The position numbers and the translations under genes were made by a program. From contig CM039210.1 of the NCBI GenBank assembly GCA_008360975.2, forward strand, positions 7,070,293-7,134,292: a DNA stretch of 64,000 nt, read 5' to 3'. The notes beneath the pieces are model-generated. The model made no database searches and had not been told where the DNA came from. It saw only the letters and a list, made by a program, of their open reading frames with translations. The stretch is from Lichenostomus cassidix (taxonomy: Eukaryota > Chordata > Aves > Passeriformes > Meliphagidae). Positions 1-64,000 of this stretch are shown in pieces; position 1 is the stretch's first letter; each line of letters begins with the position of its first letter.

Positions 1-60
1 TAAATCGATTCTTTTTCAATTCCTGGCCGGGTCACACTCTGGATGCAGTTCCGCTGGGTA

Positions 61-67
61 ACTCACC
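61..67 (-). other. Candidate 5' splice donor (minus strand)
   Basis: The minus strand reads CACG then GTGAGT, a near-consensus donor, with the intron starting at 66 and running towards position 1. It sits about 200 bases downstream (minus sense) of the ZNF143-like site, as expected for the end of a short non-coding first exon. No transcript evidence is available. Confidence 0.35.
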
Positions 68-263
68 GTGAGGAGCCCCTCACCCTGCCGCGCTCACTCT
101 GCCGTTACCGCTTCCTGCTCCCCAGCACGTTGAAAAGCGGGAGCAGGCGCCGACCAATCGCTACTCGCATTCCCGGCCTGCACAGCGTGCGGAAGTGACG
201 GTAGGGTCACCTTTCACACGACAGGGTGCGGAGGTAGTGAGGGGCGTGGTTCGACTGCTCGGA

Positions 264-282
264 GCACTCTGAGAGTTGTAGT
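264..282 (-). promoter_or_regulatory. ZNF143/THAP11-like promoter motif
   Basis: Read on the minus strand this begins ACTACAACTC and continues TCAGAGTGC, close to the ACTACAAYTCCCAGCATGC-type element found in many vertebrate CpG-island promoters. Its place inside the CpG island supports function. The match is imperfect in the second half. Confidence 0.5.
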
Positions 283-640
283 CTGGGATGCGTGCGTGTG
301 TCAGCACCGTATGGCTGCGGGTGGGAAGTGGCCGTTGGGGGTGGGTGACGCCGCCATGAGGCGCCGCAGCTGGGTTGGGCCTGGGAACCGCGGGGGGGAG
401 GGGGCAGGGGGGCTATTTTCCCTAGGATTGGTCCGCCTCCGTGTTGCTAGCTCTCTCTGCAGGGGAGCAGGCAGTGCCCACGCGGGGTGGGGCAGCCGCG
501 GGAACTAGCGGCTCCCACGGTCATTTCGTGCAGTCCCGATCCAAAGCTGCGGTAGGAGCCCTTATGCCAGTGGGTGGCCATTGCGCCTGGCAGGACGGTT
601 TGCTGTGTGCGCGGCCTCGACTGTTCCGCCCCTGGGAGCA

Positions 641-2399
641 ACACGGCTGCTTTCTGAACATGAAAGAAAAATGCAATTTAATTCATCATTAGGATAAGAT
701 TAAACGCCATCGTTTTTTCCCCAGACTTAAAGTCTCTGCGTTTGCCAGTTTCATAAATGAACCAGCAAGTACGTGCAAGTTACTTGTAACAAAGTGTTGG
801 CAATAATTGGCTGCCTTTACTGTGTTATGGAAATTATAACATAACCACCATAATAGGGTTCAATTATAGGTTTCTGCTGAATCAATAAGTCAAAAGGAGC
901 TTCTTCTATGTAGTCCTTTTTATTAATAGCACTATAGCTTAAGCTGTATGTTTCCAAAGGGACCTTGAACAAAAAAAATCCTATGGCAATTATACCCTTA
1001 TAATCTCAATTCCCCACCCCTCATGAAACAGTCCAGGCCAGTAATAATATTAGGGTCTTGTGTCTTCTGGTTCTTCATTGAGACATTTCATTGTCTCTAG
1101 GCGGGCCATTTCTTCTAGGGTTGTAGTTTCTGTTAATGAATGTAGCTTCCTTATCTTCTGGCTTGAACTGGCTCTGGGGCCTTCTTTTACTTAACTAGGT
1201 AAAAGTTCAACATATCTAGGTGGAAGTTCATGGCCTGTGACCTGAGGCTTCAGCAAATGTAACTACTAATGCTAAGCAAGTTATGCTAAACAAGCTCTGT
1301 ATAAGTAGTATACTGATGCCTATATAATTTGAGTCAGAGTTACAAGGTGCTTATATAGCTTGAGTTATAAGATATCAATATAACCTGAATCATAACTTTC
1401 TATATCAATAATCATATACTTATATAACCTGAATTATACCATTTTATATCAATATAACCTGAATTATAGCTTCTTATACCTATATAACCTGAATTATAAC
1501 CTTTTATACTAATATAACTTGAATTATAACTTTTTATACAATGTAATGGCTATTATATGGTTAACTAGTTGCTTAATGCTGAATAGACAAAAAACTCAAC
1601 AGGTGGATAGCTTCAAAGGTAAAGAAGTATAGTACTAATGAGAAACTGGCAAATGTAAAGCCAATTAGCCACAGAATACAGAATTTAGACCAGTTAGAAC
1701 CAGAGAGACCAAGGACCACCATAACTGCGCCTGCTCCCGAGACAAAGGTAAAAAGTTCAGATGCGAAGAACACCCTGAGCCTTCCTCCCAGGGAGACCCC
1801 CACGACCACCGTATTGGGGAGACTCAAGCGCAGTGCAAAAGAACTATTTATAACCATGAGATCATGTTATGTAAATTAGTTCTGGCATGTATATGATGAT
1901 GTTATAGTCTTACTATGTCACTAAGTGAAATTTACTGTATAAATAAACCACAGCACTTGACAAGGGTGAGTTAGGTGGAGAAATCCCCCTCACCTCCAGC
2001 ACTGCAATAAACAAATACCTGCTCTATAGACATCAGTCTATGGGGTTTTATTTCCAGCCTATTGTGGTGGTTTTGATTGGCTCATAAAATCAGCAAGGTA
2101 TCTTTAACATTTAAAAGAAATTTAAACTCCTCAGAAGCTGTTGTAGTAGGCTTGAGGAAGTGTTTGAGGGGTGGGGAGTGGCACAAAGATGGTTCTTGTG
2201 TGTCTTGAGTGAAAGTTTTGGAAGTTTTTTCATTAGGTCCAGTAGAGCCAATCTCATGGCTCTGAAAGTGATGGACATGCTGCCGGCCAAGTGTAGGCTA
2301 ATTAGAGATGCTAGTTACGCCTCTGTGAAAACATATTTAAGAAAAAAAAAGTAGTCACGCACTTCTTTTTAGCTAGAGGAGGAGGAGGAAGTGGAGGTA
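641..2399. other. AT-rich unique DNA, no convincing gene
   Basis: Mostly AT-rich sequence. A 94-codon hydrophobic open frame lies at 1573-1857 on the minus strand; it matches no family I recognise and may be chance or an old repeat. Around 1930-2060 there are two AATAAA signals followed by a T-rich stretch, which resembles the R-U5 end of a worn LTR, but no matching start or target duplication could be found. Confidence 0.4.
1336..1545. repeat. Imperfect AT-rich tandem repeat
   Basis: About five to six imperfect copies of a unit of roughly 35-45 bases, each with the core TATAACCTGAATTATA and a TTTTATA- or CTTATA-like spacer. Some copies have TTGAGTTATA or CTGAATCATA in place of the core. This looks like a small decaying minisatellite. 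Confidence 0.7.
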
Positions 2400-3446
2400 A
2401 AAATATGTAAAGGGAGAACAGCATGGAAGACACTAAGGTCAGTAGAGAAGGTGGGGGAGGAGGTGCTCCAGGCACCAGAGCTGAAAACCGTCTGCTAGCT
2501 GTGGTGAAGACCATGGGGGGAGCAGGAGGTCTCCTTGTAGCCTATAAAGTCTACAAAAATGCAGAAATTCACTCACAGCCCATGCCAGATGAGCAGGTGG
2601 ATGCCTGGAGCAAGCTGTGAGCCAGTTAGAGTCTCATTTAAAGAGTTAAAGCTGCAAAGGCCTTGCAAGGGAGAGAAAGGCCTTGCTCCTGGGATGGAAG
2701 CAGCCTGGCCTCAGCTCGGGAGAGTCTGCACCTTATGGACAAGAAGACTCATATTGCAGCAGAATTCAGGCGGGATGTTGCTCGTGAGATTGGACCCACA
2801 CCAAAGAAGTTCCCAGAGGACTGTCTCTCGTGGGAGGGACCCTGTGGCTAAGTAGAGGACCCCTCTCCCTGATGGACTGACCAGAGAAAAAACCCCTTAC
2901 CCTGCCCCCTGCCCATGTTGTTGGTTTGGAAGGAGGGAGAGGGTGGTGAGCGGAGAGACTGCTTCTTAAGAGAGAGAGGGGGTGAGAGCAGAAAAACTGT
3001 CTAGAGAGAGAGAGAGATAAGTAAAAATAAAGAGTATTTGTAGTAGAAGAATTGTGGTGATGAATAGATTTATGGACCTGCTCTATAGACTAAGAAAATA
3101 CCCCACACCCTGCCCCCCTACCCGAGCTGTTAGTTTGAAAAAGGGAGGGGGGTGAATAAAAAATGGGTTCATAAGAGGGAGGGGGGAGAGTGAACAAAGT
3201 GTATGAAAAGCTTATTTTTGCTTTGCATTTATTCTCCAACTCTGTTAGGTAATTAAATCACGTTGCAACTTTAAGTTTAGAGCCTGTCTGCCCTTTTCTT
3301 CTGGGCGTTCTCCTACCAGTGTCCTATCTCACTTAACTCATGAGATTCGTGTGTGTTTTTACAATTTTTTTTCTTCCTCTCTCTTGTGCGTCTGCAGCAG
3401 GAGAGAGCAGAAGTGCCTGGCGTTTAGTCAGGGTCAAACCCCGACA
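2400..3446 (+). repeat. LTR of an avian ERV family (copy 1 of 3)
   Basis: The plus-strand 3' half matches the segments at 34247-35030 (minus) and 58720-59443 (plus): a repeated G-rich section with phrases such as GTCTCTCGTGGGAGGGACC, then a TTTGCATTTATTCTCC-to-TCTGTTAGGTAATTAAAT segment and a terminus GGGTCAAACCCCGACA. I recognise this as a common bird LTR type, probably ERVL-related. The left boundary is approximate and no TSD was found. Open frames inside (such as 2423-2620) are part of the LTR and not genes. The purine-rich block at about 2897-2960 is repeated imperfectly at about 3106-3160, an internal duplication. Confidence 0.6.
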
Positions 3447-4246
3447 CCTATCTTTTCAGGAATCAATATCAAATCACACAACTGTGAAATCAAAACAAAT
3501 ACATGGGTGTATTCTGATTGCTGAAGGCAAATACAAGTTTGCTCTTATAGATGCGATTTGGAAAGTTATCTTGCTGTATTTTGTGCAAATGAATATGTAG
3601 TTTTATGTGATCTGCCAAAATATTCTGGAAGCCTAACTGGTGGAGGCCCTGGGACCCTCAGCCCTTACCAACACCAATCAATACATATGATTCTCTTCAG
3701 CTCCCTTCATTACATAACCATCCTTATATGCAGGGCATGCACACAGTGTTGTTTTTCTTTTATAATTTCAGTGGTACTTGAATATCATTAAGTGGTGTCA
3801 AAAACTGTACTGAAATACTACTCAGCAAGTCTAAGTGATCCTTTCAGTGGTGCTCAGCTCAGCTCCCATAGTTCCAAGTCCCCACAGCTGAAGAAAACAG
3901 CCAAGCACCACCTAACAGCTACAACAGAGCTGCTGGTTTTTTTGGCTGAGGCACCTTAGCAAAAGATAACAAGTGAGCAACACTGGCTGTAACTAGGCCC
4001 TCCTGTCTGAATGTTGGCAATATGAAATGCAAATTCTCTTCTAGGCCACAGTCTTCAAGGGCATCCATAGTCAGCCAGGCTTCATGTGTTGCCACCAGAT
4101 GAAAACGTTAATCCAAATAAACAAGCATAATAATTTAATTTGTCAAAACAGACACAATGTTCACCCTTTCAACAGCCTTTATGTCAATCATGACAACAGA
4201 AGAGTTGCTGCATGCAATGACTATATGTTCTTTTGAGCTTGCCATG
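3447..4246. other. Unique spacer
   Basis: Nothing recognisable beyond short chance open frames. It separates the LTR copy on the left from the solo LTR at 4247. Confidence 0.4.
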
Positions 4247-4960
4247 TGTCGGAGGTTGGGAGGCATTGGAATTTTTTCTCCATCCCTGTTACTAAGCAAC
4301 AAATGTCTGGGTGATTAGAGCCATCAAGTCTTTTGTAAGAGACAAAAATGTGTGCTGGGTGGGGCAAGGGAACGAGGCAGCCGGCTGTTGGAACTGGGAC
4401 TCATCCATCAGACACCGGGAGGAAAGGGACTGCTCTTTGCTTCTGGCTGCGACTGCAGGAGATCCAACTGTGCTCTGTCTTCTCCTCCTGGCTGGCCTGG
4501 GAGAGCCAGCCCCAGCCCCCTGCTGCCCTGCTTTGCTGCTTCAAGCCGCCTGCCTGCTTCTCAGCCCTCCACCATTACCAGCTGCGTGAAGCTGACCTGA
4601 CCCTGCGCCACAATGCCACAGCACCACCTGCAGCTGCTCGGCAGTCATCGCACCTGCCCTGCCAAACCGGGAGCTCAACAGCGCCTCTGCTGCTTGCGAC
4701 CGTGATTACACCACACGGGAAAGTGCTCGGCAGCTCAAAAAGTCATCTGCTATTGGTTTCTGGTTCTATTTGTGGTTGCTATTATTGTTATTGCTTGTTT
4801 ATAGATACTAGTAAAGAACTGTTATTCCTTTTCCCATACCTTTGCCTGAAAGCCCTTGATTTCAAAATTAAAATAATTCGGAGGGAAGGGAGATCACATT
4901 CTCTGTCCTAAGGGAGGGTCCCACCTCTCTTAGCAGGCACCTGTCTTTCAAACCAAGACA
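4247..4960 (+). repeat. Solo LTR, family a (ERVL type)
   Basis: Starts TGTCGGAGGTTGGG and ends CAAACCAAGACA, with the 5-bp TSD ccatg at 4242-4246 and 4961-4965. It belongs to the most frequent LTR family here (others at 8804, 12279, 16956, 28761, 29408 and 32339), which is also the 5' LTR of the ERVL-4 remnant. No internal sequence is present, so it is a solo LTR left by LTR-LTR recombination. Confidence 0.85.
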
Positions 4961-5573
4961 CCATGTAATTCCTGTGAATGAACTTGTATTATTAACTTTT
5001 TCAACACTTTTCCCTATTGCTAAATCTATGGTTACCTTTACCATGTTTGTCCTCTACTAAAAGGGTAAGTGCCTATGAAATTAAGGCAGTCATTCAGCAT
5101 AGAAGTCCTACATCAAACAAAACATAAATCATAAACCTTCAGTCCAGTTCAAATTCATTTTCATATAGTCTTTAATACAGAAATTCCCAAGAGTCTGTGC
5201 AGTGTTTTATAATACAGTAATATAGAAAGAATGCCAATTTCATCAATACTGATGGTTTGTAATGTAATATAAAAAAATTGAAATTAAATTTACATCACTT
5301 CTATTTCCTCTTGCTATTGTTTAATAGCCTTGCTAATGTAATAATGTTAATTTTCCTGGCAATAGATCTGTTCAGACAATTGTCTGCTACACCTATTCTT
5401 GTTTTCTGGTACAAGGGTTCCCCACCCTGTCACAATTTGTTCCACTGGAAAGGGATACCCCTCCTTCCTGGAAGAGAGTCCCTTTCCCTGCCCCTGGCAA
5501 TGATGTAATGTGGTATTGAATAACACAGTCTTGGCCATGCCCCCTCCTGCTGATCTGGGCTGGAACCAGGACA
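4961..5573. other. Unique DNA leading into the 3' LTR of ERVL-3
   Basis: No gene is visible. The last part must contain the 3' LTR of the minus-strand ERVL-3 remnant, because at 5566-5573 it ends GGAACCAGGACA-like and is followed by a polypurine-tract equivalent (minus sense AATAAGGGGTG). The LTR start could not be fixed. Confidence 0.4.
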
Positions 5574-6262
5574 TTATTCACCCCTTATTCTATACCATCT
5601 ACTCACCCCCAGATCCTACACCTTCCCCCATATCCATTTATATAAATATACACAAGCACATGTATCATTTCTGTAGTCAATGGCTGTCCCTCCAAGGTGT
5701 CTGTTGAGTTTATTTAGTCCATGACTGTGGGTTCTATCCATCCTAGATGTCTTCCAGGGCAGAAGGGCTCGTGTGTTGTTGGCTGGTTGCTGCATCAGGA
5801 GCTCCCAACTGGTGTATCTGGAGCAGTCCATCCTCATTGTCCATGGTAGTTATGGCACACAGTGGCAGTGTCATTCAGCAGCCAATATCATACAATTCAA
5901 CATTACAGACTGTTCTCACCCCAAAATCCAATCCCCTTGAGGTACACATTGTGTTTCCCTGTCCCTCTACATGACCCACCAAGTGCACCCCAGACCTTGA
6001 GCAAAAACAATCCCACAGATGGGTTTGCCTTTGCTTAAGGCAGGACTAATCCAAACTGTCTTTCCTAACACATTCCTCATATGCACCACAGGGACTTTAT
6101 CCCCTTCTACAGTATGTGGAGGTTATGATTGGGCAGAGCCAGCTTGATTGGTACAGCATCTGGTGTTAACTAACCAGGTGGGCTTCGCTAAATGTAGATC
6201 CCAATGTTTGAAGGTTCCACCACCCATTGCTTTCAATGTAGTTTTTAACAGTCCATTGTACT

Positions 6263-6730
6263 TGTGTGAACTGAAATATATGTAGGTAACCAAGACAGCC
6301 AAAATCCACAGCTGAAGTGTAAAGAGTAGATTTGTTCCATCACCACACTGGCAAAATGGGGGCACATACACTGCTAAGCTTATTCTATCTTAGCAGGGGC
6401 AAAAAGCACTTGGGCCATTCCAGGCCTCACATTTCAAAAAGGTCTGGCACAGGCACAATCCTTCACAAGGCCGTGTTTTAGAATCTCTAAGCTTCTTATC
6501 TGTTTTTTCCCCCATCAGGAGGACTTGGCCTGTGAAGAATGTTTTTTAGGTCTTTTACAGCATTCTGTTATCTTCTACAGAAATTCCACTTCTCAAGACA
6601 GGCAGAAAACAGCATGAAATTTCCCACACCGAATATTCTTAGCATCCCCCAGCTGCAAGGTCATCTTGAGCAAAAATAACTATTTCTCCCTTCTCACCAA
6701 ATCTTCTGGTTTTAATCCTTTCTCCCAACA
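6263..6730. repeat. Solo LTR, family x (copy 1)
   Basis: A 468-bp TGTG...AACA block inserted in the ERVL-3 integrase. Flanks are gtact (6258-6262) and gtacc (6731-6735), a 5-bp TSD with one change. It shares its start (TGTGTGAACTGAAATATATG) and most of its length with the outer parts of 6837-8771. Orientation is uncertain. Confidence 0.7.
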
Positions 6731-7141
6731 GTACCATTTTTGCAGAGGCTGGTGCCTGATAGGGAATATGATACACCCACTCAATACTGTGCTCTCTGGC
6801 CCAGGTGTCTATGAGGCTGTTTTTGAAATGAGTTCCTGTGTGAACCAAATATATGCAGGTAACACCAAGGCAACCACGACCCACAGCTGAAGTGCAATGA
6901 GTAGATTTATTCCATCATCTTGCTGACTGGAGGATTCCAAAAACAAATGGAGACACTGCTAAACTCATTTTAGCAGGGGCAAAAAGCGATGGGGCCTGAA
7001 CCCTGCATTACATACATCAAAGGGCCCAGAGCATGCACAAATCTTCCCCAGGCAGTGTTTTACAATCTCCAAACTTATCTCCCTTCCCCCCTTACAGAGG
7101 CCCCAAGCCTATGGGAAGAATGCTTTGAAGTCTTTAACAAC

Positions 7142-8559
7142 TGTCAGAGACTGAAATGTTATGGTTCATGGCTTAAACATTGTTATGAAGGACTTTTGCC
7201 CATTATAGCAACACTGTATAATGAAGCTGCACCAACAAAGCTCACCCTACCCTGAATATGCCTCCTGACTGGAACCTTAGACTGTGAGTTAAGCTGCCTA
7301 AGGAAACTTCAGATAAGATAAAGGTGACACTTTTGTTCAATCATCTCAGGTCTGGGAAGAGGCAGATAAGGCTAGGGAAGAAGAATGCATCCACAGGAGG
7401 GCCAAGCCCAGCAGTGTGGCTAGCACAGGTCTTTCCCATGAGAATTCTTCCTGTGTTTTATAAACAAAGATAAAGTTTGGATGTTGTTAAAAACAGTGTC
7501 TCAAGATTTGGACAGTTCAGGCCTGGCCAATCAGACCTAGGGGGAGGTTCCTGACTGACCAATCTGAGTGACCTCTGAAAAGTCTATATAAGTTGGAATC
7601 AAATAATAAAAGCTCTCTTTTTTATGCTATGCTGAGAATCCGGGTCTTTTTTCTCTGCTAGCGGCTCAACAGCGACACAGCAGCTGTCCTGAAAATCATC
7701 CCTGGCTGGGTTCAGGGTGTGGGAGGCCATACCCCACAGGCTTATCTGATGAGGCCAGTTTACACAGACTACCCCCCAACCAAAGGGGGAAGAGGAGAGT
7801 TTTGGGTGTGTGGCATAACGTGGTCAGAGGCAGTGGACACCCATCCTCTGTTACACACACTAGCTCAGCTGTAAAACCCCCCTACCCCAGGGAGGCCACA
7901 TCCATGGGACATTTATGTGATAGGCAGCTGAGAGGGTATCATAATCCATCAAAGACCCCCTGAAGTGTTCCCCAGACTCATTCCTGAGGCCTTGCACCAG
8001 ATGACTGCACATGATGCAAAGTGATGCAACTGATCCAGAGTCTGTTGCAAGAGACAGTGTCAAACTTTCTGCCTCCCCCCCCACTTCCCAGGGAGGTACC
8101 TGGGCATTCCCACCTGGCCAAAATATATATTAATCCACTGAACTCTATGCTTTTTGGGAGACCCTCACCACCAAGAAAACCAGATGGAGAGAATCAACAG
8201 GACACCGTTGGGATCCACAGAGTGGTAATATTTTCTACTTAAACTGTCTGTCACTCTTTCTGTCCCCCCCACACCTTTTTTTCTATTTCATTTTTTCTAT
8301 TTCAATTTTTCTTTTTCTTTCTCTCTCATTTACTGTTAAATAAAATGATCTTAGCTCTCTCCAAATTTTCTCTACTTTTCTCCTTTCTTTCTCTTTGCCT
8401 ATTTTACCATCAACAAAGTAAAAGCATCGATTTTTTTGGTACCAACATATAACCTCATTTGAGTTTTAATCTCGTTTCGGGGAATATTCAAACCTGAAGT
8501 TTTTTCTGCAATTCACAGAGAGCTCTCTTTGCTCCTCCATAATTAAACGAATTGTAACA
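7142..8559 (+). repeat. LTR nested in LTR family x
   Basis: Starts TGTCAGAGACTG and ends AATTGTAACA. The 5-bp TSD acaac is at 7137-7141 and 8560-8564. AATAAA occurs near 8340. It is itself interrupted by the short class II LTR at 7415-7677, so its own length is about 1150 bp. It has no coding capacity. Confidence 0.75.
7415..7677 (+). repeat. Solo class II LTR, short family c (copy 1)
   Basis: A 263-bp LTR from TGTGGCTAGCACAGG to CAACAGCGACA with a perfect 6-bp TSD cagcag at 7409-7414 and 7678-7683. It contains a TATATAA box near 7585 and AATAAT/ATAAAA near 7605. It is the same family as 28306-28574 and as the 3' LTR of ERVK-2 at 60906-61173. It is the innermost of four nested layers. Confidence 0.85.
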
Positions 8560-8803
8560 ACAACATCCTGTTATCTTTTTGAGAAAATTCCACTTCTTTA
8601 GTAGACAGAAAACAACCCAAAGCAAACACAAATACATGAATTCTCTCACACTGAGTATTTTCTAACATCTCCCAGGTGCAAGGTTGGTCTCTGAGTGAAA
8701 ACAATTCTAAAAACAACTTATTTTTCTCTTTCCTTGCCAATCTTCCATTTTTCAACCCTTTCTTCCCCACAGTCTCATTGTCTGACTCAATTCTTTCTGG
8801 GGT

Positions 8804-9736
8804 GCTGCAACAACAGTGGCAGAAACAACACACAAAACCAGAAACCCAATAACAGCCTTCTCTCAACTGTCAAGCACTTTCCCCTTTGGTGTAGTTATGG
8901 TCACAGCCAGCAGGGGTGCTGTTGGCCCCTAGTCAGGCCAGGCAGGTGCGATGATTCCCCTGCGGCTGCAGGGAGTGCTGTGGCGCCAGCACAGCCGCCT
9001 CTCCACTTGGTTAATGGCAGCTCAGCCAGAGGGGGAGAGAGAGAAAAGGGACTCTGAAAACTCATAGGGAGCAGCCAGTCTCAGTGCCACTCCGGATGAC
9101 AAAATGGGCTGTAGCAGGAACCTTGGAGCAGCAGGCTGGAACAGCAGAGGAGAGCACACCCGGGGTGGCAAACAAAGGGTAGCAAAAACTCTGGAGCCCG
9201 CCAGCAGCTGCGGGGGTCGGGTGGACATGGGGTGTTGGGTTAAAGTGTAGCAAAAAACTTGAAGCAGCAGCAGAAAACAGTGGGGCTGGGCAGCGGCAGC
9301 TGGGCTCCTGCAAACAGCTGGGAGACACTCCCTCCAGAGAGGGGAGGGGGTAGGGGTCCCCTTAGCAGTGAGGTTGGATGTTGGAAAGGTCCCAGTTCAA
9401 CAGCCACTCTTACAAGCAAAGGTTCACCCACAGAAAGGAGAAAAGCAGTGCAGGGCAGAACTCTGCAGTGGCAGCGAATTCTTCCCACAGCAGCAGCAGC
9501 ACCATCACTCCTCTGACTGAGCCCAGCCCCTCACTTCCCAGCCAAAATTTTGCGGTATCTCTGCACTTCCCGAGAGAAAGCCCCCCAGCTCAGAGACGGT
9601 TGCAAACTGCACCCTTACCCCTCCTCCTCCCAGCATATGTTTTGTCTCTTAACTATCATCGTTACCACCTCCAAGGCAACAAATGGGAGAAAATTCCCTG
9701 AGAAAAAGAAAAAAAAAAAAATCCTAATCTCCAACA
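8804..9736 (-). repeat. Truncated LTR, family a
   Basis: Minus-oriented family-a LTR whose plus-left end lacks the usual TGTCTTGGTTTGAAAGACA segment (about 190 bases missing). It starts at the CAACAACAGTGGCAG part and runs to CTCCAACA at 9736. It interrupts ERVL-3; the flanks ggggt (8799-8803) and ggggc (9737-9741) resemble a 5-bp TSD. Confidence 0.65.
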
Positions 9737-9945
9737 GGGGCCATGTTGCCACAAGACTTGGTTTTCAAGATGGTGTTCCAGGCAGTGGCATAAGGCACAG
9801 GGTAGGTCTCCAGCCATCCAGTGGTTGTTTCCACCATCATCAGCACATAGTGCTTGCTTTGGCAGGTTTGCAGCAGTGTGATGTAATTGATCTGCCAGGC
9901 CTCCCCATATTTATATTTCGACCATTGTCCCTCTTCTGCCACAGT

Positions 9946-10463
9946 TCTTGGCTCAGCAGCAAGACATCTTCTCCTCTCTCCCTTGGTGGATAGGTGTAAT
10001 GCAGTTTCTCAACTGCAAAGTACCATCAAGTTCCCCTTCCTGCAAGGATTCCAACAGACCCTGGCCACGGTGTCTCCACTCTGCTCCACCCTCTGTTCCA
10101 TCTCCCTGAGCAGATGCTATGGTTGCATATTGTGGGTGTGGAGAATCACTGTGGAATAGGTTTCGAGCATTCCAACTGCATTCCATCCAGGGAGCAACAA
10201 CTGTATTTTACCCTATAATTCCCATACCATTTTAACTTCTGTTAGGATCTGAATATAACTTCTCAGTTATCTCTAATTTTACCCCCAGCCATCTTTCCAC
10301 ATAATCCACCCCATGATTATAGTCATTCAAGCTCCACAATATCCAAATGGATTTTGAGAATGTTTCACACTTTATTACCACATGGATTGTCTAGCACATT
10401 TGTGGTGCTTGGGTTGTCTAGTATTAGTGGGGGTAGCTGGCAGGCTAATTGTTTCATAATCAT
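9946..10463 (-). other. Tail region below the env remnant
   Basis: Lies between the env stop codon at 10464-10466 and the ERVL-3 integrase. An open frame of 77 codons at 9953-10186 (minus), ending EEKMSCC, is rich in charged residues and glycine; I do not recognise it. It could be retroviral 3' sequence following env or unrelated DNA captured at the junction. Confidence 0.3.
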
Positions 10464-10574
10464 CTAAACTTTAACATACAATACAATTACTAGAACAAAA
10501 AGCAAAAGGGTTAACATCAACAAAATGACAACAGGGTGAAGCACTCTGCTGAGAATTCTGGTAGCTGTTGGTGA

Positions 10575-10970
10575 CCATCTGGCAGGAGCAGTCAAGGCAG
10601 GGCGGCTGGGCTGGGGTCACTCCGTGTGTCCTCCTCCTGGCTCAACATGGTTAATGGCAGCTTGAGCTGGAGTGGGGTCACTCTGCTCCACGTTCTCTCA
10701 GCATGATACCTCTGGCTCTCTGACAGTAGCCACGGAATTCCCCCTTGAGCAGCCCAAAAATGGCTACTGCAGTTTTTTCCAAGTCAGGGGAAAATAAGAA
10801 AAAAACCCCTTTTCCTGAGCACACATTGAACCGCCTGCAAAACAAACACCATGTCACCCCGAAATGTGAGAGTGTGAGAGTGAGCCTGGGTTGGCAGCTT
10901 TTGAAAAAATGCTCATGGGCAAGCAGACTCCCTTCCTGCCCCCCCCCCTTCCTCTGTGACATACAGGGTC
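10575..10970. repeat. Possible degenerate LTR inside env remnant
   Basis: This block does not continue the env reading frame and is GC-richer than its surroundings. The phrase GGTTAATGGCAGCT also occurs in the family-a LTR at about 9008. Boundaries and TSD could not be set. Confidence 0.25.
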
Positions 10971-11676
10971 CCTGGCTGTGGAGTCTTAAAGATACAGTAA
11001 TAATTTTTGGGCCCAGATGATTTTGGGATACATTATCATTATGAAACACCCCAAGACACACAGTATAGTTAGATTCTAAAAATTGATAGGATATAACAAG
11101 AGCTGAATATATAAAATCACATCCTGTAATTTCAACAAAGTTACGAGCACAGATATTAGAGTGATTACTTGTATCTACAATAACACTATCCACAAATACA
11201 AAATCATAAGGGGTTCTCATGCAAGTGCATCCTTTACCAATATACATAAGTACCATTTCCAGGTTTTCATTGGGATGAATCTCAAAAAGACAAACATTTT
11301 GCTCAGTGTCAAGACAAATGTCTTGAGTTTTAATGGTGTTATTTACACAAATGAATCCTTGTTGCTTTTGTGCAATGCACGCATTGACATCAATAGTCTG
11401 TTATTTATTTCCATCTTTTTGGGCCCATACTTTATGCTCCAGAGGATATAGTTCCATTGTGAATTAATCCTAATGCAATGATTTGGTATATTTCATGTAC
11501 CAAAGGATTGTGTATTGATAACACAAAAGCTGTGGTTGTATTGCTGATGGGATCATACGTAAAATTGACTAGGTACCACCAAGACTGGAATTTCTTTTTA
11601 AATTCAATTGTATAATCCCAAATTGTTTTTAAACTTTCAATGGGTAAGGTATCTTCTTCAACTTCCCTTATGATTG

Positions 11677-12158
11677 TGATGCCTTAAATGCTGATAAAAA
11701 TTTGAGACACAGACACGCAGTATAGGAAAAGGGTATTACCTTGGTTTAATAGGATTCCAGGTGCACCACGACGACTTGAGCCCCCACGATATCCCCCGTA
11801 TACAATTTATGGACCCCCTAGATTAGCATACTTATCTAAAAGTCTCCAACGAGAAGTCTAACAAATGAAGTAATTGCCCCCTTATTAAAATTACCTCCCC
11901 CCAAAAAGGTTACAACTTAGTTTACAAAAACATGTCTCAGTGATGGGGCTCTGTTCAAGGTTGGTGCCCCATGCTCTTGAGATTGTGGGGATGTTTCATC
12001 TTCCCCAAAGAATTCTGAGCAGGGCAAGGGTACAAGGGTTATAAACATGTAAAGTTGAGATACAGGAAGTAAAAAATACAAGAATGAGGAAAGGTAAAAG
12101 GATATATAAAAAGAGTGTAAAAGTATAATGAAAAAGGACAAAAACCCATCAGGCATCA
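11677..12158 (-). repeat. Solo class I LTR, family d
   Basis: A 482-bp minus-strand LTR of the same family as ERV1-1 and ERV1-2 (minus sense: TGATGCCTGATGGG start, TTAAGGCATCA end). It has a perfect 4-bp TSD attg at 11673-11676 and 12159-12162. It splits the env remnant. Confidence 0.85.
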
Positions 12159-12278
12159 ATTGCAGCTGTATCAATTGATGGGCTTTTTCATTAATTTCCT
12201 CCCACTGAGGTAATATGTTTGTTAGAAACCATTGATTGGTTCCCAAAACCAAAAGGAAAGATCGTAGAGTGTTTCAGT

Positions 12279-13204
12279 TGTCTTGGTTTGAAAGACAGGT
12301 GCTTGCTAAGAGAGGTGGAACCCTCCCTTAAAATAGGGAATGTGACCCTCCTTTCCTCTGAATTATTTTAACTTTGAAATCAAGGGCTTTCAGGCAAAGG
12401 TATGGGGAAAAAAAAACCAGTTCTTTACTAGTATCTATAGCAGAGTAGACAAGCAATAACAAGAATAACAAGAACAAACAAAACCAGAGGAAAAAAAACA
12501 GTGACAGATGTCTTTTGGGCTGCCAAGCACTTTCCCATTTGGTGTAATCATGGTCGCAAGCAGCAGGGGCGCTGTTGAGCTCCCTGTGGGCAGGGCAGGT
12601 GCGATGACTCCTAAGCAGCTGCAGGTGGCGCTGTGGCGCAGGATCAGGTCGGCCTCATGCAGTTGGTAGTGGCGGGCAGGCTGGGAAGCAGGCAGTGCGC
12701 GGCAGGCAGCTCGGAGCGGCAAAGCGGGGGGGGCAGGGGCAGGAGCAGGGGCTGGCTCTCCTGGGCTAGCCAGTGAGGTGGCAGGGACTGTGCAGTCACA
12801 GCAGACACCGTGGTGTTTTTCGGTGAAAACGGGGTGCACGGCAAGGACAGCTGGACTTCCCCAGCAGCTGCTGCAAAAACGCAGCTGGGAAAAAATGCAT
12901 GCTCCTGGTGGGGAAAGAGGTTGAATCCCATGCCTTTTCCCAGCAAAAGCTCACCCAGCCAGGAGGAGAAAACAGAGCACAGTTGGATCTCCTGCAGTCA
13001 CAGCCAGAAGCCAAAAGCAGTTGCTTTTCCTCCCGGTGTCTGACAAACGAGTGCCGGTCTCAATGGCCAGCGTGCCTCTTCCTCTTGCCCCACCCAGCCA
13101 CAGGCTTTGTCTCTTACAAAAGAATTGATGGCTGTGAGCACCTAGATATTTATTGCTTAGTAAAAGGGATGGAGAAAAAATTCCAATGCCCCCAACCTCT
13201 GACA
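12279..13204 (-). repeat. Solo LTR, family a
   Basis: A 926-bp minus-oriented LTR. On the plus strand it runs from TGTCTTGGTTTGAAAGACAG to CAACCTCTGACA, with the 5-bp TSD tcagt at 12274-12278 and 13205-13209. It interrupts the env remnant. The open frames inside it are LTR sequence. Confidence 0.85.
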
Positions 13205-13497
13205 TCAGTTTATTTAGGTCACTAGTTATTATGACTCGTTTGTTCATTAGTACCTCAGATTCCATGCCATTTAGAACTCCCAATCCTGTTCCCAGGATGC
13301 CAGTCACATCCCTTCTGGTTCACCTGGAGGAAGTGAAAGCTTGTTTGTGCAACCATGCTGTCCATCCTGCATAAGAAGTTTTCAGGCTGGTTGGATTGTG
13401 GAAACATTATTCTACATCAACAGCTCAACTTGTCTGAGAGACCATGTTGGGTTAAATAACATTTGCTGTTGACCTGTATTTTTGATTGAGTAGGGAC

Positions 13498-13996
13498 CGA
13501 TTCCTGATGACTTTTTGTCTTTTCTTTTTATACCCTTTTTTATACATTTTTATACCCTATCCCTCTCCTTGTACCCTTCACAAACACTCCTTGTATCTTA
13601 GCCCCACATGTTTATAACTCTTGTAGTCTGATATTTAGCTTAGTTTGGGGGTTCTTCAAAGGGGAAGATGAAGCATTCCTGCTATCTCAAAACTAGAGGC
13701 TCCAACCTTGGACGGAGCCTCCTCTCTGGAACACGTTTTTGTAAATTAGGCTGTAGTCTCATTGGGGGGGGATTAATTAGAATAGGGGGACAATTACTTC
13801 ATTTATTAAGTTTCTTATTGGGGGATTTTAGATAGATATGCTAATTTGTGAGGTCCATAAATTTGTATATGCATTGTACACAGGTGTTTCCACCTTTGAT
13901 GAGTGTGCACCTAGGATCCTATTAGAACCAAGGTAATACCCTTTTTCTCTTTACTGCCGTGTCTGCTTCATATTTTTACCAGCCGATAAGGCATCA
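13498..13996 (+). repeat. 5' LTR of ERV1-1 (class I, family d)
   Basis: Matches the 3' LTR at 26725-27235 along its length (GTTTGGGGGTTCTTCAAAGG, TAGGATCCTATTAGAACCAA). Its first base is altered (CGATTCC for TGATGCC). The end TAAGGCATCA is followed by the primer-binding site. No TSD can be matched with the right end of the provirus. Confidence 0.8.
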
Positions 13997-14001
13997 GTTC
14001 T

Positions 14002-14018
14002 TGGTGAGCCAGCCAGGA
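14002..14018 (+). other. Primer-binding site, tRNA-Arg type
   Basis: TGGTGAGCCAGCCAGGA lies a few bases after the 5' LTR. It matches the complement of the 3' end of tRNA-Arg (TGGCGAGCCAGCCAGGA) except for one C-to-T change at a CpG. Confidence 0.7.
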
Positions 14019-14574
14019 GAGAGGAACCCCAAAATCAAGTTCTGGATCAAGAAACACCCTGCTACACCCACCCCCCCCCTCCACTCGCCAGCACTACGGG
14101 AGGAAAGCGGCGATCCAGGATTGCAAAAACCAGTGAGTTTCCGAAAGACCTACCACAGAAACACAGCAGGAAAGATGAGATCAAAGGGGAATGGTTTTAT
14201 TGTGAGCTAGTATTTAGGGGAGATCTCCAGGGGATAGGGTGGGAGCGTGGCCAAGGGGAGCCATAAAAGGAGGGGCTTAACAACCCATTCCGCTCCCGCA
14301 GGGGGGTTGTGAGGAGAGAAGGATGCTACTTGTTATCACTTACAGGAGCCACAGGGCAGTTCAGGGTAGCCTGTGGCTTGCAGGTTGGGGGCGTGAGTTA
14401 AACTTCCAAAGGTCAGTGGTTTGAACCCCACCAGGGTTTCAGGTGTGCGTGCTCTTTCGGTCTTTCGCTTTCCTTACTCTGCTGTGGTGTGGGAACTGCT
14501 GGTTCAATTCTTGCGCCAGACTCTGGGCTAAGAGTTTTCTTTCCGGCTATTTCTTTTCTGTTTATAGACAAAAC

Positions 14575-15919
14575 ATGGGTGGTGCATCTTCTGCTAACCA
14601 AAAAATCCTGCGGGAATCCCCACTGGGTCTAATCTTAAAAATCTGGCACGTCCTAACAGGGAAAAGAACCCCTCTGAACACAGGGGAACTATGCCCTTGT
14701 TGTGGGTATGGCCTGTTTTAAAACTTAGTGGGGGAGGGAAGTGGCCTCGGTTTGGTAGTTTGGAAAATGAATTAATCACAGAATTACTGGTAGAACTTCG
14801 GGCGCAGGGGAGGTTTGATGAGCTGAGGTATGCGGAATTGGTTTCTATATTCCTGAATCGGGAGGAGGCATACAAACAAACGAAAAAGAGCTGCTTTCAG
14901 ATGGCTTTACAAAGAAGAGAAAAGGAAAAAGATAGAAAAAAGAAGCTTCCAACCAGAGCTGAAAAGATAGACAAGACAGAGGTGGATTTGATAGTGCCTG
15001 CCTTGCAGGGGAGAGTATCATACCCCTTGCCGCTACAGGGGCCAGCCGGACCAGTGGGGATGAGGGGTGGCTGGCCCCCTCCCCCACCGCTGCTGCTGCC
15101 ATCAGACCTCCTCCGCACCGGGCCGATGCGGTGCTGGGGGTGGGAGATAAGTGGCTGCTGCTGCCACCAGCTCCACTCCCCCCTCCCACAGTGGTACTGG
15201 GGGTGAGGGATGGCTGGCCACCTCACCCTTCGCTGCCACCCTCCCCAAACTGCCCTGAAGGTGGAGGCAGGGGAGGAGCAGGGACGAGTCCAGGCGGGGA
15301 GGGAAGTGCGTCTGCTGCCGGCCCCTCCCAGGCTCAGAAAAGAGGGAGCTGAGGGCGACACCTGCTCCACCGCGCGGTCAGTGGCAGGGCTGAGGGAGAA
15401 ATAGCACCAATTAAAAGCGAGCCAGATTAATCCAGTGCAGATAGCTCAGAGGAGGAGGAGACTGGGTCTGGGGCCACAGCCACAGCAGCCACCGGACTTA
15501 TTGGGAAGAAGAGGAGAAAGATAACCCGGGAAGTCATAGGGGCAGCTAGTCTGGTAAATAAACACACCAAATCTAAGAGGGATGAACCGAGAAAGAAGGA
15601 GGCTGTCCTAAAAGTACCTTTGAGGCAGGCTGTCGGAAATCAAAGGGTGATTTATCTAAAAACACCATTCTCCCTTGAAGAACTACAGCAGTGGTCTGTG
15701 TTAAATACTTTAAAGGAAAAACTGAGTCAAGATACTGTAAATGTGACCAGTGTCACAGGACTAAGTGAAACAAGGCCTTTCTTCCAACCTTTAAAATTTA
15801 AACTGGAAAAACACTGGGTGACTCATCAATTTCTATATATGCCAAATTCCCCAAAGCCATTATTGAGCAGAAATTTATTAGAAAAATTAAAAGCAGAATT
15901 GAAATTTTCCAAAGAGAAG
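14575..15919 (+). pseudogene. gag: ERV1-1 gag-pro remnant
   Basis: Begins at an ATG encoding a myristoylation-type MGGASS start and a matrix-like segment (PLGLILKIWHVLTGKRTPLN), then continues across stops and frameshifts. A Pro/Gly-rich middle (about 15000-15350) is followed by a basic segment. At 15600-15680 a capsid-like start (RQAVGNQ, TPFSLEELQQW) runs almost directly into a protease C-terminus (PKPLLSRNLLEKL, about 15840-15890), so most of capsid, nucleocapsid and the protease active site are deleted. The coding sequence is then broken at 15919/15924 by the ERVL-2 insertion and resumes at 23397. It is non-functional. Class I (gamma-like) assignment rests on gag layout and the downstream pol. 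Confidence 0.7.
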
Positions 15920-15924
15920 GAATG

Positions 15925-16558
15925 TGTCCCGGATTAGAGACAAATTTTCCTAGGTGGAGAGTGCTGTGAACAAACGCCTCCCTGAAAGCCAAGGGCTTCT
16001 GGCACCCCCTCCCCCACCACAACAGAATTTCTTAGATGAAAGTGAAAAAAACCCTATTTATTTAACAGAACACACATAGTGCCCCGCAAGGCACAGGGGA
16101 AGGGGTAAACAGGGGGAAAGGAGTTATTAAACCTGAGTAAACAGCTGGTGAACTTTAGTGTCCTTTGCCTCAGATGTAGTTTCCCCTCTCCGGGGGTCCC
16201 CAGGGGGGCTGGGTGGAGTTGCTCTGGTTGCTCCCTGGAAGATTCTCGTCTGCCGTCCTCCAGTGCTCCTCGGGTTTTTCCGGGCAAGAAAGCAAATCGA
16301 AAAGAAAAGGGTCCAAAAGGAGACGATGAAGAAGCAATCCCAGGGAAAACTAGCAGCCCTGACAGCAGCCACAGCAGCCAGCCCAAGGAATGTTCTTTCG
16401 TCCCCCCTTGTTCCCCAGAAGAGAAGCTTGGGGAAGAGTTTCATAACAACCCGCGCTTCTCGCAGCTGCTGAACGTAGTTAAAGCTACAGGACCACATTT
16501 CTGAGCATACAAGCAAATGATAGGGAATACAGGATTATCATAACATCACCCCAAGACA
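15925..16558 (-). repeat. 3' LTR of ERVL-2
   Basis: A 634-bp LTR in minus orientation (plus ends TGTCCCGG and CCCCAAGACA), paired with 22759-23391. The 5-bp TSD gaatg is at 15920-15924 and 23392-23396. A by-eye comparison of the pair shows roughly 20 differences. Open frames at 16054-16516 are LTR sequence and are repeated at 22887-23376. Confidence 0.9.
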
Positions 16559-16619
16559 TTCCACCCCTTATTCCATATCGTTGGCTTAAAGCCCACTCTA
16601 ATATGTTTCAACTCTAAAC

Positions 16620-16720
16620 ACACATGTATACATATATACATATATACATATATACATATATACATATATACATATATACATATATACATATATACATATA
16701 TACATATATACATATAGCTT
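16620..16720. repeat. (TACATATA)n microsatellite in ERVL-2
   Basis: About eleven nearly perfect copies of an 8-bp unit TACATATA, lying between the ERVL-2 polypurine tract and the integrase C-terminus. The same position in ERVL-3 (about 5635-5665) holds only a short AT-rich TATATAAATATACACA stretch, so the array grew within this copy or its subfamily. Confidence 0.85.
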
Positions 16721-19700
16721 TATACAAATAGTGGCAGTGTCATTCGGTAAGCAGTGGTACGTAGGCATCCCAACATTATACATGGCCCTCACCCAAAATT
16801 AAATCTCTCTGAGGGACACATCGCGTTTTCCATCTTCCTGCATTACCCACTAAGTACACCCTGGTCCCTGAGCAAAGACAACCCCATGGATGGGTTTCTT
16901 TTCACGTGAGGCGGAATTAATCCAGACAGTTTTTCCTAACAAGCCTCTGGCATGTTGTCAGAGTTTGGGGAAGGCGTAGAATTTTTCTCCGTCACTGTTA
17001 CTAAGCAACAAATAGTTGAATGTTTTAGAGCCATCAAGTCTTTTGTAAAAGACAAAAGGTGTGCTTGGGCCGGGCAGGGTAAGGGAAGAGCGGGCTCTTG
17101 GAATGCTCTCTCGTGGTCCGGGCTCTTGGAATGCTCTCTCGTGGTCCGGACGCTGGGAGGAAAGGCTGCTCTTTGCTTTTTTTCAGCTGTGACCAGAGGA
17201 GATCCGGCTGTGCCCTGTTTTTTCTCTTCTCCTGGCTGGGTGAGCTTTGATTCAACCTTTCTTCCCACTGGGAAGGGCACGTTTCCCCGGGCTGCGTTTT
17301 TCTCGCGGCTGCTGCCGGGAGAGTCCGGCTGCCTCTGCTGCCTGCCCCCCCGCCCTCTGCCGCATGGGACCGCGGCATCTGCTGTGACTGCAGAAATCCT
17401 TGCTGCCTCGCTGGCTGGCCGGGGAGGGAGAGCCGGCTCATACCCCTGCTGCCCTGCTTTCTCGCTGCTCCGAGCTGCTTTGCGAGGAGCTGACCTCGCG
17501 CCACAGCGCCACCTGCAGCCGCTTGGGAGTCATCACACCTGCCCTGCCCGGCCGGGAGCTCAACAGCGCCCCTGCTGCTTGCAACTGTGATTACACCACT
17601 CGGGAAAAGGCTCAGCAGCTCACAAGTCATCTGTTATTGGTTTTCTGGTTCTAGTTGTGGTTGCTATTATTGTTATTGCTTGTTTATAGATACTGGTAAA
17701 GAACTGATATTCCTTTTTTCCCATACCTTTGCCTGAAAGCCCTTGATTTACAAAATTAAATAATTCGGAGGGAGGGGAAAAAAAAATCACATTCTCTGTC
17801 CTAAGGGAGGGTTCAACCTCTCTTGGCAGACACCTGTCTTTCAAACCAAGACACATGTACTGCTGGGACCTTGTCTCAGTCTACTGTATGCAGGGGCTCA
17901 GATTGGGCAGGACCTGCTTGGTTGATGGAGCCTCGGGTATTAACTAACCAGGTGGCCTTTGCTAAATGCCGCTCCCAATTTCTGAAAGTCCCCCCATACA
18001 GTGCCTTCAAAGTGGTTTTTTACAGTCCATTGTACCATTCCACTTTGCCAGCAGCAGGTGCATGATATGGGATATGATACATCCACTCAATGCCATGTTC
18101 CCTAGCCCGGGTGCTTATGAGGCTACTTTTAAAATGAGTTCCGTTATCTGACTCAATTCTCTCAGGGGTACCATGCCTCCACAGGACTTGGTTTTCAAGG
18201 CCCAGGATGGTGTTACGGGCAGTAGCATGAGGCACAGGGTAGGTCTCCAGCCACCCAGTGATGGCTTCTACCATTGCGAGCATGTATCGCTTGCTGTGGC
18301 AGGTTTGAGGCAGTGTGATGTAGTCAACCTGCCAGGCTTCCCCATACGTGTATTTTGACCACCACCCACCATACCACAGGGGTTTCACCTGCTTGACATG
18401 CTTGATCTCAGCACACATCTCACAGTTATGGATAACCTGGGAGATACAGTCCATGGTTAAATCCACCCCTCAGTCTTGTGCCCACTTAGAGGTGGCATCT
18501 CTGCCTTGATGGCCTGAGGCATCATGGGCCCATCGAGCTAGGAACAAGTCTCCCTTATGCTGCCAATCCAAGTCTACCTGGGACACCTTTACCTTTGCAG
18601 CCTGATCTACCTGTGCATTGTTTCGGTGCTCCTCATTAGCTCGGCTCTTGGGGACATGGGCATCTACATGGTGGACCTTCACAGGTAGTTTCTCTGCCTG
18701 GACAGCGATGTTTTTCCACTCTTCAGCAGCCCAAATTAGCTTTCCCCTATGCTGCCAATCAGCCTTTTCCATTTTTCCAGCCAACCCCACAGAGCATTGG
18801 CTACCATCCATGAATTGGTGTAGAGGTAGAGCTTTGGCCATTTCTCTCTTTCAGCAATGTCCAGGGATAACTAAACAGCTTTGAGCTCAGCGAGTTGACT
18901 CGATCCACCTTCTCCTTCCATAGCTTCTGTGACCCGTCATGTGGGGTTCCATACGGCTGCTTTCCATTTTCGTTTTGTCCCAACAAGACGACAGGAATCA
19001 TCAGTGAAAAGACCATAGCGTGTTTCATCTGCTGGCAGTTGGTTGTATGGTGTAGCTTCCTCTGCATGAGTCACCTGTTCCAGCTCCTCTTCCTCAATCA
19101 GATGAAAATTTTCACCTTCAGGCCAATTTGTAATTATTTTCAAAATCCTGGGGCGATTCAGATTTCCCATAGAGGCACGCTGTGTGATAAGGGCAATCCA
19201 TTTGCTCCATGTGCCATTGGTGGCATCGTGAGTAGAGGGAACCTCTGCTTTGAACATCCACCCCAGCACCAGTAGTCGGGGTGCCAGGAGGAGTTGTGCT
19301 TCAGTACTGATTACCTCTGAGGCGGCTTGGACTCCTTCATAGGCTGCCAAGATTTCTTTCTCTGTTGGGGTGTAGTTGGCTTCAGACCCTCTGTAACTTT
19401 GGCTCCAGAATCCCAGTGGACGACCTCGAGTCTCACCAGGCACCTTCTGCCAAAGTCTCCAAGACAAACCATGGCTCCCAGCTGCAGAGTAAAGCACATT
19501 TTTTACCTCTGGTCCCATTCTGACTGGGCCAAGAGCTACAGCATGAGCAATCTCCTGCTTGATCTGTGTGAAAGTTTGCTGCTGTTCAGGGCTCCAGTGG
19601 AAATTTTTCTTATGGGTAACCAGGTAAAGAGGACTCACTATTTGGCTGTACTCAGGAATGTGCATTCTCCAAAAGCCTATGGCTCCCAGGAAAGCTTGTG

Positions 19701-20868
19701 TTTCCTTCTTGTTGGTTGGTGGAGACATTGCGGTGATTTTATTGATGACCTCAGTGGGAATCTGATGCTGTCCATCTTGCCACTTCACTCCCAGGAACTG
19801 GATCTCTTTGGCTGGTCCCTTGACTTTGCTCTTTCTGATGGCAAAGCTGGCTTCCAGGAGAATCTGGATGATTTGCTCTCCTTTCTCAAACACTTCTTCT
19901 GCCGTGTTCCCCCACACAATGATGTCATCAGTGTACTGCAGATGTTCTGGAGCCCCACCCTTTTCCAGTGCATTCTGGATCAATCCATGGCATATGGTGG
20001 GACTGTGTTTCCACCCCTGGGGCAATCGGTTCCAGGTATACTTCACGCCCCTCCAGGTGAAGGCAAACTGAGGTCTGCACTCTGCTGCCAGAGGAATGGA
20101 GAAAAATGCATTTGCAATGTCAATAGTGGCGTACCACTTTGCTGCCTTGGACTCCAGCTCATACTGGAGCTCCAACATGTCCGGCACAGCAGCGCTCAAT
20201 GATGTAGTCACATCATTTAGGGCACGATAGTCCACAGTCAATCTCCATTCTCCTTCAGATTTTCGCACAGGCCAGATGGGGCTGTTGAAGGATGAATGGG
20301 TCCTGCTGACCACCCCTTGGCACTCTAGCTCACGGTTCAGCTTGTGAATGGGAATCACAGTATCTCGATTTGTTCGGTACAGCCAGCGATGCACGATTGA
20401 GGTTGCAATCGGTACTTGTTGCTCTTCCCCTTTCAGGAGTCCTACTGCAGATGGGTTCTCTGTCAGTCCAGGCAAGGTGTTCAATTGTTTAATGTCCTCT
20501 GTCTCTACAGCAGCTATCCCAAATGCCCACTTGAGTCCCTTTGGGTCTTTGAAATACCCATTTCGGAGGAAGTCTATGCCCAGAGTACATGGGGCCTCTG
20601 GGCCAGTCACAATGGAATGTTTTTTCCACTCTTTTCCAGTCAGGCTCACCTCAGCTTTCACCAGGGTCAAGTCTTGTGATCCTCCTGTCATGCCTGCAAT
20701 AGAAACAGGTTCTGCCCCCACATATTGCGATGGAATTATCATGCACTGTGCACCAGTGTCAACCAAAGCCTCGTATTTTGGTGGTTCTGATGTGCCAGGC
20801 CACCGAATCCACACAGTCCAAAAAACATGGTTTTCCCTGGCCTCTACCTGCCTAGAGGCAGGGCCCTT
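16720..20868 (-). pseudogene. pol: ERVL-2 pol (protease-RT-RNase H-integrase)
   Basis: The frame opens after the gag UAG at 20869-20871; a first ATG lies 18 codons on (20814). A 625-codon stretch, 18937-20814, encodes protease (LVDTGAQC), RT (LPQGWKHSPTICHG, and YTDD where ERVL-1 has YIDD) and the start of RNase H, in which the first motif reads FTDDS where ERVL-1 has FTDGS. A stop then breaks RNase H. Further pieces are 18470-18841 (RNase H end and an HDASGHQGRD zinc region) and 18020-18466 (integrase with ESDNGTHF; the glutamate region reads GKVEWYNG). The integrase C-terminal part is split by the solo LTR at 16956-17853. The enzyme set is that of an ERVL-type retrovirus; this copy is dead. 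Confidence 0.85.
16956..17853 (+). repeat. Solo LTR, family a, inside ERVL-2
   Basis: Starts TGTCAGAGTTTGGGG and ends CAAACCAAGACA. The TSD catgt is at 16951-16955 and 17854-17858. It interrupts the integrase of ERVL-2, so it is younger than ERVL-2, which is itself younger than ERV1-1. Near 17095-17150 it contains a short direct duplication of GGGCTCTTGGAATGCTCTCT. Confidence 0.9.
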
Positions 20869-22646
20869 CTAACACTGGTGGGCATGTGTGTTAGAGGTTC
20901 CTTCAAGGGGATCGGACATGTTGACTGGAGCTACTTCCCTTCTGGTGGAGTTCCCTCTCTGAGTCTTGCCCTCCTTCAATTCACGCACTCGTCATGCCAG
21001 AACAGCGGTGGGTTGTCCATCCCACCTCCTCATGTTTTCTCCACTTTCACACAGGAAATACCACAACTCATGTCAAGTGGTGTATCCGTTTCTCATAGCT
21101 GAGGAGCATCTGTGTGGGGTAACAGAACCTCTGATCTGTACTGCCGAAATTTGGAGAAGGCTGTCTTTAATCTCCTTACTGAGTTTCTCATGATTCTCCT
21201 CTATCTTATCTTCTAGTTTCTGCAGATGTGTTTCCACAGCTGAGATTCTTGCATTCGTTGGGCTATGCACGGCATCTGCATATGCTCGGAGGTTCCTTGC
21301 CATATCAAACACGGTCTAATGCCTGTCATCTTGTTTCATCATTGCTAAAGCAGAAGCATATTCTGGTGGCCCAAGTCGTATGAGTTTCTGCCACACCACA
21401 GGTGTACATTCTACTGCATCTGGATCCACAAACGGGGCTGGGTTTGCTATGTCCTCTGGGAGGACAATCTCTACCAACGCCATTTCTCTCAAGCGTTGAA
21501 TCCCTTGTTCTATGGTCCTCCACAGGGTTTGTTGTATATAGAGATCCTCAGGGCATAGGTATCTTTCCCTTGCACCTTTGATAATTCGCTTCCAGAGGCT
21601 GCAAGAGTCAGCCCCATCCCGTGCTGCTCGGTTGATATCTGGGTCACATGACACGGTCCCTAAATGCCTTGCCTCAGTATCGTCTAGAAGTGTAACATCG
21701 CATGCAACATCCCAAAGACGGACTAACCAACTAATTATAGATTCATCTTTTTGTTGAACGTAATCTTTTCTTAGGCCATGAAGATCTCTCAGATTCATGG
21801 ATTCGACAATGATCTCTGACTCAGTTGTTGACTTTGATGATTCCTTCCCACTGTCACCTGGGCGATCAGTCTTGACTTGGGTTTTCTTGCTTCTCGTAAC
21901 AGGAGCAACTGCCACTGGCTTAGGCTCCCCGTCTTCCTGTACTATAGTATCTGACAATGTACGATAAGCATATGCCAAGGCCCAACTTATTGCACTGCAG
22001 TTGTCTCTGCACTTCTCTTTCAGATACTTCCCCACCTCAGCTGGTCTCGGGATTTGTCCAGGGAGAAACTCCCAATCTATTGGGTCAGAGAATTTCTTTA
22101 AAGTTTTACCTATGTCCTCCCATACTCCACACCATTCAAATTTTCCCACATCTGGGTCAGATGTCTGCTCCTGCTCAGCCCCTCTGGACCTCTCAACCCT
22201 CATTCTGGAAAAGCAGAACACCATATATATGGAAACTACCGGGTAAAACACCTGTACTACCAGGTTAATGGTCTCTTTAACATCCAGGGGAAATTGACCA
22301 TTCTCAAAAGGTGATGTACCAGATTTAAAGGGAATGAAATAGGTGAAGAACCAGGAAGCTTCATCCTCTGCTTCTCTATCAGGTTGGGTAATATTACCAA
22401 CAAAACCCCAAAACAAGCTATTAAAACTAGGAGAGGAAAGCAACAGAGCATGTACATTTTTAACTGTTTCCAATACCTTTTATAGATCATCAATACCACA
22501 CACATTACTATAACAAGCCGGAGTTGTGTCCCTGATCTGTGAAAATTATACATTAGCGACAAAATTGCCCCTACCTGTTGGTAGGGAAACAGGCCTACAT
22601 GCCAGATAGACAGTATCACATCAAACAACCTCCCATCAAACAACAT
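20869..22646 (-). pseudogene. gag: ERVL-2 gag with membrane leader
   Basis: Leader: an ATG at 22646 opens a 129-codon frame with hydrophobic spans (ILSIWHVGLFPY, LRLVIVMCVVLMI, MLCCFPLLVLIACF). A frame change near 22460 leads into the long frame 21316-22473 with a loop carrying the sequon GNIT (22387-22395), another hydrophobic span (INLVVQVFYPVVSIYMVFCF), a basic linker, and a capsid-like part (LRDLHGLRKDY, WLVRLWDVA). In-frame stops occur at 21316 and 21073, and again before the final UAG at 20869-20871. The order matches ERVL-1 gag throughout. No zinc knuckle is visible. Confidence 0.75.
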
Positions 22647-22735
22647 GGTGACTACTGATTGCTGTAATCCAATACAAAGTGTTTAAAACCAGAATGTAAT
22701 TATGAAGGGTTTTTTTCCTTTTTTCACTTTCTCTA

Positions 22736-22753
22736 GCCCCACATTGGGCACCA
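22736..22753 (-). other. Primer-binding site, tRNA-Lys(1,2) type
   Basis: The minus strand reads TGGTGCCCAATGTGGGGC, next to the 5' LTR. It differs from the exact site in ERVL-1 (40602-40619) by two C-to-T changes, both at CpG positions, as expected from methylated-C decay. Confidence 0.8.
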
Positions 22754-22758
22754 CATAT

Positions 22759-23391
22759 TGTCCCGGATTAGAGACGAATTTTCCTAGGTGGAGAGCGCTC
22801 CAAACAAACGCCTCCCTGAAAGCCAAGGGCTTCTGGCACCCCCTCCCCCACCACAACAGAATTTCTCAGATGAAAGTGAAAAAACCCTATTTATTTAACA
22901 GAACACGCATAGTGCCCCACAAGGCACAGGGGAAGGGGAAAACAGGGGGAAAGGAGTTATTAAACCTGAGTAAACAGCTGGTGAACTTTAGTGTCCTTTG
23001 CCTCAGATGTAGTTTCCCCTCTCCGGTGGTCCCCAGGGGGGCTGGGTGGAGTTGCTCTGGTTGCTCCCTGGAAGATTCTCGTCTGCCGTCCTCCAGTGCT
23101 CCTCGGGTTTTTCCGGGCAAGAAAGCAAATCGAAAAGAAAAGGGTCCAAAAGGAGACGATGAAGAAGCAATCCCAGGGAAAACTAGCAGCCCTGACAGCA
23201 GCCACAGCAGCCAGCCCAAGGAATGTTCTTTCGTCCCCCCTTGCTCCCCAGCAGAGAAGCTTGGGGAAGAGAATCAAAGCAACCCGCGCTTCTCCCAGCT
23301 GCTGAACATAGTTAGAGCTACAGGACCACATTTCCGAGCATACAAGCAAATGATAGGGAATACAGGATTATCATAACATTACCCCAAGACA
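22759..23391 (-). repeat. 5' LTR of ERVL-2
   Basis: Partner of 15925-16558, 633 bp, ending in the TSD gaatg at 23392-23396. On the minus strand it is followed by five bases and then the PBS. Confidence 0.9.
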
Positions 23392-23396
23392 GAATG

Positions 23397-26284
23397 AAAG
23401 TAATAATTCCTGCATCTAAATTTGTCGAAGCAGCTACTATTCTACATGAATGTTGTGAAGAAATTCCTAAAGAAGTTGATGCTGTCATCCCAATAGTATG
23501 GGCCAGTGATTTTCCCGGGAGATCCAAAAGAGCTGAACCCATGAGTATTGCACTCAAAGCAAGGGCAACACTGGTAAGGCAGAAACAGTACCCTCTGAAA
23601 TTAGAAAGTCGTAGGAAACTAGCACCCGTAATTGAAAAATTTCTTAAATTTGGGTTGCTAGTGGAATGTGAATCTAAATACAACACACCCATCCTGCCAG
23701 TGAAGAAGGCTAATAGTAAGAGTTACAAATTAGCGCAGAATTTAAGGGCAATTAACAAAATCACAGAGGACATACATGCAGTTGTACCAAACCCCAACAT
23801 TTTTTGACCACACTGACAAATGAACTAGGGTGGTTCACAGTATTAGATCTCAAGGATGCCTTTTTCTGGATTTCTATAAGTGAAAGTCATCAAGAACTCT
23901 TTGCTTCTTAGTGAGAAAATGCTGAGATAGGAAGAAAGACTCAACTCACCTGGACAGTGCTACCCCAAGGGTTCAAGAACAGCAAAACTATATTTGGATA
24001 TCAGCTGTCAAAGGAACTAGAGGACCGGAGAAAACAAGAACCAAGAGGAGAAATGCTTCAATATGTTGATGACATCCTGATTGCAGCCAATACACAAGAT
24101 GACTGCATCCAGCTCACTCTAAGTCACTCTAAGTCTTTTGAATTTTTTCGGCTTAGGCGGATATCGAGTCTCAAAAGACACATGTTGCCGGAAAAAGAGT
24201 AGTTAACTTGGGGCTGGAAATTTTCCATGGCCATCGACAACTCAGCAAAGAATGGAAAGAAGCTATCTGCCGACTTCCAGAGCCCCACATGGTGAGAGAG
24301 ATGCAAGCTTTCTTGGTATGGTAAGTTGGTGTTGACTTTGGATAGCAAGGTATGGAATACTAGTAAAACATCTGTATGAAGCCCTTAATACAGCTGAAAA
24401 ATGAACCATCAAGTGGACAGAGAAAGCAAGGGCTGCATTTAAACAACCAAAACATTCCTTGATGTCTGCTCCAGCTCTGGGACTGCCAGACATAACTAAG
24501 CCCTTTGAACTTTTTACATACGAGCAGCAGAATGTTGCTCTAGGGGTGCTGGCATAGCACCATGGGGACCAGTGAAGAGCTGTAGCCTATTTTTCAAAAC
24601 AGCTAAACAATGTTAGCCAAGAGTGGCCTGGGTGTCTGAAAGCTGTGGCGGCAACTGTCATCCTAATAAAGGAGGCTTGTAAACTCACCCTTGGGCAGCA
24701 CATTGTCGTGTATGTACCCCACACCGTGATCTCTGTGCTGGAGCAAAGGGGGGGGACACTGGCTATCCCCTAGCAGAATGCTCAAATACCAATCTGTTAA
24801 CAAGACGATGTTACCCTAAAAACAACATCTGTTGTAAACCCTGCAATGGTTTTGTCATCCACATTACTTGATGACCTGCCTGAGCATGACTGTTTACAGA
24901 AAATAGAGGACACCTATTCCAGCAGACCAGATCTGAAGGATGTGCCTCTGGAGAAGCCAGATTGGGAACTTTTATACTGATGGGAGCAGTTTCGTAAGAA
25001 ATGGAAAGCGGATGACAGGCTACGCAGTGACTACCATAAATGAAGTAATTGAGGCAAAAGCCTTGCCTTCAGATATGTCATCACAGAAAGCTGAGCTGAT
25101 TGCATTGATCAGAGCTCTAGAACTGAGCGAGGGAAAGAAGGTGAACATATGGACTGATTCCAAATATGCCTTCAGTGTTGTTCATGCCCACGGAACTATT
25201 TGGAAGGAACGTGGCCTGCTGACTGCTCAAGGTACTGCCATTAAGCATGCAAAACAAATCCTTGCGCTCCTGCAGAGCATCTGGAAGCCTACAGAAGTAG
25301 CTGTCATGCATTGCAGAAGTCATCAAAAGAAGACAACCCCTGAAGTGGGAAATCACTTTGCTGATGAAATAGCAAAAGGGAGAGCAGAAAAAGGCATCCT
25401 TAAGGTAGTACCACAGAAAGAAGCAGATATAACAGGGTTTAGTCCAAAATATGATCAGAGTGACCACAAATTAATTATGTTTATTAAGGCTGAGATTAAG
25501 GAAGGTAGGTGGGCTGTTACCCCAATAAGCCAGGGTGTAGTCCCACCCCCGCTCCTTCGAGAAATAGCACAGAGAGAGCATGAGAGTACCCACTGGAGAA
25601 CAGAAAACCTTTTAAAACATCTGAAGAAAATAGTGATAGGGAGAGGGATGACTGATATTGTACAGTCTATAACAAGCAAGTGCAAAACATGTTGCCAAAG
25701 CAACCCTGACACAAGCAAGATTCTGGGACTTACTTGGGACTTGCATACACCATGTAGGCCCCAAGCAAATGGCAAAGTTGAATGTATGAATGGAACCCTC
25801 AAGGCCCAGATTAGTAAAATCTGCCAAGAAACATTTATTATATGGGTTCAGGCTTTGCCTATAGCCTTACTGAGAGTCTGCATACAACCAAGGCGGAGGG
25901 ACAATATATGTCCCTATGAAATCTTATATGGCAGAGCATATCAATTCCACATATCCTGGGAGAAATTCATATGAAGGGTAAAATTGATTTACAGAAATAC
26001 TTAATGGCTTTTTTTCCCACTTTGCAGAAGCTCCAGAGATTCGTCGTGCTGTCCAAACCTATAGGATTGGACACCCCTGCTCACCTATTTCAGCCTGGAA
26101 ACTGGGTCTACATCAAGTGATGGGACAGTGACCCGTTCCAAGCTAAGTGGAAGGGACCATCCTCACTGCTGGAAAAGGTTGCTGGGAAAGGACCATAGAT
26201 CCATTACTCCAGAGTGAAGAAGGCTTCTGCCCCTGAGACCATCGAGAAAACAGATACTGATGCAAATCAGGATGATGTGGTTTA
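23397..26284 (+). pseudogene. pol: ERV1-1 pol remnant
   Basis: Continues the class I coding region broken by ERVL-2. RT: 23397-23807 (VRQKQYPLKL, NTPILPVKKA), then after a frameshift 23957-24202 with LPQGF and the polymerase motif YVDD. After more stops (24203-24939) comes an open frame of 344 codons at 24940-25974. It holds RNase H (FYTDGSSF, KAELIAL, WTDSKYAF, HFADEIAKG, so all four acidic positions can be seen) and integrase. The integrase runs from the Cys pair (CKTCCQSN) straight to LGLTWDLHTP and KVECMNG, so the catalytic core with the first two acidic residues is deleted. Remains of the integrase C-terminus reach about 26284. Confidence 0.8.
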
Positions 26285-26710
26285 AATTGTTCTTCACATG
26301 TCTGTTGTTTGCCCAATTGGTAACCATGACTCAAGGCTCAGCCCAGGAGTTGCCCAACACTGTAATTCAAAATGTATCCAGAGCTCTTAATATGAGCAAT
26401 TGCTAGATCTGTACCAAATTACCACCTCTAGATGGTTGTGGTAACTGGCCATTGAAGAATTAAGAAAGGTTTGGAGGAAATTTGGAAGGGGACCCAAATT
26501 CTACATTAAGTGGGTTCCAGAAATTACACCCTGAAATTTGACCATATCTTCCACACCCTCACTTCATAGTTACCAGACTGGGCCTGGGTAAAAGAAAGGT
26601 TCATAATAGTTGTACTTGTAGATATTTTTTTTGCTATAGTTGGTTGTGTAAACCGGTGCTGTAGTTAGTGTAGTGTAGAGACAAGACAAGGTAAAGTCTT
26701 GTTCGTCTCT
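26285..26710 (+). pseudogene. env: ERV1-1 env relic
   Basis: A short signal-peptide-like stretch (about 26285-26345) and a segment with ALNMSN are followed within 200 bases by sequence near the 3' end, so most of env is missing. ERV1-2 shows the same compact arrangement at 55112-55583, which implies the deletion was present in their common source. Confidence 0.5.
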
Positions 26711-26724
26711 AAAAAGGGGGGAAA
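26711..26724 (+). other. Polypurine tract of ERV1-1
   Basis: AAAAAGGGGGGAAA lies directly before the 3' LTR start TGATGCC. It is the plus-strand primer for reverse transcription. Confidence 0.85.
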
Positions 26725-27235
26725 TGATGCCTGATGATTTTTTGTCTTTTCTTTTTATACCCTTTTTTATACATTGTTATACCCTATCCCTCTCCTTGTA
26801 CCCTTCACAAACACTCCTTGTACCTTAGCCCCACATGTTTATAATTCTTGTAATCTGATATTTAGCTTAGTTTGGGGGTTCTTCAAAGGGGAAGATGAAG
26901 CATTCCTACTATCTCAGAACTAGACGCTCCAACCTTGGACAGAGCCTCCTCTCTGGAATGTGTTTTTGTAAACTAGGCTGTAGTCTCATTTAGGGGGTGT
27001 AATTAGAATAGGGGGACACTTAATTCATTTATTAATTTTCTTATTGGGGGATTTTAGATGGATATGCTAATTTGTGAGGACCATAAATTTGTATATGTGT
27101 TGTACACAGGTGTGCTCTCGGCGTGTTTCCACCTTTGACGAGTGTGCACCTAGGATCCTATTAGAACCAAGGTAATACACTTTTTCTCTTTACTGCTGTA
27201 TCTGCTTCATATTTTTACCAGCTGATAAGGCATCA
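26725..27235 (+). repeat. 3' LTR of ERV1-1
   Basis: A 511-bp LTR, TGATGCCTGATG to AAGGCATCA, paired with 13498-13996. The following bases (tagt) do not match those before the 5' LTR. Confidence 0.9.
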
Positions 27236-28305
27236 TAGTGCTCCTGCATTTTCTCTGTGAATAAACCTCTCCCTTACACTCATTAAAAGCCTCTCCCAGA
27301 GAGTAAGGGGCCCTGGCTCCCTCGCAAACACTCGATCAACACCCACATCATGTGTCAAGGATCCCAAATACCTTGCCTCACCACTATCCTGTTGCATGCC
27401 TGGGCCCATAAGGTCCCAGACCCCAAGTGATCAGGTCAGATAAACCTCATGCCCCTGTCGCACAGTGTCGTTTCACAGATTACAGAGACTCAGTGATGAT
27501 TTCGGGCTCTGGCTCCCCTGCTGGTTGTGAGGGCCCTGGTTCCCCATCAGCATTAACTGGGTGTACTGATTTGGTTTTATACTTTCTCCTCTGCACAGGG
27601 GCGACTGCTGCTGGTTGTGGCTATGCTTGTGGTCCAGCTGGAACCTGGACAGTTGCAACATCCATGGATTCCACTGATGCACCATCAGACGCTTCCCCTT
27701 AGGGGCAGGGAGAGGGTTTCCCACCAACTGGGGAAGTGTATTCACTCAGCACTTGGTGTACCTTGCGCATCTCCTCCACCAGTACCCCCTTCCAATCTGG
27801 GCGATTCATTTCTGAGGTGGGCTGTTGGGCAGGCTCAGGCTGTGGGGTAGCATCAGGTTCTGGGACAGCCTCAGGCTCTGGGGCAGCCTCAGGCTCTGGG
27901 GAAGCATCCCTAGTCTCTGGGGTAATGTTAGAGTGGTTACCCAGGGCAGTCTCACCTTATCTCTGAATGCTAAGTAGAATAGACCTATCAGCAGCACCAA
28001 CCACTGTACGATATCGTTAGCATTTGGAGACTATCAGAACCCTTCGAACACTAGTGGGGTAGGCCCAAAGAAATGGGTGAAGGATTGAGAGAAGGCTTCC
28101 CCCGGTGTTATTTCCTCACAATAGGTACCATTATTAAACAAACTCCAAAAGCATACACTTAGTGTGTGATAGCCCAGTATCCATGTGCCCATCTTCCAAA
28201 GCAAGCTAAAATTCAATGAATTTCTCACCTTATTGACCCATTGTGAGAACTGGATAACAGCCACAGTAGCCTTAGTCATAGGATCCATGTTTAGATAAGA
28301 GGCTG

Positions 28306-28574
28306 TGTAGCAACACAGATCCTTTCCCATGGGAACTTTTCTCTTTTTCTGCTATGTTTTATAAATAAAGATAAAACTTTCATGTTATTGAAACAGCCTT
28401 TTGGATACAGGTGGTTCACGCCTGGACCAATCAGTCCCTGGGGGAAGGATGAAATTGGTCCAATCCAAACGGCCCTCTGATGTCTATATAAATTGTTAAT
28501 AAATAATAAAATCAGCCTTTTCTAGCACTCAAGAGGTCTCGACTCTTCACTCCGCTAGCAGTCCAACAGCGACA
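28306..28574 (+). repeat. Solo class II LTR, short family c (copy 2)
   Basis: A 269-bp LTR from TGTAGCAACACAG to CAACAGCGACA, with 6-bp flanks aggctg (28300-28305) and gggctg (28575-28580), a TSD with one change. It has TATATAA near 28484 and AATAAA signals near 28500. It lies inside the ERVL-4 gag remnant. Confidence 0.8.
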
Positions 28575-28737
28575 GGGCTGCATATGGGAAAAATATAGCC
28601 ACAACCACGTGCCAACCAAACCAAGGTATGCTAGACCACATGGTGCTGCTTACTGAGGTTTCTATATTCAGCACATAAAAGTAGGTTACCCAGAAACTGT
28701 TATTCCTTTTTGTACCCTTTTCTCTGGATGCCCTCAG

Positions 28738-28755
28738 ACCTCACATTGGGGGCCA
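28738..28755 (-). other. Degenerate tRNA-Lys-type primer-binding site of ERVL-4
   Basis: The minus strand reads TGGCCCCCAATGTGAGGT, 14 of 18 identical to the ERVL-1 site, at the same short distance from the LTR. It shows that family-a LTRs belong to an ERVL-type provirus. Confidence 0.6.
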
Positions 28756-28760
28756 AAATC

Positions 28761-30310
28761 TGTCTTGGTTTGAAAGACATGTGTCTGCCAAGGAAGGCGG
28801 GAATGTCCCTTGGAATGGAAAATACGACCTTCCTTCACTCTGAAGTATTATAACTTTGAAATTAAGGGGCTTTCAGGTAAAGATATGGGAAAAGGAATAA
28901 CAGTTTTTTACTAGTATGTATAACAAGACAAACAAACAACAGCAACGGCAGCAACAACAAACAAAACCAAAAACCCAGTAACAGCCTGCTGTGGGCTGTC
29001 ACATGCCCTCCCCTTTGGTGCAGTTACAATCACAGCCGGCAGGGGCACTGTCGCTACCGACCAGGCAGGGCAGGTGTGATGATTCTCCTGCGGCTGCAGG
29101 GGGCGCTGTGGTGCGAGGTCAGCTCTGTCTCTCACGTGGCTAATTTTGGGCGGGCTGGATGGCAGAAAATTGGCTGTAGCAGGGACCTCAGAGCAGCAAG
29201 CTGGAATGGCAGGGCTGGCTCACCCAAGGTAGCAAACAAGAAATAGCAGTAAAACCGCAGCTGTAGCAGGAGCTGCAGGCATCCCAGCAGGCACAGGGTA
29301 CGGGGTTACAATGTAGCAAAAAACCCGGAGCAGTAGCAAAAAAATGGCAGTGGTTAAGCAGGGAATCTCTCCCCTGGGTAGCCCACTGGCGATGGCTGGT
29401 CCCTGGGTGTCCTGGTTTGAAAGATAGGTGTCTGTTAAGGAAGGTGGGACCTCCCTTAGAATAGAGAACGACCCCCCTTCCCTCTGAATTATTACAACTT
29501 TGAAATCAAGGGGCTTTCAGGCAAAGATATGGGAAAAGTAATAACAGTTCTTTACCAATACCTATAATGAGGCAAACAAGCAATAACAACAGTAGCAAAC
29601 AAAAAAAAAAAAAAAACCCCAGAAACTCGGTGGCAGCCTGCTCTGAGCTGCCAGGCACTTTCCTGTTTGGTGCAGTTATGATCACAGCCAGCAGGGGCGC
29701 TGTTGAGCTCCCAGCTGGGCAGGGCAGGTGCGATGACTCCCGCGCAGCTGCAGGGGACGCTGTGGTTCTAGGTCAGCTCCTTGTAATGGCAGGCAGGCTG
29801 GAAAGCAGGACGGCACGCAGCAGGGAGCTCAGAGCAGAGAGCTGGAGCAGCAGGACTGGCTCACCTGGGCTAGCCAGCAAAGGTGGCAGAAACTCTGCAG
29901 TTGTGGCAGTAGCCGCAGTGCATTCCGACAGGCAGGGGCAGGGGCAGGGGCAGCGACAGCCAGGCTCCTCCTCCGCAGCTGCAAAGCACAGCCCGAGAAG
30001 CGCGCGCTCTGGGTGGGGAAAAAGGGTCGGAATCCCGTGCCCTTTCCCAAACCAAAGCTCACCCAGCAAGGAAGAGAAGGCAGTGCAAAGCCGGACTTTC
30101 CACAGTCGCAGCGAAAGGAAGGGCAGCAGCTTTACTCTTCCCCCTCCAGTGCCCAGCGAGCAAGTGACATTGCCAACGGCCAGGTGCCCCCTCCCCTGTG
30201 CCACACCTCAGCTACATTTTTTGTCTCTTAAGTATCTGGTCGTTAGTGTCGTAGCAACAGAATGGAGAAAATTCCCCAACCTCCCACACTGGGGTCAGGC
30301 TATGCAGAGG
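28761..30310 (-). repeat. 5' LTR of ERVL-4 (family a), split by another LTR
   Basis: The plus-left end TGTCTTGGTTTGAAAG starts at 28761. The LTR runs to 29407 and is interrupted by a younger family-a LTR (29408-30288). A short continuation starts at 30294; the right end could not be placed exactly. Confidence 0.65.
29408..30288 (-). repeat. Solo LTR, family a, inside the ERVL-4 LTR
   Basis: Plus ends TGTCCTGGTTTGAAAG and CTCCCACA, with the TSD ctggg at 29403-29407 and 30289-30293. A family member thus landed in an older copy of itself. The open frames at 29567-30358 and 29773-30204 are LTR sequence. Confidence 0.85.
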
Positions 30311-30743
30311 CAGGGCGGCTCCCAGCAGGGGGGACCCCTGCCCTGGTTCCTGGTGTGACACGCACTGGCTCTGGGCTCCCAAACAGCAGAGAGGTAGAGA
30401 AAATGAGCCAGTAAGCCGAGTCACAATTCCGAAGGAGAAAGAAACAAAAAGAAACAGGCAAACCCGACATGCAATAGTATCTTTGCTCTGAGAGACCCTG
30501 CTGCCTGGCTAGTACAATAGACCACGCTGCTGGAAAAAGGGCAAACCCCCCCTTCTCTCCCCCTGAACTCTTGCAGGAAATCCTGGGCTGGCTCCCACCT
30601 ATTGTGATATTCTTGAGTCCAGCAGGGATGGGGGGGGAAGCAACCATCCCAGACACAAAAAAAAAAAAGAGCAAGAAAAAAACCCCAAAGATGGGATAAT
30701 ATGACATTCCCAAGACACCAGTCCAACAGGGGAACCCATTCCT

Positions 30744-31242
30744 TGTGAAGCACGGAATTGACTCCACAACTCAGATAGTTATGAAGTAGGTATGTGTTTA
30801 TTCCAGCTGGGGTGCATGGGGGCTAGCCCCTCCAAAGGCATGCACACCCTCAGCAGCACTTCACTAGGTTTATATTAGGTTACAGATTACATATGCATAA
30901 AGTTAGACAAAGCCCCTATACATATTCATTATCTATCCCCGCTTCGTATTATAATGAGTTCAAAGTTCATTTAAATATGCCCGCGCAAGCGCAGTGTCTT
31001 CAGATTAATTGTAGGCGAGGGTCCCGATGATTAATTATGACATGGTCCATACTCTTCATCACGATGAACTGTTCACCCTGTTCCCTTGCGCATGCTCCCT
31101 TGGTCTTTGGTCCACGTCCAAGCCTGAGAACCGACTCGTACCGGTCCTGGAGTCCAAGGGCGGGATGGTCGGTTACACTTGGTGGTTTCTCTCAATTATT
31201 TGGCTCTCCTCTCTCCATCCTCCCTGATACCAGGTAGGCACA
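30744..31242 (-). repeat. Probable LTR, minus orientation
   Basis: The minus strand runs from TGTGCCTACCTGG to CGTGCTTCACA. It has a TATTTAAAT box near 30970, AATAAA near 30795 and a GC-rich U3-like part with GCGCTTGCGC. No clear TSD. The class was not decided. Confidence 0.55.
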
Positions 31243-31505
31243 AATTCATTACGTGAATAATAAATGGATCGCAGCTGGCATATCTTAGTAAATCATTATC
31301 CAATCTCTGGCTCTCTAAATTAGTTCAAAAATATTATTATTACTATTATCCAGCTTCTAGTTCTTTTACATTAGTAATTTCTATTTTACCCTAAATCAGG
31401 TGGAGTGGTAGTTTCAGACAAAGTTTATTAAAGAAGCCCTGCTGCTGAGTCATGATGTGCTAAGAAGATATCCTTGCTTTCTGTAAAAAATGAAGTTCAC
31501 TCTCC

Positions 31506-31986
31506 TGTTAGAATTTTAAAAGTTTAATAAAGGACAATAGGGGACAAAGACAATAAAGCAAAAGTAACAGCGCTGGGTGCTTAGTCTTAGACAGAGGCAC
31601 ACTTGTTACCGATGGTGACATTCCTTACATACCCTTCCTATTGCATCAGTCAAATACATATTCATAAACAATTATACATATTCAAACATTTCCCCAAACT
31701 AGTTTGCATGTTCCAGGAACTTTTTAGCATGGCCCCTCCTCTGATCCACCTTTTTAGAGCATGCACAGTCCTCTTGGTTGTGGTTTTGAGGGTCATTTAT
31801 CACCTACACAATGGCCCCCTGTTCCATGGTTTCAGCAGGTGACAGTTGCTGATAGTAGTTGATATGTCAGTGGCAGGGGTCCTCGTTATGCCTGTTCCTC
31901 AAATGTTATCCAACCAGGCAGGTGGTTTAGTTATTTCAGGTATTGTTAGTTAAGTACTCTAAAACAACCATATCAGCTGTTTCACA
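31506..31986 (-). repeat. Probable LTR, minus orientation
   Basis: The minus strand starts TGTGAAACAGCTGATATGG and ends AAATTCTAACA. Near its end it has TTTATTAAAC-type polyadenylation sequence and the U5-like GTGCCTCTGTCTAAGAC. No TSD could be matched. Confidence 0.55.
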
Positions 31987-32338
31987 ACTATGTCTAAGTT
32001 AATCACAAAAATAAAGGCATTAATTATTATTACACAACTATATATTTATAACAAAGCTACTTCTGTAAGAATTAATATTATACACATAGCATCCATTTTA
32101 ATATTTGCGAAAAGCCAACACTATAACGTGTTTATCACACTTTCTTAACTCCTTCTCAGAGAGAGATGTCTAGGGGTGGCTGGATCTTATCTTAGTCTCA
32201 GACTGTCAAAGGCTTACGTTTTCAGCTTTGTCCCATAACTTTTAATGATGGCAAATCAGATATATTAATAAAAAATTAGTTATTTATTAAGACAAATGAA
32301 CAGACAGATCTTAATCAGAATTACTTACTATACAGTAT
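31987..32338. other. AT-rich spacer
   Basis: No gene or repeat recognised. Confidence 0.4.
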
Positions 32339-33334
32339 TGTCTTGGTTTGAAAGACAGGTGTCTGCCAAGAAAGGTTGGAACCTCCCTTGAAATGGAGAA
32401 AATTACCCTCTTTCTTCTGAATTATTATAACTTTGAAATCAAGGGGCTTTCAGGCAAAGATATGGGAAAAGGAATAACAGTTCTTGACTAGTATGTATAT
32501 GTATAACAAGGCAAACAAACAACAACAGCAGCAACAACAAACAAAACCATGAACCCAAGAACAGCCTTCTCTCAGCAGAAGAGATAAAAAAGGGGCTTCC
32601 TTTACAACCTCACAGGGGCAGCCAATCCTGGTGCTCCTCCAGATGGCAAGATGGGCTGTAGGAGGAACCTCGGAGCAGCGGCTGGAACAGCAGGGGCAGA
32701 CACACCCGGGGTAGCAAACAAAATGTAGCAGAAACTCTGCAACTGTAGCAGGAGCCGCAAGGTTTCTAGGCAGGCATGGTGTGCTGGGTTAAAGTGTAGC
32801 AAAAAACCTAGAGCAGTGGCAGAAAACCAGCGGGGCTCGGTAGCCGCAGCCCAGCTCCTGAATGCAGCCAGGAGAGGCTCTCTTGGAGGGGGAAGGGCTC
32901 AGGGTCCCGGGTTTTCCCCTGAGGCATCCAAGTAGCTGATGGGGAGGGTCCTTTCCAGTGAGGTGGAGTGTTAATAAGGTCCCAGTCCATTGGCCGCTCT
33001 TATGAGCAGAGCCTCACTCATGGTAGGAGAAGACAATAGGAGATGGGACTCCGCAGTGGTGGCCAATTCTTCCCACGGCAACCACAGCCTGTCTCCCCTT
33101 GGATCCCGAAAGCAAAAGAGCAGCCGAGCCCAGCCCCTTTCCCGCAGCCAAAATCTCGCGGTATCTCTGCCCCTCCAAGAGAAAGCCCCTCAGCTACAAG
33201 AGTGCAGCTGCACCCTTCTCCCCACCATAGCCACTTATGTCTCTCTCAAGTACCAGTTGTTATCATCTCTTAGCAACATATGGGACAAAATTCCCTGAGA
33301 GAAAGAAAAAAAGGAAAAATCATAACCTCCAACA
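32339..33334 (-). repeat. Solo LTR, family a
   Basis: Plus ends TGTCTTGGTTTGAAAGACAG and ACCTCCAACA. The flanking 5-mers agtat and ataca do not match, so either the TSD has decayed or the end is misplaced. Internal similarity to 8804-9736 is strong. Confidence 0.75.
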
Positions 33335-34246
33335 ATACAAAAGCTAAAAACACTAGTCTAATATAACATAAATGGCAAAGTGCACTATATTAAGGCAATA
33401 ATATTAAAGCAATTATACTAAATTTAGCAAAAGAAACATTAAGTAGAGGCTGATGTATCTCACCACAGTCTTTTTCAATGGGGTACTTCTTCATCTTCCT
33501 CTCAATCCCTGGGAAGTAACTGTGAAGAGGCATCCCAAATTCACAAGAGAAAATCCATATACTTTGAGGAGTATGTGGAAGAATCTAACCGTATGAAATT
33601 ATGCTGGATTTGTATAGTGTAGAGAAGTTGGCTGCCAGTCATATGCCTGCAGGGCACTTAAACAGCTTATGTCAAACCTTACTTCAAAGGGACAGATGTG
33701 TGTTTGAAGATGGTAGGCCAAAGTGGCTTTTTAGCATATCCAACACCAAAAAATACCACTGGCGGCTCTGCAGGCTCCGCAGATAGCTCACCACAGATAG
33801 TTTGCATTGTCTGTATCTTCTGACTGGATTCCAGGCCAAACAGATAAGCTTTATCAGGGTAAAGCATCCTGCCACACTCCACCCCTTGATTGCAGTCAAT
33901 CATCTTTACCTCATGAAGTGGTAGTGCAGGTACCTCTTGCCTTCATGCTATAAAAGCATTCACTGTATATGTGTACATTATCATTAAGTATGTTGAGATA
34001 CATCAATCTCTGATGTTTTACTATTTTTCCTTAACTCATGTAATTTAAAAGGATGTTGGCTATATTATCATCATACATTATATTGAAAATTGTTATAAAA
34101 CCCGCTAAAATTTAGTTAGAAATATTAAACAGAGCATAATGTAGAATTAGTTATTAATTTTGGCAAGAAATATGGTTAGTATCCTCATGTCTTGGGTTAG
34201 GTACTATAAATATATATATATATACAATGATTACTAACAAAAAGAC
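33335..34246. other. Unique DNA with an unrecognised minus-strand open frame
   Basis: AT-rich DNA. A 74-codon minus-strand frame at 33679-33903 has protein-like composition (including YPDKAYLFG and PPVVFFGVGY), but I cannot assign it and no splice sites or neighbouring exons were established. Confidence 0.3.
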
Positions 34247-35030
34247 TGTAGTAGGTTGACCCTGGCCAGATGCCAGGTATCTACCAAAGCTGCTCGCTCA
34301 CTCAGTCCCCTCTGCAGCTGGACAGAGGAGAGAAAATTTAACAAAGGGTTCATGTGTTGAGATAAGGACCAGGAGAGATCACTCATCAAATACCATCATG
34401 GGCAAAACAGGCTCTAGTTAGAGATATGAATTAAGTTTATTACTAACAAAATCAGAGCAGGATAATGAGAAGTAAAATAAGACCCTTAAAAACACCTTTC
34501 CCCCATCCCTCCCTCCTTCCCAGCTCTGCCTCCTACCCCAACGGTGCAAGGAGACAGGGAATGGGGGTTATGGCCAGTTCATCACCCGTCGTTTCTCCCA
34601 CTGCTCAGGGAGAGGAGTTGTTCCCCTGCTGCACTGTGGGGTCCCTCCCACAGGAGACAGTTCTCTGCAAACTTCTCTGACGTGGCTCCATCTCACAAGC
34701 AACAGTTCCCTGCAAACTGCTGCAGCATGGGTCATTCTTCCATGGGGTACAGTCCTTCAAGGACAGGCTGCTCCAGCGGGGGCTCCTCTCTCCACAGGCC
34801 TCCCATGGGGTCACAGTCTCCTCTCAGGCTTCCACCAGCTCTGGCATGGGGCTCCTCCATGGGCTGTGGGTGGATCTCTGCATCCCTATGGATCTCCATG
34901 GGCTGCAGGAGGACAGCCTGCTTCACCATGGTCTTCACCACAGGCTGCAGAGGAATCCCAGCTCCCAGTGCCTGGAGCACCTCCTCCCCTTCCTTCTCCA
35001 CTGACCTTGAGTAACACCCCAGAACATTTA
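34247..35030 (-). repeat. LTR of an avian ERV family (copy 2 of 3)
   Basis: Minus-strand counterpart of 2400-3446 and 58720-59443. On the plus strand it begins TGTAGTAGGTTGACCCTGGC and holds the repeated CTCCCACAGGAGACAG-like units. The open frames at 34544-35014 and in other frames belong to the LTR. The right end is approximate. Confidence 0.65.
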
Positions 35031-35261
35031 AATGTAAGAGGGTAAACTGAGGTTCCTTTGCTCTGGGGCAGCGCACAGGAGAAATACCAACCAGATATTC
35101 TCAAGAGGTCAAAATTACACAAGCTTACTGGCAAAATATAGAAAACCAAAGAACTTTGGCAAAGGATTTAATACAACATCCAATTCAACATAAAACACTT
35201 ATCACAGCATTAACGGAGCCCATTTAACCTAGCAACCTTTAAACCCATTTGGTTATGTTAC

Positions 35262-35772
35262 TGTGTTGGTTTGATAACAAACCAGTGGGAGATCACAAGT
35301 CAAGATTGAAATTAAAAATAAGTGAAATAATACAAGGAAAAGCACTGACAAAGTCAGATACAACCTAACACCCTGTTAGGGTGGTAGTAGCAGTCCAACT
35401 GAAGTAGTCCAGTTGAAGCGGTGATCCTGTGAAGGTCTAGTCTCCAGCTGAAGATCCAGTGGTAGCTCTGGTCCTCTGGGAACCCAGTAGACAGGGCTAA
35501 CTCAGGCAGTTCCAGGGCCAGGTTATATCCACGTGGGAACACCTGGTTCCTCCCTCCTGGACAGAGCATCTCACAATGGGATGAGATAAGTCCATGAGTC
35601 ACACGGTGGGTCCCTGATGGCCCATTGCCTGTCATGCGGGGTGGGTCGTTAGCAGCTGGTAACAGCTAACGGATGGCCCATTGCCTGTCATCCGGAGTGG
35701 GTGATAGCAGCTAATGGCCCACAGCTGGTGGTAATAGAATACTTAACTACATCAATATTGCAACCTAGGACA
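35262..35772 (-). repeat. 3' LTR of ERVL-1
   Basis: A 511-bp LTR, plus ends TGTGTTGGTTTG and CAACCTAGGACA, paired with 40625-41134. The TSD gttac precedes it (35257-35261). About a dozen base differences to the partner by eye (roughly 2-3 percent). Confidence 0.92.
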
Positions 35773-38700
35773 TTATCCACCCCTTATTCTATTACCATCT
35801 ACACAGTTCTCACTTAAGATAAGGTCTCCTTGTGGGACACAACAGGTTTCTCCATCTGTCTGCATCACCCACCAAGTATAACCAGGTCCTTGGGCAAAAA
35901 CCACTCCACGGATGGGTTTGCCTTTCCCTGAGGTGGGACTAATCCAAACAGTCTTTCCTAAAAAACCTCTTACGTGTACCACAGGGACTTTATCTCCATC
36001 CACTGTGTGCAAAGGTTCGGACTCAGCAGGACCGGCTCGATTGATAGAACCCCTTGTGTTAACCATCCAGGTGGCCTTTGCTAAGTTCAGTTCCCAATTT
36101 TTGAAGGTTCCCCCGCCAAGTGCCTTCAAAGTTGTCTTAAGTAGTCCATTGCACCGTTCAACTTTCCCGGCAGCTGGTGCATGATAGGGGATATGGTATA
36201 TCCATTCAATTCCGTGTTCTCTAGCCCAGGTGCTTATGAGGCCATTCTTGAAATGGGTTCCATTGTCAGACTCGATTCTCTCAGGGGTACCATGTCTCCA
36301 CAGGACTTGCTTTTCCAGACCCAAGATGGTGTTCCGGGCAGTAGCATGAGGCACAGGGTAGGTCTCTAACCATCCCGTGGTTGCTTCCACCATGGTCAAC
36401 ACGTAGCGCTTTCCTTGGCGGGTTTGGGGAAGTGTGATGTAGTCAACTTGCCATACTTCCCCATACCTGTGCTTTGACCATCGTCCACCATACCACAGAG
36501 GCTTCACCCGCTTGGCCTGTTTGATTGCAGCGCAAGTCTCACAGCTGTGGATGACCTGTGAGATGTTGTCCATGGTCAAGTCCACCCCTCGGTCACGAGC
36601 CCACCTGTATGTCGCATCTCTCCCTTGATGACCAGAGGCATCATGGGCCCAACGAGCTAGAAATAATTCTCCTTTGTGCTGCCAGTCCAGATCCACCTGT
36701 GACACTTCCACCTTGGCAGCTCGGTCCACCTGCTCGTTGTTACGATGCTCTTCATTAGCCCAACTCTTAGGTATATGTGCATCCACGTGTCGAACTTTCA
36801 CAGTCAGCTTTTCTGCCCGGGCAGCGATGTCCTGCCAAATCTCAGCGGCCCAGATGGGTTTTCCTCTGCGCTGCCAGTTAGCCTTTCTCCAGCGATCTAA
36901 CCATCCCCATAGCGCGTTGGCTACCATCCAGGAGTCAGTGTAGAGATAGAGCCTTGGCCATTTCTCTCGTTCGGCAATATCCAAAGCCAGTTGGATGGCT
37001 TTAAGCTCTGCGACCTGACTCGATCCACCTTGTCCCTCGGTAGCCTGTACAGCTTGTCGTGTGGGGCTCCATACTGCAGCTTTCCATTTCCGATCTGCGC
37101 CTACAATTCGGCAGGAACCATCAGTGAAGAGGGCATAGCGTCTTTCACTCTCCGGCAGCTCGTTATACGGGGGTGCTTCCTCGGCACGTGCTACTTGCTC
37201 CTCTGCATCTTCTGAAGATAATTTAAAAGTCTCACCTTCAGGCCAGTTTGTTATAATTTCCAGAATCCCAGGGCGATTCGGGTTTCCAATACGGGCGCGC
37301 TGTGTGATGAGGGCAATCCATTTGCTCCACGTGGCATCAGTGGCATGGTGGGTAGATGGAACCCTTCCCTTGAACATCCACCCCAGCACTGGCAGTCGGG
37401 GTGCAAGGAGAAGTTGTGTTTCTGTGCCGATCACCTCTGAGGCGGCTTGGACTCCTTCGTAAGCTGCCAAGATTTCTTTCTCAGTGGGAGTGTAGTTGAC
37501 TTCAGACCCTCTGTAACTTCGACTCCAGAATCCCAGTGGTCGACCTCGGGTCTCGCCAGGCACCTTCTGCCAAAGGCTCCAGGACAGACCATGGCTCCCG
37601 GCTGCAGAGTAAGGCACATTCTTTACCTCTGGTCCTGTCCTGACTGGTCCCAGGGCTACCGCATGAGCGATCTCCTGTTTGATCTGGGTGAAGGCTTGCT
37701 GCTGTTCAGGGCCCCAGTGGAAATCGTTCTTCTTGCGGGTTATGAGGTAGAGAGGACTCACGATCTGGCTGTACTCAGGGATGTGCATTCTCCAAAAGCC
37801 TATGGCGCCTAGGAAGGCTTGTGTCTCCTTCTTGTTGGTTGGTGGAGACATCGCGATGATCTTGTTGATGACCTCAGAAGGAATCTGACGCCGTCCGTCT
37901 TGCCACTTTACTCCCAGGAACTGGATCTCTCGGGCGGGTCCCTTGACTTTACTCTTCTTGATGGCGAAACCGGCTTCCAGGAGAATTCTGATGATTTTCT
38001 CTCCTTTCCCAAATACTTCCGTTGCTGTGTCTCCCCACACAATGATGTCATCAATATACTGCAGATGTTCTGGAGCCTCACCCTTTTCCAGAGCAGCCTG
38101 GATCAGTCCATGGCAGATGGTGGGACTGTGCTTCCACCCCTGGGGCAGTCGGTTCCACGTGTACTGCACACCCCTCCAGGTGAAAGCAAACTGAGGCCTG
38201 CACTCTGCTGCCAGAGGAATGGAGAAAAAGGCGTTGGCAATGTCAATGGTCGCATACCACTTTGCTGCCTTGGATTCCAGCTCATACTGAAGTTCCAACA
38301 TGTCGGGTACAGCAGCACTCAGTGGTGGTGTGACTTCATTCAGGCCACGGTAATCCACCGTCAGTCTCCATTCTTCACTGGACTTACGCACCGGCCATAT
38401 AGGGCTGTTAAAGGGTGAGTGAGCCTTGCTGACCACTCCTTGGCTCTCCAGTTCCCGAATCATCTTATGGATGGGGGCCACAGAGTCTCTGTCAGTGCGG
38501 TATTGTCGGCGATGCACTGTTGCTGTAGCAATTGGTACCCGCTGTTCTTCAATTCTCAGTAGTCCTACAGCAGACGGGTTATCTGAGAGACCAGGCAGGC
38601 TATTCAGTTGTCTTATGTCTTCTGTCTCTACGGCTGCTATCCCAAAAGCCCAGCGATGTCCCTTCGGGTCCTTGAAATATCCACTCCTGAGATAATCTAT

Positions 38701-38937
38701 GCCGAGGATGCATTGGGCGTCTGGACCAGTCACAATGGGGTGTTTCTGCCACTCATTCCCAGTTAAACTCACTTCAGCTTCCAGTACAGTCAGCTGCTGG
38801 GATCCTCCTGTCACCCCAGAAATAGAAATGGATTCGGTCCCCACATACCTGGATGGCATCAGGGTGCACTGAGCGCCGGTGTCAACCAAAGCCGTGTATC
38901 TTTGTGGGTCAGACGTGCCAGGCCATCGGATCCGCAC
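35773..38937 (-). CDS. pol: ERVL-1 Pol: protease-RT-RNase H-integrase
   Basis: An open frame of 1054 codons, continuous upstream for 18 more codons to the gag UAG at 38992-38994, so it is probably made as a Gag-Pol read-through product; the ATG at 38937 need not be used. Protease at the N-terminus has LVDTGAQC (about residues 16-23). RT has FAFTWRG, LPQGWKHSPTICHG and YIDD. RNase H has FTDGS, ELKAIQLA, YTDSW and QVDRAAK, so all four acidic residues are present. Integrase has the HDASGHQ...CETC zinc site and the catalytic D (QVDYITL), D (ESDNGTHF) and E (KVERCNG). The stop codon (35773-35775) lies in the polypurine tract and touches the 3' LTR. The protein copies viral RNA to DNA and inserts it; whether it is expressed is unknown. 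Confidence 0.92.
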   Translation of the reverse strand: MRIRWPGTSDPQRYTALVDTGAQCTLMPSRYVGTESISISGVTGGSQQLTVLEAEVSLTGNEWQKHPIVTGPDAQCILGIDYLRSGYFKDPKGHRWAFGIAAVETEDIRQLNSLPGLSDNPSAVGLLRIEEQRVPIATATVHRRQYRTDRDSVAPIHKMIRELESQGVVSKAHSPFNSPIWPVRKSSEEWRLTVDYRGLNEVTPPLSAAVPDMLELQYELESKAAKWYATIDIANAFFSIPLAAECRPQFAFTWRGVQYTWNRLPQGWKHSPTICHGLIQAALEKGEAPEHLQYIDDIIVWGDTATEVFGKGEKIIRILLEAGFAIKKSKVKGPAREIQFLGVKWQDGRRQIPSEVINKIIAMSPPTNKKETQAFLGAIGFWRMHIPEYSQIVSPLYLITRKKNDFHWGPEQQQAFTQIKQEIAHAVALGPVRTGPEVKNVPYSAAGSHGLSWSLWQKVPGETRGRPLGFWSRSYRGSEVNYTPTEKEILAAYEGVQAASEVIGTETQLLLAPRLPVLGWMFKGRVPSTHHATDATWSKWIALITQRARIGNPNRPGILEIITNWPEGETFKLSSEDAEEQVARAEEAPPYNELPESERRYALFTDGSCRIVGADRKWKAAVWSPTRQAVQATEGQGGSSQVAELKAIQLALDIAEREKWPRLYLYTDSWMVANALWGWLDRWRKANWQRRGKPIWAAEIWQDIAARAEKLTVKVRHVDAHIPKSWANEEHRNNEQVDRAAKVEVSQVDLDWQHKGELFLARWAHDASGHQGRDATYRWARDRGVDLTMDNISQVIHSCETCAAIKQAKRVKPLWYGGRWSKHRYGEVWQVDYITLPQTRQGKRYVLTMVEATTGWLETYPVPHATARNTILGLEKQVLWRHGTPERIESDNGTHFKNGLISTWAREHGIEWIYHIPYHAPAAGKVERCNGLLKTTLKALGGGTFKNWELNLAKATWMVNTRGSINRAGPAESEPLHTVDGDKVPVVHVRGFLGKTVWISPTSGKGKPIRGVVFAQGPGYTWWVMQTDGETCCVPQGDLILSENCVDGNRIRGG

Positions 38938-38991
38938 AGTCCAATAGATCCGATTGTCCCTTTCCTCTACCTGGCTAGAGGCAGGGCTCCT

Positions 38992-38994
38992 CTA
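38992..38994 (-). other. UAG stop between gag and pol (probable read-through site)
   Basis: Gag and pol are in one frame separated only by this UAG. In ERVL-2 the same UAG is at 20869-20871, also 18 codons before the first pol ATG. The bases after it share CCTGCCTCTAG and CAGGTAGAG. This is the arrangement used by retroviruses that make Gag-Pol by stop-codon suppression. Confidence 0.7.
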
Positions 38995-40569
38995 ATCCTG
39001 TTTTTGGTGCATGACGTTCTTCTCCTGTAAAAGTGTTCCTGAGGTCCCTTCAAGTGGATCAGTCATATTATCACTTCCATTCTGTCTGGAGTTCTGTCCA
39101 CAAGAGACTGGGGCAGTGTTGTACCTAGATGAGCCTCCTGAAGTTGATGTTTCTTTTTTCAATTCACGTACCCGGGCTGCTAAGGAGGAGGTGGGTTTCC
39201 TATCCCACTTTCTCATGTCTTCCCCATGCTCCTGCAGGAAAAACCAGAGGTCACGTCGTGGAGTTTGTCTTCTTTCCTTGGCTGGGGGATGTCTGCTCCT
39301 GATGGCAGAGACTCAGGTTGGTTTTGGTGTGGCATGGAAAAATCCTTCTTTGAGCTCTTTCCTTAGTTTCTGATTCTCTTCAATTAAGCTCCGGACTTGC
39401 GCGGCCAGGTTTGTTTCTACCGATGAGACCTGGGTGCGTAGTGGAGCGGTGACAGTGTCCTCGTAGATTCTCAGTTTGTTTGCTAACACACCCACCTGGT
39501 CTTCGCCTTCCCTCCACTGCAGTGTTGCCAGGTAACGAGAGTATATTTCTGGTCCGAGCCGCGCGAATCTTAGCCACATTTGTGAAGTGCACTGGACATT
39601 ATCTGGGCTCTTGGGGAATCTCTCGTTGTCCGAGAAAATGATCTCTAGCACGGCCAATTCCCTCAGGCATCGGATACCTTGTTCTATTGTGTTCCATTTC
39701 CTTTGGTGCATCTGGAGGTCTTCTTTGCAGAGGTATCTGTCCCGTACACTCGCCAGCAATCTCCGCCAGAGGCTGAGAGTTTCCTGGGTTTTCCCAATCC
39801 CCTGGTCAATAACCACATCCTGGGACAGGGATCCCAGTTGTCTGGCCTCACTTCCGTCCAGAATGGTGTCATTAGCGGCAGCATCCCATCTGCGGAGCAG
39901 CCAGGTTAAGATGGACTCGTTTGCCTGCCGGGTGAATTCCCTCCGTAGGTCCCGCAGCTCCCCCAGGGATAGAGAGCGAGTGATGATCTCCGGCTCTGTC
40001 TCTTCTGCTGGGTGAGATGGTCCTGCTGCATCCTCATCAGTCGCTATGCGGACTGATTTGCTCTTGGATTTCTTTTTCTGGACGGGGGCAACTGCTACGG
40101 GCTTCAGCTGTTTTGATTTGCTTTGTTTCTCCTCCGCAAGAAGACAAAATATTTTCCTGATCTGCAGCATGAGGTACACGGTGCTGGTCAAAGAAAACAG
40201 AACTAACAAAAAGATTATGCCATCCCTAGCATCCAGAGAGAACTCAATATCCTCAGAAAAGGCTGTGCCTGACCTGAAAGGCTGGAAGAAACCGCTCTCT
40301 CCTCCTAACCCCATAGGGTGGGTGCGATTGCTGAGGAGGTCCCAGACGTAGTGGCTCAGATTAGGCCAGGCAGACAAAACTGAGTATATGTTCCGAATGG
40401 TATTCATCGCCTCACAGGTTATCATACAATAGGCATAATAAACCAATAGAGCAATTCTCATGCCATTCCCTGGTCGCAACAGGAGCACTATGACAGGCAG
40501 ATAGTTTCCCATTTGAGGAAAAATATAGAGAGCGAGATACAGTACCCATATAGATAAGCTGAGCATCAT
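38992..40569 (-). pseudogene. gag: ERVL-1 Gag with N-terminal membrane leader
   Basis: First ATG after the PBS at 40569. The frame is open to an in-frame TGA at 39313-39315, then continues in the same frame to a UAG at 38992-38994. In place of a usual matrix domain the first about 140 residues are hydrophobic: LSLSIWVLYLALYIF, YLPVIVLLL and MRIALLVYYAYCMI, then a 60-residue loop with the sequon SNRT (40321-40329), then GIIFLLVLFSLTSTVYLML. A Lys-rich linker (VAVAPVQKKKSKSKS) leads to a capsid-like region (LRDLRREFTRQ, WLLRRWDAA) and a C-terminal coiled-coil-like stretch (SLIEENQKLRKELK). No CCHC zinc knuckle is seen. The same layout occurs in ERVL-2 and ERVL-4. The TGA makes this copy defective unless suppressed. 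Confidence 0.8.
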
Positions 40570-40601
40570 GGTGATAGGATTTCTGAGTTTCCCCAGGTCG
40601 T

Positions 40602-40619
40602 GCCCCACGTTGGGCGCCA
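40602..40619 (-). other. Primer-binding site, tRNA-Lys(1,2)
   Basis: TGGCGCCCAACGTGGGGC on the minus strand, an exact 18-base match to the complement of the tRNA-Lys(1,2) 3' end, five bases from the 5' LTR. ERVL of mammals typically uses tRNA-Leu, so this is a lineage difference. Confidence 0.9.
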
Positions 40620-40624
40620 AAATA

Positions 40625-41134
40625 TGTGTTGGTTTGAAAACAAACCAGTGGGAGATCACAAGTCAAGATTGAAATTAAAAATAAGTGAAATAATACAAGG
40701 GAAAGCACTGACAAAGTCAGATACAACCTAACACCCTGTTAGGATGGTATTAGCCGTCCAACTGAAGTAGTCCAGTTGAAGCGGTGATCCTGTGAAGGTC
40801 TAGTCTCCAGCTGAAGATCCAGTAGTAGCTCTGGTCCTCTGGGAACCCAGTAGACAGGGCTACTCAGGCAGTTCCAAGGCCAGGTTATATCCACGTGGGA
40901 ACACCTGGTTCCTCCCTCCTGGGCAGAGCATCCCACAATGGGATGAGATAAGTCCATGAGTCACACGGTGGGTCCCTGATGGCCCATTGCCTGTCATGTG
41001 GGGTGGGTCGTTAGCAGCTGGTAACAGCTAATGGATGGCCCATTGCCTGTCATCCGGAGTGGGTGATAGCAGCTAATGGCCCACAGCTGGTGGTAATAGA
41101 ATACTTAACTACATCAATATTGCAACCTAGGACA
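40625..41134 (-). repeat. 5' LTR of ERVL-1
   Basis: A 510-bp partner of 35262-35772, followed on the plus strand by the TSD gttac at 41135-41139. The U3 promoter lies at its high-coordinate end. Confidence 0.92.
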
Positions 41135-41261
41135 GTTACCCAAAATGTTCCATGAAAAGACAAGGAGAAGAAAGAGACAAAGACAGAAAAGATATAGAAA
41201 AACACATATATAGCTACCAACTGCTAAGTTCTAGCGTGGACTCCAAGAGCAAGCAGTGTCA

Positions 41262-41791
41262 TGTAGTGGTGGAGGAAACCATCTTGGGAACTGCTTGGGA
41301 GCCGAGTGGTCCCAGTACAGCAGGATTTCGCTGGTGGGAGACATCCTAGTCTGAGTACACCCCCTTGAGAACACGATAGTCCCCCTCCAGATTATGTAAA
41401 TCCCCCTGGCTGTAACCTAACCCCTGACTCCATCCCTCCCTTCTCCCCATTGGTTGTGGTGTTCCCCTGCCTCCTCTCCCCTGACCTCAGGTGATCCCTA
41501 TATCTAGAGACACCTAGGGTCTCCTCTTCCTCTTTCACGCTGGAACCCTTCAGAATAAACCTCTGGAACATCCAGCTGAATGAGCGCTCTGAGTTCTTTG
41601 TCTCTGGTAACGCACGAGCTATCCAGCTCCCTAGGTGAGTGAGAATCTGTGCCTTACACTGGCTCGGGTGTCAGAAGGGTCTTTCTGTACAGCACCAGAG
41701 CAGTGCTGGCTGGAGTGATCTCACAATAGCCTCAGAGACACTTTTGGTAAACGCAGAGGCCTGTTCCACACCTCATCTACCCTCTGCATTA
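41262..41791 (+). repeat. 5' LTR of ERVK-1
   Basis: A 530-bp LTR from TGTAGTGGTGG to CCCTCTGCATTA, paired with 48892-49419. The TSD gtgtca precedes it (41256-41261). It contains AATAAA near 41562. By eye it differs from the partner at about 14 positions plus a 2-base indel. It ends TTA rather than the usual CA. Confidence 0.9.
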
Positions 41792-41793
41792 AG

Positions 41794-41811
41794 TGGCGCC
41801 CGAACAGGGAC
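41794..41811 (+). other. Primer-binding site, tRNA-Lys3
   Basis: TGGCGCCCGAACAGGGAC, an exact match to the tRNA-Lys3 complement, two bases after the 5' LTR. Confidence 0.92.
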
Positions 41812-42109
41812 ATGAAAAATTCCTGAAAGTGTCTCGAAAGGCTTTATGCCATAGATGTCATGATCGGAGCAGCTACTTCCCTCGAAAACAGGTCTAAGTT
41901 TTATTAGATCTGTTTAAAGAGGCAGCTGAAAAATCTCCATTTGTCTTGGACGGGAGAAATCGGCTAAAACCAGAGAACCGCGCTGAAAGTTTTTTTTTAC
42001 ACTCTCGGAAGCCTTGAAGGTTGGTAAGTGAGGCCTTGCTTGAGTGAATTTTTTTTTGTTTTTTTCTTATCTTTTCCTTTCGGTGTTGGGAAGAATTTAT
42101 TTGGGGAAT

Positions 42110-43783
42110 ATGGGTGAGAAATTGACCCGTCCCCAAGCAGAGCTTTATACCCTCCTTAAAACCACCCTTAAGTCAGATAATTCCCAGTTTTCTAAGGGGA
42201 ATTTAAAATGTTTTGTTCGATGGATTTTTAACATATTTCTGAATGTTTCTGTAGTTTCTGTTCAGTCTCTTAGTTTCTGGGATAAGATCGGAGAGGAACT
42301 AACTGTTCTCACACAGGCTGGGGATCAAATGGTTGCTAATTTTCTCCCTTTGTTTGTAGTGATTTATAAGTCGGTTAGGAACTCTAAGACTGAGTCAGTT
42401 CTGCCGAAAAATTCAGATCCCTTATGTGCTGTCTCCCCTGTGTCCGTTCCCTCCCCCGCTGTCCCTAAACCCCCAGAACCTCAGAGGGGAGAAGCGCTCT
42501 CTCCCCTATCCCCTGCTCCAACCGGGACTGATCACCCCAATTCGAGCCTGTCCCTCACCCTCCTTCCAGCACCCCAAAACCTCCCTACCTCGACCTCATG
42601 TTTTTTACAAAATGGCGCGGCCCGCGTGGCACAACAAGCCGGGGTGCTTTGTTCATATCAGTTTAATACTCCCGGGCTAGCGTCGGCCCCACCCCCCGCG
42701 GTATCGAGTGTCCCTGCGTCGGTCCCACCCCTTGCGTCATCGGGTGTCCCGGCGTCGGTTCCACCCTCCATGGTATCGGGTGTCGTCCCTGCGTCGTCCC
42801 TGCCCCCCGCAGGGAGCTCCCACCTGGGCGCAGGCCCCTCCCTCGTTCATGCCCCCCTCCCTGGCGGTGCTACTCCTGCTGCCCCGCTCCTCCCCGGTTT
42901 CCATGGCAACGGAACCGGCCAGCGACAGAGGAAGAGCCGTCCCCGCCATGCCTGGTCCCAGGCTGCCTGTTCCTCTTCGGAAGAGGAGAGCAGTGACTCT
43001 GAGAAAGACCCCTGGCTTGAAATACGCAGGCAAGCCGCACACCAGGGAGACTGGGGAATAGCCAACAAAATCTCTGTCACTGCTGCACCAGTGCATTACA
43101 ACAGGGCTAGAGGGAACCCCCGCTTGGACGCCCTCCCATATGCACAGATAAAAGAAATGTGCAAGGTGGGGAAGGATTTTGGACGTGACTCCCCTTATTT
43201 TAAAAACCTACTCCAAGCTACCTTTGCTGCAAATGTATTAGTTCCACATGATATAAAAAATCTTATGGCATGTCTTCTATCACCGGGAGAATACATGCTG
43301 TGGGACAGAACTTGGAGAAAACAATTAAAAGACCTCCTGCAGGTATATCACAGGGATCCCAACAGAGCTCACCTAACACTAGATAATCTTTGCGGGGAAG
43401 GAAACCTAGTAAAACCCCAGGATCAGGCGAGACAATTGCCTGAACTGATTTTAGAAGATATCAAAAGAGAAGCTGACAGGGCTTTGCTCTCAACTCCCTC
43501 AGACTCCACCCCCTCTCTAAATTTCTCTACCATAAAACAAGCAATCGATGAGTCCTTTATAAAATTCTTCGACAGACTAAAACAGTCAGTCGAAAAGCAA
43601 GTTTGGAACTCAGAAGCCCAAAAGGAGCTGCTGTGTGCACTAGCTATGGCAAATGCTAATGAGAGTTGTAATAAAATCCTCCCAGCTCTCCCTCTAGATC
43701 CAGCTCCCACCCTCAATCAGATGATTGAAGCTTGCACCAAATTAGCATCCCCTGAGGCAACCATAGCCCAGGCAGTTTCATAA
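42110..43783 (+). CDS. gag: ERVK-1 Gag (matrix to capsid)
   Basis: The start is taken at 42110 because it gives an MGEKL myristoylation-type N-terminus; the frame is also open upstream to 42044. It encodes 557 residues: a matrix-like helical start (QAELYTLLKTTLK, FVRWIFNIF), a long Pro/Ser/Ala-rich middle (about residues 110-270), a region rich in acidic and serine residues (SSSEEESSDSEKD), and capsid (about 300-557, with AQIKEMCKVGKDFG, NVLVPHDIKNLM and a C-terminal part with LPALPLDPAPTLNQM). It ends at an in-frame TAA (43781-43783) just before the nucleocapsid, so this copy would make Gag without its RNA-binding end. Confidence 0.85.
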   Translation: MGEKLTRPQAELYTLLKTTLKSDNSQFSKGNLKCFVRWIFNIFLNVSVVSVQSLSFWDKIGEELTVLTQAGDQMVANFLPLFVVIYKSVRNSKTESVLPKNSDPLCAVSPVSVPSPAVPKPPEPQRGEALSPLSPAPTGTDHPNSSLSLTLLPAPQNLPTSTSCFLQNGAARVAQQAGVLCSYQFNTPGLASAPPPAVSSVPASVPPLASSGVPASVPPSMVSGVVPASSLPPAGSSHLGAGPSLVHAPLPGGATPAAPLLPGFHGNGTGQRQRKSRPRHAWSQAACSSSEEESSDSEKDPWLEIRRQAAHQGDWGIANKISVTAAPVHYNRARGNPRLDALPYAQIKEMCKVGKDFGRDSPYFKNLLQATFAANVLVPHDIKNLMACLLSPGEYMLWDRTWRKQLKDLLQVYHRDPNRAHLTLDNLCGEGNLVKPQDQARQLPELILEDIKREADRALLSTPSDSTPSLNFSTIKQAIDESFIKFFDRLKQSVEKQVWNSEAQKELLCALAMANANESCNKILPALPLDPAPTLNQMIEACTKLASPEATIAQAVS

Positions 43784-43978
43784 GGGGTAATGGAAGCACT
43801 AGCAGTATCACAGAAAATACCACCTAGATGTTATAACTGTGGGAGTTTTCAACACATGGTCAAAGACTGCCCTATACCAAAGCATGCTAAGAGAAATACT
43901 AACAAAAATACTGAGGCTGTGCCCCCAGGCTGTCCCTGCCAGCATCACCATCAGAAGAACCAGGGAAACGGACAGTGA
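43784..43978 (+). pseudogene. gag: ERVK-1 nucleocapsid, cut off by an in-frame stop
   Basis: In the gag frame right after TAA 43781-43783. It has one clear zinc knuckle, CYNCGSFQHMVKDC (C-x2-C-x4-H-x4-C), then a basic stretch and a degenerate second knuckle (CPCQHHHQKN). It ends at 43976-43978. Split from Gag by the stop. Confidence 0.75.
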
Positions 43979-44742
43979 AGCACAGCGCAGCTCCGCGCAA
44001 AGACACAAATTCTACAGCTGTCTCTCCCTGCCCTGCAACCCCTGCCATGGATTGTAACTGCGCACCACACAGCGGAACAGACAAAAGACTCCGTCTTGTA
44101 AGTACTGATACACACCACTTCCGCAATGGAAATCAACAACACATATATGTAGATTTTGAAAAACCTTTTGACAAGACTGTGGACATCTTGGTAGTTGGGG
44201 ACACCAAGCACGGTCCACCCGAACTTTCTATTTTACCTGAGGTGCACAAAGTAGACCCCAGTGGATGAGTACAAATTTCTGTCTCCTGTAACAACACTCC
44301 CTGGTTTCTATCAAAGGGTCAGGTGGTAGCACAAGCTATCATACTACCTGAAAACCACCCCAGGTGCCACAGAACACCTTCCATATGGTGGGCAGAGGTT
44401 GTGGGCGCAGACAAGCCCATGATGCATTGTAAACTATGCAGTGATAAATCCACTGCTTACCTGATGGGGATGGTAGACACGAGGGCCGATGTAACCATCA
44501 TTTCTCGAGCAGAATGGCCCCAGGACTGGAAAACCAAACCAGCAGGCAGGAGAATCACAGGCCTAGGAGGGTCAGCAACTTCCCAGAGGAGTACAAATAA
44601 TATCATCATAGAAGGCCCTGAAGGACACACAGCCACCATCCGCCCATATGTAATTGACTCTGGTTTTACCCTCTGGGGCAGAGATCTCCTTACCCAGTGG
44701 GGGACTCAGCTGGTAATCCCACCTCCATCTCAGGATTTCTAG
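43975..44742 (+). pseudogene. pro: ERVK-1 dUTPase-like region and protease
   Basis: In the -1 frame relative to gag, as usual for class II pro. The first part (43975-44340) ends with a segment (KGQVVAQAIILP) resembling the end of betaretroviral dUTPase, but the remainder is degenerate and a TGA interrupts it at about 44266-44268. Protease follows: the active-site motif reads VDTRADVTI, with Arg (AGG) where aspartic proteases have Gly, and GLGGSA and WGRDLLTQWG follow as flap and C-terminal motifs. A TAG ends the frame at 44740-44742. An enzyme with this Arg should not work. Confidence 0.75.
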
Positions 44743-47440
44743 TTGAGGCCACTGGGAGACGCTCCACCCCTTCTTACCTGGAAAACAAACAACCCAGTAT
44801 GGGTGACCCAGTGGCCCCTCAGCAAAGAGAAGCTCAATGCTTTAGAATCCCTGGTAGAAGAACAGCTTGCCAAGGGTCACATTGTACTATCTAATAGCCC
44901 TTGGAACTCCCCTGTCTTTGTCATATGGAAACTTGGAAAAGACAAATGGAGGTTCCTCCAAGACCTCAGGAAAATCAATGAAGTCATAGAGGATATGGGA
45001 CCCCTACAGCCTGGCCTGCCCTTGCCCTCAATGCTTCCTCGGAATTGGAAGCTTGCTGTCATTGACATTAAAGACTGTTTCTTCACAATCCCCCTACACC
45101 CAAGTGATGCTCCTCGGTTTGCTTTCTCCGTGCCATCCCTAAACCAAGAAGCCCCCCAGCGCAGATACCACTGGTGTGTGTTACCCCAGGGTATGAAAAA
45201 TTCTCCAACTATTTGTCAATGGTACGTGGCTCGCGTCCTGTCCCCCATCCGCAAAGAGTTTGCACGTTCTATCATTCTCCACTACATGGATGATGTGTTA
45301 ATTTGTGCACCAAATGATAAATACCTGAACTTAACTCTAGAAAAAACTATTCAAGCCATTGAAAAAGCAGGGTTTGAGATCCAGCAGGAAAAGATTCAGC
45401 TTACCTGCCCGTGGACCTACCTGGGACTTCGCATCAGCGAACGGACCATCGTACCCCAGCAGCTCACCATCAAAGACAACCCAAAGACACTCTGGGACTT
45501 GCACCAACTGTGTGGTTCTATAAACTGGGTTCGTCCTCTGCTGGGAGTTACTATGGAGGACCTTGCACCACTGTTTAACCTCCTGAAAGGCTGTGACCAC
45601 CTGGACTCACCCCGAGTCATCACAGAGGAGGCCCGGGAATCCATCGCTAAGGTACAGCTTGCCCTGTCTTCTCGCCAAGCCCATCGGACAAGTCCTGAGT
45701 TACCTTTTAATTTCACTGTTCTGGGTAAGTCACCCAGGCTATATGGACTGATTTTTTCAATGGGACACTGCACAAAAAGACCCACTTATAATAGAGTGGA
45801 TCTTCTTATCACATCAGCTGCTCAAAACCATACCAACACGACAAGAACAAATAGCCCAACTAATTATGAGAGCCAGAGCACTCCTCCGTACCCTTGCAGG
45901 GTGTGATTTCACCTGCATCTATCCATCATTGGAAAATGATTCCTTAGCAAACGTACTCCAAACAAATGAACACCTTCAATTTGCTCTGGATAGTTATCCA
46001 GGCAAGATTTCAAATCATCATCCAAAACATAAATTATTCAATTCGGCTTTTTATTTGGCCCCAAAAGAACTTCAAAGTCGAACCCCTCTCAAGGCTCTAA
46101 CTGTTTTTACAGATGGCTCCGAGAAATCCCAAAAGTCAGTCGTGACTTGGAAACATCCCGAAATGCAAGTGTGGGAGCACAATGTCCAAATAGTGGAAGG
46201 CTCTCCACAAATTGCAAAGCTAGCAGCCGTTGTTAGAGCTTTCGAGATGTTCGAAGAACCTATTAATCTGGTAACAGATTCAGCTTATGTAGCTGGAGTA
46301 GTTGCCAGAGCAGAACATGCCTGGCTAAAAGAAGTGTCAAATCCTAAATTGTATAAACTGCTCTCAAAACTTGTTTTTCTGCTTTCCCACAGAAAGCAGC
46401 CGTTCCATGTGATGCATGTGAGGTCACACACCGATCTCCCTGGACCAGTTGCTGAAGGGAATCAGAGGGCAGACGCTCTAGCTATGCCGGTGAAAGCTCC
46501 TAACATTCCAGACACCTTTGCTCAGGCAAAGCTGAGCCATCAATTTTACCATCAGAATGTACCAGCACTCATAAGAATGTTTAAACTACCTCGAAACCAG
46601 GCAAGAGCAATTGTAGCAACCTGTCCTAGCTGTCAGAGCTACCAAGTGCCATCGTTAGGGTCCGGGGTTAACCCCCGGGGTCTAGGCAGCTGCGAAATCT
46701 GGCAAACAGATGTAACCCATGTCCCTCAGTTTGGCAAATTAAAATATGTACACGTTTCTGTAGATACATTTTCTGGAGCTGTTTTTGCATCTGCCCGTGC
46801 AGGAGAAAAGGCAAGAGATGTTATAAAGCACTTTCTCCTTGCTTTTTCTACCCTGGGTGTTCCTGCTGAAATAAAAACTGATAATGGTCCAGCATACATC
46901 TCCAACAGACTTCAAGAGTTTTTTAGCTCGTGGGGTATCAAACACATTACAGGCATTCCCCACTCCCCCACAGGACAATCCAGAGTTGAGAGGACCCACC
47001 AGACAATTAAGAGGGTCCTAGACCAACAGCAGAGAGGGTCAGAACTCAATTCTCCCATTGTGAGACTCTGCAAGGCCCTTTTCACAATAAATTTCTTAAA
47101 CAATTTGTTTGAAGAGCCTGACCCCCCTGTGTTCTGGCATTTTACTAATTCGACTCAAGCCAAATTAAAAGAACAACCGTCGGTGTTGATCAAAGATCCA
47201 GAAAGCCATCAAATATCAGGCCCCTTTTCACTAATTGTATGGGGGAGGGGATATGCTTGTGTTTCCACACCTTCAGGACCCAAGTGGATACCAGGAAAAT
47301 ATGTAAAGCCCTACCTCCGACCGTCAGTGACAGCTCCTGAGCAGACGAAAGATGACACACCAGACACTGACAAAGAAACCCCAGACAAAGAAACCAGTGC
47401 CACTTGGAGAAGACGTCGGCGCAAGATACCAGCCACGTGA
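44743..47440 (+). pseudogene. pol: ERVK-1 Pol: RT, RNase H and integrase, one frameshift
   Basis: Two overlapping open frames. 44743-45906 encodes RT: PLSKEKLNALESLVEEQL, DIKDCFFTIPLH, LPQGMKNSPTICQWY and YMDD. At the T6 run 45752-45757 the frame shifts by one base, and the coding continues in the frame 45866-47440. That part holds the RT connection; RNase H (FTDGSEKS, AAVVRAFEMF, VTDSAYVAG, GNQRADALA); and integrase with HQFYHQN...CPSC, then D (TDVTHVP), D (KTDNGPAY), E (RVERTHQ), the C-terminal WGRGYACV and a Lys/Arg-rich tail. The gene follows a TAG in the protease frame. Catalytic residues are all present, but the break prevents one full-length product. Confidence 0.88.
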
Positions 47441-47609
47441 ACAGCTATTTGTGCCGCCTTCAAGCAGTTCCCCAAACCCACAAATCCCTTATCTGTTACC
47501 CTCATGTGTTTCCCTAACCCACAACCCTATTACCTGTGTGTTATGAGAAAAAAGGGGGGATGAGAGGGAAAAAAGAAAAAAGTGACAGAAAACCATCTTT
47601 TAATGATTT

Positions 47610-47627
47610 TTGCTTGAAATCCCACAG
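47610..47627 (+). promoter_or_regulatory. Candidate splice acceptor for env mRNA
   Basis: A pyrimidine-containing tract ending in CCCACAG lies about 30 bases before the env ATG, as expected for a spliced env message. Only sequence context supports it. Confidence 0.35.
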
Positions 47628-47659
47628 AAAAAAGGACTACCTATACCTTTCTTATCACC

Positions 47660-48979
47660 ATGCCTGTAATTGCCTACCTCTGCATTCTCCTGACCTCCTG
47701 GATCCTGTTACCACCAGAGGCTGTCGCATGGATTGTCCCGCAGCCAAAGACCAACATGTGGGTCACATTGGCAAAAGCACTCCAGCAAGACCATATGTGC
47801 CTGTCTATGGGCAGCGTCAGTGACCCATTTTCATCATGCCTGGTGGGGATCCCTCTCCACGGAGACGAACTGCCTTTTGCAAACCAAGTGCTCCACCAGA
47901 AAGAAGCTTGGGAGACATGGGCAAACACGCTGGCAACGGCACCGGAGGAACCCCACGAATTGCTATTATTGGGGTCCTCCCAGGCTACCCATTGCCTCAA
48001 GTTTGTCTTCAGCCTGAAAGGAGGGATGGCATTATCCTGGTCAGAACACCAGAAATTAAGTCATAGTAGAAATGCAACACCCCAGGAAAAGGTTTACTCT
48101 GTCAGTAATTGGTGTCAGGATAATAAGGTCATCCCAGCAGAGTCATCTGTACACCCCAAAGCACTGCCTACAGGTGTGTTCCTGATTCGCGGGAATCGGG
48201 CGTGGTCTGGAATCCCATCCCAGTTCCGGGGGGGGCCGTGCACTCTCGGCAGGCTTTCTGTACTGGCACCCAACAAAACCCAAATTCTATATTGGAGAAA
48301 CCATACTCGATTGGCCTGCCAAAAAAGAAATATACAACAATTAGATCCAAATTGTGATAGCGAAGTTATCAATTGGTTATTGTCTAAAAGGATTGCTGCA
48401 TCATTTTTCCTGCCTGGAGTAGCGGCAGCAAAAGCCTTAGGTGAACTTAGCCACCTTGAGTGCTGGCTCGGAAAGCACGCTAACCTAACCTTGAGTGCCC
48501 TCTCTCAGCTTCTTGAGGATGAAGAAACCACCAGGCATGCAACACTGCAAAATAGAGCAGCCATCGACTTTCTTTTATTAGCCCATGGACATGGCTGTGA
48601 GGAATTCGAAGGGCTGTGTTGCTTTAACCTGTCATCTCATAGCCAGAGCATCCACGTGATGATACAGAAAATAAAGGATCAAATCAAAGAACTAAAGACA
48701 GAAAAAGAAGCAGACTGGATTGGTGATCTTTTTGGACAATGGGGACTTCAAGGATGGCTAACATCCTTAGTCAAAGCTGGACTGTGGGTGATTCTAATAA
48801 TTTTCCTTGTTCTAAGCTTGTTCGGTTGCCTCAATAAGTGTTTAACTGAGCAAGTAGGGGAGGCCTTTCCTTTAAATAAAGAAGGGGGAGATGTAGTGGT
48901 GGATGATACCACCTCGGGAACTGCTGGGAAGCCGAGTGGTCCCAGTACAGCAGGATTTCGCTGGTGGGAGACATCCTAG
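47660..48979 (+). CDS. env: ERVK-1 Env, intact open frame of 439 codons
   Basis: Residues 1-23 form a signal peptide. The surface part (about 24-244) is short for a retrovirus and has several sequons (NAT, NKT, NHT). A Lys-Arg at 243-244 (LSKR) is the likely surface/transmembrane boundary, though it does not fit the full furin pattern. The hydrophobic, Ala-rich stretch after it (AASFFLPGVAAAKALG) is fusion-peptide-like. The conserved helix LQNRAAIDFLLLAHG precedes CX6CC (Cys 313, 320, 321). The anchor GLWVILIIFLVLSLFGCL is at about 373-391. The last 29 codons and the stop lie in the 3' LTR. The C-x6-CC region looks alpharetrovirus-like, unlike the betaretrovirus-like pol. It is the only open structural gene in this provirus. 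Expression is unknown. Confidence 0.85.
   Translation: MPVIAYLCILLTSWILLPPEAVAWIVPQPKTNMWVTLAKALQQDHMCLSMGSVSDPFSSCLVGIPLHGDELPFANQVLHQKEAWETWANTLATAPEEPHELLLLGSSQATHCLKFVFSLKGGMALSWSEHQKLSHSRNATPQEKVYSVSNWCQDNKVIPAESSVHPKALPTGVFLIRGNRAWSGIPSQFRGGPCTLGRLSVLAPNKTQILYWRNHTRLACQKRNIQQLDPNCDSEVINWLLSKRIAASFFLPGVAAAKALGELSHLECWLGKHANLTLSALSQLLEDEETTRHATLQNRAAIDFLLLAHGHGCEEFEGLCCFNLSSHSQSIHVMIQKIKDQIKELKTEKEADWIGDLFGQWGLQGWLTSLVKAGLWVILIIFLVLSLFGCLNKCLTEQVGEAFPLNKEGGDVVVDDTTSGTAGKPSGPSTAGFRWWETS
48878..48891 (+). other. Polypurine tract of ERVK-1
   Basis: AAAGAAGGGGGAGA lies directly before the 3' LTR. It is also within the env coding frame. Confidence 0.85.
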
Positions 48980-49419
48980 TCTGAGTACACCCCCTTGAGA
49001 ACACAATAGTCCCTCTCCAGATTATGTAAATCCCCCTGGCTGTAACCTAACCCCTGACTCCATCCCTCCCTTCTCCCCATTGGTTGTGGTGTTCCCCTGC
49101 CTCCTCTCCCCTGACCTCAGGTGATCCCTATATCTAGAGACACCTAGGGTCTCCTCTTCCTCTTTCACGCTGGAACCCTTCAGAATAAACCTCTGGAACA
49201 TCCAGCTGAATGAGCGCTCTGAGTTCTTTGTCTCTGGTAATGCACGAGCTATCCAGCTCCCTAGGTGAGTGAGAATCTGTGCCTTACACTGGCTTGGGTG
49301 TGAGAAGGGTCTTTCTGTACAGCACCAGAGCAGTGCTGGCTGGAGTGATCTCACAATAGCCTCAGAGACTTTTGGTAAACGCAGAGGCCTGTTCCACCCC
49401 TCCTCTACCCTCTGCGTTA
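48892..49419 (+). repeat. 3' LTR of ERVK-1
   Basis: A 528-bp partner of 41262-41791, followed by the TSD gtgtca at 49420-49425. The env stop codon is at 48977-48979, inside U3. Confidence 0.92.
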
Positions 49420-49425
49420 GTGTCA

Positions 49426-49994
49426 GATGCATGCTGACCTTGTGGTCAGCCTTTTAAACCCCAGGGCCTCCATGGACCCTCCCCTCAGGTGGGACTTTTG
49501 GCCACTCGGCCACTCAGGAACTAGGTTAGTCAGTGTGTCATTGATTGACAGCTCAGCCAGGCTGGGATACAAGCTCTGGGGCTAGGCAGTGTGGTGTGTA
49601 GAGCAGGGCACTGCCTCACCTAGGCAAGGCCCGACCTGCCCCTCCCACCACACACACACAGAGACATCCCAAAATGTCTTGAGACATCAATCTTTTCCAG
49701 TTTCTGACACCTTGATGTTTGCCTAGTTGTTCTCACATGTTCTCACTCTGCTCTTCTCTGGCTGCAATTACAACTGCACAGCAATTTTTCTTTTTTTCTT
49801 TCTTCTTAAATTTGTTGTCACAGAGGTGTTGCCACCATTTATAATAGGCCCAGCCTTGGCCAGCAGCACATCCAACTTTGGAGATGCCAGGGATTGGCTC
49901 TGCCAGACATGGTGGAAGCTTCTAGCATCTTATCTCAGAAGCCACCCCTGTAGCCCCCCCACCCCACCCCCGCTACCAAAACCAGGCCATGCAA
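49426..49994. other. Unique spacer
   Basis: No gene or repeat recognised, apart from a short CA run near 49651 and a T-rich run near 49790. Confidence 0.4.
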
Positions 49995-50445
49995 TGTAAC
50001 GATGATGATAAATGGCACAGACTCGCCTCGGCAGGTGCAAAGAGAAATCGTTTATTGCAAAAAAACAGGCCTTTTTATGCTGTAAGCCTTTTATCAGTTT
50101 ACATTCTTGTGAAGCAAAACAAGCATGCATTGGCTGCCTGCCACTGTAGGTGTCGATGTACATGCATCCCTCCACCCAATCACCTTTTAGATCATGTGAT
50201 GTCCATGCATATCCCCAACCAATCGCCATAAAAACCACAAGGTGAACACGTGCTGATTATATAACTTTTCTAGGTATATAACGTGGTTTTTAGGTTATGT
50301 AACTTGTTTTTTACCTCTATGTTATCTGAACCTTTCCCAGAGTGCTTTTCTGGTGAGCAGCAGTGACAGAAATGAACAGAAGTGAACAAGGATTCAACAA
50401 GGGTGACAAGGCCCTTATTCTGTAAGGTTTTTCTTATCTGCTACA
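49995..50445 (-). repeat. 3' LTR of ERVK-3 (class II)
   Basis: A 451-bp minus-oriented LTR: minus strand TGTAGCAGATAAG start, CATCGTTACA end, with AATAAACG near 50052. On the minus strand it is preceded by a polypurine tract (50446-50459, AAAAAAGAGGGAGA), which makes it a 3' LTR with its provirus to the right. Confidence 0.75.
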
Positions 50446-50459
50446 TCTCCCTCTTTTTT
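50446..50459 (-). other. Polypurine tract of ERVK-3
   Basis: The minus strand AAAAAAGAGGGAGA abuts the LTR at 50445. Confidence 0.75.
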
Positions 50460-50508
50460 GTGCAAAGGGTTCATGGCGATCACAGTGAGCACCACAGATT
50501 ATTTATAC

Positions 50509-51010
50509 TGATGCCTGATGGTTTTTTGTCCTTTCTCTTTATACCCTTTTTATGCATTTCATACCTTTTCCCATTCCCTGTACTTTTCACTCCCTGTATC
50601 TTAGCCCCACATGTTTATAACCCTCGTACTCTAGCCTAGTTCGGAATTCTTTGGGGAAGACAAAACATCCTTAGTATCTCAGAACATGAGGCACCAACCT
50701 TGAACAGAGCCTCCTCTCTGGAACATGTTTTTGTAAACTAAGTTGTAGCCTCATTTGGGGGAGGGGGGGATAATTAGAATAGGGGGACAATTACTTCATT
50801 TGTTAGGTTTCTTATTGGGGGATTTTAGATAGATATGCTAATTTAGGAAGTCCATAAAATTGTACACTCATTGTACCCAGGGGGCTTCCTCGGTGTGATT
50901 CCACCTTCGATGAGGGGGAGCACCTGGGATCCTATTAAAACCAAGGTAATACCCTTTTTTCCCTATACTGCGGTGTCTGCGTCTTATTTTTACCAGCATT
51001 TTAGGCATTA
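50509..51010 (+). repeat. 5' LTR of ERV1-2 (class I, family d)
   Basis: A 502-bp LTR starting TGATGCCTGATGG and ending TTTTAGGCATTA, paired with 55599-56109. The TSD atac is at 50505-50508. Confidence 0.9.
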
Positions 51011-51014
51011 GTTC

Positions 51015-51031
51015 TGGCGAGCCAGGCAAGA
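51015..51031 (+). other. Primer-binding site, tRNA-Arg type
   Basis: TGGCGAGCCAGGCAAGA, 15 of 17 identical to the complement of the tRNA-Arg 3' end, four bases after the 5' LTR. Confidence 0.7.
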
Positions 51032-51600
51032 CCAAAGGGGACCCCGAGTTCCAATTCTGGACCAAGAAACACCCCGCTGCACCCCCCACTTGCCGGCACT
51101 ATACGGGAGGGAAGAGGCGGTCCGGGATTGTGAAAACCAGGGAATTTCCAAAAAAACCTACCGCAGAAACACTGCAGGAGAGGTAAGATCAAAAGGGTTT
51201 TTACGGTTTTATTGCTAGCTAGCAACTGGGGGAGATCTCCATCTGGGCAGGAGTGTGGCCAAGGGGGCCATAAAGGAGGGGTTTTTACAACCTACTCTGC
51301 TCCCGCAGGGGGCTGTGAGGAGAAGGGGATGCTCTTCGTTACTACTCATACAGGGCCACATAGTGGCTCACGGGGGGCCGTGGCTCAGAGAGAGCTGTGG
51401 CCCAAGGGTTGGAGATGTAGGTTCATCTACCAAGGCTGGTAGTTCGAATCTTGCCACGGTTTCTAAGCTGTGTGCGTGCACTCTTTTAAGCTTGCTTTCC
51501 TTACTCTGCTGGGCATGGGAACTGCGGGTTTGTTTCTCGCGCCAGTCTCCAGGCTAGGAGCTTTCTTTCCGGCTGTTTCTTTTCTGTTTATAAGCAAAAC

Positions 51601-53220
51601 ATGGGTGGTGCATCTTCTACTAACCCAAAAATCCCACAAGAATCCCCACTGGGTCTGATCTTAAAAACCTGGCATGACCTAACGGGGAAAAGAACCCCTC
51701 TGAACACGGAGGAATTAACTAGGCTCTCGTTGTGGGTGTGACCTGTGTTGGAACTGGAGGGGGGAGAGAAATGGCCCAATCTAGGTAGTTTAGAGGACCA
51801 ATTAATTACAAAATTACTGGTAGAGCTTCGGGTCTAGGGAAGGTTTGATGAGTTAAGGTATGCAGAGTTGTTTTCTATATTCCTGAATCGGGAGGAGGCA
51901 TACAAACAAATGAAAAAAGACTGCCTGCCTTACGGGAAATAATATCTTACCCCTTGTCGCTATAGGGGCCAGCTGGACCGGAGGAGGTGGCAGGAGCCTG
52001 GCCCTGGCTCCCTCCGCCGCTGCTGCTGCCGGCAGCCCCCCTCCCTGCCCCGGGCTGATGCGGCACTGGGAGTGGGGGATTGGTGGCCCTTGCCAGTTCC
52101 CCTCCCCCCTGCCACGGTGGGGCTGGGGCTGGGGGACGGCTGGCCACTGCCCCCTCCGCTGTCACCCTCCCCGGCCGCCCTGAGGGTGGAGGCAGGGGAG
52201 AAACAGGGGCGGGCCGATCACCATCCCCACACCGCCCAGCGGGCGGAGGCAGGGGGGGGAGCGGAGGCAGGTCCAGATGGGGAAGGAAGTGCATCTACTG
52301 CTGTACCTGACCCCTCCCAGGTTGGGAAAGGGGAGGGCGGAGGGCTTCACCGCGTGGTCAGTGACGGAGCTGAAGGAGCTGAAGGAAAAATAACCGCAAT
52401 TAAAAGCAAGCCAGATGAATTCAGTGCAGATAGCTCCAAGAAGGAGAAGGCGGGAACAGGGGCTGTAGCCACAGCAGCCAGCGGGCTTACCGGGAAGAAG
52501 AGGGGAAAGGTAACCCGGGAGGCTATAGGGGTTGCTAGTCTGGCAGCTGAACACACCAGATCTAAAAGAGATGAACCAAAAAAGAAAGAGGCTGTCCTAG
52601 AAGCACCTTTGAGGCAGGCTGAGGGGAAACTGAGTCAAGGTACTGTAAATGTAACCAGTGCCACAGGGATTAGTGAAACAAGGCCTTTCTTTCAACCTTT
52701 AAAATTTAAACTGGAAAAATCCATTCTGCCAGTAAAGAAGGCTGATGGTAAAAGTTACAAATTAGTGCAGGATTCAAAAACAATTAACAAAACCACAGAG
52801 GACATAGAAGACATAGATTCAGTTGTGCCAAACCCCTACATTTTTCAGACCACATCGAAAAATGAACTAGGGAGGTTCACAGTTTTAAGTCTCAAGGATG
52901 CCTTTTCCTGGATTTCTATAAGGAAAAGTAGTCAAGAACTCTTTACATCTGAGTGGGAAAATCCTGAGATAGGAGGAGAGACTCAGCTCACCTGGACAGA
53001 GATACTCCAAGGGTTCAAGAATAGCCCAACTATATTTAAACATCAGCTGTCAAAAGAACTAAAGAACTGGAGAAAACAAGAAAAAACTTTATATGAAGCC
53101 CTTAAGAAAGCTGAGAAAGGAAACATCAACTGGACAGAGAAAGCAAGGGTCGCATTTAAACAACTAAGACATTCCTTAATGTCTGCTCCAGCTCTGGGGC
53201 TGCCAGACCTACCTATATAG
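51601..53220 (+). pseudogene. gag: ERV1-2 gag-pro-RT fusion remnant
   Basis: Gag starts at 51601 (MGGASS, PLGLILKTWHDLTGKRTPLN) and soon meets stops. From 52072 an open frame of 382 codons runs through a Pro/Gly-rich region and a Lys-rich region (KKRGKVTREA, KRDEPKKKE). It then runs straight into a protease-proximal piece (SETRPFFQPLKFKLEK) and RT from ILPVKK onwards, ending at 53220. The segment with the protease C-terminus and RT start present in ERV1-1 (15800-15910, 23397-23690) is missing. So is the YVDD core: KNWRKQE is followed at once by LYEALKKAEKG. No active enzyme can result. Confidence 0.75.
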
Positions 53221-53278
53221 GAGGAGCAGAATGTTGCTCTAGGGGTACTAACAGCACCTTAAAGACCAACAAAGAGCT

Positions 53279-55111
53279 GTGGCCTGTTTCTCAAAACAGC
53301 TAGACGATGTTAGCCAAGGGTGGCCTGGGCGTCTGAAAGCCGTGGCAGCAACCGTCATCCTTATACAGGAGGCTCGTGAATTCACCCTTGGGCAGCACAT
53401 TGTCATGTATGTACCCCACACCGTGATTTCTGTGCTGGAGCAAAAGGGGGGACACTGGCTATCCCCTAACAGAATGCTCAAATACCAATCTGTGTTTTTG
53501 GAACAGGACAATGTTACCCTAAAAACAACATCTGTTGTAAACCCTGCAATGTTTTTGTCATCCACATTACTTAATGACCTGCCTGAGCATGACTGTTTGC
53601 AGACAACAGAGGAGACCTATTCCAGCAGACCAGACCTGAAGGATGTGCTTCTGAAGAAGCCAGATTGGGAACTGATCGCACTGACCAGAGCTCTAGAACT
53701 GAGCGAGGGAAAGAAGGTAAACATATGGACTGATTCCAAATATGCCTTCAGTGTTGTTCATGCCCACAGAGCTATCTGGGAAGAATGTGGCCTGCTGACT
53801 ACTCAAGGTAACAATATTAAGCATGCAAAACAAATCCTAGCACTCCTGCAGAGCACCTGGAAGCCTACAGAAGTAGCTGTCCTGCATTGCAGAAGTCATC
53901 AAAAGGGGAAGACAACTCCTGAAGTGAGAAATCACTTTGCCGATGAAATGGCAAGAGGGATAGCAGAAAAGGGCATTTTTGCAGTAGTGCCACAGAAAGA
54001 AGTAGATCTAACAGGGTTTGCTCCAATATATGATCAGAGTGACCAAAAGTTAATTAAATTTCTCAAGGCTGAAATTAAGGAGGGTGGGTGGAGTATTACA
54101 CCAATAGGCCAGGTTGTAGTCCCACCCCTGATCCTTCGAGAAATGGCACAGAAAGAGCATGAGAGTACACACTGGGGAACAGAAAAACTTTTAAAACATT
54201 TTAAGAAAGTAGTGATAAGGAGAGAGATGACTGATATTGTGCAGTCTATAACAAGCAAGTGTGACACCTGTTGCAAAAACAACCCTGACACAAACAAAAG
54301 AGTAGTGTTAGGAGTAACCAAGGCAGGGCATCTCCCAGGAGATTACTGGCAAATAAATTTTGCTGAAATATCACATAAGGAAGGATATGAATATGTACAG
54401 GTATTGGTTGATGTGTTCAATAAATGGCCTGGAGCTTATCCCTGTCGCACTGGTGCAGTGGGGGAGGTGGTGAAAGCCTCGCTCGACCATGTAATTCCGG
54501 GATTTGGGGTTCCTTTGGGAATGTCATCAGTTAGGAAACCACGTTTTGTTGCAACAGTGATCGGGAAAGTTAGCAGGGTTCTGGGACTTACTTGGGACTT
54601 GCACACACCATGTAGGACCCAAGCAAGTGGCAAAGTGGAATGTATGAATGGAACCCTCAAAGCCCAGATTAGTAAAATCTGTCAAGAAACATCTATGATA
54701 TGGGTTCAAGCTTTGCCTATAGCCTTACTGAGGGTCCACATACAACCAAGGTGGAGGGACAATATAAGTCCCTATGGAAGCCTATATGGCAAACCATATC
54801 AGGTTCCACACATTCTGGGGGAAATTTACATGAGGAGAAAAATTGATTTACAGAAATACTTAACAGCCTTAAGCTCCATTTTGCAGAAGCTCCAGAAATT
54901 CGTCGTGCTGTCCAAAGCTATAGGATTGGACACCCCTGCTAACCTGTTTCAGCCTGGAAACTGGGTCTTCATCAAAGGGACCAGTGACCCCTTCCAAGTG
55001 AAGTGGAAGGGATCATTCCAAGTTTTGCTGACCACCCTCAATTCTGGGAAAAGTTGCTGGGAAAAGACTGTGGATCCACTACTCCAGAATGAAGAAAGCT
55101 TCTGCCCCTGA
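53279..55111 (+). pseudogene. pol: ERV1-2 RT tail-RNase H-integrase frame (610 codons)
   Basis: An open frame of 610 codons with RT connection, RNase H and integrase. RNase H goes from DWEL directly to IALTRALEL, so the first catalytic Asp segment (TDGSS in ERV1-1) is deleted; WTDSKYAF and HFADEMARG remain. Integrase keeps HESTHW...CDTCC, but its first acidic residue position reads QINFAE (Asn) and the second region reads SSVRKPRFVA with no Asp, while KVECMNG remains. The frame being open does not mean the enzyme works; it is catalytically dead. Starts at an internal Met; a native start is not implied. Confidence 0.8.
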
Positions 55112-55583
55112 GATCATCAAAACAGAGACTGATGCAAATCAAAATGATGTAGTTTAAATTGTTCTTTACATGTCTGTTGTTTGCCCAATTGGTAACCATG
55201 ACTCAAGGCTCAGGCAAAAGTTGCACAACACTGTGATCCAAAATATATCCAGAGCTCTTAATATGAGCAATTCCTGGATCTGTACCCAGTTACCACCTCT
55301 ACATGGATGTGCTAACTGGCCATTAAAAATTAGAAAGGTTTGGAAAAAGTTTGGAAGGGGATTCAAATTCTGTATGAAGTGAGTCCAAAAATTACACCTT
55401 AAAATTTGACCATATCTTCCACGCCCTCACTTCATGGTTACCAGACTGGGCCTGGGTAAAAGAAACATTTGTAATAGTTGTAATTGTAGTTCCTATTTTA
55501 GTATAGCTAGTTATGTAAACTGGTGCTATTAAGTAGTGTAGTGTAGTTTAGAGACGAGACAAGGTAAAGTCTTGTTAGTCTCT
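55112..55583 (+). pseudogene. env: ERV1-2 env relic
   Basis: A signal-like stretch and a short segment resembling that of ERV1-1, then a hydrophobic anchor-like piece (VIVVIVVPILV, about 55470-55505). The central part of env is missing, as in ERV1-1. Stops are present. Confidence 0.5.
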
Positions 55584-55598
55584 AAAAAATTGGGGAAA

Positions 55599-56109
55599 TG
55601 ATGCCTGATGGTTTTTTGCCCTTTCTCTTCATACCCTTTTTATACCCTTTTTATGCATTTTATACCCTTTCCCATTCCCTGTACTTTTCACTCCCTGTAT
55701 CTTAGCCCCACATGTTTATAACCCTCATACTCTAGCCTAGTTCGGAATTCTTTGGGGAAGACAAAACATCCTTAGTATCTCAGAACATGAGGCACCAATC
55801 TTGAACAGAGCCTCCTCTCTGGAACATGTTTTTGTAAACTAAGTTGTAGCCTCATTTGGGGGAGGGGGGGATAATTAGAATAGGGGGACAATTACTTCAT
55901 TTGTTAGGTTTCTTATTGGGGGATTTTAGATAGATATGCTAATTTAGGAAGTCCATAAAATTGTACACTCATTGTACCCAGGGGGCTTCCTCGGTGTGAT
56001 TCCACCTTCGACGATGGTGCTCCTGGGATCCTATTAAAACCAAGGTAATACCCTTTTTTCCCTATACTGCGGTGTCTGCGTCTTATTTTTACCAGCATTT
56101 TAGACATCA
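55599..56109 (+). repeat. 3' LTR of ERV1-2
   Basis: A 511-bp LTR preceded by the purine tract AAAAAATTGGGGAAA (55584-55598) and followed by the TSD atac. Confidence 0.9.
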
Positions 56110-56423
56110 ATACAGTATACAGAGAAGACTTTGAAGTGATTGAAGTGGCTGCTAAACACCCTACTCTGCCTACAGGATATAGATGATACCTTTAAAATGG
56201 GTGAAAGCTTAATGAATCTTTAACTGTTCATGAATGATATATAAGACAACATGCCTTAGCCTGACAGCATTTTGGGAAGGCAGACAATTAATAATGGAGC
56301 CATGATTTTCGATGTTTTTCCAGACAAGTTGCAGGATTCTCACAGTACTGTTGCTAGCCACTGTTGCTAGGTAGGCCAGGAAGGTGTTCTCTCAGGCTGG
56401 TGCCATTCCTACACCATGCATCA

Positions 56424-56770
56424 GGATTTCAGTTCTTTGTTGTAGTTGCTTCAACATCCTTCATGTTATCTCTGGGTTCACCCACATGCTGATGGCTGGT
56501 GTCCTGTGGCGCCTTTTTGTCGCTATTGGGAGTATCTTTAGCTGGGGTATTGGGTTGATGGACTGGTCTTTCCGACTCATGGTACGGTTTTACGAGATGA
56601 GCAGCTTTGGATCTGTTAGCAATAGAACACATGCATACCCTCTTCCCCAGGTTAGTAGATCAGCTGGGCCTTGCCAATGCACACCCACTTGTGGATCCTT
56701 AGATAAAACTTTTGGAAATTGGTTCTGTGCATGCAAACCTTCAGAGCAGTATCGCTCTGCCGGGGATCAA
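56424..56770 (-). pseudogene. pol: ERVK-3 integrase C-terminus
   Basis: The minus strand encodes a GPADLLTWGRGYACV segment and, after a frame change, HLVKPYHESERPV and an acidic/Lys-rich tail, like the end of ERVK-1 integrase. About 320 bases of non-coding DNA (56110-56423) and ERV1-2 separate it from the 3' LTR at 49995-50445. Most of the provirus to the right is deleted. Confidence 0.6.
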
Positions 56771-58719
56771 GATTGATGACCTGCATTTGAAAGATTTAGT
56801 GTAAATATTGCATTATCTAAATGTTCTTGAGGAGCCATATTCCCCCTTTTTTGTTGTTAATAAGATGTGCTTCTCTTAGTATGACCATGAAAGTAACACA
56901 AAAGTAAAACAATACATGTAAGAAAAAAATAAGCTCACTATGTGCTCAACTTCAGCACCAAGTAAAAATAAGCAAGGTAATACACGCAATCATTAGTACA
57001 CGAGTGAAAGGATAATGTTATAGAAAGATACATCATCAACTGCCTAAATACTTTACCATCACCAAGAATCTGCAAGTGCTGAGGAGCCCCATTTCACAGG
57101 CAGGACCTGGAGAACCTTTCCCTGGCAAGGTTTCCAAGTTTACCCCGAAAGGGGGTCCAGCTTTCATAAGCCCAAATCAGCAAGTCAAAGTGACCTGATT
57201 ACATTTTTAGTGCAGAAACACCTGGGTCTGTTGGCATACTTCCCAACCAGCCAGGGCTAGGGCTTAGCCAGAGCCTAGGCCTCAACTGGGAGGGTTTCCC
57301 TAAAATGTCCTACAAACAGGCCTCTGTTAATATCAATTGGGAAAGTTTCTTAAAATGATACATTTCTTGCAGATAACAACACAAGGCTATGTGAAAGTTT
57401 CTAAAGCAGCCAGCTTTGTAATTTATTTTTCGCTAAGTAATCAATGGTACCATGAACAAACTGCAAACGACCATGCATATTTGTAACATCAAAGAATACC
57501 TTATGGCCAATTCCCTTTATAAAAGCTCTGTGAATTCATGGTATGACATTAATAGCATATTCAGAATTGTTAATCCAGCAACTGTAACTGTTCTAAAAAA
57601 ACGAGATTATATTTTTCCACACATCTATGCATATACAACAATAAAACAAAATAAAACAAGAAATAAATCACTAAGCATCTTATAATTAATAATATCCATA
57701 ATTTGGAATCGTTACTTATCCTGCTGTGCTACCTATGGAAGATGAAACAGTAAAGATTGTTATGAATAATTATCTTAGTTAACCAATGAAGAACATTTAC
57801 ACTCATAGAATTTTTGATGAAATTAAGGAGCTAATAAACTGCATCTTCACATGTTTTTATACAACTTATTAGCTTATGTTCTTAAACAGTTGCCTACCAA
57901 CTCTCCATCATAATTGTCTCAGTTGGTTTCATCTTACCTCTATAACAAAAGAACTTTATATTTTGATTTAAATAAGCATATTTTAACAGAACTTAAACTT
58001 CACTTAACAGCACCTAAACTCAACAGAAATTAAAACTAACAGAACTTAAACATAATAGAAAAATTATGAGAACATAAAATTAACAGACCTGAAACTGAAC
58101 AACACTTTAATTTGACAAAACTAGATTCAAAGTTGAGAGTATCTCTATAAAAGTTTCAGATACAACAGAATTCAACTCATTTTGACTCTGCCATAACAGA
58201 AAAGACACTGAGAATTTGTCATACAATAGTTAAAAATCAATGAACAATATGCAAGCAAACAACTGATTCATAAATGAAATATCAGTAATATGGAACTCTA
58301 GGATCTTACATAATTGAGTTTTGAGAATAGCTCATGGTAACTATAAACATTATTGAAAATGCTTGTTCACTGTCAGTACCATTCTAGCATAAGCATAAGT
58401 TTGCCAGGATCATTCAAAGTGCAGCTTTAGTCAGAAAAAATGTCAACATTGTATGTCTTGGCAAATTTCATTTTAAACCTGCTCAGTTTGTAGATGGTAA
58501 AACAGCTCTCTGTGATTGTCATTACAATAGAACTGAGCTTGGAGTAGTAAAGCTAATGAGATATAAATACTTAAAGACAAAACAGCAAAGACATAATTAT
58601 ATAACATGGGCATGATTTTTGCACATGTAAGTTTGTTGGTCCAGTGATGGTTTCAGCTGATTGTAAAGAAGCATGCTACTGTTTGCTCCACTGTTTCCTT
58701 TGTTCCATAAAAATAAAGA
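56771..58719. other. AT-rich unique DNA
   Basis: No gene, RNA or mobile element recognised. Strongly AT-rich from 57400 onwards with many AACAGAACTTAAA-like repeats of low order around 57980-58090. Confidence 0.4.
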
Positions 58720-59443
58720 ACATTAAAAATGCAGGTTGTCCCCCGGCAACCCATAGGGTCCACAGGGGGTGCAGAGATCCACCCACAGTCCTTGGGGAGG
58801 TGCCCACGCTAGGGATGCCTGGAGGAAGCTGTGATCCAGTGGGAGACCCAGTGGAGAGAAAGGCCTTGCTCCCGAGGTGGGACAGCCTGGCCTCGGAGGT
58901 CTGCACCCCATAGACAAGGGGCCCACATCTTAGCAGTTTTGGGAAGACTGTCTGCCCATGGGAGCCACTCATGTTGCAGCAGATTCAGGTAGGCTGCTGC
59001 TCGTGAGATTTGGACCTATGCTGGAGAATTTCGCAGAGAACTGTCCCCAATGGGAGGGACCCATGGCTATGCAGAGGATGACTCCTGTCCTTGAGCAGCC
59101 AATCTCCATGATGGAGTGACCAAACTCCCATACCCTGTCCCCCTGGGCTGCTGGTGGGAAGGAGGGAGGGTTGTGAGTGGAGAAACGGTATAAGAGCTTA
59201 TTTTTACTTCTCATTTGCCTCCTCTGACTCTGTTAGGTTAGCAATAAATCATTTTGCAACTTTCAGTTTCAGCTTGTTTTGCCCTCAGTGCATCCTCCAC
59301 TGGTTCCTTATCTCAACTCATGAGCCCTGTGTGTGTGTGCGTTTACATTTTTTTCCCTCTCCTCTGCCCAGCTGTGGCAGGGGGAGAGCGGAGAGAGCAG
59401 ATGTCGTAGGTGCCTGGCATTTGGCCAGGGTCAAACCACGACA
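58720..59443 (+). repeat. LTR of an avian ERV family (copy 3 of 3)
   Basis: Plus-strand copy matching 2400-3446 and 34247-35030, 5' truncated. It ends GGGTCAAACCACGACA and holds CCCAATGGGAGGGACC-type units and AATAAAT near 59243. Open frames inside (58644-58913 and others) are LTR sequence. Confidence 0.65.
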
Positions 59444-60905
59444 CAAGTTCACCTCCTATTCGTAGGCCTGTGACTCCAATGATGTCAGCAGTCTGCAGGC
59501 AAAAGAAAACTCTGTAATTCTGGGACAGCCTCAGAAAAAAAATGTGGTTCCTGTAAAAGATAGTCATTCAAATTTAAGTTATATAGTGGGTTTTTCCTTC
59601 AGAGATCTGGATTTAAAATCGTTGTAGGCTGTAACCTCAGAAAAGAGACAAAGTATAGATAACATGGGCTCTCTGTGAGAAATATTCTGCCCCAGTGAAA
59701 TGCAGCAAAAATAGAAAGCATGGGGAATGTCTAAAGGGAGCTGTGGTTTATTCACAATAAAAGCTTTAAATAAGGCAGATTGTTGCCATTTATATACCAA
59801 TTCTCTATGTTTGATATAAAATATATTGGGAAAGCTTAAACTGACTGAAAGAATCTACATTTGGCTAAAGCGCCATGAACTTCAGAGGTGTATTTAATAT
59901 AAAACATTTTCAAAACTACTCAGCAACAAATGACAGAAGTTTGGCTATGAATAACCTAACATGTAACCAAATTACCGGAACATGAAACCAAATTAAAGAA
60001 AGCCCAACAATTTCTACCAAAGGGGTTGCACCCAAGCTAATGAAGGTTTTACCATCGCTTTAAACACAGATGGCATTTCATTTGGTCCCCCTGCCCAGCT
60101 TTCTTATTAACCAATCAGTTATTACTATTGTTATTACTCCTTTATCCTGCTACAATGCTTTCTTCTTGTGCAAACTGGAAACAAATTTAAAATACAACTC
60201 AGTTGCACTAATTAAAAAGGTACTGTGAAAAAAAGAGGCACAGATTTGCAGTTGTGCAAAACTCTTGGGCAGCCCCCTCCCTGCAGCGGGGGGAGGGCCG
60301 CACCAAAGCCGAAACATGTGGGGTGGTCTCTCCGTGGCCACGAGCTGTGGGACTGGTCAGACTCGGTCCTGGCAGAAGCGTCGCAGGTTTAGAAAGGCAG
60401 CTGTCTCGTTCCCAGTCTCCAAGGTGATTTTATTTTAGGGTAACAGGAGAAGTGGTAGGGAAACTATGGAGGGGGGGAAGGGAGACAGGGAATAGGGTAA
60501 GCTCCATCAGGACAGGAACGAAAGAGAGCGCCTTCTGGCTCCTGCTGGGGTTTTTATTCCTGGACTGGGAGGCGGTCCTGACTCACATCATCCAGTCAGG
60601 AAGGGTCAAGGGGGCGGGGTCAGGGGAGGGGAGAACGCATCACAACACAGATTGAGCTGTGAAGGCCTGGAGGGGCCCCTGCCGTTGCCCCTGGATGATA
60701 AACAGTGAGAACCAAGAGGCAGGGGGGGCTGTGCAGAGGAAGGGGGGGGGAATAGGCTGTAGGGGACCCAACTGTGCTGTTCCTGGGCACCGCTTCTTCT
60801 GGGCAGCTTTTCCTGCATTTCTGAGGAATAATGTCCTGGGCAGCCAGGGCTCTGGGAGCGGCTCTGCTGGAGCATAGCGCAGATGGGATGACTCTGCCTG
60901 AGCCA
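59444..60905. other. Spacer with a GC-rich block
   Basis: No gene recognised. The block at about 60270-60900 is GC-rich with AATAAA-like sequence in minus orientation near 60430 and could be an LTR or a CpG-rich repeat; boundaries were not found. Confidence 0.3.
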
Positions 60906-61173
60906 TGTCACTGTTGAACTGGTAACGGAGTGAAGCAGCACGTATGAAGAATGTGGAGAAAGAGAGAAATTTAATAATAAAATGCTATATATATACACAC
61001 GAGAAGTAGATTCGGATTGGCCAATAACCACCCACCCCTCTGAGTGATTGGCTGAGGTGTCTCAGCACCCATTCCAAAACATTCCTCGATAAACATAGAA
61101 TTTTATCTTATGTTTATTAAAATTTAGAGACAGAAGGGAAAATTTCCCATGGGAAGGAATCTGTGCAGTCACA
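60906..61173 (-). repeat. 3' LTR of ERVK-2 (short family c)
   Basis: A 268-bp minus-oriented LTR: minus strand TGTGACTGCACAG start, CAACAGTGACA end, with a TATATATA box near 60990 and ATTTTATTATTAAA. It matches the solo LTRs at 7415 and 28306 in layout. On the minus strand it is preceded by a polypurine tract at 61174-61187 (AAAAAAGGAGAGC). Confidence 0.75.
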
Positions 61174-61187
61174 GCTCTCCTTTTTTG

Positions 61188-61511
61188 TTTAAAAACTGAA
61201 AGGCATTGTTTGTGGTCTTCTGTAGGTCCCTTGAAAAAGAACAAACTCAGCATAAAGGATCTGCTTGGTAGTGGCAAGTTACCAAACAGAGCCTAAATTG
61301 AATACCGATAAGGGGTCTGCTCAGTAGTGGCCAGTTACCGAACAGAGCCCAAACCAGATGCTGATTTAAGGTGGACAGAGAGACTCTCCAGCAATACCAT
61401 GGGTGATGCATCTATCAAAACTTAATCTATATCACAATTCTATACAAATTAATTCTAAACATGGCTTTCAAAGTCTTTGCTTTCTGACTCCATAATAAAG
61501 AAACTTAAAAT
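61188..61511 (-). other. ERVK-2 region between integrase and 3' LTR
   Basis: Non-coding. It holds two imperfect copies of a segment near 61262-61340 (GGATCTGCTTGGTAGTGGC and GGGTCTGCTCAGTAGTGGC). The env position is empty. Confidence 0.5.
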
Positions 61512-63344
61512 TTAGTCTCTGCTTGGGGAAGGACCATCTGCCTGATGGTCGATGTCCTGGCCATCATCAGAAGGATCACTCGGTTGATGTTCTGCATTCT
61601 GGTTACCATTTTGAGGTTGCTGGTTCTGCCTCTGGAGCCACAGGTCAGGGCGAATGCATCTTGCAGGCAGCCATTGTACCCCAGTATCTGTGCAAACGCA
61701 AGCATACCCACGACCCCAAGCAATAAGCTCATGCGGGCCTTCCCAGGTGTTAGCAAGTAGGTTCTGTACCCAGACCTTCGCCTGGGGCAAGTGCATCTCG
61801 CCTGATGACTGCAATGAGAGAAAATGGTTCAAGATCACAGGACTATTCGAATTCGGTAGCACTGTGAGGTGATTAATTGTATATAAAGATTTTTCCAATC
61901 GGCTCTGTGTGGTTTCCCCATGCATTCCCCCTTTTTGCTTTTCCAAAACACACTTCAAAGTACCATGAGCGTGTTCAACAATGGCTTGGCCAGTAGGAGA
62001 ATGCGGAATACCGAATTCATGGTCTACACCCCATAGGTGCAAAAACTGCCCCGTCTTCTGCGAGGCATAGGCAGGACCATTATCGATTTTCATAGTAGAT
62101 GGCATGCCCAGGACCAAGAAAGCCAATTTCCAATGGGCAATGAAATCGCGGCTCTTTTCTCCAGTATGAGCAGTTGCCCACACAGCTGAGGAGAAAGTGT
62201 CAATAGACACGTGCACATATTTGAATCAGCCAAATTCAGGAATGCGCGTCACATCCATCTGCCAGAGCTGCAAGGCCTTTAGGCCTCTGGGGTTTACCCC
62301 CGGTGGCAGAGGTGCAGCGAGTCCGTGGCAATCAGCACAAGCGCTGACAATGTCACGAGTCTCAGTTGGCGTCAATTGAAACTGCTTCTGCAGGGTATGT
62401 GCAGTCTGATGAAAGAAATTGTGAGATGCCTTGGCTTGTGCAATTTTGTCAGGCTGAGGTGCCACCCATGCAGGGTTGGCTAACATGTCAGCCCTGGCAT
62501 TGCCTTCTGTTATAAAACCTGGTAAGTTGGTGTGGCTTTGAATGTGCAGAATATAATACGGATGCACTCGAGCTTGAATTGCATTCCAAAAAGTTTGCAA
62601 TAGTGAAAACAGAGCCGCATTATTGACTTCTTTTAGAGGTGAACAATCTAAAGGTTTGGTTATATCCGCTACATAAGCAGAGTCAGTGACCAAATTCAAA
62701 GGTACCTGAGAGAACCGCTGAAAAGCCATGGCAACTGCCTTCAATTCAACCAGCTGGGCAGAGCCTGACTCATGGCCTTTCAGCACTAGCCACTCAGATC
62801 CCTCCTTCCAGGTGACAATGGCCTTTCCTGTTTTCCCAGAACCATTCGTGAAGACGGTGGGTCCATGAACTGGCACCCGGCTGTTCCTTGCCCGCAACGT
62901 AAAACAGATTGAATTTGCCAGCTGCAGCAATTTGTGGCTGGGCAGATGGTAAGCAATCTGCCCTGAGAAGTTTTGCAGTGCACTTGGCAAAGGAGTGCTA
63001 TTAGCAAGGCTCCATTCAAAGTTGTCCTGTGATACCGGAACAACAATCGTTGCAGGATCCGCTGCCATCAATTGTAAACACCGATGATGGCATTTAATTA
63101 TCAGACAAGCGATCAATTCGAACAATGTGGGTGCTGTCTTTTTTGGCTGATGGGGCAAAAAGACCCATTCAAGGATATGCAAAGGGTCAGCCCATTGTTT
63201 CTTCCACTGGCTAATGATACCTGTAGGATGGAGGTCTGGAGCAGTAATGAAAACAGTGATAGTAGAGGGATCTACTCGATAAACCTGACGAGCAGAAACA
63301 GCCTGCTGCACCTCATTCAGCACTTGTCGTGCCTCAGGAGTCAA
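61512..63344 (-). pseudogene. pol: ERVK-2 RNase H and integrase, one in-frame stop
   Basis: Two frames in the same phase, 62226-63344 and 61512-62225, separated by one TGA at 62226-62228 at the start of the integrase core. RNase H has FTNGSG where the first catalytic Asp is expected (Asp to Asn), with VELKAVAMA, VTDSAYVAD and GNARADMLA kept. Integrase has HNFFHQT...CADC, then D (MDVTRIP), D (KIDNGPAY) and E (IVEHAHG), WGRGYACV, and a Gln/Asn/Asp-rich tail. Confidence 0.85.
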
Positions 63345-63358
63345 TTTCTGATGTGAGT

Positions 63359-64000
63359 CTAGATCAGAGTCCCCTTTAAAATATTAAAAAGTGGGGAAGG
63401 TTGTGCGATGGTTAGTCCTAAATACAGACGTAACCAATTGATGATACCCAGCAATTTTTGGGCATCATTCAGGGACTTAATAGAGTCTGAGAACTGCACC
63501 TCTTGATGTTGTATGGTTTGATCCAAGATTTTGACTCCCAAATATTTCCAAGGAGGCTGTTGTTGAACTTTCTCCGGAGCCACTTGCAACCCATAGGAAT
63601 GCAGGGCAGCGAGCAATCGAGGCTGTAACCTCTGCAACTCATCCTGGGTGGATGCTGCCACCAGGATATCATCCATATAATGGTAGCAGAGTGCCTCGGG
63701 AAACTGCTCGTGGACTCCAGACAAGGCCTGAGCGACATACCATTGACAGATACTTGGGCTATTCTTCATGCCCTGAGGTAACACTTTCAATTGAAATCTC
63801 TTTACAGGCTCAGCATTGTTAATTGCAGGCACAGTAAAGGCAAATTTTGGCCTATCATTGGGGTGCAAAGGGATTGTAAAAAAACAATCTTTCAAATCAA
63901 TGATCAAAATTTCCCACCCTGTGGGAATCATTGTAGGTGAGGGCATGCCAGGCTGTATGCTCCCCATACTTTCCATCACTGCATTAACTTTTCGGAGATC
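63359..64000 (-). pseudogene. pol: ERVK-2 reverse transcriptase, partial
   Basis: RT open to the window edge: DLKDCFFTIPLHPND, LPQGMKNSPSICQWY, YMDD, then WKYLGVKI. The frame is lost at the C4 run 63371-63374 (plus strand), where one base appears to be missing relative to the downstream frame, so RT and RNase H are out of phase. Class II by close likeness to ERVK-1. Confidence 0.85.

What the first reader, a model, noticed from the sequence alone, without database searches (positions are those of the whole stretch)
39313..40569. ERVL-type Gag begins with a multi-span membrane leader and a sequon-bearing loop
Seen: in ERVL-1 gag, the first about 140 codons after the PBS encode three hydrophobic spans, a roughly 60-residue loop and a fourth span, before a basic linker and a capsid-like part. 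The loop carries N-R-T at 40321-40329. ERVL-2 has the same order with G-N-I-T at 22387-22395, and ERVL-4 has N-N-G-T at 28124-28132, in each case a few residues after a conserved Trp (pattern W-x2to3-[FLV]-x-N-x-T). The three elements have different LTRs, so the layout outlived LTR turnover. Known: retroviral Gag normally starts with a cytosolic matrix domain; a glycosylated Gag form with a membrane leader exists in some gammaretroviruses. Inference: these env-less elements may make a Gag that enters the ER and is glycosylated, which could matter for budding, intracellular particles or re-infection.
Basis: partly seen in the sequence, partly recalled or inferred. Interest (0 to 1): 0.82.

Follow-up and report, generated by a model that had tools for sequence, protein, structure and literature searches.

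The report
Bird ERVL Gag with membrane leader
In a group of virus-like elements in bird genomes, the protein that builds the virus shell begins with a conserved membrane-spanning segment that looks made to sit in a cell's inner membrane and carry a sugar, which suggests how elements without an envelope gene may assemble there.

Summary
ERVL-1 Gag starts at an ATG (40569), 32 nt after the primer-binding site, and opens with about 150 residues of hydrophobic spans, a loop with N-R-T, a last span and a basic linker; a capsid-like part follows. In 70 sampled copies of the same genome N81-x-T83 stands in 70 of 70 (x varies), and leader dN/dS on inner branches is 0.44 (capsid 0.07). Homologous leaders occur in passerines, hawks, an ibis, ducks and a goose. 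Leader identity falls to 12-58%, yet 34 of 38 rows that reach the site keep the sequon, and its Asn is the most conserved of 135 leader columns. Charge bias, clear in most but not all rows, puts the loop in the lumen and the capsid in the cytosol. Best reading: an obligatory ER anchor of Gag, N-glycosylated, that lets Gag assemble at ER membrane without Env; close in effect to IAP and MuERV-L, unlike glyco-Gag in start and topology. Insertion, glycosylation and budding are inferred; re-infection is unsupported. ERVL-1 and several songbird relatives lack a matrix-like domain that most others have, yet keep the leader.

The parts
40625..41134 (-). ERVL-1 5' LTR
   Evidence: Direct repeat with 35262-35772; 11 differences in 510 aligned bases
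40602..40619 (-). Primer-binding site, tRNA-Lys type (recalled)
   Evidence: Sequence; tRNA assignment from memory
40120..40569 (-). Gag membrane leader, codons 1-150, ATG at 40569 in context ACCATGA
   Evidence: Met1 in 69 of 70 copies
40477..40569 (-). First hydrophobic stretch, residues 1-31
   Evidence: Window 1-19; helices 2-16, 18-22, 24-31 in the model
40456..40476 (-). Basic turn R32-R38, predicted cytosolic
   Evidence: Sequence; placement inferred
40405..40455 (-). Second span, residues 39-55
   Evidence: Placed by eye between charged residues; best window 27-45; helix 36-67
40225..40404 (-). Loop, residues 56-115, predicted lumenal
   Evidence: Summed net charge of homologous loops -43 over 18 leaders; holds a weaker hydrophobic window 61-79
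40321..40329 (-). Sequon N81-R82-T83
   Evidence: 70 of 70 copies; 34 of 39 homologous rows, one of which starts after the site
40354..40362 (-). Second sequon N70-L-S
   Evidence: 63 of 70 copies
40156..40224 (-). Last membrane span, residues 116-138
   Evidence: Window 118-136; helix 114-150
40144..40146 (-). Juxtamembrane Cys142
   Evidence: 70 of 70 copies
39985..40155 (-). Basic linker, residues 139-195
   Evidence: Sequence; omega 0.20 for residues 151-195
39445..39984 (-). Capsid-like part, residues 196-375
39337..39444 (-). Long helix after the capsid, residues 376-411
   Evidence: Helix 359-411 in the model
39313..39315 (-). Stop particular to this copy
38992..38994 (-). Family gag stop (QKQD*); pol follows in the same frame
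   Evidence: TAG in 58 of the 59 copies (of 70) where the motif was found
35773..38991 (-). pol frame: protease-like, RT, RNase H, integrase; ends at the 3' LTR
35262..35772 (-). ERVL-1 3' LTR
22480..22646 (-). ERVL-2 leader, first part (hydrophobic), other frame
22387..22395 (-). ERVL-2 sequon N-I-T
21955..22143 (-). ERVL-2 matrix-like domain (approximate), absent from ERVL-1
28124..28132 (-). ERVL-4 sequon N-G-T

Best explanation
The leader is the membrane-targeting module of this group of ERVL-type Gag proteins. Translation starts at the leader ATG, the first hydrophobic stretch is taken up by the ER translocon, the loop is placed in the lumen and N-glycosylated at N81, the last span stops transfer, and the basic linker and capsid stay in the cytosol. 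Gag is thus fixed in the ER membrane, and capsids assemble on it or bud into the ER, so neither Env nor a myristoylated matrix is needed. Shown: open frame, start codon conservation, sequon conservation, purifying selection on the leader as a whole, charge bias in most rows. Suggested: capsid fold. Inferred: ER insertion, topology, glycosylation, assembly site.
For: Own genome: 150 scored hits of 913 candidates at 82-100% identity. Sequon 81 in 70 of 70 sampled copies, x = R 54, H 14, C 2. Leader dN/dS on inner branches 0.44, bootstrap 0.29-0.65. Homologous leaders in other birds; sequon in 34 of 39 rows, one of which starts after the site. Among 29 rows under 85% identity N81 ranks 1, T83 ranks 4 and the residue between them 125 of 135 columns; of 25 rows at the site, column 83 is T 22, S 2, I 1 and column 81 is N 23, P 2. 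Leader identity 12-58% apart from two close pairs. Charge: loop net negative in 14 of 18 leaders and the 30 residues after the last span net positive in 14 of 18 (sums -43 and +26). No Met between last span and capsid start in 39 of 39 open copies. The matrix-like domain was found in 0 of 70 ERVL-1 copies but in 33 of 49 leader-bearing homologues. ERV-L and foamy virus are tabulated without a myristoylation signal (PMC8278194, passage). MuERV-L gives particles that accumulate in the ER (PMC5930517, passage).
Against: No experiment. Topology rests on hydropathy and charge; leader pLDDT is about 34-81 by blocks of ten. The number of hydrophobic windows does not exceed that of shuffled leaders (4 observed, shuffles mostly 4 or 5). 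A window at 61-79 lies before the sequon; if it crossed the membrane the sequon would face the cytosol. The flank after the last span is net negative in 4 of 18 rows, all waterfowl (P0156, P0168, P0186, P0195), and the loop is not net negative in 4 of 18. Four homologues lack the sequon: P0062, P0186, P0195, P0206. Hydropathy-sparing replacement is not special to spans: observed against expected shift is 1.74/2.91 and 1.74/2.97 in the first two, 2.25/2.69 in the last and 2.11/2.65 in the loop. dN/dS for loop alone (0.26-1.04), first 55 residues (0.15-0.72) and last span alone (0.25-1.52) is loosely bounded. Copies were found by leader similarity, and dN/dS used the 39 of 70 with long open frames. 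17 of 70 copies have an ATG within 60 nt upstream of the start, not examined further.
Confidence: 0.67

Rival explanations
1. The leader enters the ER but is cut off, by signal peptidase or the viral protease, and acts as a separate small membrane glycoprotein, while Gag assembles in the cytosol or elsewhere.
For: The leader changes much faster than the capsid (0.44 against 0.07), as an accessory part may; a low-complexity linker joins the two.
Against: No cleavage motif was searched for. The last span is followed by a basic linker and a Cys kept in 70 of 70 copies, as in a stop-transfer anchor.
Confidence: 0.15
2. The leader is a membrane anchor, but N-x-T is kept for structure (such as a helix end), or lies on the cytosolic side, and is not glycosylated.
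For: The model puts N81 at the end of helix 69-82; window 61-79 could be a span.
Against: The middle residue is free (rank 125 of 135) and, of 25 rows, the Thr column is otherwise S 2, I 1.
Confidence: 0.12
3. A dispensable or decaying hydrophobic stretch, read by chance upstream of the capsid.
For: Faster change than the capsid; 8 of 70 copies have a stop in the first 150 codons.
Against: The dN/dS range of the whole leader excludes 1, and the leader with its sequon spans several bird orders.
Confidence: 0.03
4. The leader is a remnant of an Env or of a herpesvirus glycoprotein C joined to gag, as a published match in a songbird ERVL2 gag might suggest.
For: A weak match to PHA03269 inside the TguERVL2_I_Ucy gag (PMC6523648, section 3.4 read).
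Against: No PF02124 match in the window Gag at E up to 1 or in 7 homologues at E up to 10. The CDD model is not held here, so where its match lies was not tested.
Confidence: 0.03

Closest known systems
MuERV-L / mammalian ERV-L
   Same: Env-less; particles accumulate in the ER (PMC5930517, passage)
   Different: Whether its Gag has such a leader was not tested; 'transmembrane' and 'hydrophobic' occur 0 times in that paper's main text
IAP Gag (Fehrmann 2003, seen only as a reference title in PMC3945221; paper not held)
   Same: Gag brought to the ER by SRP (title)
   Different: Class II, one N-terminal signal (recalled), no polytopic leader with a conserved sequon loop known to me
MLV glyco-Gag
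   Same: Gag with a membrane leader and N-glycans
   Different: Upstream CUG start beside ordinary Gag; reported as type II, once as type I (PMC12530543, passages). Here an ATG, no leaderless start seen, capsid predicted cytosolic
Ty1 Gag
   Same: Gag enters the ER co-translationally (PMC3945221, passages)
   Different: No discernible signal or span; the authors saw no evidence of N-glycosylation
TguERVL2 of songbirds
   Same: ERVL with two long frames in the same reading frame (PMC6523648, section 3.4 read)
   Different: 'Transmembrane' occurs 0 times in the main text; sequence identity with ERVL-1 was not tested
Foamy viruses
   Same: Class III; tRNA-Lys type primer site (recalled)
   Different: There the membrane leader belongs to Env (recalled)

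Membership tests
ERV-L-like (class III) endogenous retrovirus | LTR pair, gag and pol, no env | tested here: met
   LTRs; RT, RNase H, integrase; pol frame ends at the 3' LTR
ERV-L-like (class III) endogenous retrovirus | Pol phylogeny within ERV-L | not tested
ERV-L-like (class III) endogenous retrovirus | dUTPase after integrase, as in mammalian ERV-L | tested here: not met
   No dUTPase among Pfam matches of the 1072-residue pol at E up to 1. It lowers only a claim to the mammalian type
Retroviral Gag | Capsid fold | tested here: inconclusive
Gammaretroviral glyco-Gag | Non-AUG start upstream of a second, ordinary Gag start | tested here: not met
   Met1 in 69 of 70 copies; no Met between last span and capsid start in 39 of 39 open copies
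N-glycosylated membrane protein | Glycan on the sequon | not testable with these tools
   Sequon conserved; no experiment

The most novel reading that the evidence does not exclude
A lumenal glycosylated loop would face outward on any particle that buds, so the leader could serve as a built-in minimal surface protein, an Env substitute within Gag, that guides particles through the secretory route or between germ-line cells.
Probability: 0.1. Interest if true: 0.92.

Novelty: new variant of a known kind. Interest (0 to 1): 0.72.

Why it matters
How env-less retroviral elements bring Gag to membranes is known for few cases. Here a group found across several bird orders appears to use a polytopic, probably glycosylated leader, and one branch lacks the matrix-like domain altogether. 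That gives a small, directly testable protein and a natural experiment on what a matrix domain is for.

Tried and rejected
Counting hydrophobic windows against shuffled leaders was uninformative. Sequence searches of solved structures gave nothing convincing (best E 0.41, 0.89). Foldseek gave no significant match in PDB; in BFVD one phage protein had E 0.0057 with TM-score 0.08, taken as noise. Pfam matches in the leader are below their cut-offs and differ between homologues. A leader-only protein search found 3 proteins, the query among them. No named mammal or reptile was among the 120 listed of each long search, but 29 of 149 and 140 of 260 matches were not listed, so absence is not shown. 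Paper searches listed no title or abstract on such a leader; Ribet 2008 and Fehrmann 2003 are not held. The own-genome search with an ERVL-2 piece did not complete, so ERVL-2 and ERVL-4 were compared only within the window and with other birds.

Full report
What is there. The window is a cluster of retroviral elements in a 1.10-Gb genome of 514 contigs, on contig C32 of 24 Mb. ERVL-1 lies on the minus strand with LTRs at 41134-40625 and 35772-35262 that differ at 11 of 510 aligned bases, a tRNA-Lys-type primer site (assignment recalled) at 40619-40602, gag from 40569 and a pol frame from 38991 that ends at the 3' LTR, with no env between. Pol matches RT, RNase H and integrase and, below cut-off, protease; no dUTPase was listed. 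Gag here stops at 39313; the sampled copies with long frames run to residue 523-550. Pol follows the family gag stop in the same frame; that stop is TAG in 58 of the 59 copies, of 70, in which the motif was recognised.

The leader. Residues 1-150 hold a hydrophobic stretch 1-31, a basic turn 32-38, a span placed by eye at 39-55, a loop 56-115 with N70-L-S and N81-R-T, a span about 116-138, a Cys at 142 and a basic linker. The model of window Gag (mean pLDDT 68) has helices 2-16, 18-22, 24-31, 36-67, 69-82 and 114-150; that of homologue P0126 (mean 58) has 2-27, 30-65, 67-85, 100-111 and 119-147. I favour three crossings, or four if the first stretch is a hairpin. The five other frames of the same DNA have 5 to 11 stops, but the number of hydrophobic windows (4) does not exceed that of shuffled leaders, and one window (61-79) lies just before the sequon.

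Copies in the same genome. A search with the leader scored 150 of 913 candidates, at 82-100% identity; by hand count 137 of 150 have no stop inside the match. I examined 70 of the 150: the 30 best and 40 at alternate ranks from 31 to 109. N81-x-T83 stands in 70 of 70 with R 54, H 14 or C 2 between; N70-L-S in 63; Met1 in 69; 62 are open through 160 codons. 17 of 70 have an ATG within 60 nt upstream, not examined. For the 39 of 70 copies open to at least 480 codons, changes on inner branches give dN/dS 0.44 (bootstrap 0.29-0.65) for the leader, 0.34 (0.15-0.72) for residues 1-55, 0.49 (0.26-1.04) for the loop, 0.65 (0.25-1.52) for 116-150 and 0.07 (0.02-0.14) for 196-400. So the leader as a whole is under purifying selection, far weaker than on the capsid; its parts taken alone are loosely bounded. 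Replacements change hydropathy less than expected everywhere in the leader, most in the first two spans (1.74 against 2.9), less in the last span (2.25 against 2.69) and the loop (2.11 against 2.65). Copies were found by leader similarity, which favours intact leaders.

Other birds. Protein searches found related Gags in many birds. A leader profile hit 49 of 227 proteins, some over short stretches: passerines (among them Manacus, Sylvia, Vidua, Cyanistes, and partial Hirundo proteins), hawks (Morphnus, Buteo), an ibis (Theristicus), ducks (Anas) and a goose (Anser), and unnamed contigs. At the column of N81, 34 of 39 rows have a sequon; the 39 include ERVL-1 and ERVL-2, and one row (P0039) starts after the site. 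The four true misses are P0062 and the waterfowl P0186, P0195 and P0206. P0228, found later, has N-Y-T. Among 29 rows under 85% identity, of which 25 reach the site, N81 is the most conserved of 135 columns, T83 the fourth and the residue between them the 125th; with 17 and 13 rows N81 and T83 rank 2 and 3, the middle one 74 and 61. In 16 rows with a recognisable capsid start (4 of 20 dropped for lack of the motif) leader identity is 12-58% and capsid identity 25-87%, apart from two close pairs; the capsid of P0055 looks frame-damaged, and only 4 of 13 inner branches of the capsid tree are well supported. This is what selection on a sequon, rather than on local sequence, looks like.

Topology. 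Over 18 leaders the loop sums to net charge -43 (negative in 14, zero in 3, positive in 1), the 30 residues after the last window to +26 (positive in 14, negative in 4, all waterfowl), the stretch between the first two windows to +10 and the N tail to -1; windows were set by a hydropathy rule on a recalled scale and are ill placed in some rows. By the positive-inside rule (recalled) this favours a lumenal loop and cytosolic capsid. N81 lies about 26 residues from the nearer span as drawn, enough for glycosylation (limit of about 12-14 recalled).

Matrix-like domain. After the last span most full-length homologues have a domain that I call matrix-like by position only. It is in 33 of 49 leader-bearing homologues, ERVL-2 included, and was found in 0 of 70 ERVL-1 copies, whose frames were cut at the first stop, so about 7 could not have shown it. 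Some of the other 16 homologues are partial gene models; songbird proteins such as P0043, P0055, P0065 and P0084 pass directly to a repeat linker. As Manacus P0003, whose capsid is 87% identical to ERVL-1's, has the domain, loss is the simplest account. Its fold found no distinct match.

Reading. ERV-L is tabulated without a myristoylation signal (PMC8278194, passage). MuERV-L particles accumulate in the ER (PMC5930517, passage); IAP Gag is brought there by SRP (title of a reference). Glyco-Gag differs in start and, as mostly reported, topology (PMC12530543, passages). Ty1 Gag enters the ER without evidence of N-glycosylation (PMC3945221, passages). A songbird ERVL2 paper saw a weak glycoprotein C match in its gag (PMC6523648, section 3.4); I found no PF02124 match and suspect its repeat linker, untested. 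I saw no description of the leader in the searches made (listings, with passages of PMC5930517, PMC3945221, PMC8278194, PMC2717909, PMC4299795, PMC12530543 and PMC6523648).

Limits. No experiment; own-genome ERVL-2 copies were not searched (tool busy); mammalian and reptile ERV-L Gag not examined.

Noticed in passing
P0129 (Buteo), P0138 (Accipiter), P0139 (Tyto): Proteins named USP4 isoforms join a USP4 N-terminal part (DUSP and ubiquitin-like domains) to an ERVL Gag just after its last span, so Gag without the membrane leader. Seen in hawks and an owl: a candidate co-opted host-Gag fusion. Gene-model artefact not excluded; USP4 occurred 0 times in the 10 papers listed.
   Followed up: partly
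window 38992-38994: pol lies in the gag frame behind a TAG in 58 of 59 copies where it was recognised, which suggests stop read-through as the gag-pol switch; one copy shows a 1632-residue open frame.
   Followed up: partly
contig C32 of G000: 49 of 150 scored leader copies (hand count) lie on this 24-Mb contig, 2.2% of the assembly, as one would expect of a W chromosome (recalled; identity of the contig not tested).
   Followed up: no
window 41261-49190: A neighbouring element with p24 gag, pol and an Env with an Avian_gp85 match; 300-nt LTR pieces 97% alike.
   Followed up: no
window 50535-55985: Another element with RT, RNase H and integrase matches; 300-nt LTR pieces 98% alike.
   Followed up: no
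P0075, P0198: Bird ERVL Gag pieces filed as Klebsiella pneumoniae proteins, probably host DNA in bacterial assemblies.
   Followed up: no
P0153: In this duck protein the linker before the capsid has expanded into long Pro-Ala-Val repeats.
   Followed up: no
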